The position numbers were made by a program, and so were the translations under genes. This document shows positions 1-64,000 of a stretch of DNA of 64,000 bases, piece by piece (position 1 is the first letter of the stretch; each line of letters opens with the position of its first letter). The notes beneath the pieces are model-generated. The model saw only the letters and a program-made list of their open reading frames with translations. It did not search any database and was not told where the DNA came from. Source of the DNA: Paludibacter sp. (GTDB lineage: Bacteria > Bacteroidota > Bacteroidia > Bacteroidales > Paludibacteraceae); the NCBI GenBank assembly GCA_010365115.1, contig JAAFGX010000007.1, forward strand, positions 1-64,000, given 5' to 3'.

Positions 1-1205
1 AAATACATTTGGGCTAAGGCATCTTCATTATTTTCATATTTGTTTCTGAAATTAAAGTATCCATTTCCTAAACAATCAGCATCCAGATCATTCCATGCTG
101 AAATTTCTTTGGGATTTTTTCCAATAACATCAGTAGGATAATAAAGATACGAATACACTATTCCATACCTGGAATTATCATAAGGCTGATTTTTATTCGT
201 TGCAATTAGTTTATCATAGCAAAATTTTGCGCCCTGTTTTAGTGAGTCTGGCAGGAAATAAAAAGCTTGCCCAAAAGTTCCTTCACCTGATGCACCGGGA
301 TTATCATCACCAAAGTCGGGATGCAATAGTCCAATGTCTTTATAGTCGAGTGTACTCGTTAATGATGAAAATATAGTACAATAGTTATTTATTACACTTG
401 GATATTTCCGAAAATCCATGGTTGGTGAATGCAGTCTAAGTGCAATTATTGCCGGAGCAACATAATTTCCCATTGGATAATACATATAACCCAAACTCTC
501 AACATTCCAACCTTTACTATTAAATATATCACCCAGATTATCGATGAGGTAGGTATTCATTTTATAAAGTGAATTCTGAAAATTGGTGGTGGAATAAGTT
601 TCGTCAGAAGATAAATAACATAGAAGTGCAGCAGCTCCACGAGCTCCCTGCCAGTTACTTGCTGTATTTGTATTTTGTTCAGCTCCGCCGTTGGTCGATA
701 TCATATCACCCATCACGATTAATTTTTTTGAAACGCTAACATTAAATGTATCTGGCCAAGCCTGGGAACACATATCATAGGCCAAAGAAATATATGTTCC
801 TTGAAAATAAGAAGTTAACCCTTTAACCGAGGAGCTTCCCCAATCGGCATATTGTGTGGTACTATTCGACTTCAATGCTTTCCCATAAATGCAGTTTCGT
901 GTGAGTAACATGGCTTTTTGAGCATAATGAATGCTGTCGGTCACTGAATAAAGAAAAGCACCCAAAGCAGCCTGAATGGCTTGATCTCGAACGGAATCAG
1001 AATTAGTTGGTATGGGAGTTGATTTTAAATCATATTTGTTGTATTGAATTCGAACTTGATGAAGAATTTCCCCAAAAGGTTCCTGATTAGATTTTAGTTG
1101 AAGAGCAGCTTTTTCCGAACTATTAAAAAGTATGCGCGGATGTTGTTGCGAAAAAACCGAAGCAAAAGCAATTATTAAAACTGCGGTTATCAAATAGTGT
1201 TTCAT
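1..1205 (-). CDS. secreted heparinase II/III-like (alpha/alpha)6 polysaccharide lyase, partial
   Basis: The gene runs off the left edge; 401 codons from the ATG at 1205 are in the window. Residues 1-19 form a signal peptide ending near VFSQ, so the product is exported. The mature N-terminus begins HPRILF, a common opening of heparinase II/III-like and DUF4962-type lyases. A helical region follows with a conserved-looking NW pair in TASNWQGARGA. Proteins of this fold eliminate uronic acid-containing glycans, but the C-terminal beta-sandwich and most of the active site lie outside the window, so the substrate cannot be named. It is transcribed away from the CAZyme genes to its right. The family is an inference from fold-like features; other alginate-lyase-like families are possible. 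Confidence 0.6.
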   Translation of the reverse strand, partial: MKHYLITAVLIIAFASVFSQQHPRILFNSSEKAALQLKSNQEPFGEILHQVRIQYNKYDLKSTPIPTNSDSVRDQAIQAALGAFLYSVTDSIHYAQKAMLLTRNCIYGKALKSNSTTQYADWGSSSVKGLTSYFQGTYISLAYDMCSQAWPDTFNVSVSKKLIVMGDMISTNGGAEQNTNTASNWQGARGAAALLCYLSSDETYSTTNFQNSLYKMNTYLIDNLGDIFNSKGWNVESLGYMYYPMGNYVAPAIIALRLHSPTMDFRKYPSVINNYCTIFSSLTSTLDYKDIGLLHPDFGDDNPGASGEGTFGQAFYFLPDSLKQGAKFCYDKLIATNKNQPYDNSRYGIVYSYLYYPTDVIGKNPKEISAWNDLDADCLGNGYFNFRNKYENNEDALAQMY

Positions 1206-1914
1206 GATGATTTTAAAATAAATATTAAGGTAAATAAAATATAAGTGCTAAAGAATCAAGAGCCAAGATGTTAGACAAAAGAACAAGAATAAGGACAAAA
1301 GAAAGCAAAAAAACAAAAATTGATTCACTTATATCTCTCTTTAAAATATTTATATTGAGTTGAGAATCTACTAAATGAAACTATCCTAGTTCAACAAAAT
1401 ATTTAAATTGTGCCAAAAAATACACAAATTTGAGAGTTTAGGTGCTCAAGAACAAAACTAAGGACGTATATTAAGCACAAAAACCCTAATCTGTTGCTAA
1501 AAGAAACTATAACTTTTTACTATATAATTATTAATCTTATATTAAGGAGAATTGGTTGTTTGTTCGTCATAACTTAGTTGATTGTTTGCCTTATATGAAC
1601 AATATATTACAACAGAAAAACAATGCCCCATTGGTTTTGAACCGACCAATACAAATGGAATTTGGAACTCAAGAAATGGGAAATCAAGGAAAATTAGAGA
1701 CATAAAAATAACTAATTTTATTGCAACAACTGAGGGTCGTATTATAATTACTGCAATTTATGGGTCGAGCGCAATAATAATCCAAAAGTAGCTTTTTTAT
1801 CGCAACATAAAGCTAAATTCGGCCATTATCTGACAATCACTATTTTTCTGGTTTTCAATACTTATTATAGGTGTTCAACATTTAATTCGCATTACTAATA
1901 AATAAATAAAACAG
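1206..1914. other. gene-free divergent intergenic region
   Basis: About 700 AT-rich bases separate the left-facing lyase from the right-facing GH38 gene and should hold the promoters of both. One weak TTG-started open frame at 1582-1791 has no recognisable domain and is not accepted as a gene. No clear -7 TAnnTTTG box with correct spacing was found before the GH38 start. Confidence 0.5.
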
Positions 1915-4900
1915 ATGAAAAAACGATTGACAATTTTATCCATCTCTGTACTTTTTTACTCGATTTTGGTTGCTCAACCAATGAAAGACAAGACTTATAA
2001 CATTGAAAATGAAAAAGTTTTATACACAGTTGGATATGCTCACCTCGATACCGAATGGCTTTGGGATTACCCCACAACGATTAATTATTATATCAAAAAC
2101 ACGATGGAAGAAAACTTCCGGCTGTTCGAAAAATATCCGGATTATGTATTCAACTTCACTGGTTCTCGACGGTATAATATGATGAAAGAATATTATCCAG
2201 AGATGTACAAAAAGGTTGTTGAGTATGTAAAAAAAGGTCAATGGAAAGTTTCCGGCTCATCTGTTGATGAAGGGGAAGTAAATATTTCTTCATCCGAATC
2301 GATTATTCGTCAGGTACTTTACGGGAACCAGTTTTTTAAAAAAGAATTTGGGAAAGAAAGTGTAGATTATATGTTGCCGGATTGTTTTGGATTTTTGGCG
2401 AATCTTCCTTCTATCTGGAATCACTGTGGTTTGCTAGGATTTTCGACTCAGAAACTAACCTGGAATTCAGCAGCCGGACTTCCGTTTAATGTCGGAATTT
2501 GGAATGGACCCGACGGAAAAGGTGTTATTGCGGCTCTCAACGCAACAGATTACAACGGACATGTTGTTCCAAGGTTGGACAAGGATAGTGCGTGGGTAGC
2601 ACGCTTAGATGATAACCAGAAGAAATATGGTTTTTCATTCGATTACAGATATTATGGTGTAGGTGATCGTGCTGGTGCTCCTATGGAAAATGATATTTTT
2701 TATGCAGTCAACAGTCTGAATAATGCAGATTCGAAAATCAAAGTTGTGCTCTCTTCGTCCGACCAAATGTTCAAAGATATTACGCCTGCTATCCGCAAAA
2801 AACTGCCTATATATACTGGTGATTTATTACTGATTGAGCACAGTGCGGGCTCAATGACTTCGCAATCGTATATGAAACGGTTAAATCGAAAAAATGAAAT
2901 TCTCGCAAAATCTTCAGAGCAAACAGCTTCAATAGCCGATTGGTTAGGTGGTGCGAAATATCCGTTTACAAAGTTGAATAATTCATGGGATTTGGTTTTA
3001 GGAAGTCAGATGCATGATATATTACCTGGAACAAGTATTCCCAAGGCTTATGAATATGCCTGGAACGATGAATTTATTGCCGCTAATGGCTTTCAGGAAG
3101 TATTAATAAATTCATTGAAAACCATTTCTAACAAATTGAATACAAATACGATTGGCAGAACAATTGTGGCGTATAACCCGGTTGAAATTGCTCGTGAAGA
3201 TATAGTAACTGCCGAACTAAGTTTCTTTAAGTTACCTGTGAATCTTCAGGTTTTTGATAAAGATGGGGTGGCACTAAAAACACAAATTATTGAACGAAAA
3301 GAGAATAAGTTGAAATTTATTTTTGTTGCAAAACTTCCTTCAGCAGGATTAGCAGTTTATGATGCACGTGAAATTACTGATAAATCACCTGCAAAATCAA
3401 GTTTGTCTGCTAGCAATCAAAGTCTTGAGAATGAATACTATCGTGTAAAAGTTGCTTCAAACGGAGATATCACCAGTATTTTTGATAAAAAAGAATCCCG
3501 AGAATTGTTATCCAAACCAGCTCGATTGGAATTTATGAAGGAAAAACCAAAACAATGGCCTTCGTGGAACATGGATTGGAAAGATCGAAAAAATGAACCG
3601 ATAGATTATATGGATAAAGAAGCAAGCATTTCAGTGCTTGAAAACGGTCCTGTTCGGGTTTCACTTTTGGTAAAGCGAAAAGGGTTAAACTCTGAAATTG
3701 AACAAATTATAAGTCTAAGCGCTGGGGAATCAGGAAAACGGATAGAAGTCAGCAATAAGCTAGATTGGCAATCGAAAGAAGTTTCGTTGAAAGCTTCTTT
3801 CCACCTTAATATTAACAACCAGAAAGCATCATACAACGAAGGAGTTGGTGTAATTGAAAGAGCCAATAATGATAAATTGAAATTTGAAGTACCAACCAAA
3901 GAATGGATAGATTTGACTGATAAAAAAGGAGATTATGGCGTTTCAATCTTGGAAGATTGCAAATACGGTTCTGATAAACCAAGTGATAATACACTCCGAC
4001 TCACTTTGATGTACACGCCCGGAATTTCAAAAGGATGGGAGCACATGAATTACGAAGATACTCAGGATTGGGGCATTCATAATTTCAACTATGCCATTTA
4101 TGGTCACAAAGGGAATTGGATTCGCGGACTTTCGCAATGGCAAGCAAAATTTTCAAACCAACCGTTGATAGCTTTTGAGACCACAAAACACGAAGGAAAA
4201 TCAGGAAAAGAAATTTCGCTGATAAAAACAAATTCACCTCAGGTTGGCGTAATGGCTTTCAAAAAGATGGAAGAAGGCGAATACTATTTGGTACGTTTAA
4301 ATGAACTCTCAGGTAAAGATGGCAAAAATATGAGCTTGATTTTTCCAGAAAAAATCATTGATGCTTATGAAGTTAACGGTCAGGAACAAAAAATTGGGAA
4401 TGCCGATTTTAAAAATGGAAAGTTAAATTTCGACTTATCACATTTTACCATTCGCAGCTTTGCAGTAAAATTGCAACCAACCAATAATGCAGATGTAAAA
4501 ATGGTTCAAATACCGGTTTCTTTACCTTATAATTTTGATATGCTAAGTTTCGATACCAATCGGGCAGATTGTGACGGAAAGCATAGCTATCCGGCCGAAT
4601 TGATTCCTTCGGAAATAGTGAGCGAGGATGTTCATTTTAAAATGGGAAATACGGCTGATCGTGAAAAAAATGCAGCTAAAGCAAACGGTCAAATAATTAG
4701 TCTTCCTGCTGGAGAATATTCAAAACTTTATATTCTGGCAGCCGCCATTGGTGACACAAAAGGTGATTTCAGTATTGATGAACAAGCTGTTCCATTGAAT
4801 ATTCAGGCATGGAGCGGTTTTATTGGTCAACATTACAACCGAATTTTTGAATGTAATGACCATAATAATCCGGTGAAAAGTATTCAAAGTCCGTATCTAA

Positions 4901-5166
4901 AAAAGGATAATATTGCTTGGTTTGCTTCACATTCGCATTATAGATATCCGACTGAAAACAAGGCGTATGAGTATTGTTATTTGTACAAATACGAAATAAA
5001 ATTGCCAAAAGGAGCTAAAGTGTTAACACTTCCAAAAAACGATAAAATTATTGTATTTGGTGTAACTTTAGTTGGAAATGAAGCTCAAGATATCCATGTT
5101 GTAGCTCCTTTGTTCGATGATTTTTCTGATAGTAAAACAATACAATTAAGAGAAAGCATTAAATGA
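1915..5166 (+). CDS. GH38 family alpha-mannosidase-like glycoside hydrolase, secreted
   Basis: The protein has 1083 residues and a signal peptide of about 20 residues. The GH38 catalytic domain follows: the metal site is visible in HLDTEWLW (His43, Asp45), and the expected nucleophile is Asp156 in DCFGF. The middle and C-terminal thirds are beta-rich, as in class II alpha-mannosidases. The family retains stereochemistry, uses zinc, and removes alpha-mannose from glycans. The last 200 or so residues extend beyond the usual GH38 core and may be an added beta-sandwich. It is the first gene of the right-facing cluster and is followed by two large hairpins instead of being tightly coupled to the next gene. 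Family assignment is firm; the exact linkage cleaved is unknown. Confidence 0.88.
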   Translation: MKKRLTILSISVLFYSILVAQPMKDKTYNIENEKVLYTVGYAHLDTEWLWDYPTTINYYIKNTMEENFRLFEKYPDYVFNFTGSRRYNMMKEYYPEMYKKVVEYVKKGQWKVSGSSVDEGEVNISSSESIIRQVLYGNQFFKKEFGKESVDYMLPDCFGFLANLPSIWNHCGLLGFSTQKLTWNSAAGLPFNVGIWNGPDGKGVIAALNATDYNGHVVPRLDKDSAWVARLDDNQKKYGFSFDYRYYGVGDRAGAPMENDIFYAVNSLNNADSKIKVVLSSSDQMFKDITPAIRKKLPIYTGDLLLIEHSAGSMTSQSYMKRLNRKNEILAKSSEQTASIADWLGGAKYPFTKLNNSWDLVLGSQMHDILPGTSIPKAYEYAWNDEFIAANGFQEVLINSLKTISNKLNTNTIGRTIVAYNPVEIAREDIVTAELSFFKLPVNLQVFDKDGVALKTQIIERKENKLKFIFVAKLPSAGLAVYDAREITDKSPAKSSLSASNQSLENEYYRVKVASNGDITSIFDKKESRELLSKPARLEFMKEKPKQWPSWNMDWKDRKNEPIDYMDKEASISVLENGPVRVSLLVKRKGLNSEIEQIISLSAGESGKRIEVSNKLDWQSKEVSLKASFHLNINNQKASYNEGVGVIERANNDKLKFEVPTKEWIDLTDKKGDYGVSILEDCKYGSDKPSDNTLRLTLMYTPGISKGWEHMNYEDTQDWGIHNFNYAIYGHKGNWIRGLSQWQAKFSNQPLIAFETTKHEGKSGKEISLIKTNSPQVGVMAFKKMEEGEYYLVRLNELSGKDGKNMSLIFPEKIIDAYEVNGQEQKIGNADFKNGKLNFDLSHFTIRSFAVKLQPTNNADVKMVQIPVSLPYNFDMLSFDTNRADCDGKHSYPAELIPSEIVSEDVHFKMGNTADREKNAAKANGQIISLPAGEYSKLYILAAAIGDTKGDFSIDEQAVPLNIQAWSGFIGQHYNRIFECNDHNNPVKSIQSPYLKKDNIAWFASHSHYRYPTENKAYEYCYLYKYEIKLPKGAKVLTLPKNDKIIVFGVTLVGNEAQDIHVVAPLFDDFSDSKTIQLRESIK

Positions 5167-5175
5167 CAATTTTAG

Positions 5176-5220
5176 TTTTATATTCCAATGAAAGATTGCA
5201 TCATTCATTGGAATATAAAA
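5176..5220. repeat. perfect 17-bp inverted repeat (hairpin 1)
   Basis: The arms TTTTATATTCCAATGAA (5176-5192) and its exact complement (5204-5220) enclose an 11-base loop, 10 bases after the GH38 stop. No U-run follows, so it is not a textbook terminator, though it may stabilise the 3' end of the GH38 message. Confidence 0.75.
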
Positions 5221-5258
5221 CACTCAAAGATATTCACTAAATTATCGGACTAAAATGA

Positions 5259-5299
5259 GCAATGACTTTTTAAGGCTTTTGAAGCCAAAAAGTCATTGC
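5259..5299. repeat. long two-part inverted repeat (hairpin 2)
   Basis: The outer arms GCAATGACTTTTT (5259-5271) and the complementary 5287-5299 are exact. An inner stem GGCTT/AAGCC at 5274-5286 is separated by a two-base bulge on the left side. It lies 39 bases after the first hairpin, in the same gap before GH42. It may act as a terminator or a transcript-end structure. Confidence 0.75.
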
Positions 5300-5480
5300 A
5301 CGTTTCGTCCTATTCAACTTGCAGAAAAGAATATTTTAACTCGCGGCTGAAATTGTCATAAGAAACTGGCGAATCATAAAAACTATATTATTCTTTCTAA
5401 ATACCAGTTTTTAAGGAATATCTTCTTTATTTTCGTCTATTTATTTTTAAAATCAAGAACTCAATATTTAATTAACAATT

Positions 5481-7607
5481 ATGCTAAAGTCACTTTTAAA
5501 ATTTGCTGTATTTTTCATGTTTTTTTGTGTTTTTTCACAAAACAATATTGCACAAAATGCATATCCAACGATAACTAAATCACTCGAAAATAGTAAATTT
5601 ATTGGCAGTCAGAAACTCTATTATGGTGCTGCTTACTATCCCGAAGTCTGGCCTGAATCTGATATTGACAACGATATTATCAGAATGAAGGAGTTGAAAA
5701 TGAATGTAATGCGCATTGCAGAATTTTCATGGAGCAAAATGGAACCAACTGAAGGTAAATACGATTTCTTATGGCTTAGACACATTATTGAAAAACTTCA
5801 TGCTAATGGGATAGATGTAATATTATGCACTCCCACTGCTACTCCGCCTGTATGGTTGAGCCAAAAGCATCCGGAAATATATCTGGTGAATGAACTAGGT
5901 ATTAGGCTTACACAAGGCGCCCGACGAAATTGTAGTTATACAAGCAAAGTTTATAGAAAATATTGCGAGAAGATTTGTTTGCAAATGGCAAAAGAATTTG
6001 ACAATTGCCCGGGAGTTATCGGTTGGCAAACGGATAATGAATTTTCACTTTCTCAAGATTATAGTACTGAAACAAAACAAATTTGGCATAAATGGTTAAA
6101 AAACCGATACCAAACAATAGAAAATTTGAATCAGCTTTGGTGTACTGACTTGTGGAGTCAAACTTATCAGACTTTTGAACAAATTCTAATGCCTACTTCG
6201 TTGGTTTGGAATCATCCATCTTTGCGTTTCGCCTGGACAAATTTTACAAATGACATGATTGTAGAATTTCAAGATGTACAAATTGCGGCCCTACATAAAT
6301 ACAGTAAATTGCCTATAACACATGATGGAATGCCTAGTCAAGCTATTGATTATGAAAAACTTTTTAAAAACCTTGATTTTGCAGCAGTTAACAATTATCA
6401 TAGTTTCGAAGCTTATGATTTAATCCAGAGCAATTACGACCGAATGAGAGGTTTTCACAAGGGCTATCATTGGCTTTTTGAGACAGCTCCTAATTATTCA
6501 GGTGGAGGTCAAACATGGTATTTACATCAAATTCCTGGAAGTATGAAAGCAGCACTTTGGATGAATTATGGCTCTGGGGCACAGGGTTCTATGTTTTGGC
6601 TTTGGCGTCAACATCGCTCAGGACAGGAAATGGTGCATGGGTCAATTTTATCAGCATGGGGAGCTGAAGTTTCAAATTATCAAGAAATTAAGGAAATGGG
6701 TGCTGAAATAGAAAAAGCATCCCCGTTTTTAATGAATAATCCTGTTGCAAAAGCAGAAGCAGCTATTATTTATAGTCATAAGTCGCAAAACGGATTCAAA
6801 ATTGAGGAATATGCAAATGGATTGAAATACTATCAGGACTGGTCGTATAGATTCTATAGGGCAATGGCTGATGCTTATATTTTTAGAGATGTCATTTACC
6901 CTTCGGCTGATATTTCTTCATATAAATTATTGTTCATTCCATTGCTTCCAATAATTAATGAACAATTGCAGGCAAAATTGAAAAAGTGGGTAGAACAAGG
7001 TGGGACACTGATACTTGGTCCAATGACAGGTTATAGGAACGAAGAATGGAGTCAGTATGTAAACCATTTTACAGGTAATATTGAAGATTGGACAGGTATC
7101 TATACTCAGTCGCTGATTCCAATTGGCACATCCCTTAGAGCCCAAGAAATACCTTTTATGATTGATTTTAAATCAGAGTTATCAATTCCAACATCGGAAT
7201 CATCACTTTGGAGTTTGGCTTTACAAAGTCCAAAAGGAAATGTAATTGCTAGTTACAATGGTGGAGCACACGACAAAAAGGCAGCCATTATCGAACACGC
7301 AGTTGGTAAAGGAACTGTAGTTGTTTTGGGAACAGATCCTGGAAAAATTGCGATGAAAAAAATATTGTTGCATTACGCCAAAAAGGCTGATATATCTCCA
7401 TTGGCAAGTGGCGATGAATCGGTGGTTGTAGTTCCACGTAAAGGAAATGAAACTGGCTGGGTAATTGTGAATCTATCAAAAGAACCTCGAAGAATAACAC
7501 TAAATTCATCAGCTTCTCAATTTATCAGTATTCTAAAGGATTCAACAGTTATCTCAAAAGAGTTTGATTTAAAACCTTTTGAGGTACAAATTCTAAGAGA
7601 AAATTAG
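5481..7607 (+). CDS. GH42 beta-galactosidase, exported
   Basis: The protein has 708 residues and an N-terminal signal peptide (hydrophobic 8-20). The GH42 TIM barrel starts at YYGAAYYPEVWPE (about residue 48). The acid/base lies in GWQTDNEF (Asn186-Glu187) and the nucleophile in WLFETAPN (Glu334). The barrel ends with the GSMFWLWR segment, and the trimerisation-like Rossmann domain (about 440-640) and a small C-terminal beta domain follow. The length is normal for GH42. The family releases beta-linked galactose and also acts on some arabinosides. Galactan side chains of pectin are a plausible source here, but this is inferred from context. It is followed 66 bases later by the oxidoreductase and is probably cotranscribed with it. 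Confidence 0.9.
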   Translation: MLKSLLKFAVFFMFFCVFSQNNIAQNAYPTITKSLENSKFIGSQKLYYGAAYYPEVWPESDIDNDIIRMKELKMNVMRIAEFSWSKMEPTEGKYDFLWLRHIIEKLHANGIDVILCTPTATPPVWLSQKHPEIYLVNELGIRLTQGARRNCSYTSKVYRKYCEKICLQMAKEFDNCPGVIGWQTDNEFSLSQDYSTETKQIWHKWLKNRYQTIENLNQLWCTDLWSQTYQTFEQILMPTSLVWNHPSLRFAWTNFTNDMIVEFQDVQIAALHKYSKLPITHDGMPSQAIDYEKLFKNLDFAAVNNYHSFEAYDLIQSNYDRMRGFHKGYHWLFETAPNYSGGGQTWYLHQIPGSMKAALWMNYGSGAQGSMFWLWRQHRSGQEMVHGSILSAWGAEVSNYQEIKEMGAEIEKASPFLMNNPVAKAEAAIIYSHKSQNGFKIEEYANGLKYYQDWSYRFYRAMADAYIFRDVIYPSADISSYKLLFIPLLPIINEQLQAKLKKWVEQGGTLILGPMTGYRNEEWSQYVNHFTGNIEDWTGIYTQSLIPIGTSLRAQEIPFMIDFKSELSIPTSESSLWSLALQSPKGNVIASYNGGAHDKKAAIIEHAVGKGTVVVLGTDPGKIAMKKILLHYAKKADISPLASGDESVVVVPRKGNETGWVIVNLSKEPRRITLNSSASQFISILKDSTVISKEFDLKPFEVQILREN

Positions 7608-7673
7608 TTATTGATAAATATCGCCATAACCGTATGATTTCTTTCATCTATAAATTCTCAAAAATCGAATTTT

Positions 7674-9041
7674 ATGTCAGCACAAATGAATCGTAGAAAT
7701 TTTCTCACTACATCGGCTGTAGTCACAGCAGGTGCATTACTAAGCAGTTTACCAAGTATTGTTAATGCGGAAAATGTAGTAAAAGTAAAAAAAGCAACTT
7801 CGACAAAAACACGTGTCGCAATAGTTGGCACTGGATCAAGAGGAGCTGGAATGTGGGGGAGAACCGTGATAAATGATTACAGTGATATGGTTGACTATGT
7901 TGGACTTTGCGATAGAAATCCTGGTCGATTAGAGGCTGCAAAAAAACACATGGGTGCAACCTGCAAAACATACACTGACTTTGATTTAATGATGAAGGAA
8001 ACCAAACCTGATGTTCTTATTGTAACAACTGATGATGCTTCACATGTGGAGTTTATTGTAAAAGGGATGAACTATGGTTGTAGAATTCTTACTGAAAAGC
8101 CAATGACAATAGATGAATTCAAATGTCAAACGATACTCGATACTCAAAAGAAAACTGGCAAAGAAGTAATTGTTACTTTCAATTACCGTTATTCACCGCA
8201 TCGCACAAAAATTTGGGAATTAATTAACTCTGGTGAAATTGGCGAAGTAACCTCCGTTGATTTTCATTGGTACTTAGATACAAGTCATGGTTCTGATTAT
8301 TTCCGTCGTTGGCATCGTCTCCGTGAGAATAGTGGTTCCTTATGGGTGCACAAGGCTTCGCACCATTTCGATTTGCTCGGTTGGTGGTTAAATTCTGAAC
8401 CCGAAGAGGTTTTTGCATTTGGAAAATTAGATTTTTATGGCAAAAACGGAAAACAACGTGGTACAAATTGTCGTAGTTGTAATCATAAAGACACTTGTGA
8501 CTTTTATTGGGATGTAAATAAAAATGAATACTACAAAATGCTTTATACCGACAATGAGCAGTATGATGGCTATTTGCGTGATGGTTGCGTTTTCAGGGAC
8601 GATGTTGATATTTTCGACAAAATGGATGCTTCCATTCGCTATGCTAATGGTGTACAGGTTGCATATTCATGTGTAACTTATGCTCCTTACGAAGGCTATC
8701 GTATTGCTTTCAACGGCACTAAAGGAAGAATTGATGCTTGGATTCAAGAAAGCAATCCTGTTCACGACGGTGGATATGATGAAATTATGATTACTCGGAA
8801 TTTTGGCAAACGGAATTATATTCGTATCCCACAGTCCGAAGGGCACGGTGGTGGCGATAAATTAATGCACGATAAAATCTGGCGAAATGTAAAAGAAGAT
8901 CCGTATAAACAAACAGCCACTATACGTGATGGTGCATTTGCTATTCTAACAGGTGTAGCTGCCAGAAACAGTATTGATACGGGAAAACCAGTAAAAATTG
9001 CATCATTAACTGATTTAGTTCCGCAGCCTAAAAAATCGTAA
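7674..9041 (+). CDS. Gfo/Idh/MocA family oxidoreductase with Tat-type signal
   Basis: The 455-residue protein opens with a twin-arginine leader (RRNFL, then a hydrophobic stretch to about residue 33), so it is probably exported folded with its nucleotide cofactor. The Rossmann fold starts at VAIVGTGSRGAG (about 48-59) and the EKP motif of the family is present (ILTEKPMTI). A cysteine cluster of the form C-x2-C-x4-C lies near residues 264-272 and may bind a metal. Relatives oxidise sugars or act as cofactor-recycling glycosidases. Its place between two glycosidase genes fits processing of released sugars in the periplasm. The substrate is unknown. A second ATG at 7686 (MNRRNF) could be the true start. 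Confidence 0.85.
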   Translation: MSAQMNRRNFLTTSAVVTAGALLSSLPSIVNAENVVKVKKATSTKTRVAIVGTGSRGAGMWGRTVINDYSDMVDYVGLCDRNPGRLEAAKKHMGATCKTYTDFDLMMKETKPDVLIVTTDDASHVEFIVKGMNYGCRILTEKPMTIDEFKCQTILDTQKKTGKEVIVTFNYRYSPHRTKIWELINSGEIGEVTSVDFHWYLDTSHGSDYFRRWHRLRENSGSLWVHKASHHFDLLGWWLNSEPEEVFAFGKLDFYGKNGKQRGTNCRSCNHKDTCDFYWDVNKNEYYKMLYTDNEQYDGYLRDGCVFRDDVDIFDKMDASIRYANGVQVAYSCVTYAPYEGYRIAFNGTKGRIDAWIQESNPVHDGGYDEIMITRNFGKRNYIRIPQSEGHGGGDKLMHDKIWRNVKEDPYKQTATIRDGAFAILTGVAARNSIDTGKPVKIASLTDLVPQPKKS

Positions 9042-9115
9042 GTGTTGTTTCAATAATAATTAGGTCAACCAAATAAATTGCTAAAAAAGGAAATTCAACA
9101 CATTAAAATTCAACA

Positions 9116-11134
9116 ATGAAAAAGTTATTATTTGTTTTAATATTGAGTTTTAGTGTGTTGAATGGCTTCTCAACAGCAATCTCTGTAAATTCTACTCCAT
9201 TAATTGGTGCACAGGTGATTATTGAAAGAGGGCAAACGCCCGAAGAAATTGATTTGTTGTTCAGTCGCTTGGCCGAAGCTAACATGAATTTCTGTCGCAT
9301 TCGAATGTTTGAGTCCTATATGCGTGATACGAAAGGAAATTGGGATTTCCGCTTGTTCGATTTAGCTTTTGAGGCAGCACAGCGACACGGTGTTCAAATA
9401 TTAGCTACGCTTTTCCCAGATACAGAATTTACCGATATTGGCGGTTTCAAATTTCCACGCACCGAGCAACATTCCAAATCAATAGCCAATTACATTAAAC
9501 AAGTTACAACGCATTATAAAAATCATAAAGCCTTGTATGGCTGGGTGTTGATGAACGAAGTTGGAATTGTTAAAGCACCTATTGAGCAGAGATTTACAGC
9601 TAATCGATTTCGGTTGTGGCAAAAAACAGACACAGTTAAGCCCTTTAATCTTGCTGGCTATCCTGTTATGACTTTCCAAAAAGAACGTTTTTTACTCGAT
9701 TATACTACTTGGTATCTACAATGGCTATCCACTCAGGTGAAAAAGTACGACACTGCACACCATTTGCATGTAAATGCACATGCAATTTTCGATACTTACT
9801 CCGAATATAATTTTACAAAATGGCGCGGAATCTTGGATAGTTTTGGCGGCTCGGCTCATGCCAGTTGGCATTTTGGAAATTTCAGCCGTAATCAATACCA
9901 TTATGCCATGTCGGCAAATAGTGAAATTCTTCGTTCGGGAGCTGGTGATAAACCATGGATAATGACCGAATTGCAAGGTGGAAATAATATTTGGAGTGGT
10001 GGTATTCCTATGTGTCCTACAAAAGAAGAAATAGAACAGTGGATGTGGACTGTGATTGGTACGGGTGGAAAAGGCATGATATTCTGGTCGCTGAATCCAC
10101 GCACTAGTGGCATTGAAGCTGGCGAATGGGCGTTGCTTAATTACTTAAACCAACCTTCAGATCGAATGGAAATGGCAGCAAAAACTGCCGGAATCATTAA
10201 TAAATATGCCGATGTTTTTGCCTCTGCCAAAGTGGAAGAATCGGGTGTTTCCATTCTTTATACTCGGGAATCGCTTTGGGTCGAACGAAATGCTCAGAAA
10301 TCTGGTCAAAACATGCTAGGGCGAGCACCTGGTGCAGCCATCAAATCGGTCATTGGTTTTTACGAAACCCTTTCGCAGATGGGCATTCAGTGCAATATTA
10401 AATGTATCGACGAATATGATTTTACAGATAAAAATGTTCGAAACAAAATCGTCATTATTCCACATCAAATAGCTTTACAAAAAATATACAAACAATTGTT
10501 AACTAATTTTGTTGCAAATGGCGGGCAGTTAATTATAGAAGGATTAACAGCTTATTTTGACGAAAATATGCACTTGCAATTTAGTGCGCAATTTCCATAT
10601 CGTGATTCATTTGGTGGTTTAATAACCGAAGCACCGCTCAAAGCAAATCTATTCAATATCCAGTTTTTGAACAGCACTTTAGTACTGCCTGCACACGCTT
10701 GGGAGGGACATATTCAAACCGAACATTCAGGCATATTGGCAATTAACGATAGCAAACAAACAATTGCAAGTCTGAACAACTTCGGCAAAGGCAGAGTAAT
10801 CTGGATTCCTTCATGCGTAGCACTGGCTGCCCGCGAAACAAGTAATTACCAACCATTATCCGATTTACTTTCTAAATATGTAGTATCAAGTTTGAACGAA
10901 AACACCATTCGTTTTAAGCAATTTACTCCCGGAGTTTTGATGAAAGTACTTGCAACAAACAGCGGACGCGTGCTGGTTTTAATAAATAAAAGTGGATTAG
11001 AAGTTTCAATTGAATTGACAGGAATTGAAGCATCTAAACGATTGATTCAATTGAATTCATCCATCCAAAATGAAATAGAGCCTGTCACAATTAGTTTGCA
11101 AAATGAAGAAACAAAGGTATTTTTATTAAAATAG
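9116..11134 (+). CDS. secreted clan GH-A glycoside hydrolase (GH42-like)
   Basis: The 672-residue protein has a signal peptide (about 1-20). A TIM-barrel domain carries the clan GH-A signature: the acid/base lies in WVLMNEVG (Asn147-Glu148) and a candidate nucleophile is Glu285 in IMTELQGGNN. The barrel closes at GTGGKGMIFWSLNPR. A flavodoxin-like domain (about 385-560) and a short C-terminal beta domain follow, the same layout as GH42. It is shorter and more divergent than the GH42 upstream, and could belong to another beta-galactosidase family of the clan. It lies 74 bases after the oxidoreductase and 52 bases before the next gene, which suggests one operon from 5481 to 11969. Confidence 0.72.
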   Translation: MKKLLFVLILSFSVLNGFSTAISVNSTPLIGAQVIIERGQTPEEIDLLFSRLAEANMNFCRIRMFESYMRDTKGNWDFRLFDLAFEAAQRHGVQILATLFPDTEFTDIGGFKFPRTEQHSKSIANYIKQVTTHYKNHKALYGWVLMNEVGIVKAPIEQRFTANRFRLWQKTDTVKPFNLAGYPVMTFQKERFLLDYTTWYLQWLSTQVKKYDTAHHLHVNAHAIFDTYSEYNFTKWRGILDSFGGSAHASWHFGNFSRNQYHYAMSANSEILRSGAGDKPWIMTELQGGNNIWSGGIPMCPTKEEIEQWMWTVIGTGGKGMIFWSLNPRTSGIEAGEWALLNYLNQPSDRMEMAAKTAGIINKYADVFASAKVEESGVSILYTRESLWVERNAQKSGQNMLGRAPGAAIKSVIGFYETLSQMGIQCNIKCIDEYDFTDKNVRNKIVIIPHQIALQKIYKQLLTNFVANGGQLIIEGLTAYFDENMHLQFSAQFPYRDSFGGLITEAPLKANLFNIQFLNSTLVLPAHAWEGHIQTEHSGILAINDSKQTIASLNNFGKGRVIWIPSCVALAARETSNYQPLSDLLSKYVVSSLNENTIRFKQFTPGVLMKVLATNSGRVLVLINKSGLEVSIELTGIEASKRLIQLNSSIQNEIEPVTISLQNEETKVFLLK

Positions 11135-11186
11135 ATTTTCTTAATTTTAAACATTACATTTAATTCATCTCCAAAACCAATTTATT

Positions 11187-11969
11187 ATGAAGTTAAAATC
11201 CCTTTTTCTTTTTAGTTTGATATTCGTAGGTTTCGCTCAATTGCCAGCTCAAAAGCGAGTTGTGTTAGATAATTACTACAACAACGAATTTGACAGCTCT
11301 ACAGGTAAGCCATTTCATTACCTATGGAATGATACTGCAATGAGCGGATTCTCTCAATTTGGAAAATTATTCAAAGCCCAAAAAGCTGTTTTATCAATAC
11401 TGAGAATCAAGCCAACAAGCAAAAACCTTAAAAATGCTGATGTTTATATTATTGTTGACCCCGATACTAAATTAGAAACTGTAAATCCTAATTTCATGGA
11501 CAAAAGGGCTTCCGAAGCCATTGCTCAATGGGTGAAAAAGGGTGGTGTTCTGCTTTTATTGACGAATGATAGCGCTCATGCTGAATTGGGAAAATTCAAC
11601 CGACTTGCTGAGATATTCGGGATGAAGTTTGGCAATCAGGTTTTGCACCCCGAAATGTCAATTCCAGGCCAAACACGCAATTTTAATAGTTGTGCTTCAA
11701 CGAACCTCCCGAACCATCAATTATTTAAAGATGTTCGTAAAATTTTTTTGAAAGAAATTGCACCCATTTATTGCAGTGCATCCGCTAAACCAATTTTGAC
11801 TGAAAATGGCAATGTGCTGATGGCTGAGGCAAACTATGGTAATGGTTATATGCTGGCAGTGGGCGACCCCTGGCTTTACAACGAATACATCGACCATTTG
11901 TTATTGCCCGCAGATTTTGAAAACATGAAAGCTGCAAAAAATCTGGTGGAATTGCTGCTCTCTAAATAA
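11187..11969 (+). CDS. secreted DUF4350 / GATase1-like protein
   Basis: The 260-residue protein has a signal peptide ending at LPAQ (about residue 21). The remainder resembles the glutamine-amidotransferase-like DUF4350 fold: ADVYIIVDPDT, then WVKKGGVLLLLTND and GNGYMLAVGDPWLYNEY. Such domains often sit beside or are fused to unsaturated rhamnogalacturonyl hydrolases in Bacteroidota gene clusters; here it stands alone. No catalytic Cys of a true amidotransferase is apparent, so a binding or structural role is likely. It is the last gene before an 850-base gap. No function is known with confidence. Confidence 0.55.
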   Translation: MKLKSLFLFSLIFVGFAQLPAQKRVVLDNYYNNEFDSSTGKPFHYLWNDTAMSGFSQFGKLFKAQKAVLSILRIKPTSKNLKNADVYIIVDPDTKLETVNPNFMDKRASEAIAQWVKKGGVLLLLTNDSAHAELGKFNRLAEIFGMKFGNQVLHPEMSIPGQTRNFNSCASTNLPNHQLFKDVRKIFLKEIAPIYCSASAKPILTENGNVLMAEANYGNGYMLAVGDPWLYNEYIDHLLLPADFENMKAAKNLVELLLSK

Positions 11970-12821
11970 GAATTTGATTTATGCTTTGAAGTTGTTAGAA
12001 GTTATGAAATAATGAACTAATGAACTAAGGTTTGGCTAGATGCATTTAAAGCAATTTTGTCCGTTTTGAAACTAAAACGTTGCATTGGAAGTGCCTGAAC
12101 ACTATCACATTCTACTACAACAACTTAAAAACAATTCCAATATTAAATATGATAAGGCTTTAAGGCTCTTACGTTCATTCTTCGTCACATACTCATTGAC
12201 AAAGTTGCATTTTTTTTTATTGCTTCAACTCATTTATTAACTTATTCGAATTGATGTAATTTATAAAAAAATATATTCTTACCCTTATGGGCATGTACTT
12301 ATCAGCCGAAATGTTTGCAAACAATTTCTTTGTTTCTGCTAGTACTACCGGAACAGCCAATGGTTTGTCTTGGGATAATGCTACAACAACATTAGCCAGC
12401 ACAGTAACGTTAGCAAAAGCAGACTGAACAACAGATGACAATATCTATGTTGCAGCAAGTATTATACTCAAAAAAAGGCGAGTTGGATAAAATTATAGAT
12501 ATCAAGGACTAAAGAAAAGTAAAACAAAAAATATACTTGTACTTTCTGACATCAATGGCATTCCAATAGTTTTGAGATATCAAGTAATCACAATGATGCT
12601 TTTGAAATTGTAACTAAGGTTGAAAAAATGACAAGTCCATTACAAAATATTCAAATAAGCTGGATAAATAATTGGGGGTTTTCGTGGTTTAATTCGCACT
12701 ATTTTTTTTTAAATTCTTGTAAGTACCATTGAGATTTGCAAAAATAACGTTTGTAGTATTTTATAAATTTAGACAATAATAGTATTAATAAAAGGATGTA
12801 TAACTTAATAAATAAATATCA
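11970..12821. other. long intergenic region with a dead gene
   Basis: No intact gene fits here. The only recognisable content is the pectate-lyase-like remnant at 12260-12427. The rest is AT-rich and presumably includes the promoter of the GH28 gene. A minus-strand frame at 12217-12441 is the antisense shadow of the remnant. Confidence 0.6.
12260..12427 (+). pseudogene. remnant of a secreted right-handed beta-helix protein
   Basis: After a TAA at 12257 the frame reads as a hydrophobic signal-like segment (FIKKYILTLMGMYLSAEMFA) and then NNFFVSASTTGTANGLSWDNAT, stopping at a TGA at 12425. The second part matches the usual N-terminus of secreted pectate-lyase-like or polymorphic outer-membrane repeat proteins. 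Just past the stop, another frame at about 12436-12460 reads DNIYVAA, the expected continuation, so a frameshift is also present. It is a decayed, once-secreted protein, perhaps part of the same degradation cluster. Confidence 0.6.
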
Positions 12822-14378
12822 ATGATTAAGAATGAATTAAGATTTTTCTTTTGTATTATAGCAATGCTTATTTTTTCTGTAGGATCATTAAAAGCAAGCA
12901 CCAATGGGTTTTATAATGTCAAAGACTTTGGTGCCATTGGGAATGGTCAAAATCTCGATAGTCCCGGGATTAACAATGCAATAGACGCAGCTGTAAAGAG
13001 CGGCGGTGGAACAGTTTATCTTCCGGCCGGAACGTACCTGAGTGGTAGTATCCACATGAAAAGTAATATCAACCTTTTTCTTGATGCAGGTTGTGTGATT
13101 CTTGGTGCTCCACAGGATATAGGTGCTTATGACCCGGAAGAAGAGGTTGTCGGAACACAGTATCAAGATGGTGGCCATACCTATTTTCACAATAGCCTTA
13201 TCTGGGGCGAAAATCTTAAGAATGTTTCTATTACCGGTCACGGTATGATTAATGGTGGTGGTCTAGTACGTTCATCAAAGGAATCGAATGAAGGTCCTGT
13301 TGGGAAAGCAACAAAAGCCATTGCTCTGAAGTTATGCAATAATGTAGTCATCAGAGATATTACCATTTTCCATGGGGGGCATTTTGCCATTCTTGTTACC
13401 GGTTGTAATATGGTTCTCCTTGATAATTTGATTATTGACACCAATCGCGATGGTATCGACATTGATTGTTGTACCAATACAATGGTTTCAAATTGTTTAG
13501 TAAATTCACCTGGCGACGATGCAATTTGTCCGAAAAGTTCGTTTGCCTTAGGTAAAAAAGTGATCACCGAAAATCTAACCATTACTAATTGTCAGGTTTC
13601 AGCATATAAAGAAGGGACTCTAATTGATGGGACTTTAATAGAATTTAAACCAGAAGGTATGGGTGGCAGAAATGGACGAATAAAGTTCGGTACCGAATCG
13701 AACGGTGGTTTTCGAAATTGTACCGTTTCAAACTGCACATTTAAATTTTGCAGAGGGCTGGCTTTGGAAGAGGTTGATGGCGGTATAATGGAAAACATTA
13801 CAATAACCAATCTCACTATGTCGGATATTAACGGATATCCTATATATATTACCCTTGGTGAACGCAATCGCGACCCGGATACAACAGCTGTTCCTGTTGG
13901 AAAAAATATTATTATTTCTAATATTGTTGCAACTATGATTGATTCATTGAGTGGAATTCATATCACCGGTACCCCGAAGTATTATCTCGAAAATATTCGC
14001 ATTAGTAATGTTTTATTTATCAATAATGGTAGGGGTGCGAAAGAACTTGGAGACATAGATCTTCCGGAACTTGGTAAAGGATACCCAGAAGTGAAAAGGT
14101 TAAAGTCGGCTACGCCATCGTATGGATTGTATGCTCGTCATGTGAAGAATCTTGATATCAGTGATGTGCGGGTTGATTATAATATAGAAGACAAACGACC
14201 AGCTATTGCATGTGTTGATGTTGATGGCCTCGAAATCGACAATTTTAAGGCAAGAGTGGCCGTAGGTACTAAAGCAGGTATCTTTCAATCGGTGAAAAAT
14301 TTAGCTATATATAATTCACCTGTCCTTGATGGAATGAAGGTTGAGAATAAGATGAAAAAGTCAAAAAAAAATAAATAA
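12822..14378 (+). CDS. GH28 polygalacturonase / rhamnogalacturonan hydrolase family
   Basis: The 518-residue protein has a signal peptide (about 1-26) and begins with the GH28 opening NVKDFGAIGNG. The right-handed beta-helix carries the conserved aspartates in DTNRDGIDID (Asp210) and GDDAICPKSS (Asp232, Asp233). The usual third-motif histidine is not obvious near GTESNGGF, where GHG would be expected after the DD motif, and RIK appears before that segment (NGRIKFG) instead of after it. The inverting family hydrolyses galacturonan or rhamnogalacturonan backbones. With GH105 and GH88 downstream it supports a pectin-type substrate. The altered order suggests a subfamily distinct from classical endo-polygalacturonases. 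Confidence 0.85.
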   Translation: MIKNELRFFFCIIAMLIFSVGSLKASTNGFYNVKDFGAIGNGQNLDSPGINNAIDAAVKSGGGTVYLPAGTYLSGSIHMKSNINLFLDAGCVILGAPQDIGAYDPEEEVVGTQYQDGGHTYFHNSLIWGENLKNVSITGHGMINGGGLVRSSKESNEGPVGKATKAIALKLCNNVVIRDITIFHGGHFAILVTGCNMVLLDNLIIDTNRDGIDIDCCTNTMVSNCLVNSPGDDAICPKSSFALGKKVITENLTITNCQVSAYKEGTLIDGTLIEFKPEGMGGRNGRIKFGTESNGGFRNCTVSNCTFKFCRGLALEEVDGGIMENITITNLTMSDINGYPIYITLGERNRDPDTTAVPVGKNIIISNIVATMIDSLSGIHITGTPKYYLENIRISNVLFINNGRGAKELGDIDLPELGKGYPEVKRLKSATPSYGLYARHVKNLDISDVRVDYNIEDKRPAIACVDVDGLEIDNFKARVAVGTKAGIFQSVKNLAIYNSPVLDGMKVENKMKKSKKNK

Positions 14379-14506
14379 ATTGGTCAATGTAACTACAAGT
14401 CGGATAATCGTTGTAACTAAATATAGAAAAACAGCAAGTACACACATTTATTTATCTGAACTTGCAACTTATAATGATATTACTTTAATCTTAAATTTAT
14501 ATCAAA

Positions 14507-16618
14507 ATGAACACGAAAAATACTTTAAAATCCATTTTTCTACTTGCTATAATCGTATTTGGTTTTCTAAATGTACGTGCACAGACTACAGCCAATCATC
14601 AATGGTCGTTTATGAATACAGATGCATCAAGTAAAAAAGCTTTTCTATGGATACCTAATTCTTGTTCGAGTGGAATAAGGGCATTATTTATTGCTTCTCA
14701 TACTTCAATTGAAGAATTGTTAGTAACAGACTCTTTGTTCAGAGTTACGGCTGAAAAAGAACAAATGGCCATACTTTATACCCGACAAGATATTAATTGT
14801 TCTAATGCACCAGCTGATACAATTAAAATATTAAATCTTTTAAATGAATTTGCTCAATTGAGTGGTTTTACGGAGTTAAAATATGTGCCTTGGGTAACGT
14901 GGGGACATTCAGCTGGTACTTTAACTGCTACTGGATTAGGTTTTTGGAAACCAAGTAGAACTATTGCCATTATTACTCATAGTGGAAATTTGCTGATTCC
15001 AAAATGGACTCCAAAAGAACTTCCTAATGTACCATTTATGGCGATTAAAGGACAATTTGAAGAATGGTCGGTAGGAACCAATATTCCCTCACAATGTGGA
15101 ACCGAATATGAATATAATTGGGTAAGGGATACGGTTATAAGTGCCAGGAAAAAGTTCATCAGCCCTTTCCTGGCTTCAGTCACCATGCGACCAGGTGAAG
15201 GTCATATGGGAATTAATACAAAACTTGAAATTCCACTAATCACTATGTTTATTGAGAAATCAATTGAAAAAAGATTGCCTAAAGGAGTTTATGCTTCCAA
15301 TGGATTAATACAGTTAAATCCTATAGCCGAAAACACAGGATGGTTGTCCGAAACTACCATACATGATTATGCTCATCTCAAGATTGATAGTTTTCCAAAT
15401 TTCAGCGACCCAACAAGTTGTTATTGGCATTTAGACAAAGAAATGGCAACTATGTGGTATAATTATCAAAATGACGTTACAAAGCAGACTCAGGACTTAA
15501 ATGTACGTAGCAATCCACCAAAAGTCTCACCTACTTTGACTTTCAACTATGGCACTAGCACTTCAAATGATTGCGGTATGAATTTTTCGGCTTCAAATTT
15601 TGATATGTCGAAAGATTATTCGTTTTCCGGATTTACTTCTACATCAGGTTTGCCTGTGCAATTAATGGGAACTGATTGTTTGGCCTCTGTAACCTCGGAA
15701 GGAATTGTTAAGATTAATCCTTGTGTTTTTGATTTCGGAACCAGAGCCAGGCTTCTTATGCGCCAGGATGGTGACGCAACCTATCAGATTCGTGATAGAC
15801 AAATAGCTCTCACAGTTATTAAAAAAACTTCCGGTACAACTCAAACAGTATCTATTGCCTCAATACCTGCTTGTGCTCCCGGTGATACTATCACGTATAA
15901 CGCTACGTTAACAAGTGGTTTGACTCCAACGGTTTATTTACTCAGTGGACCTGGAAAAATGATTGCAGGGAATAAAATTGTTGTTTTACCATTTGTTTCT
16001 AAAACAGGAACGACCGATATTGTACTTCGGGCTGCACATTTGGGAAATACTACCTATAAAAGTTCTGATATGATTGAATTACCTGTTGTTGTTAATTCAA
16101 TGTTGCCCAATGTGCCTGGTAATATCTCTGGACAGAGTAGTTTTCTTGCACTTGAAAATAATGCCACATATAGTGTATTGAGTATATCAAATGCAACTTC
16201 TTATCAATGGACTGTACCAGCAAATGCAACAATTGTGAGCGGGCAAGGAACAAATACAATTATAGTTAATTTCATACAGGGATTTGTTGGTGGTCAAATT
16301 ACTGTACAAGGTGTAAATACCAACGGGTCCAGTTTACAATCAGTAAAAGAAATCAGGATAATTTCTACTGGAACTTCAGAATATTTTGTTGCAAACAAAT
16401 TTTCAATTTATCCAAACCCTACAACTGGGATTTTCTCTTTGAGTGGTATTTCAGAATCAACGAATGTCAGTATTTACAACATTACAGGAGAATTGATTTT
16501 TAATCAAAAAGTGTCCAAAGATTGTCAAATCAATCTGAATTCAAAAAAAGGAATTTTTGTTGTTGAAGTTATGTCAAGCAATCACAATCAGCGCTTTAAA
16601 TTATTGGTTGTAGAATAA
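14507..16618 (+). CDS. secreted alpha/beta-hydrolase (esterase-like) with Ig-like domain and T9SS sorting domain
   Basis: The 703-residue protein has a signal peptide (about 1-26). An alpha/beta-hydrolase-like domain holds the nucleophile elbow WGHSAGT (Ser135), suggesting an esterase or related serine hydrolase. After about residue 330 come beta-rich regions with a PKD/Ig-like segment near 540-615 (SYQWTVPANATIVSG). The C-terminus starting near KFSIYPNPTTG is a type A Por sorting domain, so the product is exported by the type IX system to the cell surface or medium. Carbohydrate esterases that remove acetyl or methyl groups fit the cluster, but the substrate is not shown. It shares its N-terminal architecture with the gene at 34696. 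Confidence 0.72.
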   Translation: MNTKNTLKSIFLLAIIVFGFLNVRAQTTANHQWSFMNTDASSKKAFLWIPNSCSSGIRALFIASHTSIEELLVTDSLFRVTAEKEQMAILYTRQDINCSNAPADTIKILNLLNEFAQLSGFTELKYVPWVTWGHSAGTLTATGLGFWKPSRTIAIITHSGNLLIPKWTPKELPNVPFMAIKGQFEEWSVGTNIPSQCGTEYEYNWVRDTVISARKKFISPFLASVTMRPGEGHMGINTKLEIPLITMFIEKSIEKRLPKGVYASNGLIQLNPIAENTGWLSETTIHDYAHLKIDSFPNFSDPTSCYWHLDKEMATMWYNYQNDVTKQTQDLNVRSNPPKVSPTLTFNYGTSTSNDCGMNFSASNFDMSKDYSFSGFTSTSGLPVQLMGTDCLASVTSEGIVKINPCVFDFGTRARLLMRQDGDATYQIRDRQIALTVIKKTSGTTQTVSIASIPACAPGDTITYNATLTSGLTPTVYLLSGPGKMIAGNKIVVLPFVSKTGTTDIVLRAAHLGNTTYKSSDMIELPVVVNSMLPNVPGNISGQSSFLALENNATYSVLSISNATSYQWTVPANATIVSGQGTNTIIVNFIQGFVGGQITVQGVNTNGSSLQSVKEIRIISTGTSEYFVANKFSIYPNPTTGIFSLSGISESTNVSIYNITGELIFNQKVSKDCQINLNSKKGIFVVEVMSSNHNQRFKLLVVE

Positions 16619-16757
16619 ATAAAGAATAATTAAATCGAGTTTGAAAGATGTAGTGTTAATTATTCGATACGGTATCTTCTTTGCTTTTAATGCTTTATTT
16701 GATGTCTGTTGAATCCTAATTCCAAATTTCTAGTTTTAATAAATATAAATTAAAAAA

Positions 16758-18230
16758 ATGACAAATACACAACGAACAATAATTAAGATAATTTTCATCC
16801 TTGTAATTCTATTTATAGGAACAAGGAGTTTAGATGCTCAATCTAATTCTGATTATAATATTCAAGTTATTAAGGAATTTAAAGTTGACAAGACAATCGG
16901 TAAATTAAGGGCAGTGCCTGTTGAGCTTGGAAAGGATCAAGGTAGGGGATTATTACTCGTTTATTCGCAAGATAAGGAAATTGATCCATATTATGAAATG
17001 TTTTTTTATCCAAAGCACCCGCTTGTATTGGCTATGTACAATTCCAAAGGCAAACAAATTTGGAAAAAAGAACTGAATAAGGGAATGGTTCCGGGAATTT
17101 GGTTTTGTCCCGTATTTCCATTTGATTTAAACAAAGATGGGGTGGATGAAATCTGGCTCAATAACACCAATGATTCAGAACATCCCCTTGGAATGACGGG
17201 ATATGTTCTTGAAAAATTGAATGCACTTACAGGCAAATCAGAAGGTCAATGGCCTTGGCATTATCCCGACAACAATCAATCAAACAGTCATTTTTTTAGA
17301 AATTTTATATTTGGAGGATACGTTCACGGTGAACCTGTACTCATTACTGCTCAAGGAACTTATGGACCGATGTATATCCAGGCCTGGAATACTGGAATGA
17401 AAAGTCGATGGAATTTATTTCTTCCAAAAAAGAATACAGCGTTGGGTTCCCATATGAGCTCCGTTGTAGATATTGATGGTGATCAATCCGACGAATTTAT
17501 GTGGGGTGAGCGTTGCATCAGTATGCAAACGGGTAAAGTCGTTTTTTTAGCAGATTCGGGTGTTTGGGATGGACATTCAGATATCATTCAGCCGGTTCTC
17601 AATAAATCGACAAACCGCTGGAGTATTTTCACTTGCCGCGAATCGTACTATACTGACACCATGCCTCCGAGGGTAGTGCTTTACGACGACCACGGTAATC
17701 GTGTTTGGAAAGATATTGATTTTGGGCATATGGATATGGGATGGTGTGCAAATCTAGGCGAAAACGGAGAATCATACTCCTATGCACTTAAAATCGGGAA
17801 TAAAGTTGCTGGTGAAAAGGGGTTTTTTAGGTCAGGAATGGATGAGTTTGTTTTCAAAACATTTACGGGTGAGAAAGTTACCATGCCATTCTCATTATTC
17901 AATAGTATTCCAGTTGATTTTAATGGAGATGGCGTACATGAATTAGTTTGTGCATTAGGAGAACAGGGCGATCGAAAAATTTACAACAATCTTGGATTGG
18001 TATTGGGAGATGTTGGAAAAGATGGTATTGTAGCAATGGCTTCTAAATTTTATCAATTACCGGGTGAACAAATATTAGTATATTATCCCAATGGAGTTGT
18101 TAAAATATTTGCAGATAAAAATGCCGTGGATACTCCGGCTGCAAAACAACGCTATGAATCGACATTCTATATTCGAAATCAGAAACTTACTGCTGTGGGT
18201 TACAACCTTGTCAATTTAGGTGGACTGTAA
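16758..18230 (+). CDS. secreted beta-propeller protein, PL11 rhamnogalacturonan lyase-like
   Basis: The 490-residue protein has a signal peptide (about 1-27). Blade-like repeats carry acidic calcium-binding loops: FDLNKDGVDEIW, VDIDGDQSDEFMWGE and VDFNGDGVHELVCAL. This pattern occurs in the eight-bladed PL11 rhamnogalacturonan lyases and in FG-GAP/VCBS proteins. It is shorter than typical PL11 enzymes (about 600 residues) and no catalytic residues can be assigned by eye, so it may be a divergent lyase or a binding protein. Its position between GH28 and GH31/GH105 genes favours a role in rhamnogalacturonan-type degradation. It lies 139 bases after the esterase-like gene. Confidence 0.5.
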   Translation: MTNTQRTIIKIIFILVILFIGTRSLDAQSNSDYNIQVIKEFKVDKTIGKLRAVPVELGKDQGRGLLLVYSQDKEIDPYYEMFFYPKHPLVLAMYNSKGKQIWKKELNKGMVPGIWFCPVFPFDLNKDGVDEIWLNNTNDSEHPLGMTGYVLEKLNALTGKSEGQWPWHYPDNNQSNSHFFRNFIFGGYVHGEPVLITAQGTYGPMYIQAWNTGMKSRWNLFLPKKNTALGSHMSSVVDIDGDQSDEFMWGERCISMQTGKVVFLADSGVWDGHSDIIQPVLNKSTNRWSIFTCRESYYTDTMPPRVVLYDDHGNRVWKDIDFGHMDMGWCANLGENGESYSYALKIGNKVAGEKGFFRSGMDEFVFKTFTGEKVTMPFSLFNSIPVDFNGDGVHELVCALGEQGDRKIYNNLGLVLGDVGKDGIVAMASKFYQLPGEQILVYYPNGVVKIFADKNAVDTPAAKQRYESTFYIRNQKLTAVGYNLVNLGGL

Positions 18231-18443
18231 ATAATCTACCTATATTCCTAAATCATTTTGCTTTTAAACCAGCAGATAATCAAATAAAGTAGTCACAAGT
18301 GTTTTATTGGAAAACAACTAAATAAATGACAAAATTTTTAAAACATCTATATTCAATTGAAAATAAAGCTTTTAAAAAATAGGTATTATTATAGTTCTTC
18401 TCAAATTTTTAGTATCTCAAAACGTAATTAATTAAATTTCATT

Positions 18444-21098
18444 ATGATTAAAAAAAGGACTTTTCAAGCATTTTTTTTGCTTTTTCTTGCCACTTCTATC
18501 TACGCTCAACAAGCTAATCCAGTGGCAAATTTAGGGGCGATTATCAAATCTGGTAATGCTCGTTTTACTATTTTAACTCCAGACGTAATTCGTATGGAAT
18601 ATTCAGTTGATAGTATTTTTGAAGATTATGCCACGTTGACTTTTATCAATCGTAATTTACCTGTTCCGGCATTTACAAAGAAGGTAAAGAATGGTTGGTT
18701 GGAAGTGAAAACCTCCGCATTAACCCTTCGGTACAAAATAAGTGCTGACACTTTCAACACTGCAAATTTGTTTATTGACTATACTGCAAACGGTAAAAAA
18801 CAGACATGGAATATTGGTACACCGAATAAAGGAAATCTTTTAGGCACAACCAGAACACTGGATGGAGCAAAAGGAAATTTATATTATAAAAAAAATGTAG
18901 CAGGATTTGATACTATTCGTCTCGAAACCGGTCTAATCTCTCGTGATGGATGGGTAATGATTGATGATTCGAAACGTCCATTGTTTGATAATTCAGATTG
19001 GCCCTGGGTAATGTCTCGGCCGCAAAAGAAAACGCAGGATTTGTATTTCTTTGCTTATGACAGTAATTATAAGAAAGCTTTATACAATTACAGCCAATTA
19101 TCTGGTAAAATGGCACTTCCACCGAAATACACCTTTGGAATATGGTGGTCACGTTACTGGGAATATAGTGACGTCGAAATGAAAAATTTAGTAGAAGAAT
19201 TTCGTTTACACGATGTTCCGTTGGATGTTCTGGTGATTGACATGGATTGGCATATAGTGAACCGTCCTGAATGGTTCGACGATAATGGTAAGAGATTAAA
19301 AGATCAGAGCGGTCAGTCATATGGTTGGACAGGTTATACTTGGAATAACAGCTTATTTCCCGATCCTAAAGGTTTCCTTAAGTGGACGAATGAGAATCAC
19401 ATACAAACCTGCATGAATCTGCATCCTGCATCAGGTGTTCAGCCACACGAAGCACAGTATGATGCTTTTGCAAAATCGATGGGAATTGATCCTTCAACTA
19501 AAAAATATGTTCCTTTTGATATTACCGACAAAAAATTTGCCCAGAATTATATGGATATATTATTACATCCATTAGAAAAAGACGGCATTGATTTCTGGTG
19601 GCTCGATTGGCAACAATGGGGCGGAACTAAAATAGAAGGTGTAAACCCAACCTTTTATTTGAATTATGTTCACTCAAGCGATATGGAGCGACGTGGAATT
19701 CGTCCGCTGATTTTTCATCGTTGGGGTGGCTTGGGAAATCACCGTTATCAGATTGGTTTTTCCGGCGATACTAAGATTTGTTGGGAATCACTTGATTATC
19801 AGCCTTTTTTTACGGCAACTGCTTCCAATGTTTTATATGGTTTTTGGAGTCACGACATAGGCGGACACATGCATCCCGATAAATATGATCCTGAATTATA
19901 TACCCGTTGGGTTCAATGGGGAGCATTTAGTCCTGTTTTGCGCACACATTGTACCAAAGATCCAAGCATAGAACGTAAAATTTGGGCGTATCCTGAAAAT
20001 AATTTTTACGCCATGCGCGATGCCATGAAACTGCGTTACTCCTTGTTTCCATACAATTACACCAATGCTCGCATTGCATATGATTCGGCTGTTTCCATGA
20101 TGCGACCAATGTATTACGACTACCCTAAAAATGAAAACGCATATAATTTCCCAAACCAGTATATGTTTGGCTCTGATTTGCTGGTGTCACCTATTACCAA
20201 ACCTATGCAGAAAGATTCGGTAAATGGAAATGCATTGTTTATATCGCAAAAAATTTGGTTACCAAAAGGTGAATGGTTTGAATGGAACTCGGGAACACTT
20301 ATTCAAGGTGACCAAATTGTTGAACGACCTTATATGCTTGATGAAATTCCACTGTATGTGCGGAGTGGAGCTATTATTCCTATGCAACCTGACATGAAAC
20401 GCATAGGCGAAAAAGCAATTGATCCATTTATAATCAATATTTTCCCTGGAAAATCGGGCAAAACAAGAGTGTATGACGATGCTGGGACTGATCTTGGTTT
20501 TAAAAAGAATGAATTTACATATACTAATATTTCGTTCGAGAAGAAAGACAGTGTGTTGAAAACACAGATTTTACCAATCGAAGGAAGTTTTAAAGGAATG
20601 CCAGATTCTCGTAGTTACGAAATCAGATTACCACTCACTTTTGTTCCGGTATCAGTGAAAGTAAATGGAAAAGTTATTACAATGAATAAAGATGTAAATG
20701 CAAACGGCTGGCAATATGATGGTAGCAATCTGATGACTGTAATAAAAACCGATCGTTTCGACGTAAACCAAAAAGTGGATGTTGAGATTGTATTCCCAAA
20801 TCTCGACTCGCATTTATTGTCGGGATTAATAGGAAAAGTAAACAAAGTGTTTTATGCTTCCAGACAAGTAATTGCAAGTGGAACCTGGAATCATAAAGTG
20901 TACAATTTCGATGATATTATTTCGATAGGACAAACGCTGAATCGGATTACTCTACAGCCAGAAAATAAATTTATTTTGACAGAGAAAACAAAGTTAGAAA
21001 ATAGTTTTGGAGCTATCATTGATGCTTTTGAAAAAAACAAAGCGTATAAACCAACCATTTATATGTCAGTTCATAATTTACTGGAGTCTGCAAAATAA
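18444..21098 (+). CDS. GH31 alpha-glucosidase / alpha-xylosidase family, exported
   Basis: The 884-residue protein has a signal peptide ending at IYAQ (about 21). An N-terminal beta-sandwich (about 30-210) precedes the TIM barrel. The nucleophile is Asp388 in FWWLDWQQWGG and the acid/base is probably Asp442 in FSGDTKICWES. The GH31 motif HDIGGHMHPD follows, and C-terminal beta domains complete the protein. The family retains configuration and removes alpha-linked glucose, xylose or galactose from chain ends. Specificity is not evident. It has 213 bases of AT-rich leader, so its own promoter is likely. Confidence 0.9.
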   Translation: MIKKRTFQAFFLLFLATSIYAQQANPVANLGAIIKSGNARFTILTPDVIRMEYSVDSIFEDYATLTFINRNLPVPAFTKKVKNGWLEVKTSALTLRYKISADTFNTANLFIDYTANGKKQTWNIGTPNKGNLLGTTRTLDGAKGNLYYKKNVAGFDTIRLETGLISRDGWVMIDDSKRPLFDNSDWPWVMSRPQKKTQDLYFFAYDSNYKKALYNYSQLSGKMALPPKYTFGIWWSRYWEYSDVEMKNLVEEFRLHDVPLDVLVIDMDWHIVNRPEWFDDNGKRLKDQSGQSYGWTGYTWNNSLFPDPKGFLKWTNENHIQTCMNLHPASGVQPHEAQYDAFAKSMGIDPSTKKYVPFDITDKKFAQNYMDILLHPLEKDGIDFWWLDWQQWGGTKIEGVNPTFYLNYVHSSDMERRGIRPLIFHRWGGLGNHRYQIGFSGDTKICWESLDYQPFFTATASNVLYGFWSHDIGGHMHPDKYDPELYTRWVQWGAFSPVLRTHCTKDPSIERKIWAYPENNFYAMRDAMKLRYSLFPYNYTNARIAYDSAVSMMRPMYYDYPKNENAYNFPNQYMFGSDLLVSPITKPMQKDSVNGNALFISQKIWLPKGEWFEWNSGTLIQGDQIVERPYMLDEIPLYVRSGAIIPMQPDMKRIGEKAIDPFIINIFPGKSGKTRVYDDAGTDLGFKKNEFTYTNISFEKKDSVLKTQILPIEGSFKGMPDSRSYEIRLPLTFVPVSVKVNGKVITMNKDVNANGWQYDGSNLMTVIKTDRFDVNQKVDVEIVFPNLDSHLLSGLIGKVNKVFYASRQVIASGTWNHKVYNFDDIISIGQTLNRITLQPENKFILTEKTKLENSFGAIIDAFEKNKAYKPTIYMSVHNLLESAK

Positions 21099-21294
21099 CA
21101 TTGTTTGGTAAGTGCTTGTAAAATATGCAGTCATTAATATATAGCTTGTGAAGTTTGACATTTACCTATTGGAATGCTTAACAATATAGAAGAGCTAGTA
21201 GTTTTTTCAAACATGAATATTTGTCGCTTCAATACTTTTAAAAACTGATTCTCAATTGAATATAGATATTTCTAAATTTTTGTTACGTACTTAG

Positions 21295-21453
21295 AAGAAA
21301 ATACTTATTCCTGATATAAAACTTGCAAATCAAAGGTACACTCTTAAATTTAACAGAGATGAATCTTTTACAAAAATTCTTGATGTTTTATCTGATGTGG
21401 CAAAATTCAAATATCGACAAGAGAAAGGTAGTTTCATTATTGAAAAACTTTAA
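21295..21453 (+). pseudogene. C-terminal remnant of a FecR-family anti-sigma factor
   Basis: After a TAG at 21292 the frame reads about 52 residues to a TAA at 21451. Its tail (RYTLKFNRDESFTKILDVLS, then about 20 residues to the stop) resembles the conserved C-terminal domain (DUF4974) of FecR proteins, which regulate SusC/SusD-type glycan uptake genes through extracytoplasmic sigma factors. No start codon or N-terminal part is present. It suggests that a regulator, and probably a linked uptake pair, was lost from this locus. Confidence 0.5.
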
Positions 21454-21460
21454 ACAAAAA

Positions 21461-21485
21461 AGCTTCAGATTTCTGAAGCTTTTTT
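21461..21485. terminator. rho-independent terminator
   Basis: AGCTTCAGA and TCTGAAGCT form a perfect 9-bp stem with a two-base loop, preceded by an A-run and followed by five Ts, so it can work in both directions. It directly follows the FecR remnant and precedes GH105, separating the two transcription units. Confidence 0.85.
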
Positions 21486-21557
21486 GTTACGTGGTTTAAG
21501 GTAATTATTGCTTATATACGTCATGTTGATTATAAATGTAATATTAGCTACAACTTC

Positions 21558-23384
21558 ATGAAAAAGTCATTTTCGGCATTGCTATTTCTTTTCATTCAAC
21601 TTCAGTTTTTATCTGCCAATACTCCGAATTTTTCTGCCATAAACCAACCCTTAGAAGTGGTGAAACTTATCGGCAATAAGCTTATCCGTGAAACTCCTTT
21701 TCAATACAAACTTGAAATTTCGCAGCCAAAATCAAATTTTAGTGTACTTGAATGTGTCGATTTTGGTCGCACTTTTATGCTCGGAAAACCTGCCGGTGCT
21801 CTTGCCTATACCCAAATATATTCAGAATCGGCACAAAATTTTGTAGTCGAAATTGAACACAATGATGGTTGTAGTATTTGGTTGAATAACGAACTGGTTT
21901 ACAATAAATCAGGAGCTAAAAGCATTCAATTGAATGTCGAAGAACGCGATATAGTTTTACCTCAAAAATTAACTTTGAGCCTTCAAAAAGGAACAAATGA
22001 TCTGTTTGTCGAATCGAATACTTTTGGTAAAGAATGGAAATTCTACATGCAAACTCCCGGCGATGGAGGGGAAATTATTACAGAAACCACACAAAAACCT
22101 ACCATCGGGCTCTCGCACTTAAACTATGTTGATAAAAAAGTAGCTGAACTGTCCAACTGGTTGGTGATGGGTCCGTTTGAGTTAAACAGCAAACAACTGG
22201 AAAATGTACTTCAATTTGGCAATGAAATTACTTTTGGAAAAATGTACGCTGGCATTGACCGACAACCCATCACGTGGACTATTCCAAAAGTTGAAGTTGT
22301 AGGCAATGTAATAAATCCTTTACTTTGGGGTACAAACTACAACTGGAATTACCACAATGGCGGTATGGCTTGGGCTATGCAAACTCTCGCCGAAGTTTCC
22401 AACGAAAAGAAATACGACGATTGGGCAACGAATTTTTGTAACTTTCATATCAACAGTATTCTATTTATTGATTATCAGGTTAATACGCTCAATAAATTTA
22501 AATCTGTCAATTATCAGATATTAAACACTCCATTGCTTGATTTTACGTTAGCTCCTGCATTACCGTTTATTTACCGACTTCGCCAGCAAGCTGATTTTAG
22601 TAATAAAGCCGATTATCAAAAATACATTGATAAAATTATTAAATACGCTAAAGACGAGCAACTTCGCTTTCCGGGATCAAACATTTATACACGCACAACG
22701 CCCTATAAATATACTACTTGGGTGGACGATATGTTTATGGGAATTCCGTTTCTGATTCAAGCATCACAATATGTGAGTGACAAAAAGCTAAAAGAGTTTT
22801 TTCTGAATGATGCGGCCAAACAAGTGCTCGAATTCCGTAAATACGTATGGGATAAAGATGCAAATTTGTATATGCATGCCAATTATTCTGAACGACCTGA
22901 TGCCAAATTGCCTTATTGGTCTCGTGCCAATGGCTGGGGAATATGGGCTACAACAGAGGTGTTGAAAATACTTCCCAAATCAAATCCTTACTACAAAGAA
23001 ATCTTAGCTCATTATCGCCGTCATGTGGCTGCCTTGGTAAAATTGCAAGCCCCTTCCGGATTTTGGCACAATGTATTGAATCGCACCGACTCGAAAGAAG
23101 AAGTTTCGGGTACTGCTATTTTTACTATGGCTATTGCCCGTGGTGTTGCGAATGGTTGGCTCGACCGCAAAACCTACGAACCTGTTGCTATTAAAGCCTG
23201 GAACGCTCTCAAAACCGAGATTGAACCCGATGGAACTGTTCACAAAATTTGCATGGGCACCATGTGTTCCGAAGATGTGAATTATTACATCAACCGTCCG
23301 TATTTCGATAACGATACGCATGGTACTTTTGCCGTAATTTTTGCCGGGATAGAAATGAATAACATGTTAAATAATAAGAAATAA
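21558..23384 (+). CDS. GH105 unsaturated rhamnogalacturonyl hydrolase-like
   Basis: The 608-residue protein has a signal peptide (about 1-20). An N-terminal beta-rich extension (about 30-240) is absent from compact GH105 enzymes. The (alpha/alpha)6 barrel follows, with TTWVDDMFMG (Asp390/Asp391) at the expected catalytic position and PYWSRANGWG and SGTAIFTMAIARG as family segments. GH105 hydrates the 4,5-unsaturated uronic acid left by polysaccharide lyases, so this implies lyase action upstream. It is almost contiguous with the GH88 gene (7 bases), making these two a clear operon for unsaturated oligosaccharides. Confidence 0.88.
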   Translation: MKKSFSALLFLFIQLQFLSANTPNFSAINQPLEVVKLIGNKLIRETPFQYKLEISQPKSNFSVLECVDFGRTFMLGKPAGALAYTQIYSESAQNFVVEIEHNDGCSIWLNNELVYNKSGAKSIQLNVEERDIVLPQKLTLSLQKGTNDLFVESNTFGKEWKFYMQTPGDGGEIITETTQKPTIGLSHLNYVDKKVAELSNWLVMGPFELNSKQLENVLQFGNEITFGKMYAGIDRQPITWTIPKVEVVGNVINPLLWGTNYNWNYHNGGMAWAMQTLAEVSNEKKYDDWATNFCNFHINSILFIDYQVNTLNKFKSVNYQILNTPLLDFTLAPALPFIYRLRQQADFSNKADYQKYIDKIIKYAKDEQLRFPGSNIYTRTTPYKYTTWVDDMFMGIPFLIQASQYVSDKKLKEFFLNDAAKQVLEFRKYVWDKDANLYMHANYSERPDAKLPYWSRANGWGIWATTEVLKILPKSNPYYKEILAHYRRHVAALVKLQAPSGFWHNVLNRTDSKEEVSGTAIFTMAIARGVANGWLDRKTYEPVAIKAWNALKTEIEPDGTVHKICMGTMCSEDVNYYINRPYFDNDTHGTFAVIFAGIEMNNMLNNKK

Positions 23385-23391
23385 TTTGAAT

Positions 23392-24588
23392 ATGAAACGA
23401 ATTTTAGTTTTTTGCTTTTCACTTTTTACCTTTACTATTCTTGCATTTCCAGTTAGTCAAAAAGTAACAAAAATAGCCGAAAAAAGCCTTCAATTTTCAG
23501 CTCAGCAATACAGTTTGATGGCGGAAGTAATGAAAGACAAACCGAATTTATTACCTAGAACAATTGATGATTCAGGTAAATTGATTACCTCTAAAGCTAA
23601 TTGGTGGACAAGTGGTTTTTTCCCCGGAACGCTTTGGTATTTAGCTGAATATACAAAAAACGAAAAAATCAGAACTGATGCGGAATTGATGTCCCAACGT
23701 GTTGCCAATCAACAATATGTAACCAACAATCACGATGTGGGTTTTATGATTTATTGCAGTTATGGTAATGGGTATCGATTGTATCCAACCGACGAGTATA
23801 AAAATATAATTATTAATACAGCCCGGTCATTATCAACTCGTTTTAATCCCAAAGTAGGATTAATTCGTTCTTGGGATCATGGCAAGTGGCAATATCCAGT
23901 GATTATTGACAATATGATGAACCTCGAACTACTGTTCAATGCAACTAAATTTTCAGGCGACAGTTCGTTTTACAACATTGCTGTAGCTCATGCCAACAAA
24001 ACCATGATTAATCATTTTCGTTCCGATGCCAGTAGTTATCATTTAGTTTCATACAATCCGATGACAGGCATCCCCGAATTAAAAGGAACTGTTCAGGGAT
24101 ATAGCGATTCTTCCTCTTGGGCGCGTGGTCAGGCTTGGGCATTGTATGGATATACAATGTGTTACCGCGAAACAAATGATATAATATTTTTAAAACATGC
24201 GTTGAGAATTGCTGATTTTCTACTTTCAAACCCACGTATGCCCAACGATTTAATTCCTTATTGGGATTTTGATGCACCAAACATTCCTAATGCGTTGCGC
24301 GATGCTTCGGCAGGAGCGATAATGTGTTCAGCTTTTATCGAATTGAGTGGATATGTAAAAGGAAAAGAATCGAAACGATTTTTGAAAGCTGCCGAAAAGC
24401 AAATACTGACGCTTTCTTCACCACAATATCAGGCAAAATTGGGTGAGAATGGAAATTTTATTTTAAAACATAGTGTTGGTTCTTTTCCGCATAATGCTGA
24501 AATGGATGTCCCACTTACTTATGCCGACTATTATTACGTGGAAGCGTTGATGCGTTACATTCATTTAAATGAAAAAGTCAAGAAGTAG
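23392..24588 (+). CDS. GH88 unsaturated glucuronyl hydrolase-like
   Basis: The ATG at 23392 gives 398 residues with a signal peptide; a TTG six bases upstream is less likely. The (alpha/alpha)6 barrel shows the family's two aspartates in NHDVGFMIYCSYGNG (Asp115) and IIDNMMNLELL (Asp173), plus SSWARGQAWALYGY. The family removes unsaturated glucuronic or galacturonic acid from the non-reducing end. Paired with GH105 it could process two kinds of unsaturated oligosaccharide. It starts 7 bases after the GH105 stop and is followed 43 bases later by the next gene. Confidence 0.88.
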   Translation: MKRILVFCFSLFTFTILAFPVSQKVTKIAEKSLQFSAQQYSLMAEVMKDKPNLLPRTIDDSGKLITSKANWWTSGFFPGTLWYLAEYTKNEKIRTDAELMSQRVANQQYVTNNHDVGFMIYCSYGNGYRLYPTDEYKNIIINTARSLSTRFNPKVGLIRSWDHGKWQYPVIIDNMMNLELLFNATKFSGDSSFYNIAVAHANKTMINHFRSDASSYHLVSYNPMTGIPELKGTVQGYSDSSSWARGQAWALYGYTMCYRETNDIIFLKHALRIADFLLSNPRMPNDLIPYWDFDAPNIPNALRDASAGAIMCSAFIELSGYVKGKESKRFLKAAEKQILTLSSPQYQAKLGENGNFILKHSVGSFPHNAEMDVPLTYADYYYVEALMRYIHLNEKVKK

Positions 24589-24631
24589 TATATTTATACA
24601 TTGTAAATCCTTAAATTGTAAAAAAAATATC

Positions 24632-26935
24632 ATGCTCCGAAAATTCATACTTATATCATTTCTTTTTGCTTTTCAATTTGTAATAGCAAATGATGTAGTT
24701 TCTGATTTGTTTTCAAGTCATAATCTAAAAATGGTTTATCGGGTAAATAATTATAACCCTGATTTATTCAATAAATTAATTGGAACAAATAAACTTAATG
24801 CAAATTTACAACAAAATGAATTACAGCATATTATAACAAAAAATGCTGAATGGGAAATAACTTCAAAATTAATTCCATCGTCCGACAACAAGGATATGGC
24901 CGATGTTGAAGTGTCTTTTCGGTTAACAAAAGGAAATGAACAAAATGCTTCGGTGTCTGTTGATTTTGAATTCAATAATTGGTCGAAGGAAAATTACGTG
25001 ATGATGCCGGCTGCTGTTTGCAATGGTAATCGATTTGAGTCCCGCCGCATAGCTTATTCGCCAAAGCTAAATGATATTCGTGATATTGGACCGGACAAGC
25101 CTATTATTATTTCAGATGTTCCTCGCTTAAACATCAAAAACGGACCATCGCGCATTCAAGAGCGTAGTGGCGGAATGGCATTGCCTGCAGTAAGTTTTCA
25201 TTCGCCAACTCTGAATCAAGGCGCATTGATAATTACCAAACAAGCCAATGCGTGGGGGGATTATGGTATAAATGTGGAAGAAACTGCTTCAAAAAAGGGT
25301 TTGATAACCATTATGTCGCCTTTGGTCCGTGAACGCTATAAATACGAAATTTGTGATAACCAAGTTGCAAGTACCGATACACCTGCTAATTTCAAAGTTG
25401 GTGACGAAGTGAAGTTTGTTTTCCGGGTTTATTTATTTCATTCGTCTGGTATTCAAACTGTTTTTGACCAATATTTTGCAGCTCGTAAAGATTTGTGTGA
25501 ATCAGTACACGTTACGCCATTGTATACATTCTCAGAATGTTATAATACCATTGAAAATAAGTTTAATGCGCAGAATTTTGTTCCGGAGTGGGGCTATTAT
25601 GCCATTGGCATGCGCGAAAACTTTTTACAGGATTGGCAAATTGGCTGGACTGGTGGCATGATTTCGACTTATCCATTGCTTTTTTCAAACAATAAAAAAA
25701 CGATTGATAATGTGGTGTCAAATTTCAATTGGCTTTTCCCAAACGGAATTTCGCCTTCCGGATTTTTCTGGGACAGTGGCGAAAAAGGCAACAAATGGTA
25801 TGGGGGTGATATCCGTAAACCGCTGTCAGTCAATTGGCATTTAATCCGAAAAAGCGGTGATGCACTTTATTATATCATCAAACAATTCGATTTGATGAAG
25901 AAAAAAAATATTACAGTGCAACCCGAATGGGAAAAAGGAACACGTGGTGTTGCCGATGCATTTGTTCGATTGTGGCAAAAATGGGGACAGTTTGGAAATT
26001 TTGTGGATAGCCGAACCGGTGATGTCATAGTTGGTGGTTCCACAAGCGGGGCAGTTGTTCCGGGAGCTTTAGTGCTGGCAGCTAAATATTTCAACAACGA
26101 TTTGTATCTTGAAGTTGCCAAATCATCGGCTCAGAAAATGTACGACGATTATATTTCTAAAGGGATAAGTTGTGGAGGACCGGGCGATGCCATGCAAAAT
26201 CCAGATAGCGAGTCGTGGTACGCCATGGTCGAATCCTTTGCGCTGTTATACGAAACTACCGGTAATAAAAAATGGTTGCAATACGCTGAAGAAACTGCTG
26301 CACAATTTTCCATCTGGGTAATGTCCTACAATTATGATTTCCCCGAGAGTTGCTTGTTTGGTAAACTCAACATGCAAACAACAGGTTCTGTTTTTGCCAA
26401 TACACAAAATCGCCACGGTTCTCCAGGTATCTGTACACATTCCGGTTTGGCTTTATTGCGCTTATACCGTGCAACAAATAATCCAAAATACCTTGAATTA
26501 CTCAAAGAAATTACTCAAACCATTCCACAATATATGTCGCACAGCACCCGACCTATTGCCGGAATGGCTCCCGGTTGGATTAACGAACGGGTAAGTACTA
26601 CCGACTGGTTAGAAGGCATTGGCGAAATAAAACCTGGTTCTACCTGGGCCGAAACTGCCATGCTTCTTACTGCGGTTGAATTACCTGGAGTATATGTGGA
26701 TGCAGAATTAAATAAAACTATTGATTTTGAATGTGTAAAATCAGAAATTATTTCAATAACCAAAAAATCAGTAAAAATAAAGCTCACTAATCCAACAAAA
26801 TTTGAAGCAAAAACAGTCATGCTTGTTGAAAATAAACAAAATAAATCAGTGAGTTGGAAAGAAAATAAATTACTCAATCTACCCAAATACACTTTAAAAC
26901 CAAGTGAAACAAAAATTATAATCATAAAATACTAA
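24632..26935 (+). CDS. secreted six-hairpin glycosidase-like protein of unassigned family
   Basis: The chosen ATG at 24632 begins a signal peptide (MLRKFILISFLFAFQFVIA); an in-frame ATG at 24569 would add a non-hydrophobic prefix and overlap the GH88 gene. The 767-residue product has a beta-rich N-terminal half (to about 290) and a C-terminal helical region with tandem helical hairpins typical of (alpha/alpha)6 toroids (GVADAFVRLWQKWGQFGN, SWYAMVESFALLYETTG, HSGLALLRLYRATNN). A small beta domain ends the protein. I do not recognise its CAZy family. Its place directly after GH105 and GH88 suggests an enzyme for the same oligosaccharide. It may represent an uncharacterised glycosidase family. 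Confidence 0.65.
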   Translation: MLRKFILISFLFAFQFVIANDVVSDLFSSHNLKMVYRVNNYNPDLFNKLIGTNKLNANLQQNELQHIITKNAEWEITSKLIPSSDNKDMADVEVSFRLTKGNEQNASVSVDFEFNNWSKENYVMMPAAVCNGNRFESRRIAYSPKLNDIRDIGPDKPIIISDVPRLNIKNGPSRIQERSGGMALPAVSFHSPTLNQGALIITKQANAWGDYGINVEETASKKGLITIMSPLVRERYKYEICDNQVASTDTPANFKVGDEVKFVFRVYLFHSSGIQTVFDQYFAARKDLCESVHVTPLYTFSECYNTIENKFNAQNFVPEWGYYAIGMRENFLQDWQIGWTGGMISTYPLLFSNNKKTIDNVVSNFNWLFPNGISPSGFFWDSGEKGNKWYGGDIRKPLSVNWHLIRKSGDALYYIIKQFDLMKKKNITVQPEWEKGTRGVADAFVRLWQKWGQFGNFVDSRTGDVIVGGSTSGAVVPGALVLAAKYFNNDLYLEVAKSSAQKMYDDYISKGISCGGPGDAMQNPDSESWYAMVESFALLYETTGNKKWLQYAEETAAQFSIWVMSYNYDFPESCLFGKLNMQTTGSVFANTQNRHGSPGICTHSGLALLRLYRATNNPKYLELLKEITQTIPQYMSHSTRPIAGMAPGWINERVSTTDWLEGIGEIKPGSTWAETAMLLTAVELPGVYVDAELNKTIDFECVKSEIISITKKSVKIKLTNPTKFEAKTVMLVENKQNKSVSWKENKLLNLPKYTLKPSETKIIIIKY

Positions 26936-26998
26936 CTTATCTTATCTCCCACAATATAACCCGACTTATTGGGAGGGTAAGGGCTAATCTAATTCACC

Positions 26999-27667
26999 AT
27001 GAAACGTAGCGAAATAAACAAACACATACAAGCAGCCTTGCAGTTTTTCAACGACAACAAATTCTATTTACCCACTTGGGCAACTTATAGTCCAGCTGAT
27101 TGGAAAGAAAAATATGCTACTCACTCCGAAATTAAAGACAATGTGTTAGGGTGGGATTTAACCGATTTTGGCAGCAACGACTATGACAAAAGAGGTTTAA
27201 TGCTTTTTACCATACGCAATGGGAATTTCAATAAAGATAAAAAGCCCTATTGTGAAAAAATAATGATAGCCGGAGTAGGACAAGAAACACCTATGCATTT
27301 TCACCGACTGAAAACGGAAGACATTATCAATCGTGGTGGAGGTGTTTTAGAAATTGAATTTTACAATTCAAATACTGACGGTTCTTTTTCGGATAAGAAT
27401 TTTACAGTAAAAATGGATGGTATTGTGAAAGAATTAGCCCCCGGCGAAATTATTCAATTACACCCCGGACAGAGTGTGTGTATGGAATCGGGTGTATATC
27501 ACCGTTTTTACGGTCTAGGCAAACCTGTTTTGGTGGGCGAAGTAAGCACGGTGAACGATGATACCAATGATAATTTCTTTTATGAAGAAGTAGGTCGTTT
27601 TCCTCAGATTGAAGAGGATGAAGCACCGCTGTTCCTATTATCAAGCGAATATTCAGCATATCTTTAA
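26999..27667 (+). CDS. D-lyxose isomerase family (lyxose/mannose ketol-isomerase)
   Basis: The 222-residue cytoplasmic protein has no signal peptide. It has a cupin fold with the metal site in PMHFHRLKTEDI (His100, His102, Glu107) and GVYHRFYG (His168), the pattern of D-lyxose isomerases, which interconvert D-lyxose and D-xylulose and often D-mannose and D-fructose. It is the first of three closely packed cytosolic sugar-metabolism genes (8 bases to the next), so released mannose or lyxose is a likely substrate. The GH38 gene in the cluster favours mannose, but this is inference. Confidence 0.82.
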   Translation: MKRSEINKHIQAALQFFNDNKFYLPTWATYSPADWKEKYATHSEIKDNVLGWDLTDFGSNDYDKRGLMLFTIRNGNFNKDKKPYCEKIMIAGVGQETPMHFHRLKTEDIINRGGGVLEIEFYNSNTDGSFSDKNFTVKMDGIVKELAPGEIIQLHPGQSVCMESGVYHRFYGLGKPVLVGEVSTVNDDTNDNFFYEEVGRFPQIEEDEAPLFLLSSEYSAYL

Positions 27668-27675
27668 ATTATTCT

Positions 27676-28863
27676 ATGGCAAATTTCAGAGTTTCAGGGA
27701 CAGGATGTGCGCTCGGCGATTTTGTGTATAATCATATCGATTTTTCATCTTCAACCTTTAAAAAATACCAATCCAAGCAGGCTGGTGATGGCGGATTAGA
27801 AGCTGGGAAATTAGTTTTCACACAAGAATTGGAAAGATTTTCAGGAAAAAATTTTCAGGAAATTCTTTTAGAAATAAGTGGAGATAGAATTTACGACGCA
27901 TTTAATATTGGCGGTCCTGCCATTGTTGGGTTAATCAATACTGCTCAGTTACTTCAAAACACTGATATAGAAGTCTGTTTTTATGGTGCAAGATCTAACG
28001 ATGAGAGAGGCAAAGCAATTAGCAGATTAATAAAAGATTTACCATTGAATTTGGAAAACTATCGAGTTTTAGATGGTGAAACTCCATATACCGATGTGTT
28101 GTCTGATCCAAACTTTGCCAACGGTAAAGGCGAACGCACATTTGTAAACAACATTGCTTGTGCTGCTGAATTTGATGAAAATTATTTAGATGAGAATTTT
28201 TGGAATTCAGATATCATTGTATTTGGTGCAACGGCTATAGTACCAAAACTTCATAACAATCTTTCAAATCTTTTACTAAAAGCAAAATCAAATGGCTCAT
28301 TAACGGTAGTTCATACTGTTTACGATTTTATTAACGAGAAACAACATCCTGAAAAACCATGGCCTTTGGGAAACACATTGGAAAGCCTTGCATTAATCGA
28401 TCTTTTGGTTATGGATTATGAAGAATCGCTTCGAATTAGTGGTTGCTCGGATATTATCTCCACCCAAGAGTTCTTCATCCAAAATGGTTGTAATGCTTTT
28501 CTGATTACACACGGTGCGCAACCAACTTATGTTTATTCTTCTGGAAAATTATTTCAGCCCATTGATACCACCTTGCCAGTTTGCGAATGGATTAATGACG
28601 ATTTTGCACACAATCCTCATTTAAAAGGAGATACAACGGGTTGTGGCGATAATTTTGTGGGTGGTGTTGTTGCCAATATAGTTTCTCAACTAGAGTCAAT
28701 AGCAACAAATTTCTCACTTATCGATGCTACTATTTTAGGCACTGTCTGTGGTGGTTTTGCCTGTTATTACGTTGGAGGAACTTTTTTTGAAAAATACTCA
28801 GGTGAAAAAAGTGAGAAAGTGAATGAAATGCTCGAAAAATATAAGTTGACAAATAAAAAATGA
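27676..28863 (+). CDS. PfkB-family carbohydrate kinase
   Basis: The 395-residue protein carries the PfkB signature GDTTGCGDNFVGG (318-330), with Asp325 as catalytic base and the GCGD anion hole. The N-terminal sugar-binding region begins GTGCALGDFVYN, and IYDAFNIGGPAIVG supplies a glycine-rich loop. The protein is longer than typical fructokinases (about 300-330). It starts 8 bases after the isomerase and overlaps the next gene by 4 bases, so all three are translationally linked. The likely substrate is the ketose made by the isomerase (fructose or xylulose), inferred from the operon. Confidence 0.82.
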   Translation: MANFRVSGTGCALGDFVYNHIDFSSSTFKKYQSKQAGDGGLEAGKLVFTQELERFSGKNFQEILLEISGDRIYDAFNIGGPAIVGLINTAQLLQNTDIEVCFYGARSNDERGKAISRLIKDLPLNLENYRVLDGETPYTDVLSDPNFANGKGERTFVNNIACAAEFDENYLDENFWNSDIIVFGATAIVPKLHNNLSNLLLKAKSNGSLTVVHTVYDFINEKQHPEKPWPLGNTLESLALIDLLVMDYEESLRISGCSDIISTQEFFIQNGCNAFLITHGAQPTYVYSSGKLFQPIDTTLPVCEWINDDFAHNPHLKGDTTGCGDNFVGGVVANIVSQLESIATNFSLIDATILGTVCGGFACYYVGGTFFEKYSGEKSEKVNEMLEKYKLTNKK

Positions 28864-30056
28864 TGAATAAATTACCAAAATTAGTTTTATTTGGTGCCGG
28901 AAAAATCGGACGTTCGTTTATTGGGCAATTGTTTAGCAAAGGTGGATACGAGGTTGTTTTTATTGATGTTTTTAAACCCGTAATTGATGCGCTGAATCGT
29001 AGGGGAAACTACAATGTCATTATTAAATCTGACACCGATAAAACCATCAATATTCCCAATGTGCGAGGTGTTTTGGCCAATGATACAACACAAGTGATTG
29101 CTGAAATTGCAACGGCTGAAATTTTGGCAATTTCAGTGGGAATGAACGGAATGGCTACTGCATTTCCATTGATTGCCGAAGGTTTAAAAAAACGCTATGA
29201 AACAAATCCCACTTCAGCCCTCGATATTATTATTGCCGAAAATATGCGCAATGCCGATGCTTATTTTGCTCAAGAACTGAAGTCATTGCTACCTGAAGAT
29301 TATCCTTTTTTACAGTTGGTTGGTTTAATTGAAACAAGTATTGGTAAGATGGTGCCAATTATGCTCAAAAAAGACATGGATGAAGATATTTTGCAGGTTT
29401 TCGCAGAATCTTATAACACGCTAATTTTGTCAAAGAATGCTTTCAAAACGCCAATTCCCCAAATTGAAGGATTGGCACCAAAAGCCAATATGAAAGCATG
29501 GGTCGATCGTAAACTGTTTATTCACAACCTCGGTCATGCAGCTACAGCTTACATTGGATATGTTTATAATCCTGATTTTGTTTATTTGTACGAAGCACTT
29601 TCTGTAACCGAAATTTACGAAAAGGTGCGAAATACTATGCTCCAGGCAGCTGAAATACTACTTATGAAATATCCTGAAGAATTTTCCCGACAAGATTTAA
29701 TTAATCATATCGATGATTTACTTCTACGTTTTCAAAATAAAGCTTTGGGAGATACAATTTTCAGAGTTGGTTGTGATTTAACCCGCAAGTTAAGTAAGCA
29801 AGATAGGGTTGTGGGTGCTATTAACACAGCTATAGAGCTTGGGTTGGAATACGATAAAATTGTATATGTATTGGCTTGTGCAATGAATTTCAGGGCAAAG
29901 AACGAGCAGGGAAATTTATTTCCGGGTGATGAAGAATTTATTTACATTTTCAATAAAGGTGTTGATCAATTGTTGAATAAAGTTTGTGAGTTTAATAAAC
30001 ATGAAATTGAGCTAATAAAAGAACAACTAAATTCGAGTAAAATCTTATTGAAATAA
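28860..30056 (+). CDS. mannitol-1-phosphate dehydrogenase family protein
   Basis: The 398-residue protein begins with a Rossmann motif LVLFGAGKIGRSF (about 8-20) and shows features of the mannitol dehydrogenase/MtlD superfamily: AENMRNAD, GLIETSIGKMVP, and WVDRKLFIHNLGHAATAYIG, which holds the catalytic Lys and the His. It interconverts a hexitol phosphate and a ketohexose phosphate, or a related uronate pair, with NAD. The ATGA overlap with the kinase gene shows one operon. The role here is inferred: it would link the ketose phosphate made by the first two enzymes with a polyol or reduced acid. Confidence 0.75.
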   Translation: MMNKLPKLVLFGAGKIGRSFIGQLFSKGGYEVVFIDVFKPVIDALNRRGNYNVIIKSDTDKTINIPNVRGVLANDTTQVIAEIATAEILAISVGMNGMATAFPLIAEGLKKRYETNPTSALDIIIAENMRNADAYFAQELKSLLPEDYPFLQLVGLIETSIGKMVPIMLKKDMDEDILQVFAESYNTLILSKNAFKTPIPQIEGLAPKANMKAWVDRKLFIHNLGHAATAYIGYVYNPDFVYLYEALSVTEIYEKVRNTMLQAAEILLMKYPEEFSRQDLINHIDDLLLRFQNKALGDTIFRVGCDLTRKLSKQDRVVGAINTAIELGLEYDKIVYVLACAMNFRAKNEQGNLFPGDEEFIYIFNKGVDQLLNKVCEFNKHEIELIKEQLNSSKILLK

Positions 30057-30166
30057 AGTTCAAACAAATTAATCAAAAATTCATAGTATTAGATTCGTTA
30101 AGTGAATTCAAAAGTAACATTCAAATTTAAAAAATATTTAAAAAATATTTAAAAAAATTATCAAGA

Positions 30167-31612
30167 ATGAGAAAACAAAATCTTATAAGCGTTTTGGCGC
30201 TAAGTTGTTTGGGGACATTAACTATCAACGCCCAGAAGAAATCACCAAATGTGGTTTTAATCCTTATGGATGATATGGGTTATGGCGATTTAAGTTGTTA
30301 TGGTGCTGTGCAATACAAAACGCCAAACATGGATAAAATGGCTAATGAAGGTATGCGTTTCAGTAATTTCCTTGTTGCGCAATCGGTTAGTACTGCTTCC
30401 CGTGCTGGATTATTAACTGGATGTTATCCTAATCGTATAGGTATGTCGGGTGTTTTGTTTCCAAATAGCAATAAGGGTCTCAATCCATCTGAAACAACAA
30501 TAGCCGAAATGTTTAAGCAAAAAGGTTATAATACAGCAATTTTTGGAAAATGGCATTTAGGTGACAATAAAGAATTTATGCCACTTCAACATGGTTTTGA
30601 CGAGTATTTCGGGTTGCCATATTCGAACGATATGTGGCCTCTAGACTATTTAGGTCAACAGCTAGCACCAAACTCCTTTTTTTCAAATTTAGTTCCGCTT
30701 TCACTCATTTCAGGCAATGAAAAAGTAAGTGAAATTAAGACAATGGAAGATCAATCTCATTTAACCGGTTTATATACAGACCATGCGATACAGTTTATTA
30801 AGAAAAACAAGAACAAACCTTTCTTTTTATATATACCTCATTCAATGCCACATACACCTATTGCAGCTTCTGATAAATTCAAGGGTAAAAGTGGAGCAGG
30901 CGTCTATGGCGACGTAATGATGGAAATTGATTGGTCCGTTGGCGAAATACTCAAAACCTTGAAAGAACTAAGACTAGATAAAAACACTTTGGTTATTGTC
31001 ACCAGTGACAATGGACCGTGGAAAAATTTTGGTAACTGGGCAGGTTCATCAGGTGGATTGAGGGAAGCTAAAATGACCGTTTTTGAAGGTGGACAACGCG
31101 TTCCCTGTATCATGAAGTGGAAAGGAACAATAACTGAAGGTGAGATATGCAATAAGCTTTCTTCTACTATCGATTTTTTACCCACTCTTGCTGCTATTTG
31201 TGACCTTAAAATGCCAGAAAATAAAATTGATGGAGTAGATATTACTGATTTACTTAAAGGGAAAGAGGGAGCAAATCCTCGCAAGTATTTTTACTATTAC
31301 TATGATAATAATTCGCTAAAAGCTGTAAGACGTGATAATTGGAAACTTGTACTCCCCCATAATTCTTTAAGCACTGAAATGGATATCCCTGGTATGGACG
31401 GACATGCCGGCAAAACAACATATATTGATTTTCCTTTGGCATTATATAATTTGAGGGAAGATCCGGCCGAACGATATGATGTTCAAAAAAATTATCCGGA
31501 GATTATAGAAGAACTTCAAAAAGTTGCCAAAATGGCCAGAGAAGATTTAGGTGATCACCTGACAGGAATAAAAGGTAAAAACAGAAGACCGGCAGGAATA
31601 ATAAACAAATAA
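30167..31612 (+). CDS. Ser-type S1 sulfatase (arylsulfatase-like), exported
   Basis: The 481-residue protein has a signal peptide (about 1-22). The metal-binding aspartates lie in LILMDDMGYGD (Asp35, Asp36). The active-site signature STASRAGLLTG starts at Ser75, so the formylglycine precursor is Ser, not Cys; maturation needs an anaerobic sulfatase-maturing radical-SAM enzyme, which is not in the window. The TFGKWHLG-type motif (AIFGKWHLGD) and SDNGPW are present. The protein removes sulfate esters from glycans, implying that the target polysaccharide is sulfated. It is 110 bases after the sugar operon and 4 bases before GH78. Confidence 0.9.
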   Translation: MRKQNLISVLALSCLGTLTINAQKKSPNVVLILMDDMGYGDLSCYGAVQYKTPNMDKMANEGMRFSNFLVAQSVSTASRAGLLTGCYPNRIGMSGVLFPNSNKGLNPSETTIAEMFKQKGYNTAIFGKWHLGDNKEFMPLQHGFDEYFGLPYSNDMWPLDYLGQQLAPNSFFSNLVPLSLISGNEKVSEIKTMEDQSHLTGLYTDHAIQFIKKNKNKPFFLYIPHSMPHTPIAASDKFKGKSGAGVYGDVMMEIDWSVGEILKTLKELRLDKNTLVIVTSDNGPWKNFGNWAGSSGGLREAKMTVFEGGQRVPCIMKWKGTITEGEICNKLSSTIDFLPTLAAICDLKMPENKIDGVDITDLLKGKEGANPRKYFYYYYDNNSLKAVRRDNWKLVLPHNSLSTEMDIPGMDGHAGKTTYIDFPLALYNLREDPAERYDVQKNYPEIIEELQKVAKMAREDLGDHLTGIKGKNRRPAGIINK

Positions 31613-31616
31613 TATC

Positions 31617-34019
31617 ATGATAAATCAACTGAAAAACAATAAATTGATTGTCGTATTTCTTTTTATTGTTTTCACACAACTTTCAATAATTGCAAATGCT
31701 CAAAAGGAAAATTTGACTCAGATTTGGCCCGCAAAATGGATACAGGCACAAAGTGGATCTCCAAAAGATTATGCTGTGTTTCACTTTCGGAAAACATTTG
31801 TGTTAGACACTATCCCTGACAGACTTATTATTCATACATCCGGTGATACCAGGTACCAACTTTATGTTAATGGCCAGTTAGTTACATGGGGCCCTTTAAC
31901 TGGAGATTTACGTCATTGGTATTATGAAACTTCTGATATTAAGTCCTATTTAAAAATAGGTAAAAACTTGATAGCTGCTGTGGTACAAAACTATGGTAGT
32001 CATCCACCGGATGCACGCCTAACTGTACAGACCGGTTTTCTGTTGACGGCAGATGATGAAAAATTTCAATTCTTGAATACGAACTCTTCGTGGAAGGCAA
32101 TACATAATACTGCATATTCCCCCAACTTCATTGACAAATCTCAAATTAATGGATATTACGGCGGTGGATCTCGTGAAATTATTAATGGCGCAAATTATGT
32201 ATGGAATTGGCAATCACTTAGTTTAAATGATTCGTTATGGCAAAATGCACAAGAAATTGAAACTGCTTTTAGTAAGTCATGTATTTGGGCCAGCCGTTGG
32301 AAGCTGACTCCCAGAACATTACCTCACGAGACGTTATCGCCAAATCGTTTAAAAGCAGTATTAAAAGCAGAAAATATAATAATACCTGATAAATTCCCTG
32401 CAGAAAAAGCTGACATTAAAGTGTCTGCAAATACCAAAGCACGCTTTGTTATTGATAATGGATGCGAGACTACAGCCTATCCTTATCTTATTGTTAGTTC
32501 AGGGAAAGATGCAGTTGTTAAAATTACTTACTCAGAGGCAGCATACATTGGTGACCCTAAAAATAATCAAAAGGGAAACAGAAATGACATTAATGGTAAA
32601 ACATTTATTGGATATTTTGATAAAATTATTGCTGATGGTGGAGAAAATCGTATGTATTGTCCGCTTTGGTGGAGGGCTTTCCGTTTTCTGGTTGTTGATA
32701 TTGAAACAAAGGAGTCTCCGTTGATAATTCATGATTTATATACAGTACGTTCAATTTACCCTTTTGAAAAAAAGTCTGAATTTGCAATATCTAAAAAATT
32801 CAATCCTGCCGAAAATGATACAATTCAGAAAATTTTTGATATTGGTATTCGCACCATTAAACTATGCTCGCACGAAACATTTATTGATTGTCCGTATTAT
32901 GAAGAGAGTCAGTTTCAAGGAGATACCCGTGTAGCGGCAATGGTGAGTTATTTTAATTTTGGAGATTACAGGCTTGGAAAAAATGCAATTGAGCAATTTT
33001 CGTGGTCGATAAACGATGAGGGTTTTCTTAGTGCAAGATACCCTACGAATTCATTCTATTACATTCCAAACTTCTCAATTTATTGGATTGGAATGTTGTA
33101 CGATTACATGATGTACGCAGACGATAAAGAGTTTGTCCGTTCAAAGTTGCAAATTATGAAAAGCATTCTTAATTACTTTTCAGAGCGCCAACGACCTGAC
33201 GGAACTGTAAGGAAACCAGATTATCATAATTTTATTGATTGGTCGTTCCCAAAAGGTGAACCCCCCTTTGATAAAAACGGTTACTCCGCAATTGTTGATT
33301 TGCATTTTTTAAAAGCGCTTCAATGGGCTGAAAAAATCGAACAGTATGTAGGTGATCAGAAGATTGCAAAAGGTTATTCTGTAAAAGCAAACCAGTTAAA
33401 GAGTGTTATCCGTAAACTATATTGGAAGCCTGATTTGGAATTGTTTACAGATATTCCGAATGGGAATAAAATATCTCAACATACAAATTGTATGGCTATT
33501 TTAACCGAAGTAAGTACTGGGAAGGAAGCTCAGCAAGTAATGCAAAAAGTGCTTGAGAATGAGAATATGACTCAAGCCACCTTGTATTGGAAGTTCTATT
33601 TAAATGAAGCTTTAGTAAAAGCATCTATGGGAAACTATTATTTGAAAAGTTTGGATACGTGGAAAAAACTACTTTTAGTTAATGTAACCACATGGACAGA
33701 AACAGGTGATAGAGGTCGATCGGAATGTCATGCTTGGGGATCAAGTCCAAATTATCATTTTTTCAAAATTATTGCTGGTATTGATTCGGATGCACCAGGT
33801 TTCAAGAAAATTAAGATTGAACCTAACTTTAATGAAACAGATACTATAAAAGCTAAAGTACCCTATCGTACTGGAGAAATAAAAGTTTTTCTATATAAAA
33901 ATACAAATGCTACTGTTTCGGGTGTCGTTGAAATCCCGGATTCAACTAAAGCATATATAATGCTTCATGGTAAGAAAATTTCTCTTCATGCTGGGAATAA
34001 CTATATAATGAACAAGTAA
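31617..34019 (+). CDS. GH78 alpha-L-rhamnosidase-like, exported
   Basis: The 800-residue protein has a signal peptide (about 1-28), an N-terminal beta-sandwich beginning AKWIQA (about 40-220), an (alpha/alpha)6 barrel and a C-terminal beta domain. The family hallmark is DCPYYEESQFQGDTR, with Glu430 as the probable general acid. The classical sequence is DCPxRDE, so the motif is modified. It starts 4 bases after the sulfatase stop, so the two are cotranscribed; desulfation coupled to rhamnose removal is a reasonable idea. Rhamnosidase activity is likely but some GH78-like enzymes differ. Confidence 0.82.
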   Translation: MINQLKNNKLIVVFLFIVFTQLSIIANAQKENLTQIWPAKWIQAQSGSPKDYAVFHFRKTFVLDTIPDRLIIHTSGDTRYQLYVNGQLVTWGPLTGDLRHWYYETSDIKSYLKIGKNLIAAVVQNYGSHPPDARLTVQTGFLLTADDEKFQFLNTNSSWKAIHNTAYSPNFIDKSQINGYYGGGSREIINGANYVWNWQSLSLNDSLWQNAQEIETAFSKSCIWASRWKLTPRTLPHETLSPNRLKAVLKAENIIIPDKFPAEKADIKVSANTKARFVIDNGCETTAYPYLIVSSGKDAVVKITYSEAAYIGDPKNNQKGNRNDINGKTFIGYFDKIIADGGENRMYCPLWWRAFRFLVVDIETKESPLIIHDLYTVRSIYPFEKKSEFAISKKFNPAENDTIQKIFDIGIRTIKLCSHETFIDCPYYEESQFQGDTRVAAMVSYFNFGDYRLGKNAIEQFSWSINDEGFLSARYPTNSFYYIPNFSIYWIGMLYDYMMYADDKEFVRSKLQIMKSILNYFSERQRPDGTVRKPDYHNFIDWSFPKGEPPFDKNGYSAIVDLHFLKALQWAEKIEQYVGDQKIAKGYSVKANQLKSVIRKLYWKPDLELFTDIPNGNKISQHTNCMAILTEVSTGKEAQQVMQKVLENENMTQATLYWKFYLNEALVKASMGNYYLKSLDTWKKLLLVNVTTWTETGDRGRSECHAWGSSPNYHFFKIIAGIDSDAPGFKKIKIEPNFNETDTIKAKVPYRTGEIKVFLYKNTNATVSGVVEIPDSTKAYIMLHGKKISLHAGNNYIMNK

Positions 34020-34065
34020 GAAGAAAAAAATATGATAGAACGGATAGAATTATTAATCGATTAGG

Positions 34066-34135
34066 AGAAACGGGATTAGTTCCCGCTTCGTCCTATCACA
34101 ACACCGTACGTACAGTTCGGTATACGCTGGTTTCT
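34066..34135. other. possible group II intron fragment
   Basis: A short GC-richer patch after the GH78 stop has a CGGGA/TCCCG inverted repeat and CCGTACGTACAGTTCGG followed by TATACG. From memory this resembles sequence flanking group II intron reverse transcriptases in Bacteroidota. No maturase reading frame is present. The call is tentative. Confidence 0.3.
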
Positions 34136-34258
34136 CAATCTACACACGAACAGAGCGATAATATGTAGAGAAAAATAAATAACATGCTTTTTGTAACGAA
34201 TCGTTAAACTCAGAGTATGGGGTAAGATTGCCACTTAATAATTTTCTTTTTTTATAAC

Positions 34259-34405
34259 GAACCATTGTATATTGTCAAAGGAACTAATTTTAATTTGTAC
34301 AGTGATGAATTTATAAAATTGGTACAGAATAAGATAAATCGAAGACCCAGAGAAAAAATGAATTTTCAAACACCATCTAAAATATTTTATGCATCTTTGA
34401 ATTAA
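34259..34405 (+). pseudogene. IS30-family transposase C-terminal remnant
   Basis: In one frame 48 residues end at a TAA at 34403. The segment NKINRRPREKMNFQTPSKIF matches the conserved IS30 C-terminus (N-x-RPR-K...TP-x-E-x-F). No N-terminal part or start exists. It is a dead IS fragment between GH78 and the second T9SS protein. Confidence 0.72.
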
Positions 34406-34653
34406 TTTGTCGCATTTGTAACTTGAATCAGTGCAACGATAATCATACTTAAAAAGAATTTTTTATTTCAAAAAAATGCTAACTTGCAAAAGGTTTGAAT
34501 ATGTTTCTAAATAAAGTTTAAACGGAAGATTTTGAAAGTTTTCTTCACGGCTATACACTTACAACTGGAACAGAAAATATTCACAGAGGAAATCTGGTGG
34601 TAAATACTACCGAGAAATTGGTACAAAGGATCTTAGAATCGTAATTTAAATAC
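34406..34653. other. AT-rich gap with a short unrecognised coding-like stretch
   Basis: Between about 34527 and 34643 one frame reads FESFLHGYTLTTGTENIHRG and continues to a TAA, with no usable start and an in-frame stop just upstream. The composition looks protein-like, so it may be another gene remnant. I do not recognise it. The rest presumably holds the promoter of the next gene. Confidence 0.35.
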
Positions 34654-34695
34654 ATGTTTCATATCATCATTATTAACTACTTAAAAATTTTACAG

Positions 34696-36390
34696 ATGAA
34701 AAAAACTTCATTTCTAATCGTGTTTCTTATGTTTTCATTTTTTAATCAAGCTTACGGGCAATGGACTGATCAATTCACTTTTTATGAGAAAGGGTCAACA
34801 ACTGCAAAAAAGACGTTTAAACTATGGTTACCTAATGGCTCAGAAAGTATTGTCGGATTGGTAATAACTGACGGTGTAAGTCATGACACGAATTTTGCTA
34901 CGGATGGTGTAGTGCGTCAAGCTTGTAGTGATAAAAAATTTGGTGTGTTACAAATAATAGGTTCCCATTATGGCACATTTGGTAGAGAATATGAAAGCCC
35001 TTATACCACAACCGATAAATTAGGTAATGGGTATGCTACTTTTGAAGAAGAGTTCTTGGGATGCTTGGATTCATTAGCCCGTAGAAATGGGCATCCTGAA
35101 ATTAAATATGCTCCATTTTTATCTTTCGGACACTCTACCTCTGGTATTTTTGCTCGTAGTATTGCTTGGTGGAATCCAAGTAGGGCTTTGGGTGTAATTA
35201 TTTATAAATCAGGAAAATTCTTAAAACCCAAATGGGCTGCTGATGACGCTGACCTTAAAAATGTTCCGGTGTTGTTTTTCCCAGGAGAGTACGAACAAGC
35301 ATCGCCCAATCATGGAGGGTGTGTTACTAACAAGGGCGTAGAATCTATGGAAGTGCAATGGCAAGGAAACAGAGATTCTACTGTTTCATGGAATGCCAGA
35401 GGGTATCTTTTAAATGTTGTAGCACAACCAATTGATCCATTGTTAGGTTATACTCCTAGTGACTGTTACACAACAAATACCAGCTGGTCGGGTTGTGGTA
35501 CTAGTAAACCTGAGTGTAATATGCATACTATTTGGGCAGGCTCGGATCCTTATCGTGGAATGGAGGCACGTTTTTTATTAGCATCGTTTATTACTAAAGT
35601 GGCAGATGCAAGAATACCAGCTAACACCTATCCTACCAATGGATTTATGACGCTGAAATCAATAGATAAGAAAAAAGGGGTGTTTGCTACTTCTACTGAA
35701 ATACGAACAAGTTTTATTGATCCGGATTTATCACAATCACCTAAACTATTTTATTATTATGATGAATCTCCCGTTAATCCTGACTCCAGTTTCTATTTTT
35801 TAGATCATGAGTTTGCCCTAGATTGGTTGTATTATATGAATAATTATGGTGCTTATAATGGTGCTAATAAAGGATATGTGCCTGTTGTAAGTAATCCTAT
35901 ATTTGAACTTACTAGTGCTACAACTCTTGCGATCAAGTCGCCCTCTGTAGGGAGTAAAATTTATTATACAACTGATGGCTCTACTCCATCAAAATCATCA
36001 ACCCTTTACACTAACGAAATAAATTTTTTTAACCCTGCAAACTTTGTTGTTAAAGCTATTGCTTATAAAACAGATCCAAAATATAACTTTGAGTGGAGAC
36101 CAAGTACGGTTAAGTCGGTTACTATTGTTGACGGAACAGCTTCAATTAAAACTGTAAATACCGAAGAGTCATTTTCTGTTAGTCCAAATCCATGTGCCGA
36201 TATTTTAGCTGTTAAATCTAATAAAATAATAGCCGAAACAGTATATATATACACACAAACAGGTCAGTTAGTTAAATCGTTAACAAACAGTAGTAGAACA
36301 AAAGAGTTGAATATAGTAGTAAGCGATTTAACTCATGGTTTATACATTTTGTATGTTGGCGATGCAAAAGCAAAATTCATTAAAAAATAA
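34696..36390 (+). CDS. secreted esterase-like protein with chitobiase-type C-terminal domain and T9SS sorting domain
   Basis: The ATG at 34696 begins the signal peptide (MKKTSFLIVFLMFSFFNQAYG); the in-frame ATG at 34654 adds an unlikely prefix. The product has 564 residues. The N-terminal hydrolase domain is a relative of that encoded at 14507: both share an IKYAPFLSFGHS / LKYVPWVTWGHS region. However, the elbow here reads GHSTSG (Ser147), with Ser at the last conserved Gly position of GxSxG. A chitobiase/hexosaminidase C-terminal-like domain follows (SKIYYTTDGSTPSKSS), then a Por sorting domain (FSVSPNPCADIL). The altered elbow may reduce or change activity. It is followed by a strong terminator. 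Confidence 0.72.
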   Translation: MKKTSFLIVFLMFSFFNQAYGQWTDQFTFYEKGSTTAKKTFKLWLPNGSESIVGLVITDGVSHDTNFATDGVVRQACSDKKFGVLQIIGSHYGTFGREYESPYTTTDKLGNGYATFEEEFLGCLDSLARRNGHPEIKYAPFLSFGHSTSGIFARSIAWWNPSRALGVIIYKSGKFLKPKWAADDADLKNVPVLFFPGEYEQASPNHGGCVTNKGVESMEVQWQGNRDSTVSWNARGYLLNVVAQPIDPLLGYTPSDCYTTNTSWSGCGTSKPECNMHTIWAGSDPYRGMEARFLLASFITKVADARIPANTYPTNGFMTLKSIDKKKGVFATSTEIRTSFIDPDLSQSPKLFYYYDESPVNPDSSFYFLDHEFALDWLYYMNNYGAYNGANKGYVPVVSNPIFELTSATTLAIKSPSVGSKIYYTTDGSTPSKSSTLYTNEINFFNPANFVVKAIAYKTDPKYNFEWRPSTVKSVTIVDGTASIKTVNTEESFSVSPNPCADILAVKSNKIIAETVYIYTQTGQLVKSLTNSSRTKELNIVVSDLTHGLYILYVGDAKAKFIKK

Positions 36391-36494
36391 ACAATCGGAT
36401 TAATCCATTTATATAGTTAAACTTATTTTTGTTTTAAGCTTTTTTCCTGTCCTCACCGGATATGTTCAATAAATGAGTAAAGTCTAGCACTGTT

Positions 36495-36521
36495 GGGTGG
36501 GTTTTGTAAACCCACCCTTTT
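36495..36521 (+). terminator. rho-independent terminator
   Basis: GGGTGGGTTT and its exact complement form a 10-bp GC-rich stem with a three-base loop, followed by TTTTGT. It lies about 105 bases after the second T9SS gene and marks the end of the right-facing cluster. Confidence 0.9.
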
Positions 36522-36997
36522 GTATTATTAAGATTTGCCAATCAGGAGGTGGTCGGAAGATTAATTACTCTGTTTCTGTTGGCTCAGAACTGTAATGTGG
36601 GGATATGTTTTTGGTGATACCCTATATTTTGCAATATTACCACCGCAATAGTTGATTGCCATGGCTGTAACCACATCCTCAATTTCCATTGTAAATCTTC
36701 GTTTAGCGGATTTCATTCATCCGCCTCCGCAACCATGGAACTGTCTACACTGATCAGACATAGCTGTTCTTGCTCCCGGGAGGAATAGAACTGATTAAAC
36801 CGTTCGTTAATCCTTTCATTATGCCTGTTTGAAGAACTCCGGGTTTATCTTTGATAACCACTCTAAGATCGAACTGTGGCCACCTTAAATCAACAGAATA
36901 ATTAAACAGGAACTTAAAATGGGGGTTAAAGGTCAAAAAGTAGGCTGAACACTCGTAATTGCAAATCCGCGCCAGCGCAGCCCGAGCCGACACTGGA
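36522..36997. other. GC-richer gene-free stretch
   Basis: Base composition rises clearly above the flanking cluster and continues into the minus-strand propeller gene. A 79-residue minus-strand frame (36754-36993) has no recognisable domain and stops without a clear family. It may be a broken gene carried in with the neighbouring propeller gene. Confidence 0.4.
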
Positions 36998-38254
36998 CTA
37001 TAGACCTGTATTCACTATAAATAACTGCCTTGTTGTTGTGGCGGGGTCTATGGCATCTACACAAACCATTTTATTGTCATTACTCCAACGTGGGTGCAGA
37101 TCGCATCGGGTGTCACCGCTAAGAAACCTATTCTCAACCATGTCAAAAGCTGCCAATTTCATGTAACTGTCTTTTTTTGTATCGTAAAGCCAGAGAAAAT
37201 TCCTTATGTTCTTATTGTCATATCTGTTATCGGTAACCAGATACCTCCCTGTTTGATCAAAGGTACAATGCCCGTCCCAATTCATCCCTGGCAGTTCTTT
37301 AAAGTCTTTTTTTCCATCGGTGAAGAGTATATGGCCGTGCCGTCCGTTTAAAGTGAAAGTGGCAACAATCTCCTGGTTGTTCCTCCAGGACCAGTGCGAG
37401 ACATTGTAACCGTATGGTATTGCTTCCCGCATGTCTTCCCCATCGATAGCGATGGTATACATCCCGGTCTCCAGTTTATTACCGCTATCATTCCATGTAC
37501 GCGGTAAAAAAAGAAGTCTTGAACCGTCTGGGTTAAATTCAGCGTGTTCAATCCACATGTGCCGCCCTTCAATTTCAGGGGCATATCGTTTGATTTCGTC
37601 TGACACCTGTTTGTAGGACACCACAAGCTTTCTTTCACCAGTTTGAAGGTCGAAGACGAACACACCCGAATTGGCAGGATGCGGTACGTCTGGGTTCTCA
37701 TCCATCGTACCGCTATAACTAACCACTTTCCTTAGTCGGCTGATCCTCCCGTAATCCAGATTAATGGCATATCTGCCATCTTTAGTCAGTCCACTTATAC
37801 TGAAAGTCTGTAAAGTTTTCTTTTTTGTTTTTAAATTGAAAAGGACCGATATTAGCTTGCCGTCGACAATGTCATTATAATAAAATTCTTCGCTCGGTTT
37901 TTGGGGGTTCCAAAAAAACATACATCCCTGTTGCATGTTCCATGCCGACGTATCCGAAATTTTTTGAAAAATACCCGTAGACACATCTATCAATCCAATA
38001 TTAGCTTTTTCACCTGAATTTGGCAAGCGGTCGTTAAAACTTGTCTCTAGACTCAAAAGGTGTGTTTTTTCGGCATTCCATGGGTTAGTGCCAAAATACC
38101 CAAAAAAATGATTTTTGGATGGGTGCGATACCATCTTTTTATTTAGCCCTTTTTCTTCCTCGATATTCTGGTTTAATAAAAAACCAGATCTTCCAAAAAG
38201 TAAAACTGGAAGTAAAGCCATTGCTGATACAATTAAAAAAACTCTTCTTTTCAT
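36998..38254 (-). CDS. exported beta-propeller protein, PL22 oligogalacturonide lyase-like
   Basis: The ATG at 38254 starts a signal peptide (MKRRVFLIVSAMALLPVLLF); an upstream in-frame ATG at 38314 adds 20 charged residues. The 418-residue product has blade repeats of the TolB/oligogalacturonate lyase type: HAEFNPDGSRLLFLP, GHCTFDQTGRYLVTD and LHPRWSNDNKMVCVDA, with histidines at strand ends as in the Mn-binding site of PL22. Oligogalacturonide lyase would split unsaturated or saturated digalacturonate, fitting the pectin theme. It is on the opposite strand, has a higher GC content, and lies beside IS remnants, so it may have been acquired separately. The lyase role is an inference. Confidence 0.5.
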   Translation of the reverse strand: MKRRVFLIVSAMALLPVLLFGRSGFLLNQNIEEEKGLNKKMVSHPSKNHFFGYFGTNPWNAEKTHLLSLETSFNDRLPNSGEKANIGLIDVSTGIFQKISDTSAWNMQQGCMFFWNPQKPSEEFYYNDIVDGKLISVLFNLKTKKKTLQTFSISGLTKDGRYAINLDYGRISRLRKVVSYSGTMDENPDVPHPANSGVFVFDLQTGERKLVVSYKQVSDEIKRYAPEIEGRHMWIEHAEFNPDGSRLLFLPRTWNDSGNKLETGMYTIAIDGEDMREAIPYGYNVSHWSWRNNQEIVATFTLNGRHGHILFTDGKKDFKELPGMNWDGHCTFDQTGRYLVTDNRYDNKNIRNFLWLYDTKKDSYMKLAAFDMVENRFLSGDTRCDLHPRWSNDNKMVCVDAIDPATTTRQLFIVNTGL

Positions 38255-38448
38255 ATTATTTCGCCAAAAATTATTAATCCGAAAATCATTAGTAAAAATT
38301 ATTTTTTTCACCAAAACATGGATGAAAATAATCCATGCAAATGTAAATAATAATGGTCAGACTACAACTTTTCAAAAACCATTTTTTCTAATATTATTAG
38401 TTTTATTAGATTAAATTAAACTGGTTATCTGCTTAGAACAAGTTTAAT

Positions 38449-39390
38449 TTATTTTTTAGTAATTTCACTCAAAGGAGTTGGTGGAGTCTCTACAGCTTGC
38501 TGCATTAATCTAAAGAATAATTTACCCCTATATGTTGATAATTTACGATTAAACCGAAAGGCATACTCATCTAAATAATATTACAAATGTTTTGGTGAAA
38601 CATTTCCTTGATGTGTGCCATTTATCCAGCGTTTTACCAATGAATATACCATGTGTACATGAGGTAATAGCTCATGAGCCTGTTTGCCGCTCCCTGAAAT
38701 CACTTTTTGCTCATATTTAAACTTGTCAGTTTTAGATAAAAAGTTACACCCGGACCAACCATATGTAATTATAGTGCTACTTTCTTCTATATTCTCGTTC
38801 AATAAATTGACCCAGATTCACAGAAGTGGCATTATCAATAATCTGAAAACGAACTCTTCCAATCTGCTTTCCTTTGCATTCCACAGCTACAACTACTACA
38901 ACTTTAGTTTCAGCACCTCGTCCCTGACTTCCTTAACCTGTTTCAATTCCGCCTATAAATGTCTCATCTAATTCAATTTCACTTGATATCTTTTTTCTTA
39001 GTGGCCTTACCATTGCTATGCGAAGCTTATGCAACCAAACCCATGCTGTCTCATAAGACCCAAATCCCATGAAATCCTTTAGATTATGTGCGTTTGCACC
39101 AGTTTTCTGAGCTACAACCCACCACATAAAATGAAACCAAAGCAATAATGGTTTTCTTGTTTTATGAAATATCGTACCTCTTGTTATGGCAGTTTTATAT
39201 CCACATTCAGAACAATGAATAATCTTCTCCTTGGTTAGCCAATAATTCGTACTGCTACACTTTTTACAAACATATCCATTAGGCCATCTCATCCAAAAAA
39301 TATATTCCCAAGAATCATCTTTGTTCTTAAATTGAGCAAGGAATTCTTGGAAATCCTTGGGGTATCGCTAATCTGACCAAAAAAGTTCAA
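38449..39390 (-). pseudogene. IS1595-family (ISXO2-like) transposase, broken
   Basis: Read leftward, the pieces join into one IS1595 transposase. An N-terminus near 39390 reads NFFGQISDTP, then a shift into KDFQEFLAQF. The zinc-ribbon segment is CKKCSSTNYW...CSECGY. The catalytic core is intact to ELDETFIGG. A TAA follows at about 38940 inside GGxGSQGRGAE. A frameshift occurs near 38800, and a second in-frame TAA lies after VSPKHL (38581) before YYLDEYAFRFNRK. At least two nonsense changes and one or two frameshifts make it inactive. Confidence 0.85.
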
Positions 39391-39445
39391 AATAGTCCTA
39401 TTTTATATCCTAAACGGTGCTTTCTAATTGATAAATACCTGTAAA

Positions 39446-40798
39446 TCAATTTATGTGTTTTTGAAATTGCTTTGTAGTGGCAGTTTGCGTGATAGAGTGA
39501 ATTTGACAGTAAGCGTTTGCGCCGGTATGAAACTTAAACATACCACTTACCTTTTGTTTTACTTTTAGATTTCTAACGGCTCTTTCGGAAGCATTGTTTT
39601 CGTACGGAACATCAGGGTCAAAAAGGAACTTGAATACAAACTCTTTGTATTTTGTCAAACTCTTTATCAGGGCAATAATCTTTTGATGCAGATTATCATC
39701 ACATATTGTTAGTAAGTTTTTGAATTTATTTAAAAATGAATTGCTGTCGATATTCTCCCAAGATTCTGTTTTTCGTTTGTGTATGGACTCCCTTATTAGC
39801 TCTGTTAATTCAGACGACCATGTTTGTTTGGTATCCAATTCCTTTAAAAAAGTCAACTCTCTTAAAATATGAGCTAAACATATCTGGTGGTCGGCAACAG
39901 CCATATTAAAATACGAGCTGTGACAGTCGGTTACTAAGGTTGAGTTTGGTAATCCCAAAACACTTATCGATAGCCAACTTGCCTCGCGATTTATCGCTAT
40001 GGATATAGGTTAGTTTATCCGTTTGCCATGCCCACATCCAATGCAATTCTCCATTGATGTTTTAACCCGTTTCATCAGCTCCAACCACTATTGATTGTTC
40101 AATTCTGTTGCGAATTTTATGGTAAGCCCATAACGATTTTTCGGATATCCTTTAACATATTGTCAACCGTGCCCTGGCTCAAACTTATGCCAAAACAATC
40201 GCGCAATATCTCCGTGTGTCGCTTATATGGAATGCATTGAATGCAACTTAAATAAGTTACCAATGCACGGATATTTGCACCACAAGATACTCTTGAACAG
40301 ACTTCTTTTGGAAAATCCACATTGTTTGCCTATAAGTTGATTCTCTGTTACAATAGAAAACATAGGCATTGGTACATCAAACACTTGGCGTTTCTCAACC
40401 ACTGAACCTTGAGTTGAACGAAAGATCATTTCCGCAACGGGTACAAAAGTATGGCTTATGTTCTATTATAGAATCAGGCTCGCTTGCCATTTTCAAAGTT
40501 GTACCCTTATGCCCTTTTTGACCACCATTAGACTTCCCCGATTTTTCCCTCTACGAACGAGTTACAAGCAACTTCTTTGACTTCTCTATTTGTACTGCAA
40601 GCGAGTCCTTTGAGGGTGGAATGCTACTTTTGTGGCTATCTTTGGGCATTTCATAGACTGCTAATCGCTCTTTAATACAACAATCTCTTTGTGTGCTACA
40701 TCAAGCTGTTTTGTCAATCCATCAATCTTGCCATTGATGGATTGTAATACCTTATTTATGTCTAATACTTGCTCTTTAACCAATCTAAGATACTGCAT
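39446..40798 (-). pseudogene. IS66-family transposase, broken
   Basis: The N-terminal coiled region starts at the ATG at 40798 (MQYLRLVKEQVLDINK). It continues through a CxxC zinc-binding part (YFCTRCGNDL) and the central segments at 40429-40223 and 40320-40117. The best preserved part is the C-terminal DDE region at 39958-39446 (DCHSSYFN, then PYENNASERAVRNLKVK). The frame is interrupted several times, so the element is dead. Clear terminal inverted repeats could not be matched by eye. It abuts the mobilisation genes and may have removed the normal end of the conjugative element. Confidence 0.82.
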
Positions 40799-40980
40799 AT
40801 CTATGGAATATCAAAATAATTTGCAGTATTTATTTGAACTTCATAACACCTAAAATCATAAAATATTCTGTATCATCAATTTAGGAGTGCTGAGTAGTTA
40901 CCAATTTACTTTTTGTTTTTTTGTTTTTTAGGTCGGAAAGAATGTTTGCTCTCAATAATGAGATATCAAACATTCTTTTT

Positions 40981-42984
40981 TCACTTCTTCACCAAGTGAC
41001 TTAACTCCGGATTATTTCTGATTCGTTCCATTTCGTCAATAATAATCTGAGCAACTTCTTGTTTGATTCGGTTATAGTTCTTGTCAATCTCCTGTTTCAT
41101 CGTATCATTACCATCTTTGTCTATAAATGAAGCAATTTCTGGTATCATTTTGTAGTTTTTGTTTTCATCAGCCACTTTGGCATTATCCACCACTATTTCC
41201 GCATGAAAAATCTTTTGTTCAATGCGTTCATCAAAATTATCGGAAACGGCACCAACAAACATTCCTTGTGTGAGGTTGCTGATTTTTGAAGCAGGAATCA
41301 GACTATCCAATTGAGTACTGATGGAAGTGGATTTGTCCTGACGGTTAATAGTCATGGATTGCCGTTTTTGCAATACTTTCCCGAATCGATCGGATAGGTT
41401 CTTGGCCGTCTCCCCAACCACTTGTCCACTGAATATATTGCCGACTGTATTTTGGATCACCTTTGCTTCTTTGTCACCATAATCCCTGTTTAATTGACTG
41501 TAATCCTGAAATCCCAGACATACAGCCACTTTATTGCTTCGGGCGGTGGCAATTAAATTATCCAATCCACGGAAATAAATCGTTGGTAATTCATCAATGA
41601 TAACAGAACTTTTGAGTTGTCCTTTCTTGTTGATAAGCTTTACAATACGACTATTATACAAGCCAAGGGCTGCCGAATAAATACTTTGTCGGTCGGGATT
41701 ATTTCCTACACAAAGTATTTTGGGTGCATCCGGATTATTGATATCCAACGTAAAATCATCGCCGGTCATTACCCAATAAAGTTGAGGTGAAATCATTCTG
41801 GACAATGGAATCTTAGCGGACGCAATTTGACCTTGCAACTGATCTTGTGCCCCGCCTTCCCATGCATCCATAAAAGGTGATAGGTAATTTTCGAGGTCAC
41901 TATACGAAGTAAGAATAGTAAAAGTATCAGAGTATTTTTTATTCAAAAACTCAATGGCATGAGGGAACGTACAATAGTTGCCGTCTTTGTAAATTTTTAA
42001 ATACCAGATAATGGCTGCCAACAAAATAATTGGCGATTCCACGAAAAAGTCACCTTGTTTTTGTATCCAACTGCGATTGAGGTTCAGCATGATGGTATAA
42101 GCACTTTCGTAAGCATCACTAATGTCAGTCATAAAAGTTGGGTTTATGGGATTACATCGGTGGCTCTTTCTCGGATTGTCGAAGTTGATGACATAAAATT
42201 TTGGCGCCACTTTATACTTATCACGGTGTTTGAGCAAATGGTTGTAGGCAATGGTTGATAAATCGTCAAACTTAAAATCATAGATATACATGGCAAAACC
42301 TTTTTCTATCTGTTGCTTGATAAAATTGTTGACCACTGCATAGGATTTACCACTACCGGGAGTACCTAAAACAATGGTAGCTCTAAAAGGATTGACAATG
42401 TTTATCCAGCCATCACACTGTTTCTTTTTATACCAGAATTTGGTCGGCAGGTTCACAGAATACTCATTCTCCATTAAACGGGTTTCTTGCATAAAACTTT
42501 CATTTTCAGTATTGAACACATCGTCCATTAAGGTGTTTTTCAACAGTCGGCTCATATACAAACCTCCCATCATCATACAAATATAACCCATCGTCAAAGT
42601 AGAAATATAAATAGTCACATTTGCAGCTCTTGGTAAAGGCAAAGAAAGTATCCACCAATTCAAGAAGAATAATTGAGCACCTAAAATCAAAAGAACATTG
42701 ATTTTGGTCCAGGAAATTTTCTCTTCTTTCACGCCTTTAGTGCCCAAACAAGACAAGGCAAGAAAAATGAGAGCAAATAACTTTGTCCAGAGCATAGCCG
42801 AAAACAAACCACTTGTTCGCTGAAAATTCAGTAGAATTCTATTCAGCGTAGAGTTGGTTAGATTTAAATCTTGAAAAGCTTCATAACAGTACCAATAGAT
42901 ATTTATTAGTACGAATAGAATGCTAATGGCTCGCATAAATTCCATTACTTTAGCTAAGCCTCTTAAATCATCTTCTTGTTGCAT
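40981..42984 (-). CDS. mobC: MobC: VirD4/TraG-type coupling ATPase
   Basis: The 667-residue membrane ATPase links the relaxosome to the transfer channel. Transmembrane helices occupy about 15-160. Walker A is GTPGSGKS (about 206-213) and Walker B is VIIDELP (about 459-465). The C-terminal region (FSGQVVGETAKNLSDRFGK) matches T4SS coupling proteins of CTnDOT-type elements. It follows mobB by 86 bases and is last in the left-facing mob operon. Confidence 0.9.
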   Translation of the reverse strand: MQQEDDLRGLAKVMEFMRAISILFVLINIYWYCYEAFQDLNLTNSTLNRILLNFQRTSGLFSAMLWTKLFALIFLALSCLGTKGVKEEKISWTKINVLLILGAQLFFLNWWILSLPLPRAANVTIYISTLTMGYICMMMGGLYMSRLLKNTLMDDVFNTENESFMQETRLMENEYSVNLPTKFWYKKKQCDGWINIVNPFRATIVLGTPGSGKSYAVVNNFIKQQIEKGFAMYIYDFKFDDLSTIAYNHLLKHRDKYKVAPKFYVINFDNPRKSHRCNPINPTFMTDISDAYESAYTIMLNLNRSWIQKQGDFFVESPIILLAAIIWYLKIYKDGNYCTFPHAIEFLNKKYSDTFTILTSYSDLENYLSPFMDAWEGGAQDQLQGQIASAKIPLSRMISPQLYWVMTGDDFTLDINNPDAPKILCVGNNPDRQSIYSAALGLYNSRIVKLINKKGQLKSSVIIDELPTIYFRGLDNLIATARSNKVAVCLGFQDYSQLNRDYGDKEAKVIQNTVGNIFSGQVVGETAKNLSDRFGKVLQKRQSMTINRQDKSTSISTQLDSLIPASKISNLTQGMFVGAVSDNFDERIEQKIFHAEIVVDNAKVADENKNYKMIPEIASFIDKDGNDTMKQEIDKNYNRIKQEVAQIIIDEMERIRNNPELSHLVKK

Positions 42985-43070
42985 TTTTTTGTTTTTAGGT
43001 GAATTGTTTGTTTTGTAAATGTTTTTGTTTTGTATAACTGTTTAGCAAGTATTGTATTTCTCAAAAGTCA

Positions 43071-44357
43071 TTACAATCGTTTCTTGCGTTTTTTCTTTTT
43101 TCTCATTCTGCGGATAAAAGCCTCTTCTTCTGTATCGGTACCATTACTATCCATACTAAATATATTGAGAGCTGCGTCGGCACCGTTATTGTTATCAGTC
43201 TCGGTTTCTTTCTGAGATAAATAAGGTTCAACAGGATGTCCAGTATCGTTTGTATAAGCGCTACTAATTGTATTCCGTTGGTTCTGTTGTTGTGATTCCT
43301 TCTCACCATTCAAGGGAGATACGGGGAATTGTTCATTAAACACATTGGCTGAGAACTCTTTGCCTAAACGAGAGCCATTTAGCACACATTTGTTTTGATG
43401 ATCTATAAATGTTACGCCATAGATACGCCCTGAATCATTTTGCCGGAATACTAAATTGATACCGTTTGCGTCAAGTTGCTTTTCAAAATCAGCACGACTA
43501 GGTGCAAACTTCATTACTTTTGCTACTATGTCTTTTGATCGTTCTTTCAATTGTTTCACTTTAATGATTTTACCGGATTGTAGCATCCGTTGCTGCAAAG
43601 CTTCATAACCAACTGACTTACCAAAAAGTGATGATTTAAAAGGTTTGCCGATGCGTTCACCTTTGTCATTCGTAGCAGAATAGACCAAACCATTAAAGGG
43701 CTTATCACCAGAAACACCTTTGATTTCTTCGAGCGTGATATTATACAGTGATAATAACGCTTTGTATTCTCCCAAGCTCTGAAAACAATAAGATTTTACT
43801 AACGGTCGTATAACACAGGCAATCTGACTTTTCAGGTTTATTTTTCCATATTGCATTGTTTTTACAGAAAAATCAGCTTGTCGTTCTTTTTTATCAGCCG
43901 GTATCAAGCAAAACTTTTGTTCCAGCATCCGGCAAATTTCCATTGATTTACGATTCTCGAAATTATGATCTAACTTCTTGCCATTCTCGTCAACCCGAAC
44001 CGATACAATATGCAGGTGATGGCGGTCAATATCTTCATGCTTATAAACAATAAAGGGTTGGTTGCCATAACCCAGTTTTTGCATGTACTCTTGTGCTATT
44101 TTTGAAAGTTGATCATCGGTCAAAACATCTTTCGGATCCGGATTTAAGGATATATGCAGAATCGGTTTTTCAGTTTTTTGATTAGCTGCCAGATACGGTT
44201 CGAACGAATGCATACAGACTCCTATCTGATAATTACCATCATGGGGTTCAATCATTCGGTTACTAAAAAGTACCTTGGCATGATGCTCATCTACCTTCAT
44301 TTGGTTATAAGCAAGTGCTCCAAAAATGGAACTGCCGGAACTTATTTTGGCAATCAT
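43071..44357 (-). CDS. mobB: MobB relaxase (MOBP-type)
   Basis: The 428-residue relaxase would nick oriT and stay covalently bound to the strand. The metal-binding histidine motif is HEDIDRHHLHIVSV (107-120). Tyr17 (ALAYNQ) is a candidate for the catalytic tyrosine. The C-terminus is lysine- and arginine-rich. Its ATG overlaps the mobA stop by four bases, so the two are translationally coupled. Confidence 0.9.
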   Translation of the reverse strand: MIAKISSGSSIFGALAYNQMKVDEHHAKVLFSNRMIEPHDGNYQIGVCMHSFEPYLAANQKTEKPILHISLNPDPKDVLTDDQLSKIAQEYMQKLGYGNQPFIVYKHEDIDRHHLHIVSVRVDENGKKLDHNFENRKSMEICRMLEQKFCLIPADKKERQADFSVKTMQYGKINLKSQIACVIRPLVKSYCFQSLGEYKALLSLYNITLEEIKGVSGDKPFNGLVYSATNDKGERIGKPFKSSLFGKSVGYEALQQRMLQSGKIIKVKQLKERSKDIVAKVMKFAPSRADFEKQLDANGINLVFRQNDSGRIYGVTFIDHQNKCVLNGSRLGKEFSANVFNEQFPVSPLNGEKESQQQNQRNTISSAYTNDTGHPVEPYLSQKETETDNNNGADAALNIFSMDSNGTDTEEEAFIRRMRKKKKRKKRL

Positions 44358-44863
44358 TGAATATATTCTTTCTCAGCTTTCTTATTTTTCTCATTATTGA
44401 CTTCCAATAAAGTAGATTCCGATTCCTCTGAACCATAAATTTTCACTTCAAACTCATGTGTCAAGTCAATAATCTGGCGGCTCAACATCACCAGCTCAAG
44501 GGTTGCTTTTTCCAGTTTAGAGAGAAAAACTAGAGCTTTTCTCTCGCCAAAAGTGGTATGTAAGGTCTTTACAGCCTGATTATAATTGACTCCAATGGCA
44601 CGAAATTGCGAGTGAAAAGTCGTCAGTCGCATATAATAATCCATCGCTGCTTTGTCTAATTTTACAACTCTGATAGGTTTGTTAAAAATACAAGCCGTAA
44701 TAAAATGTGCTTTTACTTTCATTCCTGTCTCATCAAACCGAGCTAGAAATGCCGCATGTTGCTGCTCATTAAAACTTATGGAGTAGCGAAAAATAGCAGG
44801 ATCACTCTTTGGTGTCCTTCCTGCTTTATGTCTTTGAGTTGTTTTATTTTCTTCTCTCATCAT
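44354..44863 (-). CDS. mobA: MobA mobilisation accessory protein
   Basis: The 169-residue protein has a basic N-terminus (KTTQRHKAGRTPKSDPA) and a helical body with FHSQFRAIGVNYNQAVKTLH, a signature of Bacteroidales MobA/MbpA-type relaxosome proteins that bind oriT and guide the relaxase. It is first in the mob operon. The likely oriT lies directly upstream (44916-45022). Confidence 0.85.
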   Translation of the reverse strand: MMREENKTTQRHKAGRTPKSDPAIFRYSISFNEQQHAAFLARFDETGMKVKAHFITACIFNKPIRVVKLDKAAMDYYMRLTTFHSQFRAIGVNYNQAVKTLHTTFGERKALVFLSKLEKATLELVMLSRQIIDLTHEFEVKIYGSEESESTLLEVNNEKNKKAEKEYIQ

Positions 44864-44915
44864 TTCAAGTGAATTTTACCAATGAGCCATATGCTCCATA
44901 AATTATTCTTCTAAA

Positions 44916-45022
44916 AGCACCGACTTTGGAGGTGCTTTACCCCTGAAAGGGCAAGTCATTTTAAGCTGCTGAAAGAATTTCAAGCAGCTTAGAATACAAC
45001 TTGCCGTTTGCTTCTTGCAAAC
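44916..45022. other. candidate oriT: three stem-loops between mobA and traA
   Basis: Three inverted repeats are packed together: AGCACC/GGTGCT (44916-44936); a long stem at 44963-44990 (AAGCTGCT/AGCAGCTT, extended inward by TGAAA/TTTCA with one bulged base); and GTTTGC/GCAAAC (45006-45022). In CTnDOT-like elements oriT lies just upstream of mobA. The nick site cannot be placed by eye. Confidence 0.55.
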
Positions 45023-45521
45023 AGAGTTACTTTCATCGAATGCTTTTGTTTTTCCAAAGGGCTATCTTTCATGACGGGACAAAATTAGTTCTCCTTTTTA
45101 AGTTCCACCATAGCAGGATGTAAGACAAAAGAAGTCATACAAGGACAAACGAAGACACATTGAAAAAGGGTTTGATTTTCTACCGATATTTGCTTGAAAT
45201 AATGCTTGAAAGCTCTCTTGAAAAAATGAGAAAATGAAATCCTGAATCATTGAAATCCTGAATCATTGAATAGTAATTTTAATGATTTAAAGATTGAAAC
45301 CTTGAAGTATTAGTTAAATGAATGTTTGCAATCTTGGTTTCATGACACCAAAACACCATTCAATCTTGACACCATGACACCATTGAAACATGAATTTCTT
45401 AAAACATGCAAACAAGAAAATTGGATAGATTGAAAATATAAATACATGCTCTGTTGAAATCAATACTGAAATCAAAATAGAAACAACCCAATAAAACAAC
45501 TAATATTTAAAAACTAAAAGA
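45023..45521. other. AT-rich leader of the tra operon with short tandem repeats
   Basis: No gene fits. A 16-bp unit TGAAATCCTGAATCAT is repeated exactly twice in tandem (45235-45266). Further loose repeats of CACCAT and TTGACACCATGACACC follow near 45345-45390. These may be protein-binding sites or slippage products. Confidence 0.5.
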
Positions 45522-46292
45522 ATGATTGACATGAAGAAAGAAACCTTGTTTGTTGCCTTTTCCACCCAGAAGGGCGGAGTCGGCAAAACCACTTTTACCG
45601 TTTTAGCAGCCAGTTATCTACACTACCTCAAAGGCTATAATGTGGCGGTGTTGGATTGTGATTTTCCCCAATACAGTATTAATGCCATGCGAAAACGGGA
45701 TACCCAACAAGTGGATACCGATGACTATTATAAGCTGATGGCTTATAACCAATTCAAGGGTTTGAATAAAAAAGCTTATCCGATAATTTGCAGTACGCCT
45801 GATGATGCCATCGCAGATGCTAACAGCCTTTTAGCTTCATCGGATATTGATTTTGATGTGGTGTTTTTCGACTTGCCCGGAACAGTCAATAGTGTTGGCG
45901 TATTACAATCGTTAGCCAATATGGACTATATTTTCACACCTATTCTGGCGGATCAGTTGGTGTTGGAAAGTTGCTTGACATTTGCACTTTCTGTGAATGA
46001 TATATTGGTCAACAATAGTTCAATGAGGCTGAAAGAACTCCATTTGTTTTGGAATCAAGTGGATAGACGAGAAAAAACTGATTTGTATGAAGTCTTCGAA
46101 AAATCTATTCGAGAACTCGGCATTCCGTTACTTCGCACTTTTGTACCAGATACCAAACGCTACCACAAGGAATTGTCAGGCAACCGAAAACCTGTTTTTC
46201 GCTCCACTTTATTTCCTGCTGATAAACGAATGGTCAAAGGCAGTAATCTGGAAGAACTATTAATTGAAATTGCATACATCATACACTTATAA
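45522..46292 (+). CDS. traA: TraA: ParA-type partition ATPase of conjugative element
   Basis: The 256-residue protein has the ParA deviant Walker A QKGGVGKTT (16-24), a Walker A' region LDCDFPQYS and a Walker B-like VVFFDLPG. In CTnDOT-type elements this is the first tra gene. It starts a right-facing run with spacings of 5 and -1 bases to the next two genes. The role in transfer is not well defined; positioning or stabilising the element is plausible. Confidence 0.88.
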   Translation: MIDMKKETLFVAFSTQKGGVGKTTFTVLAASYLHYLKGYNVAVLDCDFPQYSINAMRKRDTQQVDTDDYYKLMAYNQFKGLNKKAYPIICSTPDDAIADANSLLASSDIDFDVVFFDLPGTVNSVGVLQSLANMDYIFTPILADQLVLESCLTFALSVNDILVNNSSMRLKELHLFWNQVDRREKTDLYEVFEKSIRELGIPLLRTFVPDTKRYHKELSGNRKPVFRSTLFPADKRMVKGSNLEELLIEIAYIIHL

Positions 46293-46297
46293 ATATT

Positions 46298-46711
46298 ATG
46301 GCAAAGCAAACAAGTATCCCAACAGTAGATGAGGATTTTATTAAAACTGTTATTTCGCAGGGCTTGCCCATGAAGCGTAATAACCCGAATGAAATTGAAC
46401 TGAGTAGGTCAATCAAAGAAGATGAACCAGCAATAGAGATTCCAAAAAATAAAGAAGCTCCGAAACGAAAACGAATAGAGCAAGCCGGTTACCGGGAAAC
46501 CTTTTTTGAAAAGGTGGATTTAACTGACCGGCAATCACTTTATATCACCAGAGAAACTTACTTTACGATGATGAATGTGGTAAATGTGATAGGTGGACAC
46601 AAAGCCACCATTAGCAGCTATGTGGAAAATGTCATGCGGCAGCATTTGGAAAGTCACAAGGAAGAAATTAATAGTCTATATCAAAACCAATTAAAAAAAC
46701 TCATTTCGTAA
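46298..46711 (+). CDS. DUF3408 conjugal transfer protein (TraB/TraC-like)
   Basis: The 137-residue protein has a charged, disordered N-terminal half and a C-terminal helical DUF3408-like domain (DRQSLYITRETYFTMMNVVN). DUF3408 proteins follow the ParA gene in CTnDOT-like elements and may be its ParB-like partner. Its TAA shares one base with the next ATG (46711). Confidence 0.78.
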   Translation: MAKQTSIPTVDEDFIKTVISQGLPMKRNNPNEIELSRSIKEDEPAIEIPKNKEAPKRKRIEQAGYRETFFEKVDLTDRQSLYITRETYFTMMNVVNVIGGHKATISSYVENVMRQHLESHKEEINSLYQNQLKKLIS

Positions 46712-47361
46712 TGACACAACTAATATTAATATCCATTTTTCTATATATCGTTTGGGTACTGCTTTATTGGCAACGTAAACGAATAAAAAAGTTCTTTAAT
46801 TCAAAAACTGAACTACCACCCATTATTTCTCCGATTGAACCGGTCGATGACGATATTATGGGCAAAACCAAACCTCGAATCGTTGAACTGATTGAAAAAC
46901 CCATTGCAATGGCTGTCTCACAAGAGAATAGCCGCTCTGCATTGGTTGATAAGAGTGAGTTAGATGCCGTGTTTTCTGACACTCCCGAACCAATGGATTT
47001 GGATGTAGAATTTGAATACAATGAAGAGGAATTGTTGGAGGAAGAAGAATTAATTTGTTTGTTGGATAATGAAACTATTGAACTGGCAACCGGCATTCAC
47101 TATGATGATATGGAAAACCTTATTCAGGTAATGCAACAAAGCCGGACTTCGCAAGAAGCAGAACTGAATGCCGTGAACACAATTCATGAAATGGATCAAA
47201 CCGATCTTTTTCAACTCATGGTCTCGCAAATTGAAGGTGGCAAAGAAAGAGTAACTGAAATGTTGAACAAGTATAAAACGGATTCTGTTGAGAAAAACTC
47301 AACGAATGTTGAAAGTCGAAATGCAGGCTTTCAGCAGTTCGAGATAAATGAGTTTTTATAA
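46711..47361 (+). CDS. TraD-like conjugal transfer protein
   Basis: The 216-residue protein has one N-terminal transmembrane helix (about 3-20) and a long acidic cytoplasmic region (EFEYNEEELLEEEELICLL). The C-terminal part has helical segments. Its position after traA-traB/C matches TraD of Bacteroidales conjugative transposons. The function is unknown. A large hairpin follows the stop. Confidence 0.6.
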   Translation: MTQLILISIFLYIVWVLLYWQRKRIKKFFNSKTELPPIISPIEPVDDDIMGKTKPRIVELIEKPIAMAVSQENSRSALVDKSELDAVFSDTPEPMDLDVEFEYNEEELLEEEELICLLDNETIELATGIHYDDMENLIQVMQQSRTSQEAELNAVNTIHEMDQTDLFQLMVSQIEGGKERVTEMLNKYKTDSVEKNSTNVESRNAGFQQFEINEFL

Positions 47362-47402
47362 CTATATTTTGACAGTAAATCGAGTTTACGGTCAAAATAT
47401 AG
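47362..47402 (+). terminator. large hairpin ending the traA-D transcript
   Basis: The 12-bp arms CTATATTTTGAC / GTCAAAATATAG are exact, with an inner GTAAA/TTTAC stem after one mismatch and a TCGAG loop. It begins immediately after the traD stop and lies between convergent genes. There is no U-run, so termination is inferred. Confidence 0.6.
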
Positions 47403-47508
47403 CTTGTTTCTTGTTGATATAGAATACTTTCGTATTGTTAATATGTGAAGAATGACTGTCAGTCATATTTCATGCAACATTTTAATAATTTGCTTTGACG
47501 AATGCATT

Positions 47509-48843
47509 TTAACAGTATTTTTCCAAAAGCTTTTCTAATACACATACATAATACAATGGGACATTTATTAATTTAAACTCTTTGCCCTTTGGTGTTTTAA
47601 CGACATCCACCGAAAGGGGTTGTGACCATACCCTTACAGCGATATTGTGAGGAGCTTCTTCCATGTAGAGGTGTAAGGATTTTAATTTTGAATTATGACC
47701 CGATTTCACCTCAATGGGGATAGCACTGTTTTTATACTGTATCACAAAATCAACCTCGGCAGAGGATTGAGTTTTGTTTCTTTCCCAGAATTGCCTATGC
47801 GACGACACTTGCCATTTCAACGACAGTAATTCCTGAGCGACAATATGCTCAGCAATCCGTCCACGCCAAGCATCCATTACATCTGTTACCGAAAAAAGGC
47901 TTTCTCTAACACCTGCAATATAATTTACTAAACCAGTATCGAACCAGATAAGTTTGGGTCGGTGGGACATTGATGTCAACATGGGTATTTGTACACTTGT
48001 AACAGGGTAAACCAATTCCAACAGCATTGCCTTTTCGATGGTACGAAAAGCCTCACTCACTTCACGCGATTTGTAATTAGAATTACCAAATCGTTCAAAA
48101 GTTATTCTTTCAGCAGCAAAACTCCATCCGTTTTTTAAAATATACCGTATGATTTGGGCTATTGATTCGTTTCTTGCATATTTTTCTACATCATCTATAT
48201 ACGCATTTAATAAGGTTTCGTAGATTGTATCCACCGATAAAACATCCCTTTTTACTGCGTATTTATTAATAGCCGCTGGCATTCCACCAACGATGGCGAA
48301 ATTTGTAAACAACGTCATTACACGATTATGGACACTCGAAACATTTAAGTTATTGACTAAATCTAAGTCAAAGTCTTCACCAATACCATTTAAAAATTCC
48401 AAAAAAGAGCAAGGACGGATGGCTAAATACTCAACCCTACCAACAGGAAATGAAATATGTTTATCAATCAAGCTCTCCAACAACGAACCGGCACAGATAA
48501 CATGCAGTTGCTTCATCTCCTCATAAAAATATCTTAGCATGGCTACTGCCTTTGGCGAGCTTTGTATCTCATCGATAAACAATAATGTTTTACTCGATTT
48601 TTTTTGTTGTTTGCAATGCCTGTAAATAGCATCCGTTAGCTCTACGATATTGGAAAACTGTTCAAACAATAATTTATCTTCAGGTTTATCCAAATTCAGC
48701 GATAAAAGCACATCGAATTTTTTTGAGAACTCCATTACCATAGTTGTTTTTCCTACTTGTCTTGCACCACGGAGTATCAATGGCTTTCTATCTTCACTTT
48801 CAGCCCATTTTTCTAAGTATTTAAATGCATTCCTCTTAATCAT
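47509..48843 (-). CDS. AAA ATPase with DUF4143 C-terminal domain
   Basis: The 444-residue protein has Walker A GARQVGKT (26-33), Walker B LLFIDEI (87-93) and a sensor-like ICAGSLLES. The C-terminal DUF4143 domain holds a PD-(D/E)xK-like core AEVDF...IPIEVKSG (Asp365, Glu378, Lys380). The family is abundant in anaerobes and archaea, often varies between strains, and its role is unproven. It sits on the opposite strand between traD and traE, so it is cargo that splits the tra operon. Its promoter overlaps a 33-bp iterated repeat, suggesting tight regulation. The nuclease-like motif is a reading of the sequence, not established activity. Confidence 0.85.
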   Translation of the reverse strand: MIKRNAFKYLEKWAESEDRKPLILRGARQVGKTTMVMEFSKKFDVLLSLNLDKPEDKLLFEQFSNIVELTDAIYRHCKQQKKSSKTLLFIDEIQSSPKAVAMLRYFYEEMKQLHVICAGSLLESLIDKHISFPVGRVEYLAIRPCSFLEFLNGIGEDFDLDLVNNLNVSSVHNRVMTLFTNFAIVGGMPAAINKYAVKRDVLSVDTIYETLLNAYIDDVEKYARNESIAQIIRYILKNGWSFAAERITFERFGNSNYKSREVSEAFRTIEKAMLLELVYPVTSVQIPMLTSMSHRPKLIWFDTGLVNYIAGVRESLFSVTDVMDAWRGRIAEHIVAQELLSLKWQVSSHRQFWERNKTQSSAEVDFVIQYKNSAIPIEVKSGHNSKLKSLHLYMEEAPHNIAVRVWSQPLSVDVVKTPKGKEFKLINVPLYYVCVLEKLLEKYC

Positions 48844-48871
48844 AACTGTATGTTTTTTATTTTATTCGGTG

Positions 48872-48902
48872 CAAAGATACACATTGTTTGTAACAAAACA
48901 AG
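48872..48902 (-). promoter_or_regulatory. Bacteroidota-type promoter of the DUF4143 gene
   Basis: On the minus strand a -7 box TATCTTTG (48879-48872) is preceded by CTTG (48902-48899) at exactly 19 bases, close to the TTTG-N19-TAnnTTTG consensus. Transcription would start about 20 bases before the ATG at 48843. Confidence 0.7.
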
Positions 48903-49003
48903 GGTATAAATGCTATTTATTTGTAATAGAACAAGGGTTTAAATGTCTTATACTTGTAATATAACAAGGGTATAAACATTGTATATTTGTAATAAAACAA
49001 GGG
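48888..49003. repeat. four 33-bp-spaced operator-like repeats
   Basis: A 17-bp motif, TTGTAAnAnAACAAGGG, starts at 48888, 48921, 48954 and 48987, exactly 33 bp apart. Each holds a dyad TTGT-N6-ACAA. The 16-bp spacers vary but share TATAAA-like and TATnTTG parts. The first copy overlaps the -33 box of the DUF4143 promoter. The fixed three-turn spacing places sites on one helix face, as for a cooperatively bound repressor. Confidence 0.8.
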
Positions 49004-49012
49004 GTTAATTGA

Positions 49013-49147
49013 ATGCGACTACCAATAACCTCTTGTGGGTTAAAACTATATGACTTCAAAGACAACATCAATGAGCATGTCTATCCACCGTCTATTGAAC
49101 TGCCAACCTTTATCATACCAAAAAAGTCAATTGACAACTCTATTTAG
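49013..49147 (+). CDS. possible 44-residue small protein, unrecognised
   Basis: An ATG just after the last 33-bp repeat opens 44 codons to a TAG. The peptide (MRLPITSCGLKLYDFKDNIN...) has protein-like composition but no family I recognise. A TATATTTG box at 48982-48989 lies upstream without a good -33 partner. It may instead be a gene fragment or untranslated leader. Confidence 0.25.
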   Translation: MRLPITSCGLKLYDFKDNINEHVYPPSIELPTFIIPKKSIDNSI

Positions 49148-49204
49148 GCTAAATCAAATCTCTAAATAAGCCAACCACTGACAAATGACGACTCTCTAAG
49201 TCAA

Positions 49205-49238
49205 TTTGAAAAACCGACACAAATGCCCCTTACATTTG
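49205..49238 (+). promoter_or_regulatory. candidate promoter of the traE-Q operon
   Basis: TTTG at 49205-49208 and TACATTTG at 49231-49238 match -33 and -7 boxes, with a 22-base gap. A start point near 49245 would exclude the ATG at 49243 and favour the traE start at 49267. Confidence 0.5.
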
Positions 49239-49266
49239 CCGAATGAAATTAATAAAAAACAATTTT

Positions 49267-49569
49267 ATGACTAGAAAAAAGGTATTTATAACGGCAGCCT
49301 GCATATTGGCTGCATGTGCTCTTGTTCGCGCACAAGGGAATGGTTTGGCAGGGATTAGTGAGGCAACAAACATGGTTACTTCCTATTTTGAACCCGCCAC
49401 CAAGTTGATTTACGCCATTGGTGCCGTTATCGGTTTGATAGGTGGTGTGAAAGTGTATAGCAAGTTTTCATCGGGTGATCCTGATACCAGTAAAACGGCT
49501 GCTTCGTGGTTCGGAGCGTGTATCTTTTTGATTGTGGCAGCTACCATTCTGCGTTCCTTTTTCTTGTAA
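49267..49569 (+). CDS. traE: TraE (DUF4134) small membrane protein
   Basis: From the ATG at 49267 the product has 100 residues: a signal-like helix (KVFITAACILAACALVRA) and two further hydrophobic helices (LIYAIGAVIGLIGGVKVY; GACIFLIVAATILRSFFL). This is the VirB2-pilin-like pattern of TraE. An ATG at 49243 adds 8 residues. It heads the main tra operon, with traF 4 bases downstream. Confidence 0.85.
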   Translation: MTRKKVFITAACILAACALVRAQGNGLAGISEATNMVTSYFEPATKLIYAIGAVIGLIGGVKVYSKFSSGDPDTSKTAASWFGACIFLIVAATILRSFFL

Positions 49570-49573
49570 CGCC

Positions 49574-49891
49574 ATGGCAGATTATCCAATAAATAAAGGA
49601 ATCGGTAAATCAGTTGAGTTCAAAGGGCTGAAAAGCCAGTACCTCTTCCTCTTTGCCGGTGGACTTCTCACCATCTTTGTCCTGTTCGTCATTTTGTATA
49701 TGACAGGTATTGGACAATGGTTCTGTATCGGATTTGGGGTCATTTCGGCATCCCTTCTTGTGTGGCAAACCTTTGCCTTAAATAACAAATACGGTGAATA
49801 TGGGCTGATGAAATTATCAGCAGTCAGGAATCACCCGAAGTACCTGCTCAATCGCAAACGCTTTTCCCGATTATTTTCATCAACCAAATAA
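49574..49891 (+). CDS. traF: TraF (DUF4133) membrane protein
   Basis: The ATG at 49574 gives 105 residues; an earlier in-frame start would overlap traE. It begins ADYPINKGIGKSVEFKGLK, typical of DUF4133, and has two adjacent transmembrane helices (about 24-68). It is the counterpart of VirB3, an inner-membrane partner of the TraG ATPase encoded next. Confidence 0.87.
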   Translation: MADYPINKGIGKSVEFKGLKSQYLFLFAGGLLTIFVLFVILYMTGIGQWFCIGFGVISASLLVWQTFALNNKYGEYGLMKLSAVRNHPKYLLNRKRFSRLFSSTK

Positions 49892-49900
49892 AATAAAAAC

Positions 49901-52396
49901 ATGAGAAACGTATTAAAAGCAGCAACCCTCGAAAGCAAGTTCCCCATCTGGGGCGTGGAAATGGGTTGCATTATCTCGAAAGATGCCGATATAACGGTTG
50001 CTTTCAAGGTAGAACTACCTGAACTCTTTACTGTAACAGGTAAAGAATACGAAGCCATTCAATCCGCCTGGACCAAAGCGGTTAAGGTGCTTCCTGATTA
50101 TTCCATTGTGCACAAACAGGATTGGTATATCAAAGAACAATACGAACCGGAAGTAAATCACGATATGAGTTTTCTTTCCCGAAGTTTTGAACGCCATTTC
50201 AATGAACGTCCCTATCTGAATCACACTTGTTATCTCTTTCTGACCAAGACTACCAAGGAACGTGCTCGGATACAGAGTAACTTTTCCACTTTGTGTCGTG
50301 GCTCTATTATTCCCAAAGAGTTTAAAGACAAAGAAACCCTAGTAAAGTTTTTGGAAGCAGTCGGTCAATTTGAACGAATCGTTAACGATGGTGGATTTAT
50401 TTCGCTCACTCGATTGAAAACAGATGAAATTGTCGGAACGGAAAATACTGCCGGAATTGTAGAAAAGTATTTTTCACTTTCACAGGAAAATACAACCACC
50501 CTAAAAGACATCACCCTAAAAGCAGAAGAAATGAGGATTGGAGACAAAATATTGTGTTTGCACACTTTGTCGGATGTGGATGATTTGCCAAGTTCAGTGG
50601 GAACCGATATCAGATACGAGAAACTCTCAACCGACCGTTCTGATTGTCGATTATCGTTTGCTTCTCCTGTGGGATTGTTGCTTTCTTGTAACCATATCTA
50701 CAATCAATACCTTTTTATTGATAATAGTTCCGAGACCCTCCAAAAGTTTGAAAAGATGGGGCGCAATATGCATTCATTGTCCAAGTACAGTCGGAGCAAC
50801 CAAATCAATAAAGAGTGGATTGACAAATACCTGAACGAAGCCCACAGTTACGGGCTTACTTCTATCCGTTGCCATTGTAATGTGATGGCGTGGAGTGATG
50901 ACCGTGAAGAACTCAAACACATTAAAAACGATGTAGGAAGTCAACTGGCATTGATGGAATGTAAGCCCCGGCATAATACCGTTGATACTCCAACACTCTT
51001 TTGGGCGGGCATTCCGGGTAATCAAGCCGATTTTCCGGCGGAAGAAAGTTTTTATACGTTTATCGAACAGGGTGTGTGCTTTTTTACTGAAGAAACGAAT
51101 TACAAAAGTTCCGTTTCGCCTTTCGGTATAAAAATGGTGGATCGGTTGACAGGAAAACCCATTCATGTGGATATATCGGATTTGCCGATGAAAAAAGGAA
51201 TTATCACCAACCGAAACAAATTTATTCTCGGTCCATCTGGAAGTGGAAAGTCATTTTTTACCAATCACATGGTACGGCAATATTACGAACAAGGTTCACA
51301 TGTGTTGTTGATCGATACCGGTAACAGTTACCTTGGACTATGCGAAATGATTCATCGAAAAACAGGGGGTGAAGATGGTGTCTATTTCACCTATAGCGAA
51401 CAAAATCCCATTGCGTTTAATCCTTTTTTTACAGAAGATGGTGTGTATGATATTGAAAAGCGGGAAAGTATCAAAACCTTGATTCTGACTTTGTGGAAAC
51501 GGGATAATGAACCTCCATCGCGAGCCGAAGAAGTAGCTCTTTCCAATGCAGTCAGTTTGTATATAGAAAAAATCAAAAGCAAAGAATTAACACCTTCTTT
51601 CAATAGCTTCTATGAATACGTAGAAACAGAGTACAGGGAAGTATTGAATAGTAAAAAGGTGCGGGAAAAAGATTTTGATATTGCCAACTTTTTGAATGTG
51701 CTCGAACCGTATTACAAAGGCGGCGAATATGATTACTTACTGAATTCTGATAAACAGATTGATTTGCTTTCCAAACGATTTATCGTTTTCGAACTGGATA
51801 ACATCAAGGATCATCCCATTTTATTTCCGATTGTGACCATTATTATCATGGAAGTCTTTATCAATAAAATGAGAAGATTGAAAGGAATCAGAAAGGTTAT
51901 TCTCATTGAGGAAGCTTGGAAAGCCATTGCCAAGGAAGGTATGGCGGAATATATCAAATACCTTTTTAAAACGGTTCGTAAATACTTTGGAGAAGCCATT
52001 GTGGTCACACAGGAAGTGGAAGATATCATTGCTTCTCCTATTGTCAAAGAATCTATTATCAATAATTCTGACTGTAAAATTCTGTTGGATCAGCGCAAGT
52101 ACATGAATAAATTTGACGCTATTCAAGCTCTGCTGGGTCTTACGGAAAAGGAAAAAGCGCAGGTTCTTTCCATCAATTTGGCTAATAATTCGAACCGACT
52201 GTACAAAGAGGTTTGGATTGGTTTGGGAGGCACACAATCTGCCGTCTACGCCACGGAAGTCTCCATGGAGGAGTACCTGACCTATACCACCGAAGAATCC
52301 GAAAAACTGGAATTATTCAATCTCGTGGAAAAGTTGGATGGGGATATTGAATTAGCCATTAAACAACTCTCCGAAACAAAGCAACTCAGTAAATAA
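49901..52396 (+). CDS. traG: TraG: VirB4-like conjugation ATPase
   Basis: The 831-residue protein has Walker A GPSGSGKS (about 444-451) and Walker B VILIEEAWKAI (about 664-674). The N-terminal half (VRB4-type region) begins with a segment typical of TraG (KFPIWGVEMGCIISKDADIT). It powers assembly of the type IV secretion channel. Spacing from traF is 9 bases. The length is normal for the family. Confidence 0.92.
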   Translation: MRNVLKAATLESKFPIWGVEMGCIISKDADITVAFKVELPELFTVTGKEYEAIQSAWTKAVKVLPDYSIVHKQDWYIKEQYEPEVNHDMSFLSRSFERHFNERPYLNHTCYLFLTKTTKERARIQSNFSTLCRGSIIPKEFKDKETLVKFLEAVGQFERIVNDGGFISLTRLKTDEIVGTENTAGIVEKYFSLSQENTTTLKDITLKAEEMRIGDKILCLHTLSDVDDLPSSVGTDIRYEKLSTDRSDCRLSFASPVGLLLSCNHIYNQYLFIDNSSETLQKFEKMGRNMHSLSKYSRSNQINKEWIDKYLNEAHSYGLTSIRCHCNVMAWSDDREELKHIKNDVGSQLALMECKPRHNTVDTPTLFWAGIPGNQADFPAEESFYTFIEQGVCFFTEETNYKSSVSPFGIKMVDRLTGKPIHVDISDLPMKKGIITNRNKFILGPSGSGKSFFTNHMVRQYYEQGSHVLLIDTGNSYLGLCEMIHRKTGGEDGVYFTYSEQNPIAFNPFFTEDGVYDIEKRESIKTLILTLWKRDNEPPSRAEEVALSNAVSLYIEKIKSKELTPSFNSFYEYVETEYREVLNSKKVREKDFDIANFLNVLEPYYKGGEYDYLLNSDKQIDLLSKRFIVFELDNIKDHPILFPIVTIIIMEVFINKMRRLKGIRKVILIEEAWKAIAKEGMAEYIKYLFKTVRKYFGEAIVVTQEVEDIIASPIVKESIINNSDCKILLDQRKYMNKFDAIQALLGLTEKEKAQVLSINLANNSNRLYKEVWIGLGGTQSAVYATEVSMEEYLTYTTEESEKLELFNLVEKLDGDIELAIKQLSETKQLSK

Positions 52397-52481
52397 TCCA
52401 TTTAATAGTAGCTTGAAATTTTCAAAAACTCACAATTTTAAATTCAGTATCAAACCCATTACAAAAAGACAAAACAAAAAA

Positions 52482-53111
52482 ATGAAAACAAAAATCTATT
52501 TAGCAGCCATTCTTCTAATGAGCTGTATCATGAGTTCAAAGGCACAATTTGTAACATTCGACCCTACGAATCTGGTTCAAAGCATTGTGAATACAACCAA
52601 TCAAGTGGTTCAAACCTCTACCACTGCCACCAATATGGTAAACAATTTCAAGGAAACAGTAAAACTGTATGAACAGGGCAAAAAGTATTATGATGCACTA
52701 AAGTCAGTCAATAATTTAGTCAAGGATGCTAAGAAAGTGCAGCAAACCATTCTGATGGTTGGCGACATTTCTGACATTTATATCAATAACTTTCAAAAAA
52801 TGCTCAGTGACAAAAACTATACAGTTGAAGAGTTGGGAGCCATTGCTTTTGGTTATGCCAAATTGCTGGAGCAAAGCGGTGATCTACTTGCCGAATTGAA
52901 AGCAGTCGTCAATGCAGGTGGACTATCCATGACCGACAAGGAACGTATGGATATTATTGATCGCACCTACAATTCGGTGAGAAAGTACCGCAATTTGGTC
53001 AGCTATTACACCAGGAAGAATATTTCAGTTAGCTACCTTCGTTCACAACGAAACGGCGACTCCAACCGGGTGATGGCTTTGTATGGCAATGCAAACGAAA
53101 AATACTGGTAA
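52482..53111 (+). CDS. traI: TraI (DUF4141) secreted/periplasmic protein
   Basis: The ATG at 52482 begins a signal peptide (MKTKIYLAAILLMSCIMSSKA) and gives 209 residues; the in-frame TTG at 52413 lacks a signal-like start. The mature part is a long helical, coiled-coil-like protein (LVQSIVNTTNQVVQTS onward), typical of DUF4141, a VirB5-like component. In CTnDOT traH lies between traG and traI; here only an 85-base gap remains. Confidence 0.82.
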   Translation: MKTKIYLAAILLMSCIMSSKAQFVTFDPTNLVQSIVNTTNQVVQTSTTATNMVNNFKETVKLYEQGKKYYDALKSVNNLVKDAKKVQQTILMVGDISDIYINNFQKMLSDKNYTVEELGAIAFGYAKLLEQSGDLLAELKAVVNAGGLSMTDKERMDIIDRTYNSVRKYRNLVSYYTRKNISVSYLRSQRNGDSNRVMALYGNANEKYW

Positions 53112-53114
53112 ACC

Positions 53115-54125
53115 ATGTTAGTAGCCATTGAATTCGATAACCTGCACCAGATATTAAAAAGTCTGTATGTAGAGATGATGCCACTCTGTTCCAATATGGC
53201 AGGTGTTGCTAAGGGGATAGCAGGTCTGGGTGCTTTGTTTTATGTTTCCTCTCGGGTGTGGCAATCTTTAGCCAGAGCCGAACCAATTGATGTGTATCCG
53301 CTGCTGCGCCCTTTTGCCATTGGTTTATGTATTATGTTCTTTCCCATTTTTGTTTTAGGAACTCTCAACGGGGTGTTAAGCCCGATTGTCCGGGGTACGA
53401 ATCAAATGCTTGAATCGCAAACTTTTGATATGGTCAGCTACCAAAAACAAAAAGACAAACTGGAATATGATGCTATGATGAAGAATCCTGAAAGTGCTTA
53501 TTTGGTTAGCAATGAAGAGTTCGACAAGCAGCTGGAAGAGTTGGGTTGGAGCTCAACCGATGTAGCCACCATGACGGGAATGTATGTCGATAGAGGAATG
53601 TATAATATGAAAAAATCCTTCCGGGATTTCCTTCGTGAATTGCTGGAAATACTGTTTCAAGCGGCTTCACTGGTAATTGATACCATACGCACCTTTTTCT
53701 TAATTGTTTTGGCCATACTCGGACCCATAGCTTTTGCCATAAGTGTTTGGGATGGCTTTCAATCTACCATGACCCAATGGATCACTCGCTATGTGAGTGT
53801 CTATCTCTGGCTACCGGTTTCTGATTTGTTCAGTACCATTCTTGCCAAGATACAAGTATTGATGTTGCAAAATGATATTTCTGAATTGCAAAACAACCCG
53901 AACTATTCTATCGATGCTTCTAACGGTGTATATATCATTTTTATGATCATCGGCATTATTGGATATTTCACTATCCCAACAGTGGCTGGTTGGATTATTC
54001 AGGCAGGTGGCATGGGAAATTATGGTAAGAATGTCAGTAGTACGGCAGGCAAAACAGGATCGGTTGCCGGTGGTGTGGTTGGAGCAGCAACAGGTAATGT
54101 AAGTGGTCGCCTTCTTCATAAATAG
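53115..54125 (+). CDS. traJ: TraJ: polytopic VirB6-like membrane protein
   Basis: The 336-residue protein has several transmembrane helices (about 27-50, 72-93, 190-225, 270-295) and a glycine-rich C-terminus (GGMGNYGKNVSSTAGKTG). It begins 3 bases after the traI stop. It forms part of the inner-membrane channel by analogy with VirB6. Confidence 0.88.
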   Translation: MLVAIEFDNLHQILKSLYVEMMPLCSNMAGVAKGIAGLGALFYVSSRVWQSLARAEPIDVYPLLRPFAIGLCIMFFPIFVLGTLNGVLSPIVRGTNQMLESQTFDMVSYQKQKDKLEYDAMMKNPESAYLVSNEEFDKQLEELGWSSTDVATMTGMYVDRGMYNMKKSFRDFLRELLEILFQAASLVIDTIRTFFLIVLAILGPIAFAISVWDGFQSTMTQWITRYVSVYLWLPVSDLFSTILAKIQVLMLQNDISELQNNPNYSIDASNGVYIIFMIIGIIGYFTIPTVAGWIIQAGGMGNYGKNVSSTAGKTGSVAGGVVGAATGNVSGRLLHK

Positions 54126-54178
54126 CATTAATTGAATAGATAAAAACAGATATTTAAAAACATAAAAATATAAAACAG

Positions 54179-54802
54179 ATGGAATTTAAATCATTAAAAA
54201 ATATAGAAACGAGTTTTAAGCAGATCAGACTCTTCAGCATTATTTTTCTCTGCTTGTGTGCTGCACTTACGGGATATTCGGTATGGAGTTCTTACAACTT
54301 TGCGGAAGCACAACGACAGAAAATATATGTGTTAGACGGAGGGAAATCCTTGATGCTGGCTCTTTCGCAAGACCTATCGCAAAACAGGCCGGTCGAAGCC
54401 AGGGAGCATGTAAAAAGGTTTCACGAACTTTTCTTTACCCTTTCGCCCGATAAGAATGCAATAGAAAGCAATATCAAAAGAGCACTATTTCTTTCGGACA
54501 AAAGTGCGTTCAACTATTATTCCGATTTATCGGAAAAAGGTTATTACAACGGAATCATTTCGGGAAATATAAATCAGGCCATTCAAGTGGATAGCGTGAT
54601 TTGTAGCTTTGAAAAATATCCCTATCAGGTTATGACCTATGCCCGGCAGATGATTATCCGTGAAAGTAATGTGACCGAACGGAGTTTGATTACCAAATGC
54701 CAGTTGCTAAATTCGGTGCGAAGTGATAATAATCCGCAGGGCTTTATTATTGAAGATTTTGAGGTAGTAGAAAACAATGACCTAAGAGTCGTAAACAGAT
54801 AA
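54179..54802 (+). CDS. traK: TraK: VirB8-like inner membrane protein
   Basis: The 207-residue protein has a single N-terminal transmembrane helix (about 18-40) and a periplasmic NTF2-like domain, as in the VirB8/TraK family. Typical segments include EFKSLKNIETSFKQIR at the start and GFIIEDFEVVENNDLR near the end. It lies 4 bases before traL. Confidence 0.88.
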   Translation: MEFKSLKNIETSFKQIRLFSIIFLCLCAALTGYSVWSSYNFAEAQRQKIYVLDGGKSLMLALSQDLSQNRPVEAREHVKRFHELFFTLSPDKNAIESNIKRALFLSDKSAFNYYSDLSEKGYYNGIISGNINQAIQVDSVICSFEKYPYQVMTYARQMIIRESNVTERSLITKCQLLNSVRSDNNPQGFIIEDFEVVENNDLRVVNR

Positions 54803-54806
54803 AGTT

Positions 54807-55076
54807 ATGAAAAGGAAAATCTATAAAATTCAAAGTAGGATAGAAGAAAAGTTGCAAAACTATTGTGCTTCCCTTTCTCCAAAGAGAAGGTTGCTCTCCA
54901 TAGTGATAGTAAGTGCCGTTTTCGGAATTGTCTCGCTTTACATGGCAATAAGTGGCTTCTACAATATCAACAGAACGGACAATGAGCAAATCAAGATTCA
55001 ACATATCAACGAACTGCAATTACATGCACGGGATAGTATTTATCAACTAAATTTAAAACAGAATGAAGAAAACTAA
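54807..55076 (+). CDS. TraL-like (DUF3989) small membrane protein
   Basis: The 89-residue protein has one transmembrane helix (about 28-52) and charged flanks. Its position between traK and traM and its size match TraL. It overlaps traM by 14 bases, so translation is coupled. Confidence 0.72.
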   Translation: MKRKIYKIQSRIEEKLQNYCASLSPKRRLLSIVIVSAVFGIVSLYMAISGFYNINRTDNEQIKIQHINELQLHARDSIYQLNLKQNEEN

Positions 55077-56409
55077 CGAGGGCGACAAACCTCAAAAACA
55101 GATGCTGACTGTAGAACAAAAGCAACGACAAAAAAAGATGCTGATTTTTCCATTGATGTTCATCGTCTTTGGCTTATGTATGTGGTATATTTTTTCTCCT
55201 TCGAAGTCGGAGAAAGCAAAAGACCCCAAAGGATTTAATACCACGATTCCAATGCCAAAAAACAAAGAACTGGTTAGCGACAAAAAAGCAGCGTATGAGC
55301 AGGAAAAGATGGAACAGACCAACGGGCAGCGAATGCATTCGTTAAAGGAAATGGCCTCCATGTTTAATCAAGAAACCACAGGTTCGGATAATTCTAATTT
55401 GAATAATGGAAATGAATCTAATCTGATAACAGAGTCAAAGTCAGGATCAAAATCTAAAATGAACCCAAACTATTCAAGAAGAAGTGGTGGTAGCAGGCAA
55501 CCTATTGCCACGATTCAAAGTTCAAACAATGCTTATCGGCAAATCAATCGGAATCTGGGTAATTTCTTTGAATCCTCAAAAGATAATCCTGCAACCGAGA
55601 AGCGGAATCAACATGTGGAAGCAGTTTCAGCTAAACTACAGGAAGCGGAAAATCGTAAGACCTTGATGGATGCACAAATTCAACTGATGGAAAAATCCTA
55701 TGAAATGGCTGCTAAATATATTCCACAAGGACAGCAAGTCGGAGGGCTGAATACAACAAATACCGGTACTTCGAATCCAAACAAGAAAATAAAAGTTTCC
55801 AGGGTTAAGCAAGTAGTTGAGCAACCGGTTTCAACTTTGCCGCAAGGGTTAAGTGATTCTGTCCGAATTGCGAACAGTAAACAACCGCATAACCGCAGAT
55901 TTAATACTGCGGTTGGTAATCCTTTAAATGAAGACATAAACACCATAAAAGCCTGTATCAATGAAAATTGTTCGCTAACCAATGGTCAAAGTGTCCGGTT
56001 GCGAATACTTGAGCCCTTGCAAGTTGGAACAACCCTTATCCCAAAAAACAGCCTGATTTCCGGTGATGCAAAGATTCAAGGCGACCGATTGGAAATTTTT
56101 ATTCAGTCGATGGAATATCATGGGATGATTATTCCGGTGGAACTAACTGCATATGATACCGATGGTCAGGAAGGAATTTTTATTCCGGGCTCTATGGAGA
56201 TAAATGCATTCAAAGAAATGGCGGCTGGTATGGGTTCGAAAATGGGCACAAGCGTTTCATTTACCCAATCTGCCGGTCAACAATTGTTATCAGGCTTAGG
56301 GAAAGGAGTTATTCAAAGTGGGTCACAGTATTTGTCCAAGAAATTCCAATCAGTTACCGTCAAATTAAAAGCCGGTTATCAGGTCTTGTTACTTTCTAAC
56401 CAAGAATAA
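55063..56409 (+). CDS. traM: TraM conjugative transposon protein
   Basis: The 448-residue protein has a cytoplasmic basic N-terminus, one transmembrane helix (about 26-46), a long low-complexity Asn/Ser-rich linker and coiled segments, and a C-terminal beta domain (about 275-448) with PKNSLISGDAKIQGDRLEIF, as in TraM. It is comparable to VirB10, which spans both membranes. Confidence 0.9.
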   Translation: MKKTNEGDKPQKQMLTVEQKQRQKKMLIFPLMFIVFGLCMWYIFSPSKSEKAKDPKGFNTTIPMPKNKELVSDKKAAYEQEKMEQTNGQRMHSLKEMASMFNQETTGSDNSNLNNGNESNLITESKSGSKSKMNPNYSRRSGGSRQPIATIQSSNNAYRQINRNLGNFFESSKDNPATEKRNQHVEAVSAKLQEAENRKTLMDAQIQLMEKSYEMAAKYIPQGQQVGGLNTTNTGTSNPNKKIKVSRVKQVVEQPVSTLPQGLSDSVRIANSKQPHNRRFNTAVGNPLNEDINTIKACINENCSLTNGQSVRLRILEPLQVGTTLIPKNSLISGDAKIQGDRLEIFIQSMEYHGMIIPVELTAYDTDGQEGIFIPGSMEINAFKEMAAGMGSKMGTSVSFTQSAGQQLLSGLGKGVIQSGSQYLSKKFQSVTVKLKAGYQVLLLSNQE

Positions 56410-56488
56410 TTGTTCGACGAAACAACTGATATTAATAATCAAAACAACTAATTAGTGAGCTTATTACCTCACACAAACGAAAATAGAA

Positions 56489-57421
56489 ATGAAAAAAGTA
56501 AAAATGAAAAAAACAATGATTTGGATGGTTTTACTTCTGGTATCCATCCTAACAATAAATGCACAAACGACGAAAGGTGATTCATCCGAAGGTTGGTCAA
56601 CGGAAATTACTTTCGATAAAATGATATCGCCTTATGAGCTGGAAGTTACTTTTGATAAGACGGTACATATTATTTTTCCGGCGGCTATTCGGTACATCGA
56701 TTTGGGTTCTACCAATATTATTGCAGGCAAAGCCGATGGAGCTGAAAACGTTATACGTGTGAAAGCTGCCATTCGAGATTTTAAAACGGAAACGAATTTT
56801 TCGGTGATTACTGAAGAGGGAAGCTTTTATTCTTTCAATGTAAACTATTCAAATGAACCCCACATGCTGAATGTAGAAATGAAGGATTTTATTCATGATG
56901 GCGATACGATTAACCATCCCAACAATGCGCTGGGAGTCTATCTCAAGGAATTGGGTAACGAATCTCCTATGTTGGTACACATGATTATGAAATCCATCTA
57001 TCAAAACGACCGCAAGGAAATCAATCACATTGGTTGTAAACGTTTTGGCATTCAGTATCAGCTAAAAGGAATATATACCCATAATGGTCTGCTTTATTTT
57101 CATACACAACTCACCAATTCTTCCAATGTCCCATTTGATTTGGATTTTATCCTATTCAAGATTGTAGATAAAAAAGTGGTCAAACGTACTGCCATTCAGG
57201 AAACAATTATTATTCCCATTCGAGCTTTCAATTACGTCACGCATGTGGCAGGGAAAAGTAGTGAACGCACCGTTTTTACGCTGGATAAGTTTACCATTCC
57301 GGACGATAAACAATTGGTAGTAGAACTCAATGAAAAAAATGGGGGTCGCCATCAACGCTTTGTAGTTGAGAATAGTGATATAGTACGAGCAAATGTGGTT
57401 AACGAATTGAAAATCAAATAA
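56489..57421 (+). CDS. traN: TraN (DUF4138) VirB9-like protein
   Basis: The 310-residue protein has a signal peptide (to about residue 26). The beta-rich mature part has TFDKTVHIIFPAAIRYIDLG near the start, the hallmark of DUF4138/TraN. The start could be 56489 or the Met five codons on. It would form the outer-membrane core with TraM and TraO. The next gene starts one base after the stop. Confidence 0.9.
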   Translation: MKKVKMKKTMIWMVLLLVSILTINAQTTKGDSSEGWSTEITFDKMISPYELEVTFDKTVHIIFPAAIRYIDLGSTNIIAGKADGAENVIRVKAAIRDFKTETNFSVITEEGSFYSFNVNYSNEPHMLNVEMKDFIHDGDTINHPNNALGVYLKELGNESPMLVHMIMKSIYQNDRKEINHIGCKRFGIQYQLKGIYTHNGLLYFHTQLTNSSNVPFDLDFILFKIVDKKVVKRTAIQETIIIPIRAFNYVTHVAGKSSERTVFTLDKFTIPDDKQLVVELNEKNGGRHQRFVVENSDIVRANVVNELKIK

Positions 57422-57422
57422 A

Positions 57423-57986
57423 ATGAAACGAGCAATTATAATTTTTATCGCCTGTATTAGCTTGAGTGGACTATTACACGCACAACGTTACCTCACCGGA
57501 CAGCAAGGCATTCAACTCACGTATGGAGAAGTAAACGGCATAATCCCTTTACGGACATTTTACGCCGGAGCTGCTGTTGCAACCTACACACAAAATGGGA
57601 GTCACTGGGTCTTTGGAGGAGAATATTTGCAAAAACAAATTAATTACAGGTATATTCAACTTCCGGTAGCTCAGTTTACAGGTGAAGGTGGGTATTACTA
57701 CGGTTTGCTTTCCGATCCAAGTAGAACCTTTCTTTTGTCCATTGGTGCGTCTGCTTTAGCAGGGTATGAAACCAGCAATTGGGGCAATAAAATGCTCTAT
57801 GATGGAGCTACGCTTCTTAATCAGGATGCTTTTCTGTATGGAGGTGCAATAACCATCGAACTTGAAGCTTATATCACAGATCAAATAGTGTTTTTAATCA
57901 ATGCCCGTGAACGAATCCTTTGGGGTTCGTCCATTGGTAAATATACGACTCAATTTGGAGCAGGATTAAAAATTATTATCAACTAA
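57423..57986 (+). CDS. traO: TraO outer-membrane-type transfer protein
   Basis: The 187-residue protein has a signal peptide ending at LLHA. The remainder is a beta-barrel-like protein with aromatic-rich strands, as in the TraO family (RYLTGQQGIQLTYGEVNG). It follows traN by one base. Confidence 0.82.
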   Translation: MKRAIIIFIACISLSGLLHAQRYLTGQQGIQLTYGEVNGIIPLRTFYAGAAVATYTQNGSHWVFGGEYLQKQINYRYIQLPVAQFTGEGGYYYGLLSDPSRTFLLSIGASALAGYETSNWGNKMLYDGATLLNQDAFLYGGAITIELEAYITDQIVFLINARERILWGSSIGKYTTQFGAGLKIIIN

Positions 57987-58000
57987 AAACAAAATCAACA

Positions 58001-58468
58001 ATGAAAAAGATAGTTATAATCAGTATGGTAGCCTTGGTGCTGCTATGTTCAGGATGTGACGATAAGTTGGATGTCCAGCAAGCCTATGATTTTTTGCTTA
58101 GCACCATGCCGGTACAAACGAAAATCAAACTTTGGGAAACAGTAGAAATTCGCTGTCAATTGAATCGTAAAGGAATGTACGAAGATGCCAAATACTATAT
58201 TGGCTATTTTCAAACAGAAGGAAAAGGTATTCTACAAAAACCAAACGGTGAGGTGTTAGCTCCGAATGATTTTTATGAATTGGATAACGAAACTTTCCGA
58301 CTATACTACACTTCTTTTTGTAATGTCCAACAGTTAATTGATATCACCTTACACGATAATTTTGATCAGGAATATAAATTTAGCCTAAGCTTTACAAATA
58401 ATACTGAAGGCACAGGTTCTCGCTCGGTAATTAGTACAGTTCAAAAGTCCGGTTCTATTTTTCGATAA
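58001..58468 (+). CDS. traQ: TraQ (DUF3872) lipoprotein
   Basis: The 155-residue protein has a lipobox LCSGC with Cys19 and a beta-sandwich-like body (Ig-like). It corresponds to TraQ of CTnDOT. The primase gene traP normally sits between traO and traQ but only 14 bases separate them here. A strong terminator follows. Confidence 0.85.
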   Translation: MKKIVIISMVALVLLCSGCDDKLDVQQAYDFLLSTMPVQTKIKLWETVEIRCQLNRKGMYEDAKYYIGYFQTEGKGILQKPNGEVLAPNDFYELDNETFRLYYTSFCNVQQLIDITLHDNFDQEYKFSLSFTNNTEGTGSRSVISTVQKSGSIFR

Positions 58469-58493
58469 AATCAAAAAGAATATCTTGAATTTA

Positions 58494-58557
58494 AAAACGG
58501 GAAATAACTTTTGGAGCCGTTCCATCGAGCTCGAAAAAAGTTATTCTCGTTTTTTTA
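58494..58557 (+). terminator. terminator of the tra operon
   Basis: AAAAACG...AATAACTTTT pairs with AAAAGTTATT...CGTTTTT across a 24-base loop region, with about three mismatches, and ends in seven Ts. It separates the tra operon from the convergent ABC-3C operon. Confidence 0.75.
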
Positions 58558-58651
58558 TAATATCAGTTATTTGTCTTTTCTGTAGAGTTTCAAGGCTATT
58601 AAAACGACTACCTTTCGGGCAACCAAAATAACTCCTTCAGTTTTATCAATG

Positions 58652-60358
58652 CTATTCTTTTATTCTGAATAACTTATCATTTTGTGATAATTTAACAACA
58701 AAATATTCTTCTTTATTAATTTCTATAGGAAGTTTATCTTTAAGAATAGAAGCGACAAATTGAATATTGTTTTTGTTTACAAATTCGGAAATTTTAACCA
58801 ACTGTTTGTCGTCCATTAGTTCCTTTTTATCATTCAATAAAAAATGTAAACATGGAATATTCTCTTCATCAGCAAATAAAGTATAAGCCAAATCAAAACA
58901 AGATATTTCTCCTTGCTTTTTACCCGAACTCATGTTCGCATTAAATGAACTGAACTTGTATAATCTCTGACCTTTTCTATTTGTAATAATGTCGGGTTTG
59001 ACGGCGTATTGCTCTCCATACAATTCATTTGAAATTGCAGCAAAGTGTTTATTGAATTTATTTAGTTGTGTTTTTACAACTAGTTCGAAACTGTCGCTAA
59101 AAAGTTCGTTATCAATTTCACTAAGTTGTTTGTTAAATTCCTTGATGTTGAATTCAACCTCATTCAACTGTTGAATGGTGTTTTCATATTCACCTTTCTT
59201 TCGGTGTTTTTCAGTCAATTCACTGATTACCTTTTCCAGTTCGTCAAAGGAATCACTTTTTGAAATTAAAGCGATTAACTTTTGTTCCTCTGCAAGTAGT
59301 TGCTTTAGTGAATTATTATTTTCTGAAATTGATTTTTCTAACGCAGGCATTTCTTTGGTGACAAATTTCACCTTCTCTTCAATCATTGTGTTGTGAAAAG
59401 CAACGAGGTCTGAAAATGATTTTTGAATTGAGGTAATTTTATTTGTTGCTTGTTCGTAAATAATTTCTAATTGTCTCAAATCAATATCTGACCTACTAGA
59501 TTTAAGTTCTTCCTCAGTTTCTTTTATTAGGTCTTTACGAATATTCAACTTACCGATACTAGAACTCAATTTATTTATGCCGTATCTAATCTCGTTCAAA
59601 CTGTCTAAGTCTTTCTCAAAGTTTTCATTTAGATTGAAACTACTTTTCTTTTTGTTTAGTTCCTCAATATCATTATTGATTAATGCTAAAGCAGTTTCAT
59701 ATGCAGTTTTGGTTTGGTTTTTCTCAAGTCTACTTTTGTATGTATCTTCCTGTTTTATTTTAGTTAATATTTCCTGCTTGCTGTTTCCATTCATGAATTC
59801 GCAACCGAAAAGAAAGAGATATAGTGTTTCATATTGCGCATCAGATGTATAGGTGTCAAGAGTTTTTAAAGTGTTATTAATACTTTCATCTTTATATCGG
59901 ATGTTATGTGAAATTATTTGCCTGAAAGTTGGTTTGCTTGCAAGATGCTCAGGGAAAAGGATATTTGATAACCTCAAATCAAATTCTTCCTCAGTCATTG
60001 TATCTCCATTTATTGTTCTTTTAAGTTCCTTCCTGGCCAAGAAGTTTCTTTCAATCACAATATCTTCAGTTCCTTTATCTAATTCAGTAGTTAGGATAAG
60101 GGTAATGAGAATTTTATTTTCAATTAGGTAATCTTTAACAAGTTTGTATTCCTGCCTTTTTGTTTCAGGATCAACATAAATGTGTTTAGGGTTGGCTCCC
60201 AAACAAAAATCAACCAATTTAAGAACAGTTGTTTTACCAACACTGTTGCCTGTTATTTGAAGTTCACTTTCATCAACGATAAGATTAAGACCTTTATGAA
60301 ATTCAATTTCACGAATGACTTTAGCTCCACTTGTAATAGTTAATGATTTTATGAACAT
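58652..60358 (-). CDS. DUF2326 SMC-like ABC ATPase (ABC-3C component)
   Basis: The ATG at 60358 (MFIKSLTITSG) is chosen; an upstream start at 60421 would add a non-conserved prefix. The product has 568 residues. The N-terminal half-domain carries a Walker A of the DUF2326 kind, TGNSVGKTT (36-44). A long coiled coil spans about 180-430. The C-terminal half-domain has the signature-like SSGKKQGEISCFDLAY and a Walker B-like CLHFLLND. The usual Glu after the Asp is replaced by Lys, so hydrolysis may be slow or switch-like. It overlaps the middle component by 10 bases. Related ATPases are predicted to sense invaders and license an effector. Confidence 0.85.
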   Translation of the reverse strand: MFIKSLTITSGAKVIREIEFHKGLNLIVDESELQITGNSVGKTTVLKLVDFCLGANPKHIYVDPETKRQEYKLVKDYLIENKILITLILTTELDKGTEDIVIERNFLARKELKRTINGDTMTEEEFDLRLSNILFPEHLASKPTFRQIISHNIRYKDESINNTLKTLDTYTSDAQYETLYLFLFGCEFMNGNSKQEILTKIKQEDTYKSRLEKNQTKTAYETALALINNDIEELNKKKSSFNLNENFEKDLDSLNEIRYGINKLSSSIGKLNIRKDLIKETEEELKSSRSDIDLRQLEIIYEQATNKITSIQKSFSDLVAFHNTMIEEKVKFVTKEMPALEKSISENNNSLKQLLAEEQKLIALISKSDSFDELEKVISELTEKHRKKGEYENTIQQLNEVEFNIKEFNKQLSEIDNELFSDSFELVVKTQLNKFNKHFAAISNELYGEQYAVKPDIITNRKGQRLYKFSSFNANMSSGKKQGEISCFDLAYTLFADEENIPCLHFLLNDKKELMDDKQLVKISEFVNKNNIQFVASILKDKLPIEINKEEYFVVKLSQNDKLFRIKE

Positions 60359-60576
60359 AGTACAACTTCTCCTTTTGAATTCAATTTTGCAACATCTATT
60401 AAATACAACCAATCTAAGCAAAGTATAAAAAGAGAAAACGACATTTCTCTTTTTACTTTTACCTCTTGGAATAAGTCAAGTATTTTGAAAGTACAATCTT
60501 TTTTTAAAGATTCAATCACAAAAGCACCGTTATAGTAAATGCTATTTTCAGGATGAATATTATCGGGTAGAAGCAT
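60349..60576 (-). CDS. small middle component of ABC-3C system (MC6-like)
   Basis: The ATG at 60576 (MLLPDNIHPENSIYYNGA) gives 75 residues; the longer frame from 60624 lies inside the upstream gene. Its pattern, an LP start, YNGAFVIESL, then a C-terminal helix SFSLFILCLDWLYLI, resembles the middle components of ABC three-component systems, which bridge effector and ATPase. It overlaps the SMEK gene by 17 bases and the ATPase gene by 10. The exact MC class is from memory. Confidence 0.68.
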   Translation of the reverse strand: MLLPDNIHPENSIYYNGAFVIESLKKDCTFKILDLFQEVKVKREMSFSLFILCLDWLYLIDVAKLNSKGEVVLCS

Positions 60577-61531
60577 AATTGTAATTGTTTGGGTTATCAA
60601 AAATTTTACATCGAACAAATGCATCTACAACAAGGATATTTACGCAAAGTTCAAGTTCGTCAAATGGTATAGAAGTATAATTTACGCTATTTAAAACCTT
60701 TTCTTGTACTTTAAAAATTACTTCAAAGAAAAGTTGGTCGTCATTAAATCCACTTTTTGCTTTTGCATACTCTTGTCTGATTGTAGAAAGAACATATTTG
60801 CTTTTGTTACTACCTAGCGAATCATACTCTGAATAAATCCTATCAACTCTACCATTATGAACAAAAAAGTCGTCGATTATTATTTTAGCTGCATTCAATT
60901 TATTATGCGAAATCTTTCTATTAATTTCAAAACTATTGATTTCTGAAGTTAAATCAGACTTATCCAAATCCTCTTTGGATAGAATATTTATGACAGCAGC
61001 CAAGTTAGACTCAAGTTTCATTGGATCAATTTCAGCAACTAATTCTTTTTTTATAAATTCATATATCCTCTTTTGGTCATCAATATGTAAGCCTCTTATT
61101 CTTGTCAAAATAGATCTATTATCCAGAATGTCAGTAGAAGGAGCGAAATTAATTCTTTGTGAATTTTTAAATGAATCTTTTCTTAAATCATCAGCATCTT
61201 TGGCAATTGAAATAAACTTAAAAGTATATCCTGTATAATTCTTTATTGAGTCCTTTGAAAGTGAGGATTCAACTTTTTGTTTGCTCGCTGTAGCCGATAC
61301 TTGAATTATAAATTTGTTTGTATGATCAATCAAATCTATTGCTTCTACATTTTGCTTGAAATCGTTTTCATTTATTACTGTCCAGCCATAAAGTTCGTTC
61401 AAAAAATATTGATAAAAATTTTCTGAGTGTCCGTGAAAATCCAAAATATTCAATTTTCCCCTCCGAGTTATCCGAAGAGCAAGAAGGTCAAGCCTTTCTT
61501 CAATAATATTAAAGTACCCTGGTCTATTCAT
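60560..61531 (-). CDS. SMEK-domain protein with ABC-3C C-terminal domain (predicted effector)
   Basis: The 323-residue protein has an N-terminal SMEK-like domain (about 1-165). It includes NVEAIDLIDHTNKFIIQVSA (61-80) followed by TASKQKVESSL. The spacing of Asp66 and Gln77 recalls restriction-endonuclease-like folds that act on nucleic acid, though a nuclease role is only suggested. The C-terminal domain (about 200-323), with INRKISHNKLNAAKIIIDDF, fits the ABC-3C C-terminal domain that recruits the ATPase complex. It is the first gene of the operon. A TAATTTTG box at 61549-61542 lies 10 bases before the ATG. It is convergent with the tra operon and is probably a defence cargo of the element. 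Confidence 0.72.
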   Translation of the reverse strand: MNRPGYFNIIEERLDLLALRITRRGKLNILDFHGHSENFYQYFLNELYGWTVINENDFKQNVEAIDLIDHTNKFIIQVSATASKQKVESSLSKDSIKNYTGYTFKFISIAKDADDLRKDSFKNSQRINFAPSTDILDNRSILTRIRGLHIDDQKRIYEFIKKELVAEIDPMKLESNLAAVINILSKEDLDKSDLTSEINSFEINRKISHNKLNAAKIIIDDFFVHNGRVDRIYSEYDSLGSNKSKYVLSTIRQEYAKAKSGFNDDQLFFEVIFKVQEKVLNSVNYTSIPFDELELCVNILVVDAFVRCKIFDNPNNYNYASTR

Positions 61532-61985
61532 TTTATCGTTACAAAATTAATCATTTTTTATCTTTTGCTTGCTTTGAAGCTCTATTATTTTAATCTTTAC
61601 ATTCTTTTACCGAGGTAGAATAGCTCTTCATGGATTCCTCATAGATTTTGAATTAATATTGCACTCTCTTATCGCCCACAAATATAATTAATCTTTTTGG
61701 CATATTAAGTGAATTATAGAAGCTGATTTGAACAAGTGTATTTTATTCAATTTGAGATTGATAATTATCCATTATAAGTTATTGTATTTCTTCTTCTCAC
61801 CCACCACTTTCAAGCGTAGTAATCAGTTTCCGATTACACGTTGCTTTGTAGCTCACATGCGGCAGAATGTTTGGTGGTCGTTATCTCCTTCCTTGATGAT
61901 TCTTTCGATATGTTCAATACACAACTAGCTCACAAGATTACAAGCGTTAATAAAAACTACAATAACAAAACTTCTTTTTTTCTTT
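61532..61985. other. gene-free AT-rich region
   Basis: No convincing gene is seen. A reverse-strand stretch near 61925-61840 reads IEHIERIIKEGDNDHQTFCR before a stop, which looks protein-like but has no start and is not recognised. It also holds the putative promoter of the SMEK gene. Confidence 0.4.
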
Positions 61986-63832
<1,847 letters not shown>

Positions 63833-63976
63833 CGGTTGGAGTGCAAACGGCTTTTTTGCCATTCTGCAAAAAGTGTGACAGAAAAAAAACAACAGCAGGG
63901 TTGATTGTGTGTAAGCCGACAAAAAGACCGTGCAAGCAATGAGGTACGAATGGTGGGGATTCTGACCTGCGGAGCT

Positions 63977-63997
63977 GCCTGTAATTTACTTACAGGC
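63977..63997. terminator. short inverted repeat at the window edge
   Basis: GCCTGTAA and TTACAGGC form a perfect 8-bp stem with a five-base loop. What follows is outside the window, so its role as a terminator is uncertain. Confidence 0.35.
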
Positions 63998-64000
63998 GAT

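Follow-up and report, generated by a model that had tools for sequence, protein, structure and literature searches.

A SMEK/MC6/DUF2326 operon beside a conjugative element of Paludibacter sp., a probable ABC-3C immune system

The Lamassu superfamily takes in the ABC-3C systems, and the ABC-3C middle component is equated with LmuC in PMC10586767. The same paper describes a change from Glu to Gln in the Walker B motif of LmuB and regards the SMC-like protein of Lamassu as its likely sensor. The SMEK domain is known from another context: SMEK-APAZ, paired with a short Argonaute from Kordia jejudonensis, is reported in PMC12205087 to act as a weak collateral nuclease that attacks both ssDNA and dsDNA. 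Experiments on a SMEK-type ABC-3C effector were not found in the literature searched. The action of SMEK is better documented than the original prediction stated.

The window analysed here comprises 64,000 nucleotides of contig JAAFGX010000007.1 of Paludibacter sp. (GCA_010365115.1). Three minus-strand ORFs spanning 58652-61531 encode a SMEK_N+CTD10 effector, the ABC-3C middle component MC6 and a DUF2326 ATPase (Table 1). The effector and MC6 genes overlap by 17 bases (60560-60576) and the MC6 and ATPase genes by 10 bases (60349-60358), as originally described. The start of the ATPase gene was set at a TTG at 60421 by ORF calling; the ATG at 60358 corresponds in position to the earliest in-frame ATG of all 12 close relatives. 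Pfam profiles matched all three proteins above cut-off: SMEK_N (PF21941, E 2.3e-35) and CTD10 (PF20275, E 1.4e-30, 107.1 bits at a cut-off of 28.1) in the effector, MC6 (PF20293, E 1.3e-26) in the middle component and DUF2326 (PF10088, E 1.2e-21) in the ATPase. The identities and the ABC-3C arrangement proposed from the bare sequence were thereby borne out, including the profile matches for the SMEK and middle-component proteins that had been named as a check. Judged by its predicted proteins, the operon has the genetic make-up of an ABC-3C system: a CTD10-fused effector, a middle component and an SMC-like ATPase. We consider it an immune system of this kind within the Lamassu superfamily, in which an ATP-gated DNA clamp would unleash a nuclease, with a probability of about 0.7.

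Gene order and a spacing of 218 bases between the MC6 and ATPase starts were conserved in 12 of 12 close loci, so that the expectation that the three genes stay together was confirmed. Mean pN/pS values of the three genes were 0.17, 0.18 and 0.11 (eight comparisons per gene, drawn from the 12 close loci after omission of L005, L008, L012 and L013). The genes are under purifying selection, and conserved order, spacing and low pN/pS together show that the operon is not a chance arrangement. Terminator-like sites were more frequent in the region than in shuffled sequences (4 vs 1.2, sd 1.4), and the promoter scan returned 18 matches vs 18.0 in shuffles. The inverted repeat between the convergent gene ends, absent from the list of the terminator scan, is a possible terminator.

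Table 1 Features of the operon and its surroundings in the window
Feature	Position	Strand	Remarks
Effector	60560..61531	-	323 aa; SMEK_N residues 10-145, CTD10 docking domain 175-311
MC6 (ABC-3C middle component 6)	60349..60576	-	75 aa; Pfam profile
DUF2326 SMC/Rad50-like ABC ATPase	58652..60358	-	568 aa; Pfam profile
Terminator-like stem-loop	58605..58625	-	directly 3' of ATPase gene, same strand; a pattern match, weak
Imperfect 20-base inverted repeat, 80%	58493..58555		between convergent ends of traQ and ATPase gene
Element backbone	45522..58468	+	profile matches
PDC-S01-type gene	47509-48843	-	interrupts backbone
Mobilisation genes (coupling protein, relaxase, MobC)	40981..44863	-	
ORF-poor degenerate repeat array	62000..63950		upstream of operon

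Nuclease effector, middle component and ATPase

Among NCBIfam models, the SMEK domain alone scored above cut-off (E 7.5e-29), and the PADLOC profile Aga_REase matched the same nuclease domain (E 6.1e-20). A solved structure is homologous: PDB entry 26bh, a short-Argonaute effector domain described as the 'Mrr domain' of the Mrr-APAZ pAgo from Kordia, was found with the single SMEK sequence (E 1.1e-7) and with a profile (E 2.6e-20). By this homology, the SMEK domain is assigned to the restriction-endonuclease-like domains of Mrr type. The Mrr-APAZ of 26bh and the SMEK-APAZ of PMC12205087 are probably the same protein. Residues E37, D66, Q77, S79, T81 and K86 were kept in all 21 aligned effectors, an alignment from which A4, L019 and L073 were left out, as were L095, nearly identical to L094, and L098, whose effector is cut; this conservation suggests E37, D66, Q77 and K86 as putative metal-binding or catalytic residues.

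Single-chain structure models of the effector and the ATPase were compared with the PDB. For the effector model, no PDB fold reached an E-value under 0.001 and YydB (9a6c_B, E 0.39) was the sole match of high probability; the LmuA and LmuC profiles did not match the two smaller proteins up to E 1. The MC6 profile, when applied to Bacillus subtilis as control genome, found a match that we take to be YydC, while the CTD10 and SMEK_N profiles had none in that genome.

The PADLOC profile PDC-M68B matched the ATPase better (E 4.6e-40) than LmuB did (E 6.8e-14). The P-loop of the ATPase comprises G37-T44, followed by a signature-like S477-Q482 and a presumed Walker B aspartate D510 with K511 behind it. 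G37, G41, K42, T43, T44 and S477-S478-G479 were invariant in 20 of 20 ATPases, and a CxxC zinc hook was present in none of these 20. The best PDB match of the ATPase model was YydD (9a6c_A, E 1.3e-20), at a TM-score of 0.48 and a large rmsd. Chains of the Salmonella Lamassu LmuACB matched with TM-scores of 0.35-0.39, again at large rmsd; among them were 9hqx_B, from an entry titled 'bound to DNA duplex' (E 4.9e-11, TM-score 0.37), and 9hqu, titled 'in nuclease sequestration state'. Neither YydD nor LmuB was found when the PDB was searched by sequence, with the ATPase, a profile of it or MC6 as query.

All 22 ATPases of the SMEK type, including one (L100) whose effector front is cut by the contig end, carry lysine at the position of the catalytic glutamate of ABC ATPases, whereas all five CTD10 relatives without SMEK carry glutamine there. 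The residues at the presumed Walker B motif read NDK in the SMEK type (n=22), [HY]DQ in the latter (n=5), whose effector domain is HNH-like or not recognised, and HDS in a distant clade (n=2). Glutamate follows the presumed Walker B aspartate in none of the 29 ATPases read. Another taxon sample of 98 genomes, searched to enlarge this comparison, added no genome: its matches lay in six genomes, all of which the Pfam CTD10 search had already found. The change to lysine in the SMEK-type ATPases may have been a single event. Second matches of Pfam CTD10 lie inside ATPase-length frames in four genomes (G378, G343, G272 and G244); a locally built CTD10 profile did not match these ATPases, so that no CTD10-like domain is assigned to the ATPase arms, but this is a weak test, as the profile also missed the effector CTDs of the same genomes. 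G224 is perhaps a fifth such genome.

Relatives and genomic setting

The three genes also occur on a Priestia megaterium plasmid, where the effector is 41% identical to that of the window and the products are labelled 'ABC-three component system protein', 'ABC-three component system middle component 6' and 'DUF2326 domain-containing protein'. The effector matched seven of 72,556 plasmid records, three of them over most of its length, and tblastn against 50,697 phage records gave no match. Scanning viral contigs with the single effector protein revealed no relative; an alignment query was needed to reach the distant copies there. Of these 10 viral-contig loci, eight contain all three genes and two are truncated where their contig ends. 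In six loci the effector matched little beyond CTD10, and two of these have an HNH_2-like front (E 0.0014 and 0.00077, below the Pfam cut-off). Effector domains appear to be exchangeable on a common CTD10/MC6/DUF2326 chassis. Across 19 loci, the identities of SMEK, CTD10 and ATPase drop together (Spearman 0.87-0.89; L089 and L091, whose contigs lack the ATPase, were dropped in addition to the effector-alignment exclusions); L012 is 77% identical to the window in SMEK, 82% in its ATPase and 59% in CTD10, a drop that is not claimed as a partial exchange of CTD10.

The operon adjoins traQ, which belongs to an extended tra set of CTnDOT type, and both tra and mob gene sets of such an element are present. 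The backbone starts with ParA-type, DUF3408 and DUF4122 (weak) genes, continues with DUF4134, DUF4133, TraG, DUF4141, TraJ and a gene lacking a match in the TraK position, and ends with TraL, TraM, DUF4138, TraO and TraQ; the tra letters of its DUF genes are presumed. On the other side of the operon, the same cargo stretch contains genes with matches to defence-type families, namely capP-like, AbiE and type IIG restriction genes. The repeat array upstream belongs to a repeat family of this genome and lies outside the system.

The original prediction regarded the operon as cargo of the conjugative element. Its position next to traQ and the defence-type genes beyond agree with this, but none of the 16 PF00589 integrase matches of the genome lies on this contig, which ends at 78519, and the fetched flanks (<=10 kb) of the 12 close relatives contain no homologs of the tra/mob genes of the window. 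Linkage to tra as a general rule is ruled out by the latter; the link is particular to this locus. Protection of the host or exclusion of rivals, the function suggested with it, remains a putative role. The position behind traQ would also suit an operon that, like DdmABC/Lamassu with plasmids, mainly excludes rival plasmids or conjugative elements and acts on phages only secondarily, and Vibrio Lamassu contributes to plasmid restriction according to PMC10586767. We hold this to be unlikely in view of the tra-free flanks of all close relatives, the phage genes near two of the distant viral-contig copies, and AbiE and type IIG restriction in the same cargo stretch.

An addiction module, in which MC6 and the ATPase restrain a nuclease that becomes free when the element is lost, so that the element is stabilised, would fit the tight and conserved overlapping operon, a potentially toxic nuclease and the copies on mobile DNA (the Priestia plasmid; near phage genes). 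This is quite improbable: at six of 11 close loci, a scan of one or two adjacent genes revealed neither mobile nor defence genes, and a DNA-clamp ATPase would be an unusual antitoxin. The sensor role proposed for the Lamassu SMC-like protein (PMC10586767) also speaks against it. A Rad50-Mre11-type repair or maintenance complex lacking any conflict role can practically be dismissed, since, for all the Rad50 and SMC heads among the structural matches of the ATPase model, the operon is patchily distributed (full-length close matches in three of 60 related genomes, its own counted), its effector domains appear exchangeable and its G+C content is low (0.30-0.32 vs 0.33-0.42 in other G+C windows).

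Proposed mechanism and comparison with known systems

The reading as an ABC-3C immune system draws on domain content, gene order, nuclease residues, the Walker B lysine, purifying selection and defence-type neighbours observed at this locus; its sensing, sequestration and collateral-cutting steps are modelled on the relatives and would proceed as follows. The DUF2326 ATPase would act as a short clamp of SMC/Rad50 type and recognise abnormal DNA, for example phage- or plasmid-derived ends or replication structures. MC6 and CTD10 would keep SMEK tethered to this clamp and inactive. Upon binding of ATP and DNA the clamp would close, and closure would be long-lived because of the lysine at the position of the catalytic glutamate. 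Closure would free or oligomerise SMEK, which would then cut DNA regardless of sequence; the invader would be destroyed and the cell would die or stop growing. Several results speak against this reading: the missing LmuA and LmuC matches and zinc hook, the low TM-scores of the ATPase model, the failure of PDB sequence searches to find YydD or LmuB, the effector model's lack of a significant fold match, and the six of 11 close loci at which the one or two adjacent genes scanned have no defence function.

A more far-reaching version is possible, though we consider it doubtful: the CTD10/MC6/DUF2326 clamp would act without ATP turnover, and the lysine of the SMEK clade would make it an irreversible ATP-binding fuse for a collateral DNase common to short-Argonaute and STAND systems, one nuclease module serving three unrelated sensors. 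If the mechanism is true, an SMC-like sensor fires a nuclease module that is otherwise fired by an Argonaute or, judging by domain content, a STAND NTPase. SMEK would be an added effector type for the Lamassu superfamily, encoded in a small and well-bounded operon, and the natural lysine-substituted ATPase head allows the need for ATP hydrolysis in such clamps to be asked.

The ABC-3C systems of the CTD10/MC6/DUF2326 type share each of the three families and the gene order with this operon, in which the effector is SMEK. YydB-YydC-YydD, which we take to be a Bacillus subtilis system, provided with YydD the best match for the ATPase model and with YydB a likeness to the effector model, but YydB has 481 residues in the 9a6c entry and the effector 323. 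Lamassu (LmuA-LmuC-LmuB, DdmABC) likewise combines an effector, a small middle protein and an SMC-like ATPase, and the likeness extends to the LmuB profile match, the fold match at low TM-score and the replaced catalytic Walker B glutamate. The operon differs from it in lacking LmuA and LmuC profile matches, in lysine instead of glutamine and in the missing CxxC hook; a zinc hook is present in many LmuB proteins, not in all. SPARDA of Kordia jejudonensis (SMEK/Mrr-APAZ with a short Argonaute) shares a homologous nuclease domain, but its sensor is an RNA-guided Argonaute, whereas the predicted sensor here is an ABC ATPase.

Gene arrangement and exchange of effector domains

The three overlapping minus-strand genes had been predicted to encode a SMEK protein, a middle component and a DUF2326 ATPase. 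Their positions and overlaps of 17 and 10 bases were confirmed by the gene coordinates, and all three proteins matched the respective Pfam profiles. The 323-aa effector carries SMEK_N (2.3e-35) and the docking domain CTD10 (1.4e-30), the 75-aa protein matches the middle component MC6 (1.3e-26) and the 568-aa ATPase matches DUF2326 (1.2e-21). Effector and ATPase each gave a single match in their own genome. Because arrangement, families and neighbours agree, an ABC-three-component (ABC-3C) immune operon is the clear best reading of the sequence, which supports the original prediction.

The genes also stay together elsewhere. Searching bacterial genomes with the effector yielded 12 close loci (68-82% identical), all with the same gene order and with 218 bases from the MC6 start to the ATPase start, as in the window. 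All 12 record titles name a MAG and 10 a Bacteroidota taxon; L007 and L011 are the same two related genomes found in a separate related-genome comparison. Further copies were found at L019 (49% identity), on a Priestia megaterium plasmid and on a Caballeronia megaplasmid, where effector and ATPase are each interrupted by a gap of >1 kb. Ten viral-contig loci (40-57% identity) were recovered, eight with all three genes, including L098, whose effector is cut by the contig start; at L089 and L091 the contig ends within the locus, and L094 and L095, matching at identical identities, are not independent. The effector served as the criterion of similarity for picking these loci; its partners did not. 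Mean pN/pS between the window and 8 of the 12 close loci was 0.17 for the effector, 0.18 for MC6 and 0.11 for the ATPase, values that, with synonymous sites near saturation in several comparisons, do no more than hint at purifying selection.

At six loci (L016, L025, L026, L027, L028 and L030) the effector match covers little beyond CTD10, beginning at residue 112 in L026 and at 172-177 in the others. MC6 and ATPase are present in unchanged order at all six; the L027 MC6, missed in the initial locus comparison, was seen in the MC6 profile and locus searches. An HNH_2-like front domain was indicated in L016 (0.0014) and L026 (0.00077), both below Pfam's own cut-off, L025 had no Pfam match ahead of CTD10, and in the remaining three CTD10 is preceded by a short N-terminus. 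Small ORFs immediately upstream of CTD10-only proteins (L108 3240-3452, L110 4298-4588) are possibly a separate effector or a fourth component. At close locus L012, CTD10 (residues about 211-310) resembles its relatives far less closely than SMEK and the ATPase do, a pattern that partial exchange would give.

In a sample of the phylum (395 genomes, counting that of the window itself), 10 had SMEK_N, 13 CTD10 and 24 MC6; apart from the window's genome, G421 alone is on both the SMEK and the CTD10 list. Of the eight remaining SMEK genomes, seven had no MC6 or ATPase match in the fetched locus of ~3.4 kb (L072 left out), and in a protein of a Staphylococcus equorum plasmid SMEK is fused to a NACHT-type NTPase. 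Given these separate occurrences and this fusion, SMEK is a general effector module.

Setting beside a CTnDOT-type tra set

Ten ORFs scanned at 1.9-36.4 kb of the window comprised eight of carbohydrate- or sugar-metabolism families and two with secreted-protein domains, by our own sorting. From 40.9 kb follow a coupling protein, a relaxase, MobC and a CTnDOT-type tra set ending with TraQ at 58468. The operon converges on traQ and lies next to the tra operon, as originally described. An ORF-poor repeat array separates it from the continuing contig, and the array has 11 more matches elsewhere in the genome, spread over the contigs C121, C95, C54 and C56. The array (window 62000-63950) is degenerate, with 314/421/509-base spacing, a three-base run near 63350 and a GC skew of +0.33.

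Features of the tra set and of the contig beyond the operon
Feature	Coordinates	Strand	Remarks
PDC-S01-type AAA_14/DUF4143 gene	window 47509-48843	minus	inside tra set
M78 peptidase	contig 64081-64869		PADLOC capP match 6.4e-63
The same M78 peptidase with two small upstream genes	contig 64081-65898 (L076 3082-4899)		same strand; small genes without Pfam match
Multiubiquitin, DUF6791-ThiF E1 and DUF6527 genes	contig 66203-68193 (L076 5204-7194)		in a row
AbiEii and AbiEi-type partner	contig 68641-70311
Type IIG restriction enzyme	contig 70789-73965

With these capP-like, AbiE, type IIG and other genes as neighbours, the operon opens a cargo stretch in which defence-type genes are abundant. The multiubiquitin row, part of this stretch, resembles a bacterial cassette for ubiquitin-like conjugation; no CBASS gene was found among the scanned neighbours of the capP-like peptidase. 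The type IIG enzyme is followed by a DUF4099/DUF3945 gene, which we take to be typical of such elements. No PF00589 integrase was found on this contig.

At 11 of the 12 close loci, 20 neighbour proteins were scanned (L010 had too little flank; L012 and L013 contributed one protein each). Restriction or conflict genes adjoin the operon or lie within ~1.1 kb in five of the 11, a count taken with no control set: type ISP (L002), type IIG-like (L007, L009), HsdM (L011) and TOTE primase-helicase (L013). Scanned neighbours at the other six were metabolic, surface or other genes. On the two viral contigs probed with several proteins, phage replication and nucleotide-metabolism genes (L094) and a lysis-class amidase (L096) lie within a few kilobases; the one neighbour protein tried at L090 had no match. 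The L004 record is named a Limnohabitans MAG, yet a neighbour has a Por secretion tail, presumably typical of Bacteroidota; the contig is perhaps misbinned.

Nuclease and ATPase sites

SMEK aligns to PDB entry 26bh (profile match 2.6e-20), named 'the Mrr domain from Kordia jejudonensis Mrr-APAZ pAgo'. H35, E37, D66, Q77, S79, T81 and K86 are kept in 21 of 21 aligned effectors, opposite H, E, D, Q, T, T and K of 26bh in the alignment. At the second residue past Q77, where a lysine is usual, the effectors have S79, and K86 may take over that lysine's role. When the effector was modelled with AlphaFold (mean pLDDT 80.2), Foldseek found no match below 0.001 in a fold library to April 2026, and 26bh was absent from the matches; the single high-probability match was YydB of 9a6c (E 0.39).

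The ATPase model (mean pLDDT 78.8, pTM 0.60) best matched 9a6c_A in the PDB, YydD of a YydD-YydB model (1.3e-20, TM-score 0.48), presumably from B. subtilis. LmuB-type chains of Salmonella Lamassu (9hqx, 9hqu; TM-score 0.35-0.39) came next, followed by SMC and Rad50 heads. The low TM-scores and large rmsd are what bent coiled coils would give. PDB sequence searches with the ATPase or its profile returned none of these structures.

All 20 ATPases compared share an unchanged P-loop and a signature-like SSGKKQ, and none has a CxxC motif. D510 is the presumed Walker B aspartate, judged by the motif and its place after a predicted strand. The next residue is lysine in all 20 SMEK-type ATPases and in two more of this type (L113, L073), and glutamine in each of the five ATPases linked to a CTD10 protein that lacks SMEK; two sequences from a distant ATPase clade have HDS at the motif. 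Since the ATPases of SMEK type also resemble one another most closely, the lysine may reflect a single event. In a distant ABC-3C clade (L032, L023, L024 and L035), Pfam CTD10 gave second matches within frames of ATPase length, which the local CTD10 profile did not reproduce.

Relation to known systems

Searches of the open-licence PMC literature, mostly at the level of titles and beginnings of abstracts, brought up no experiment with an ABC-3C system of SMEK type. Two papers count SMEK among APAZ-fused nuclease domains (PMC10810196) and describe weak collateral nuclease activity of the Kordia SMEK-APAZ/short Ago complex on ssDNA and dsDNA (PMC12205087). Based on the Lamassu and SPARDA relatives and the conserved residues, we propose that a DNA-sensing clamp would free a collateral nuclease. 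By profile, the operon is not a Lamassu system in the narrow sense, and neither LmuA nor LmuC profiles matched here. LmuB is reported to have lost the Walker B glutamate through a change to glutamine, with low or no hydrolysis suggested (PMC10586767); at the presumed equivalent position the ATPase of the operon has lysine.
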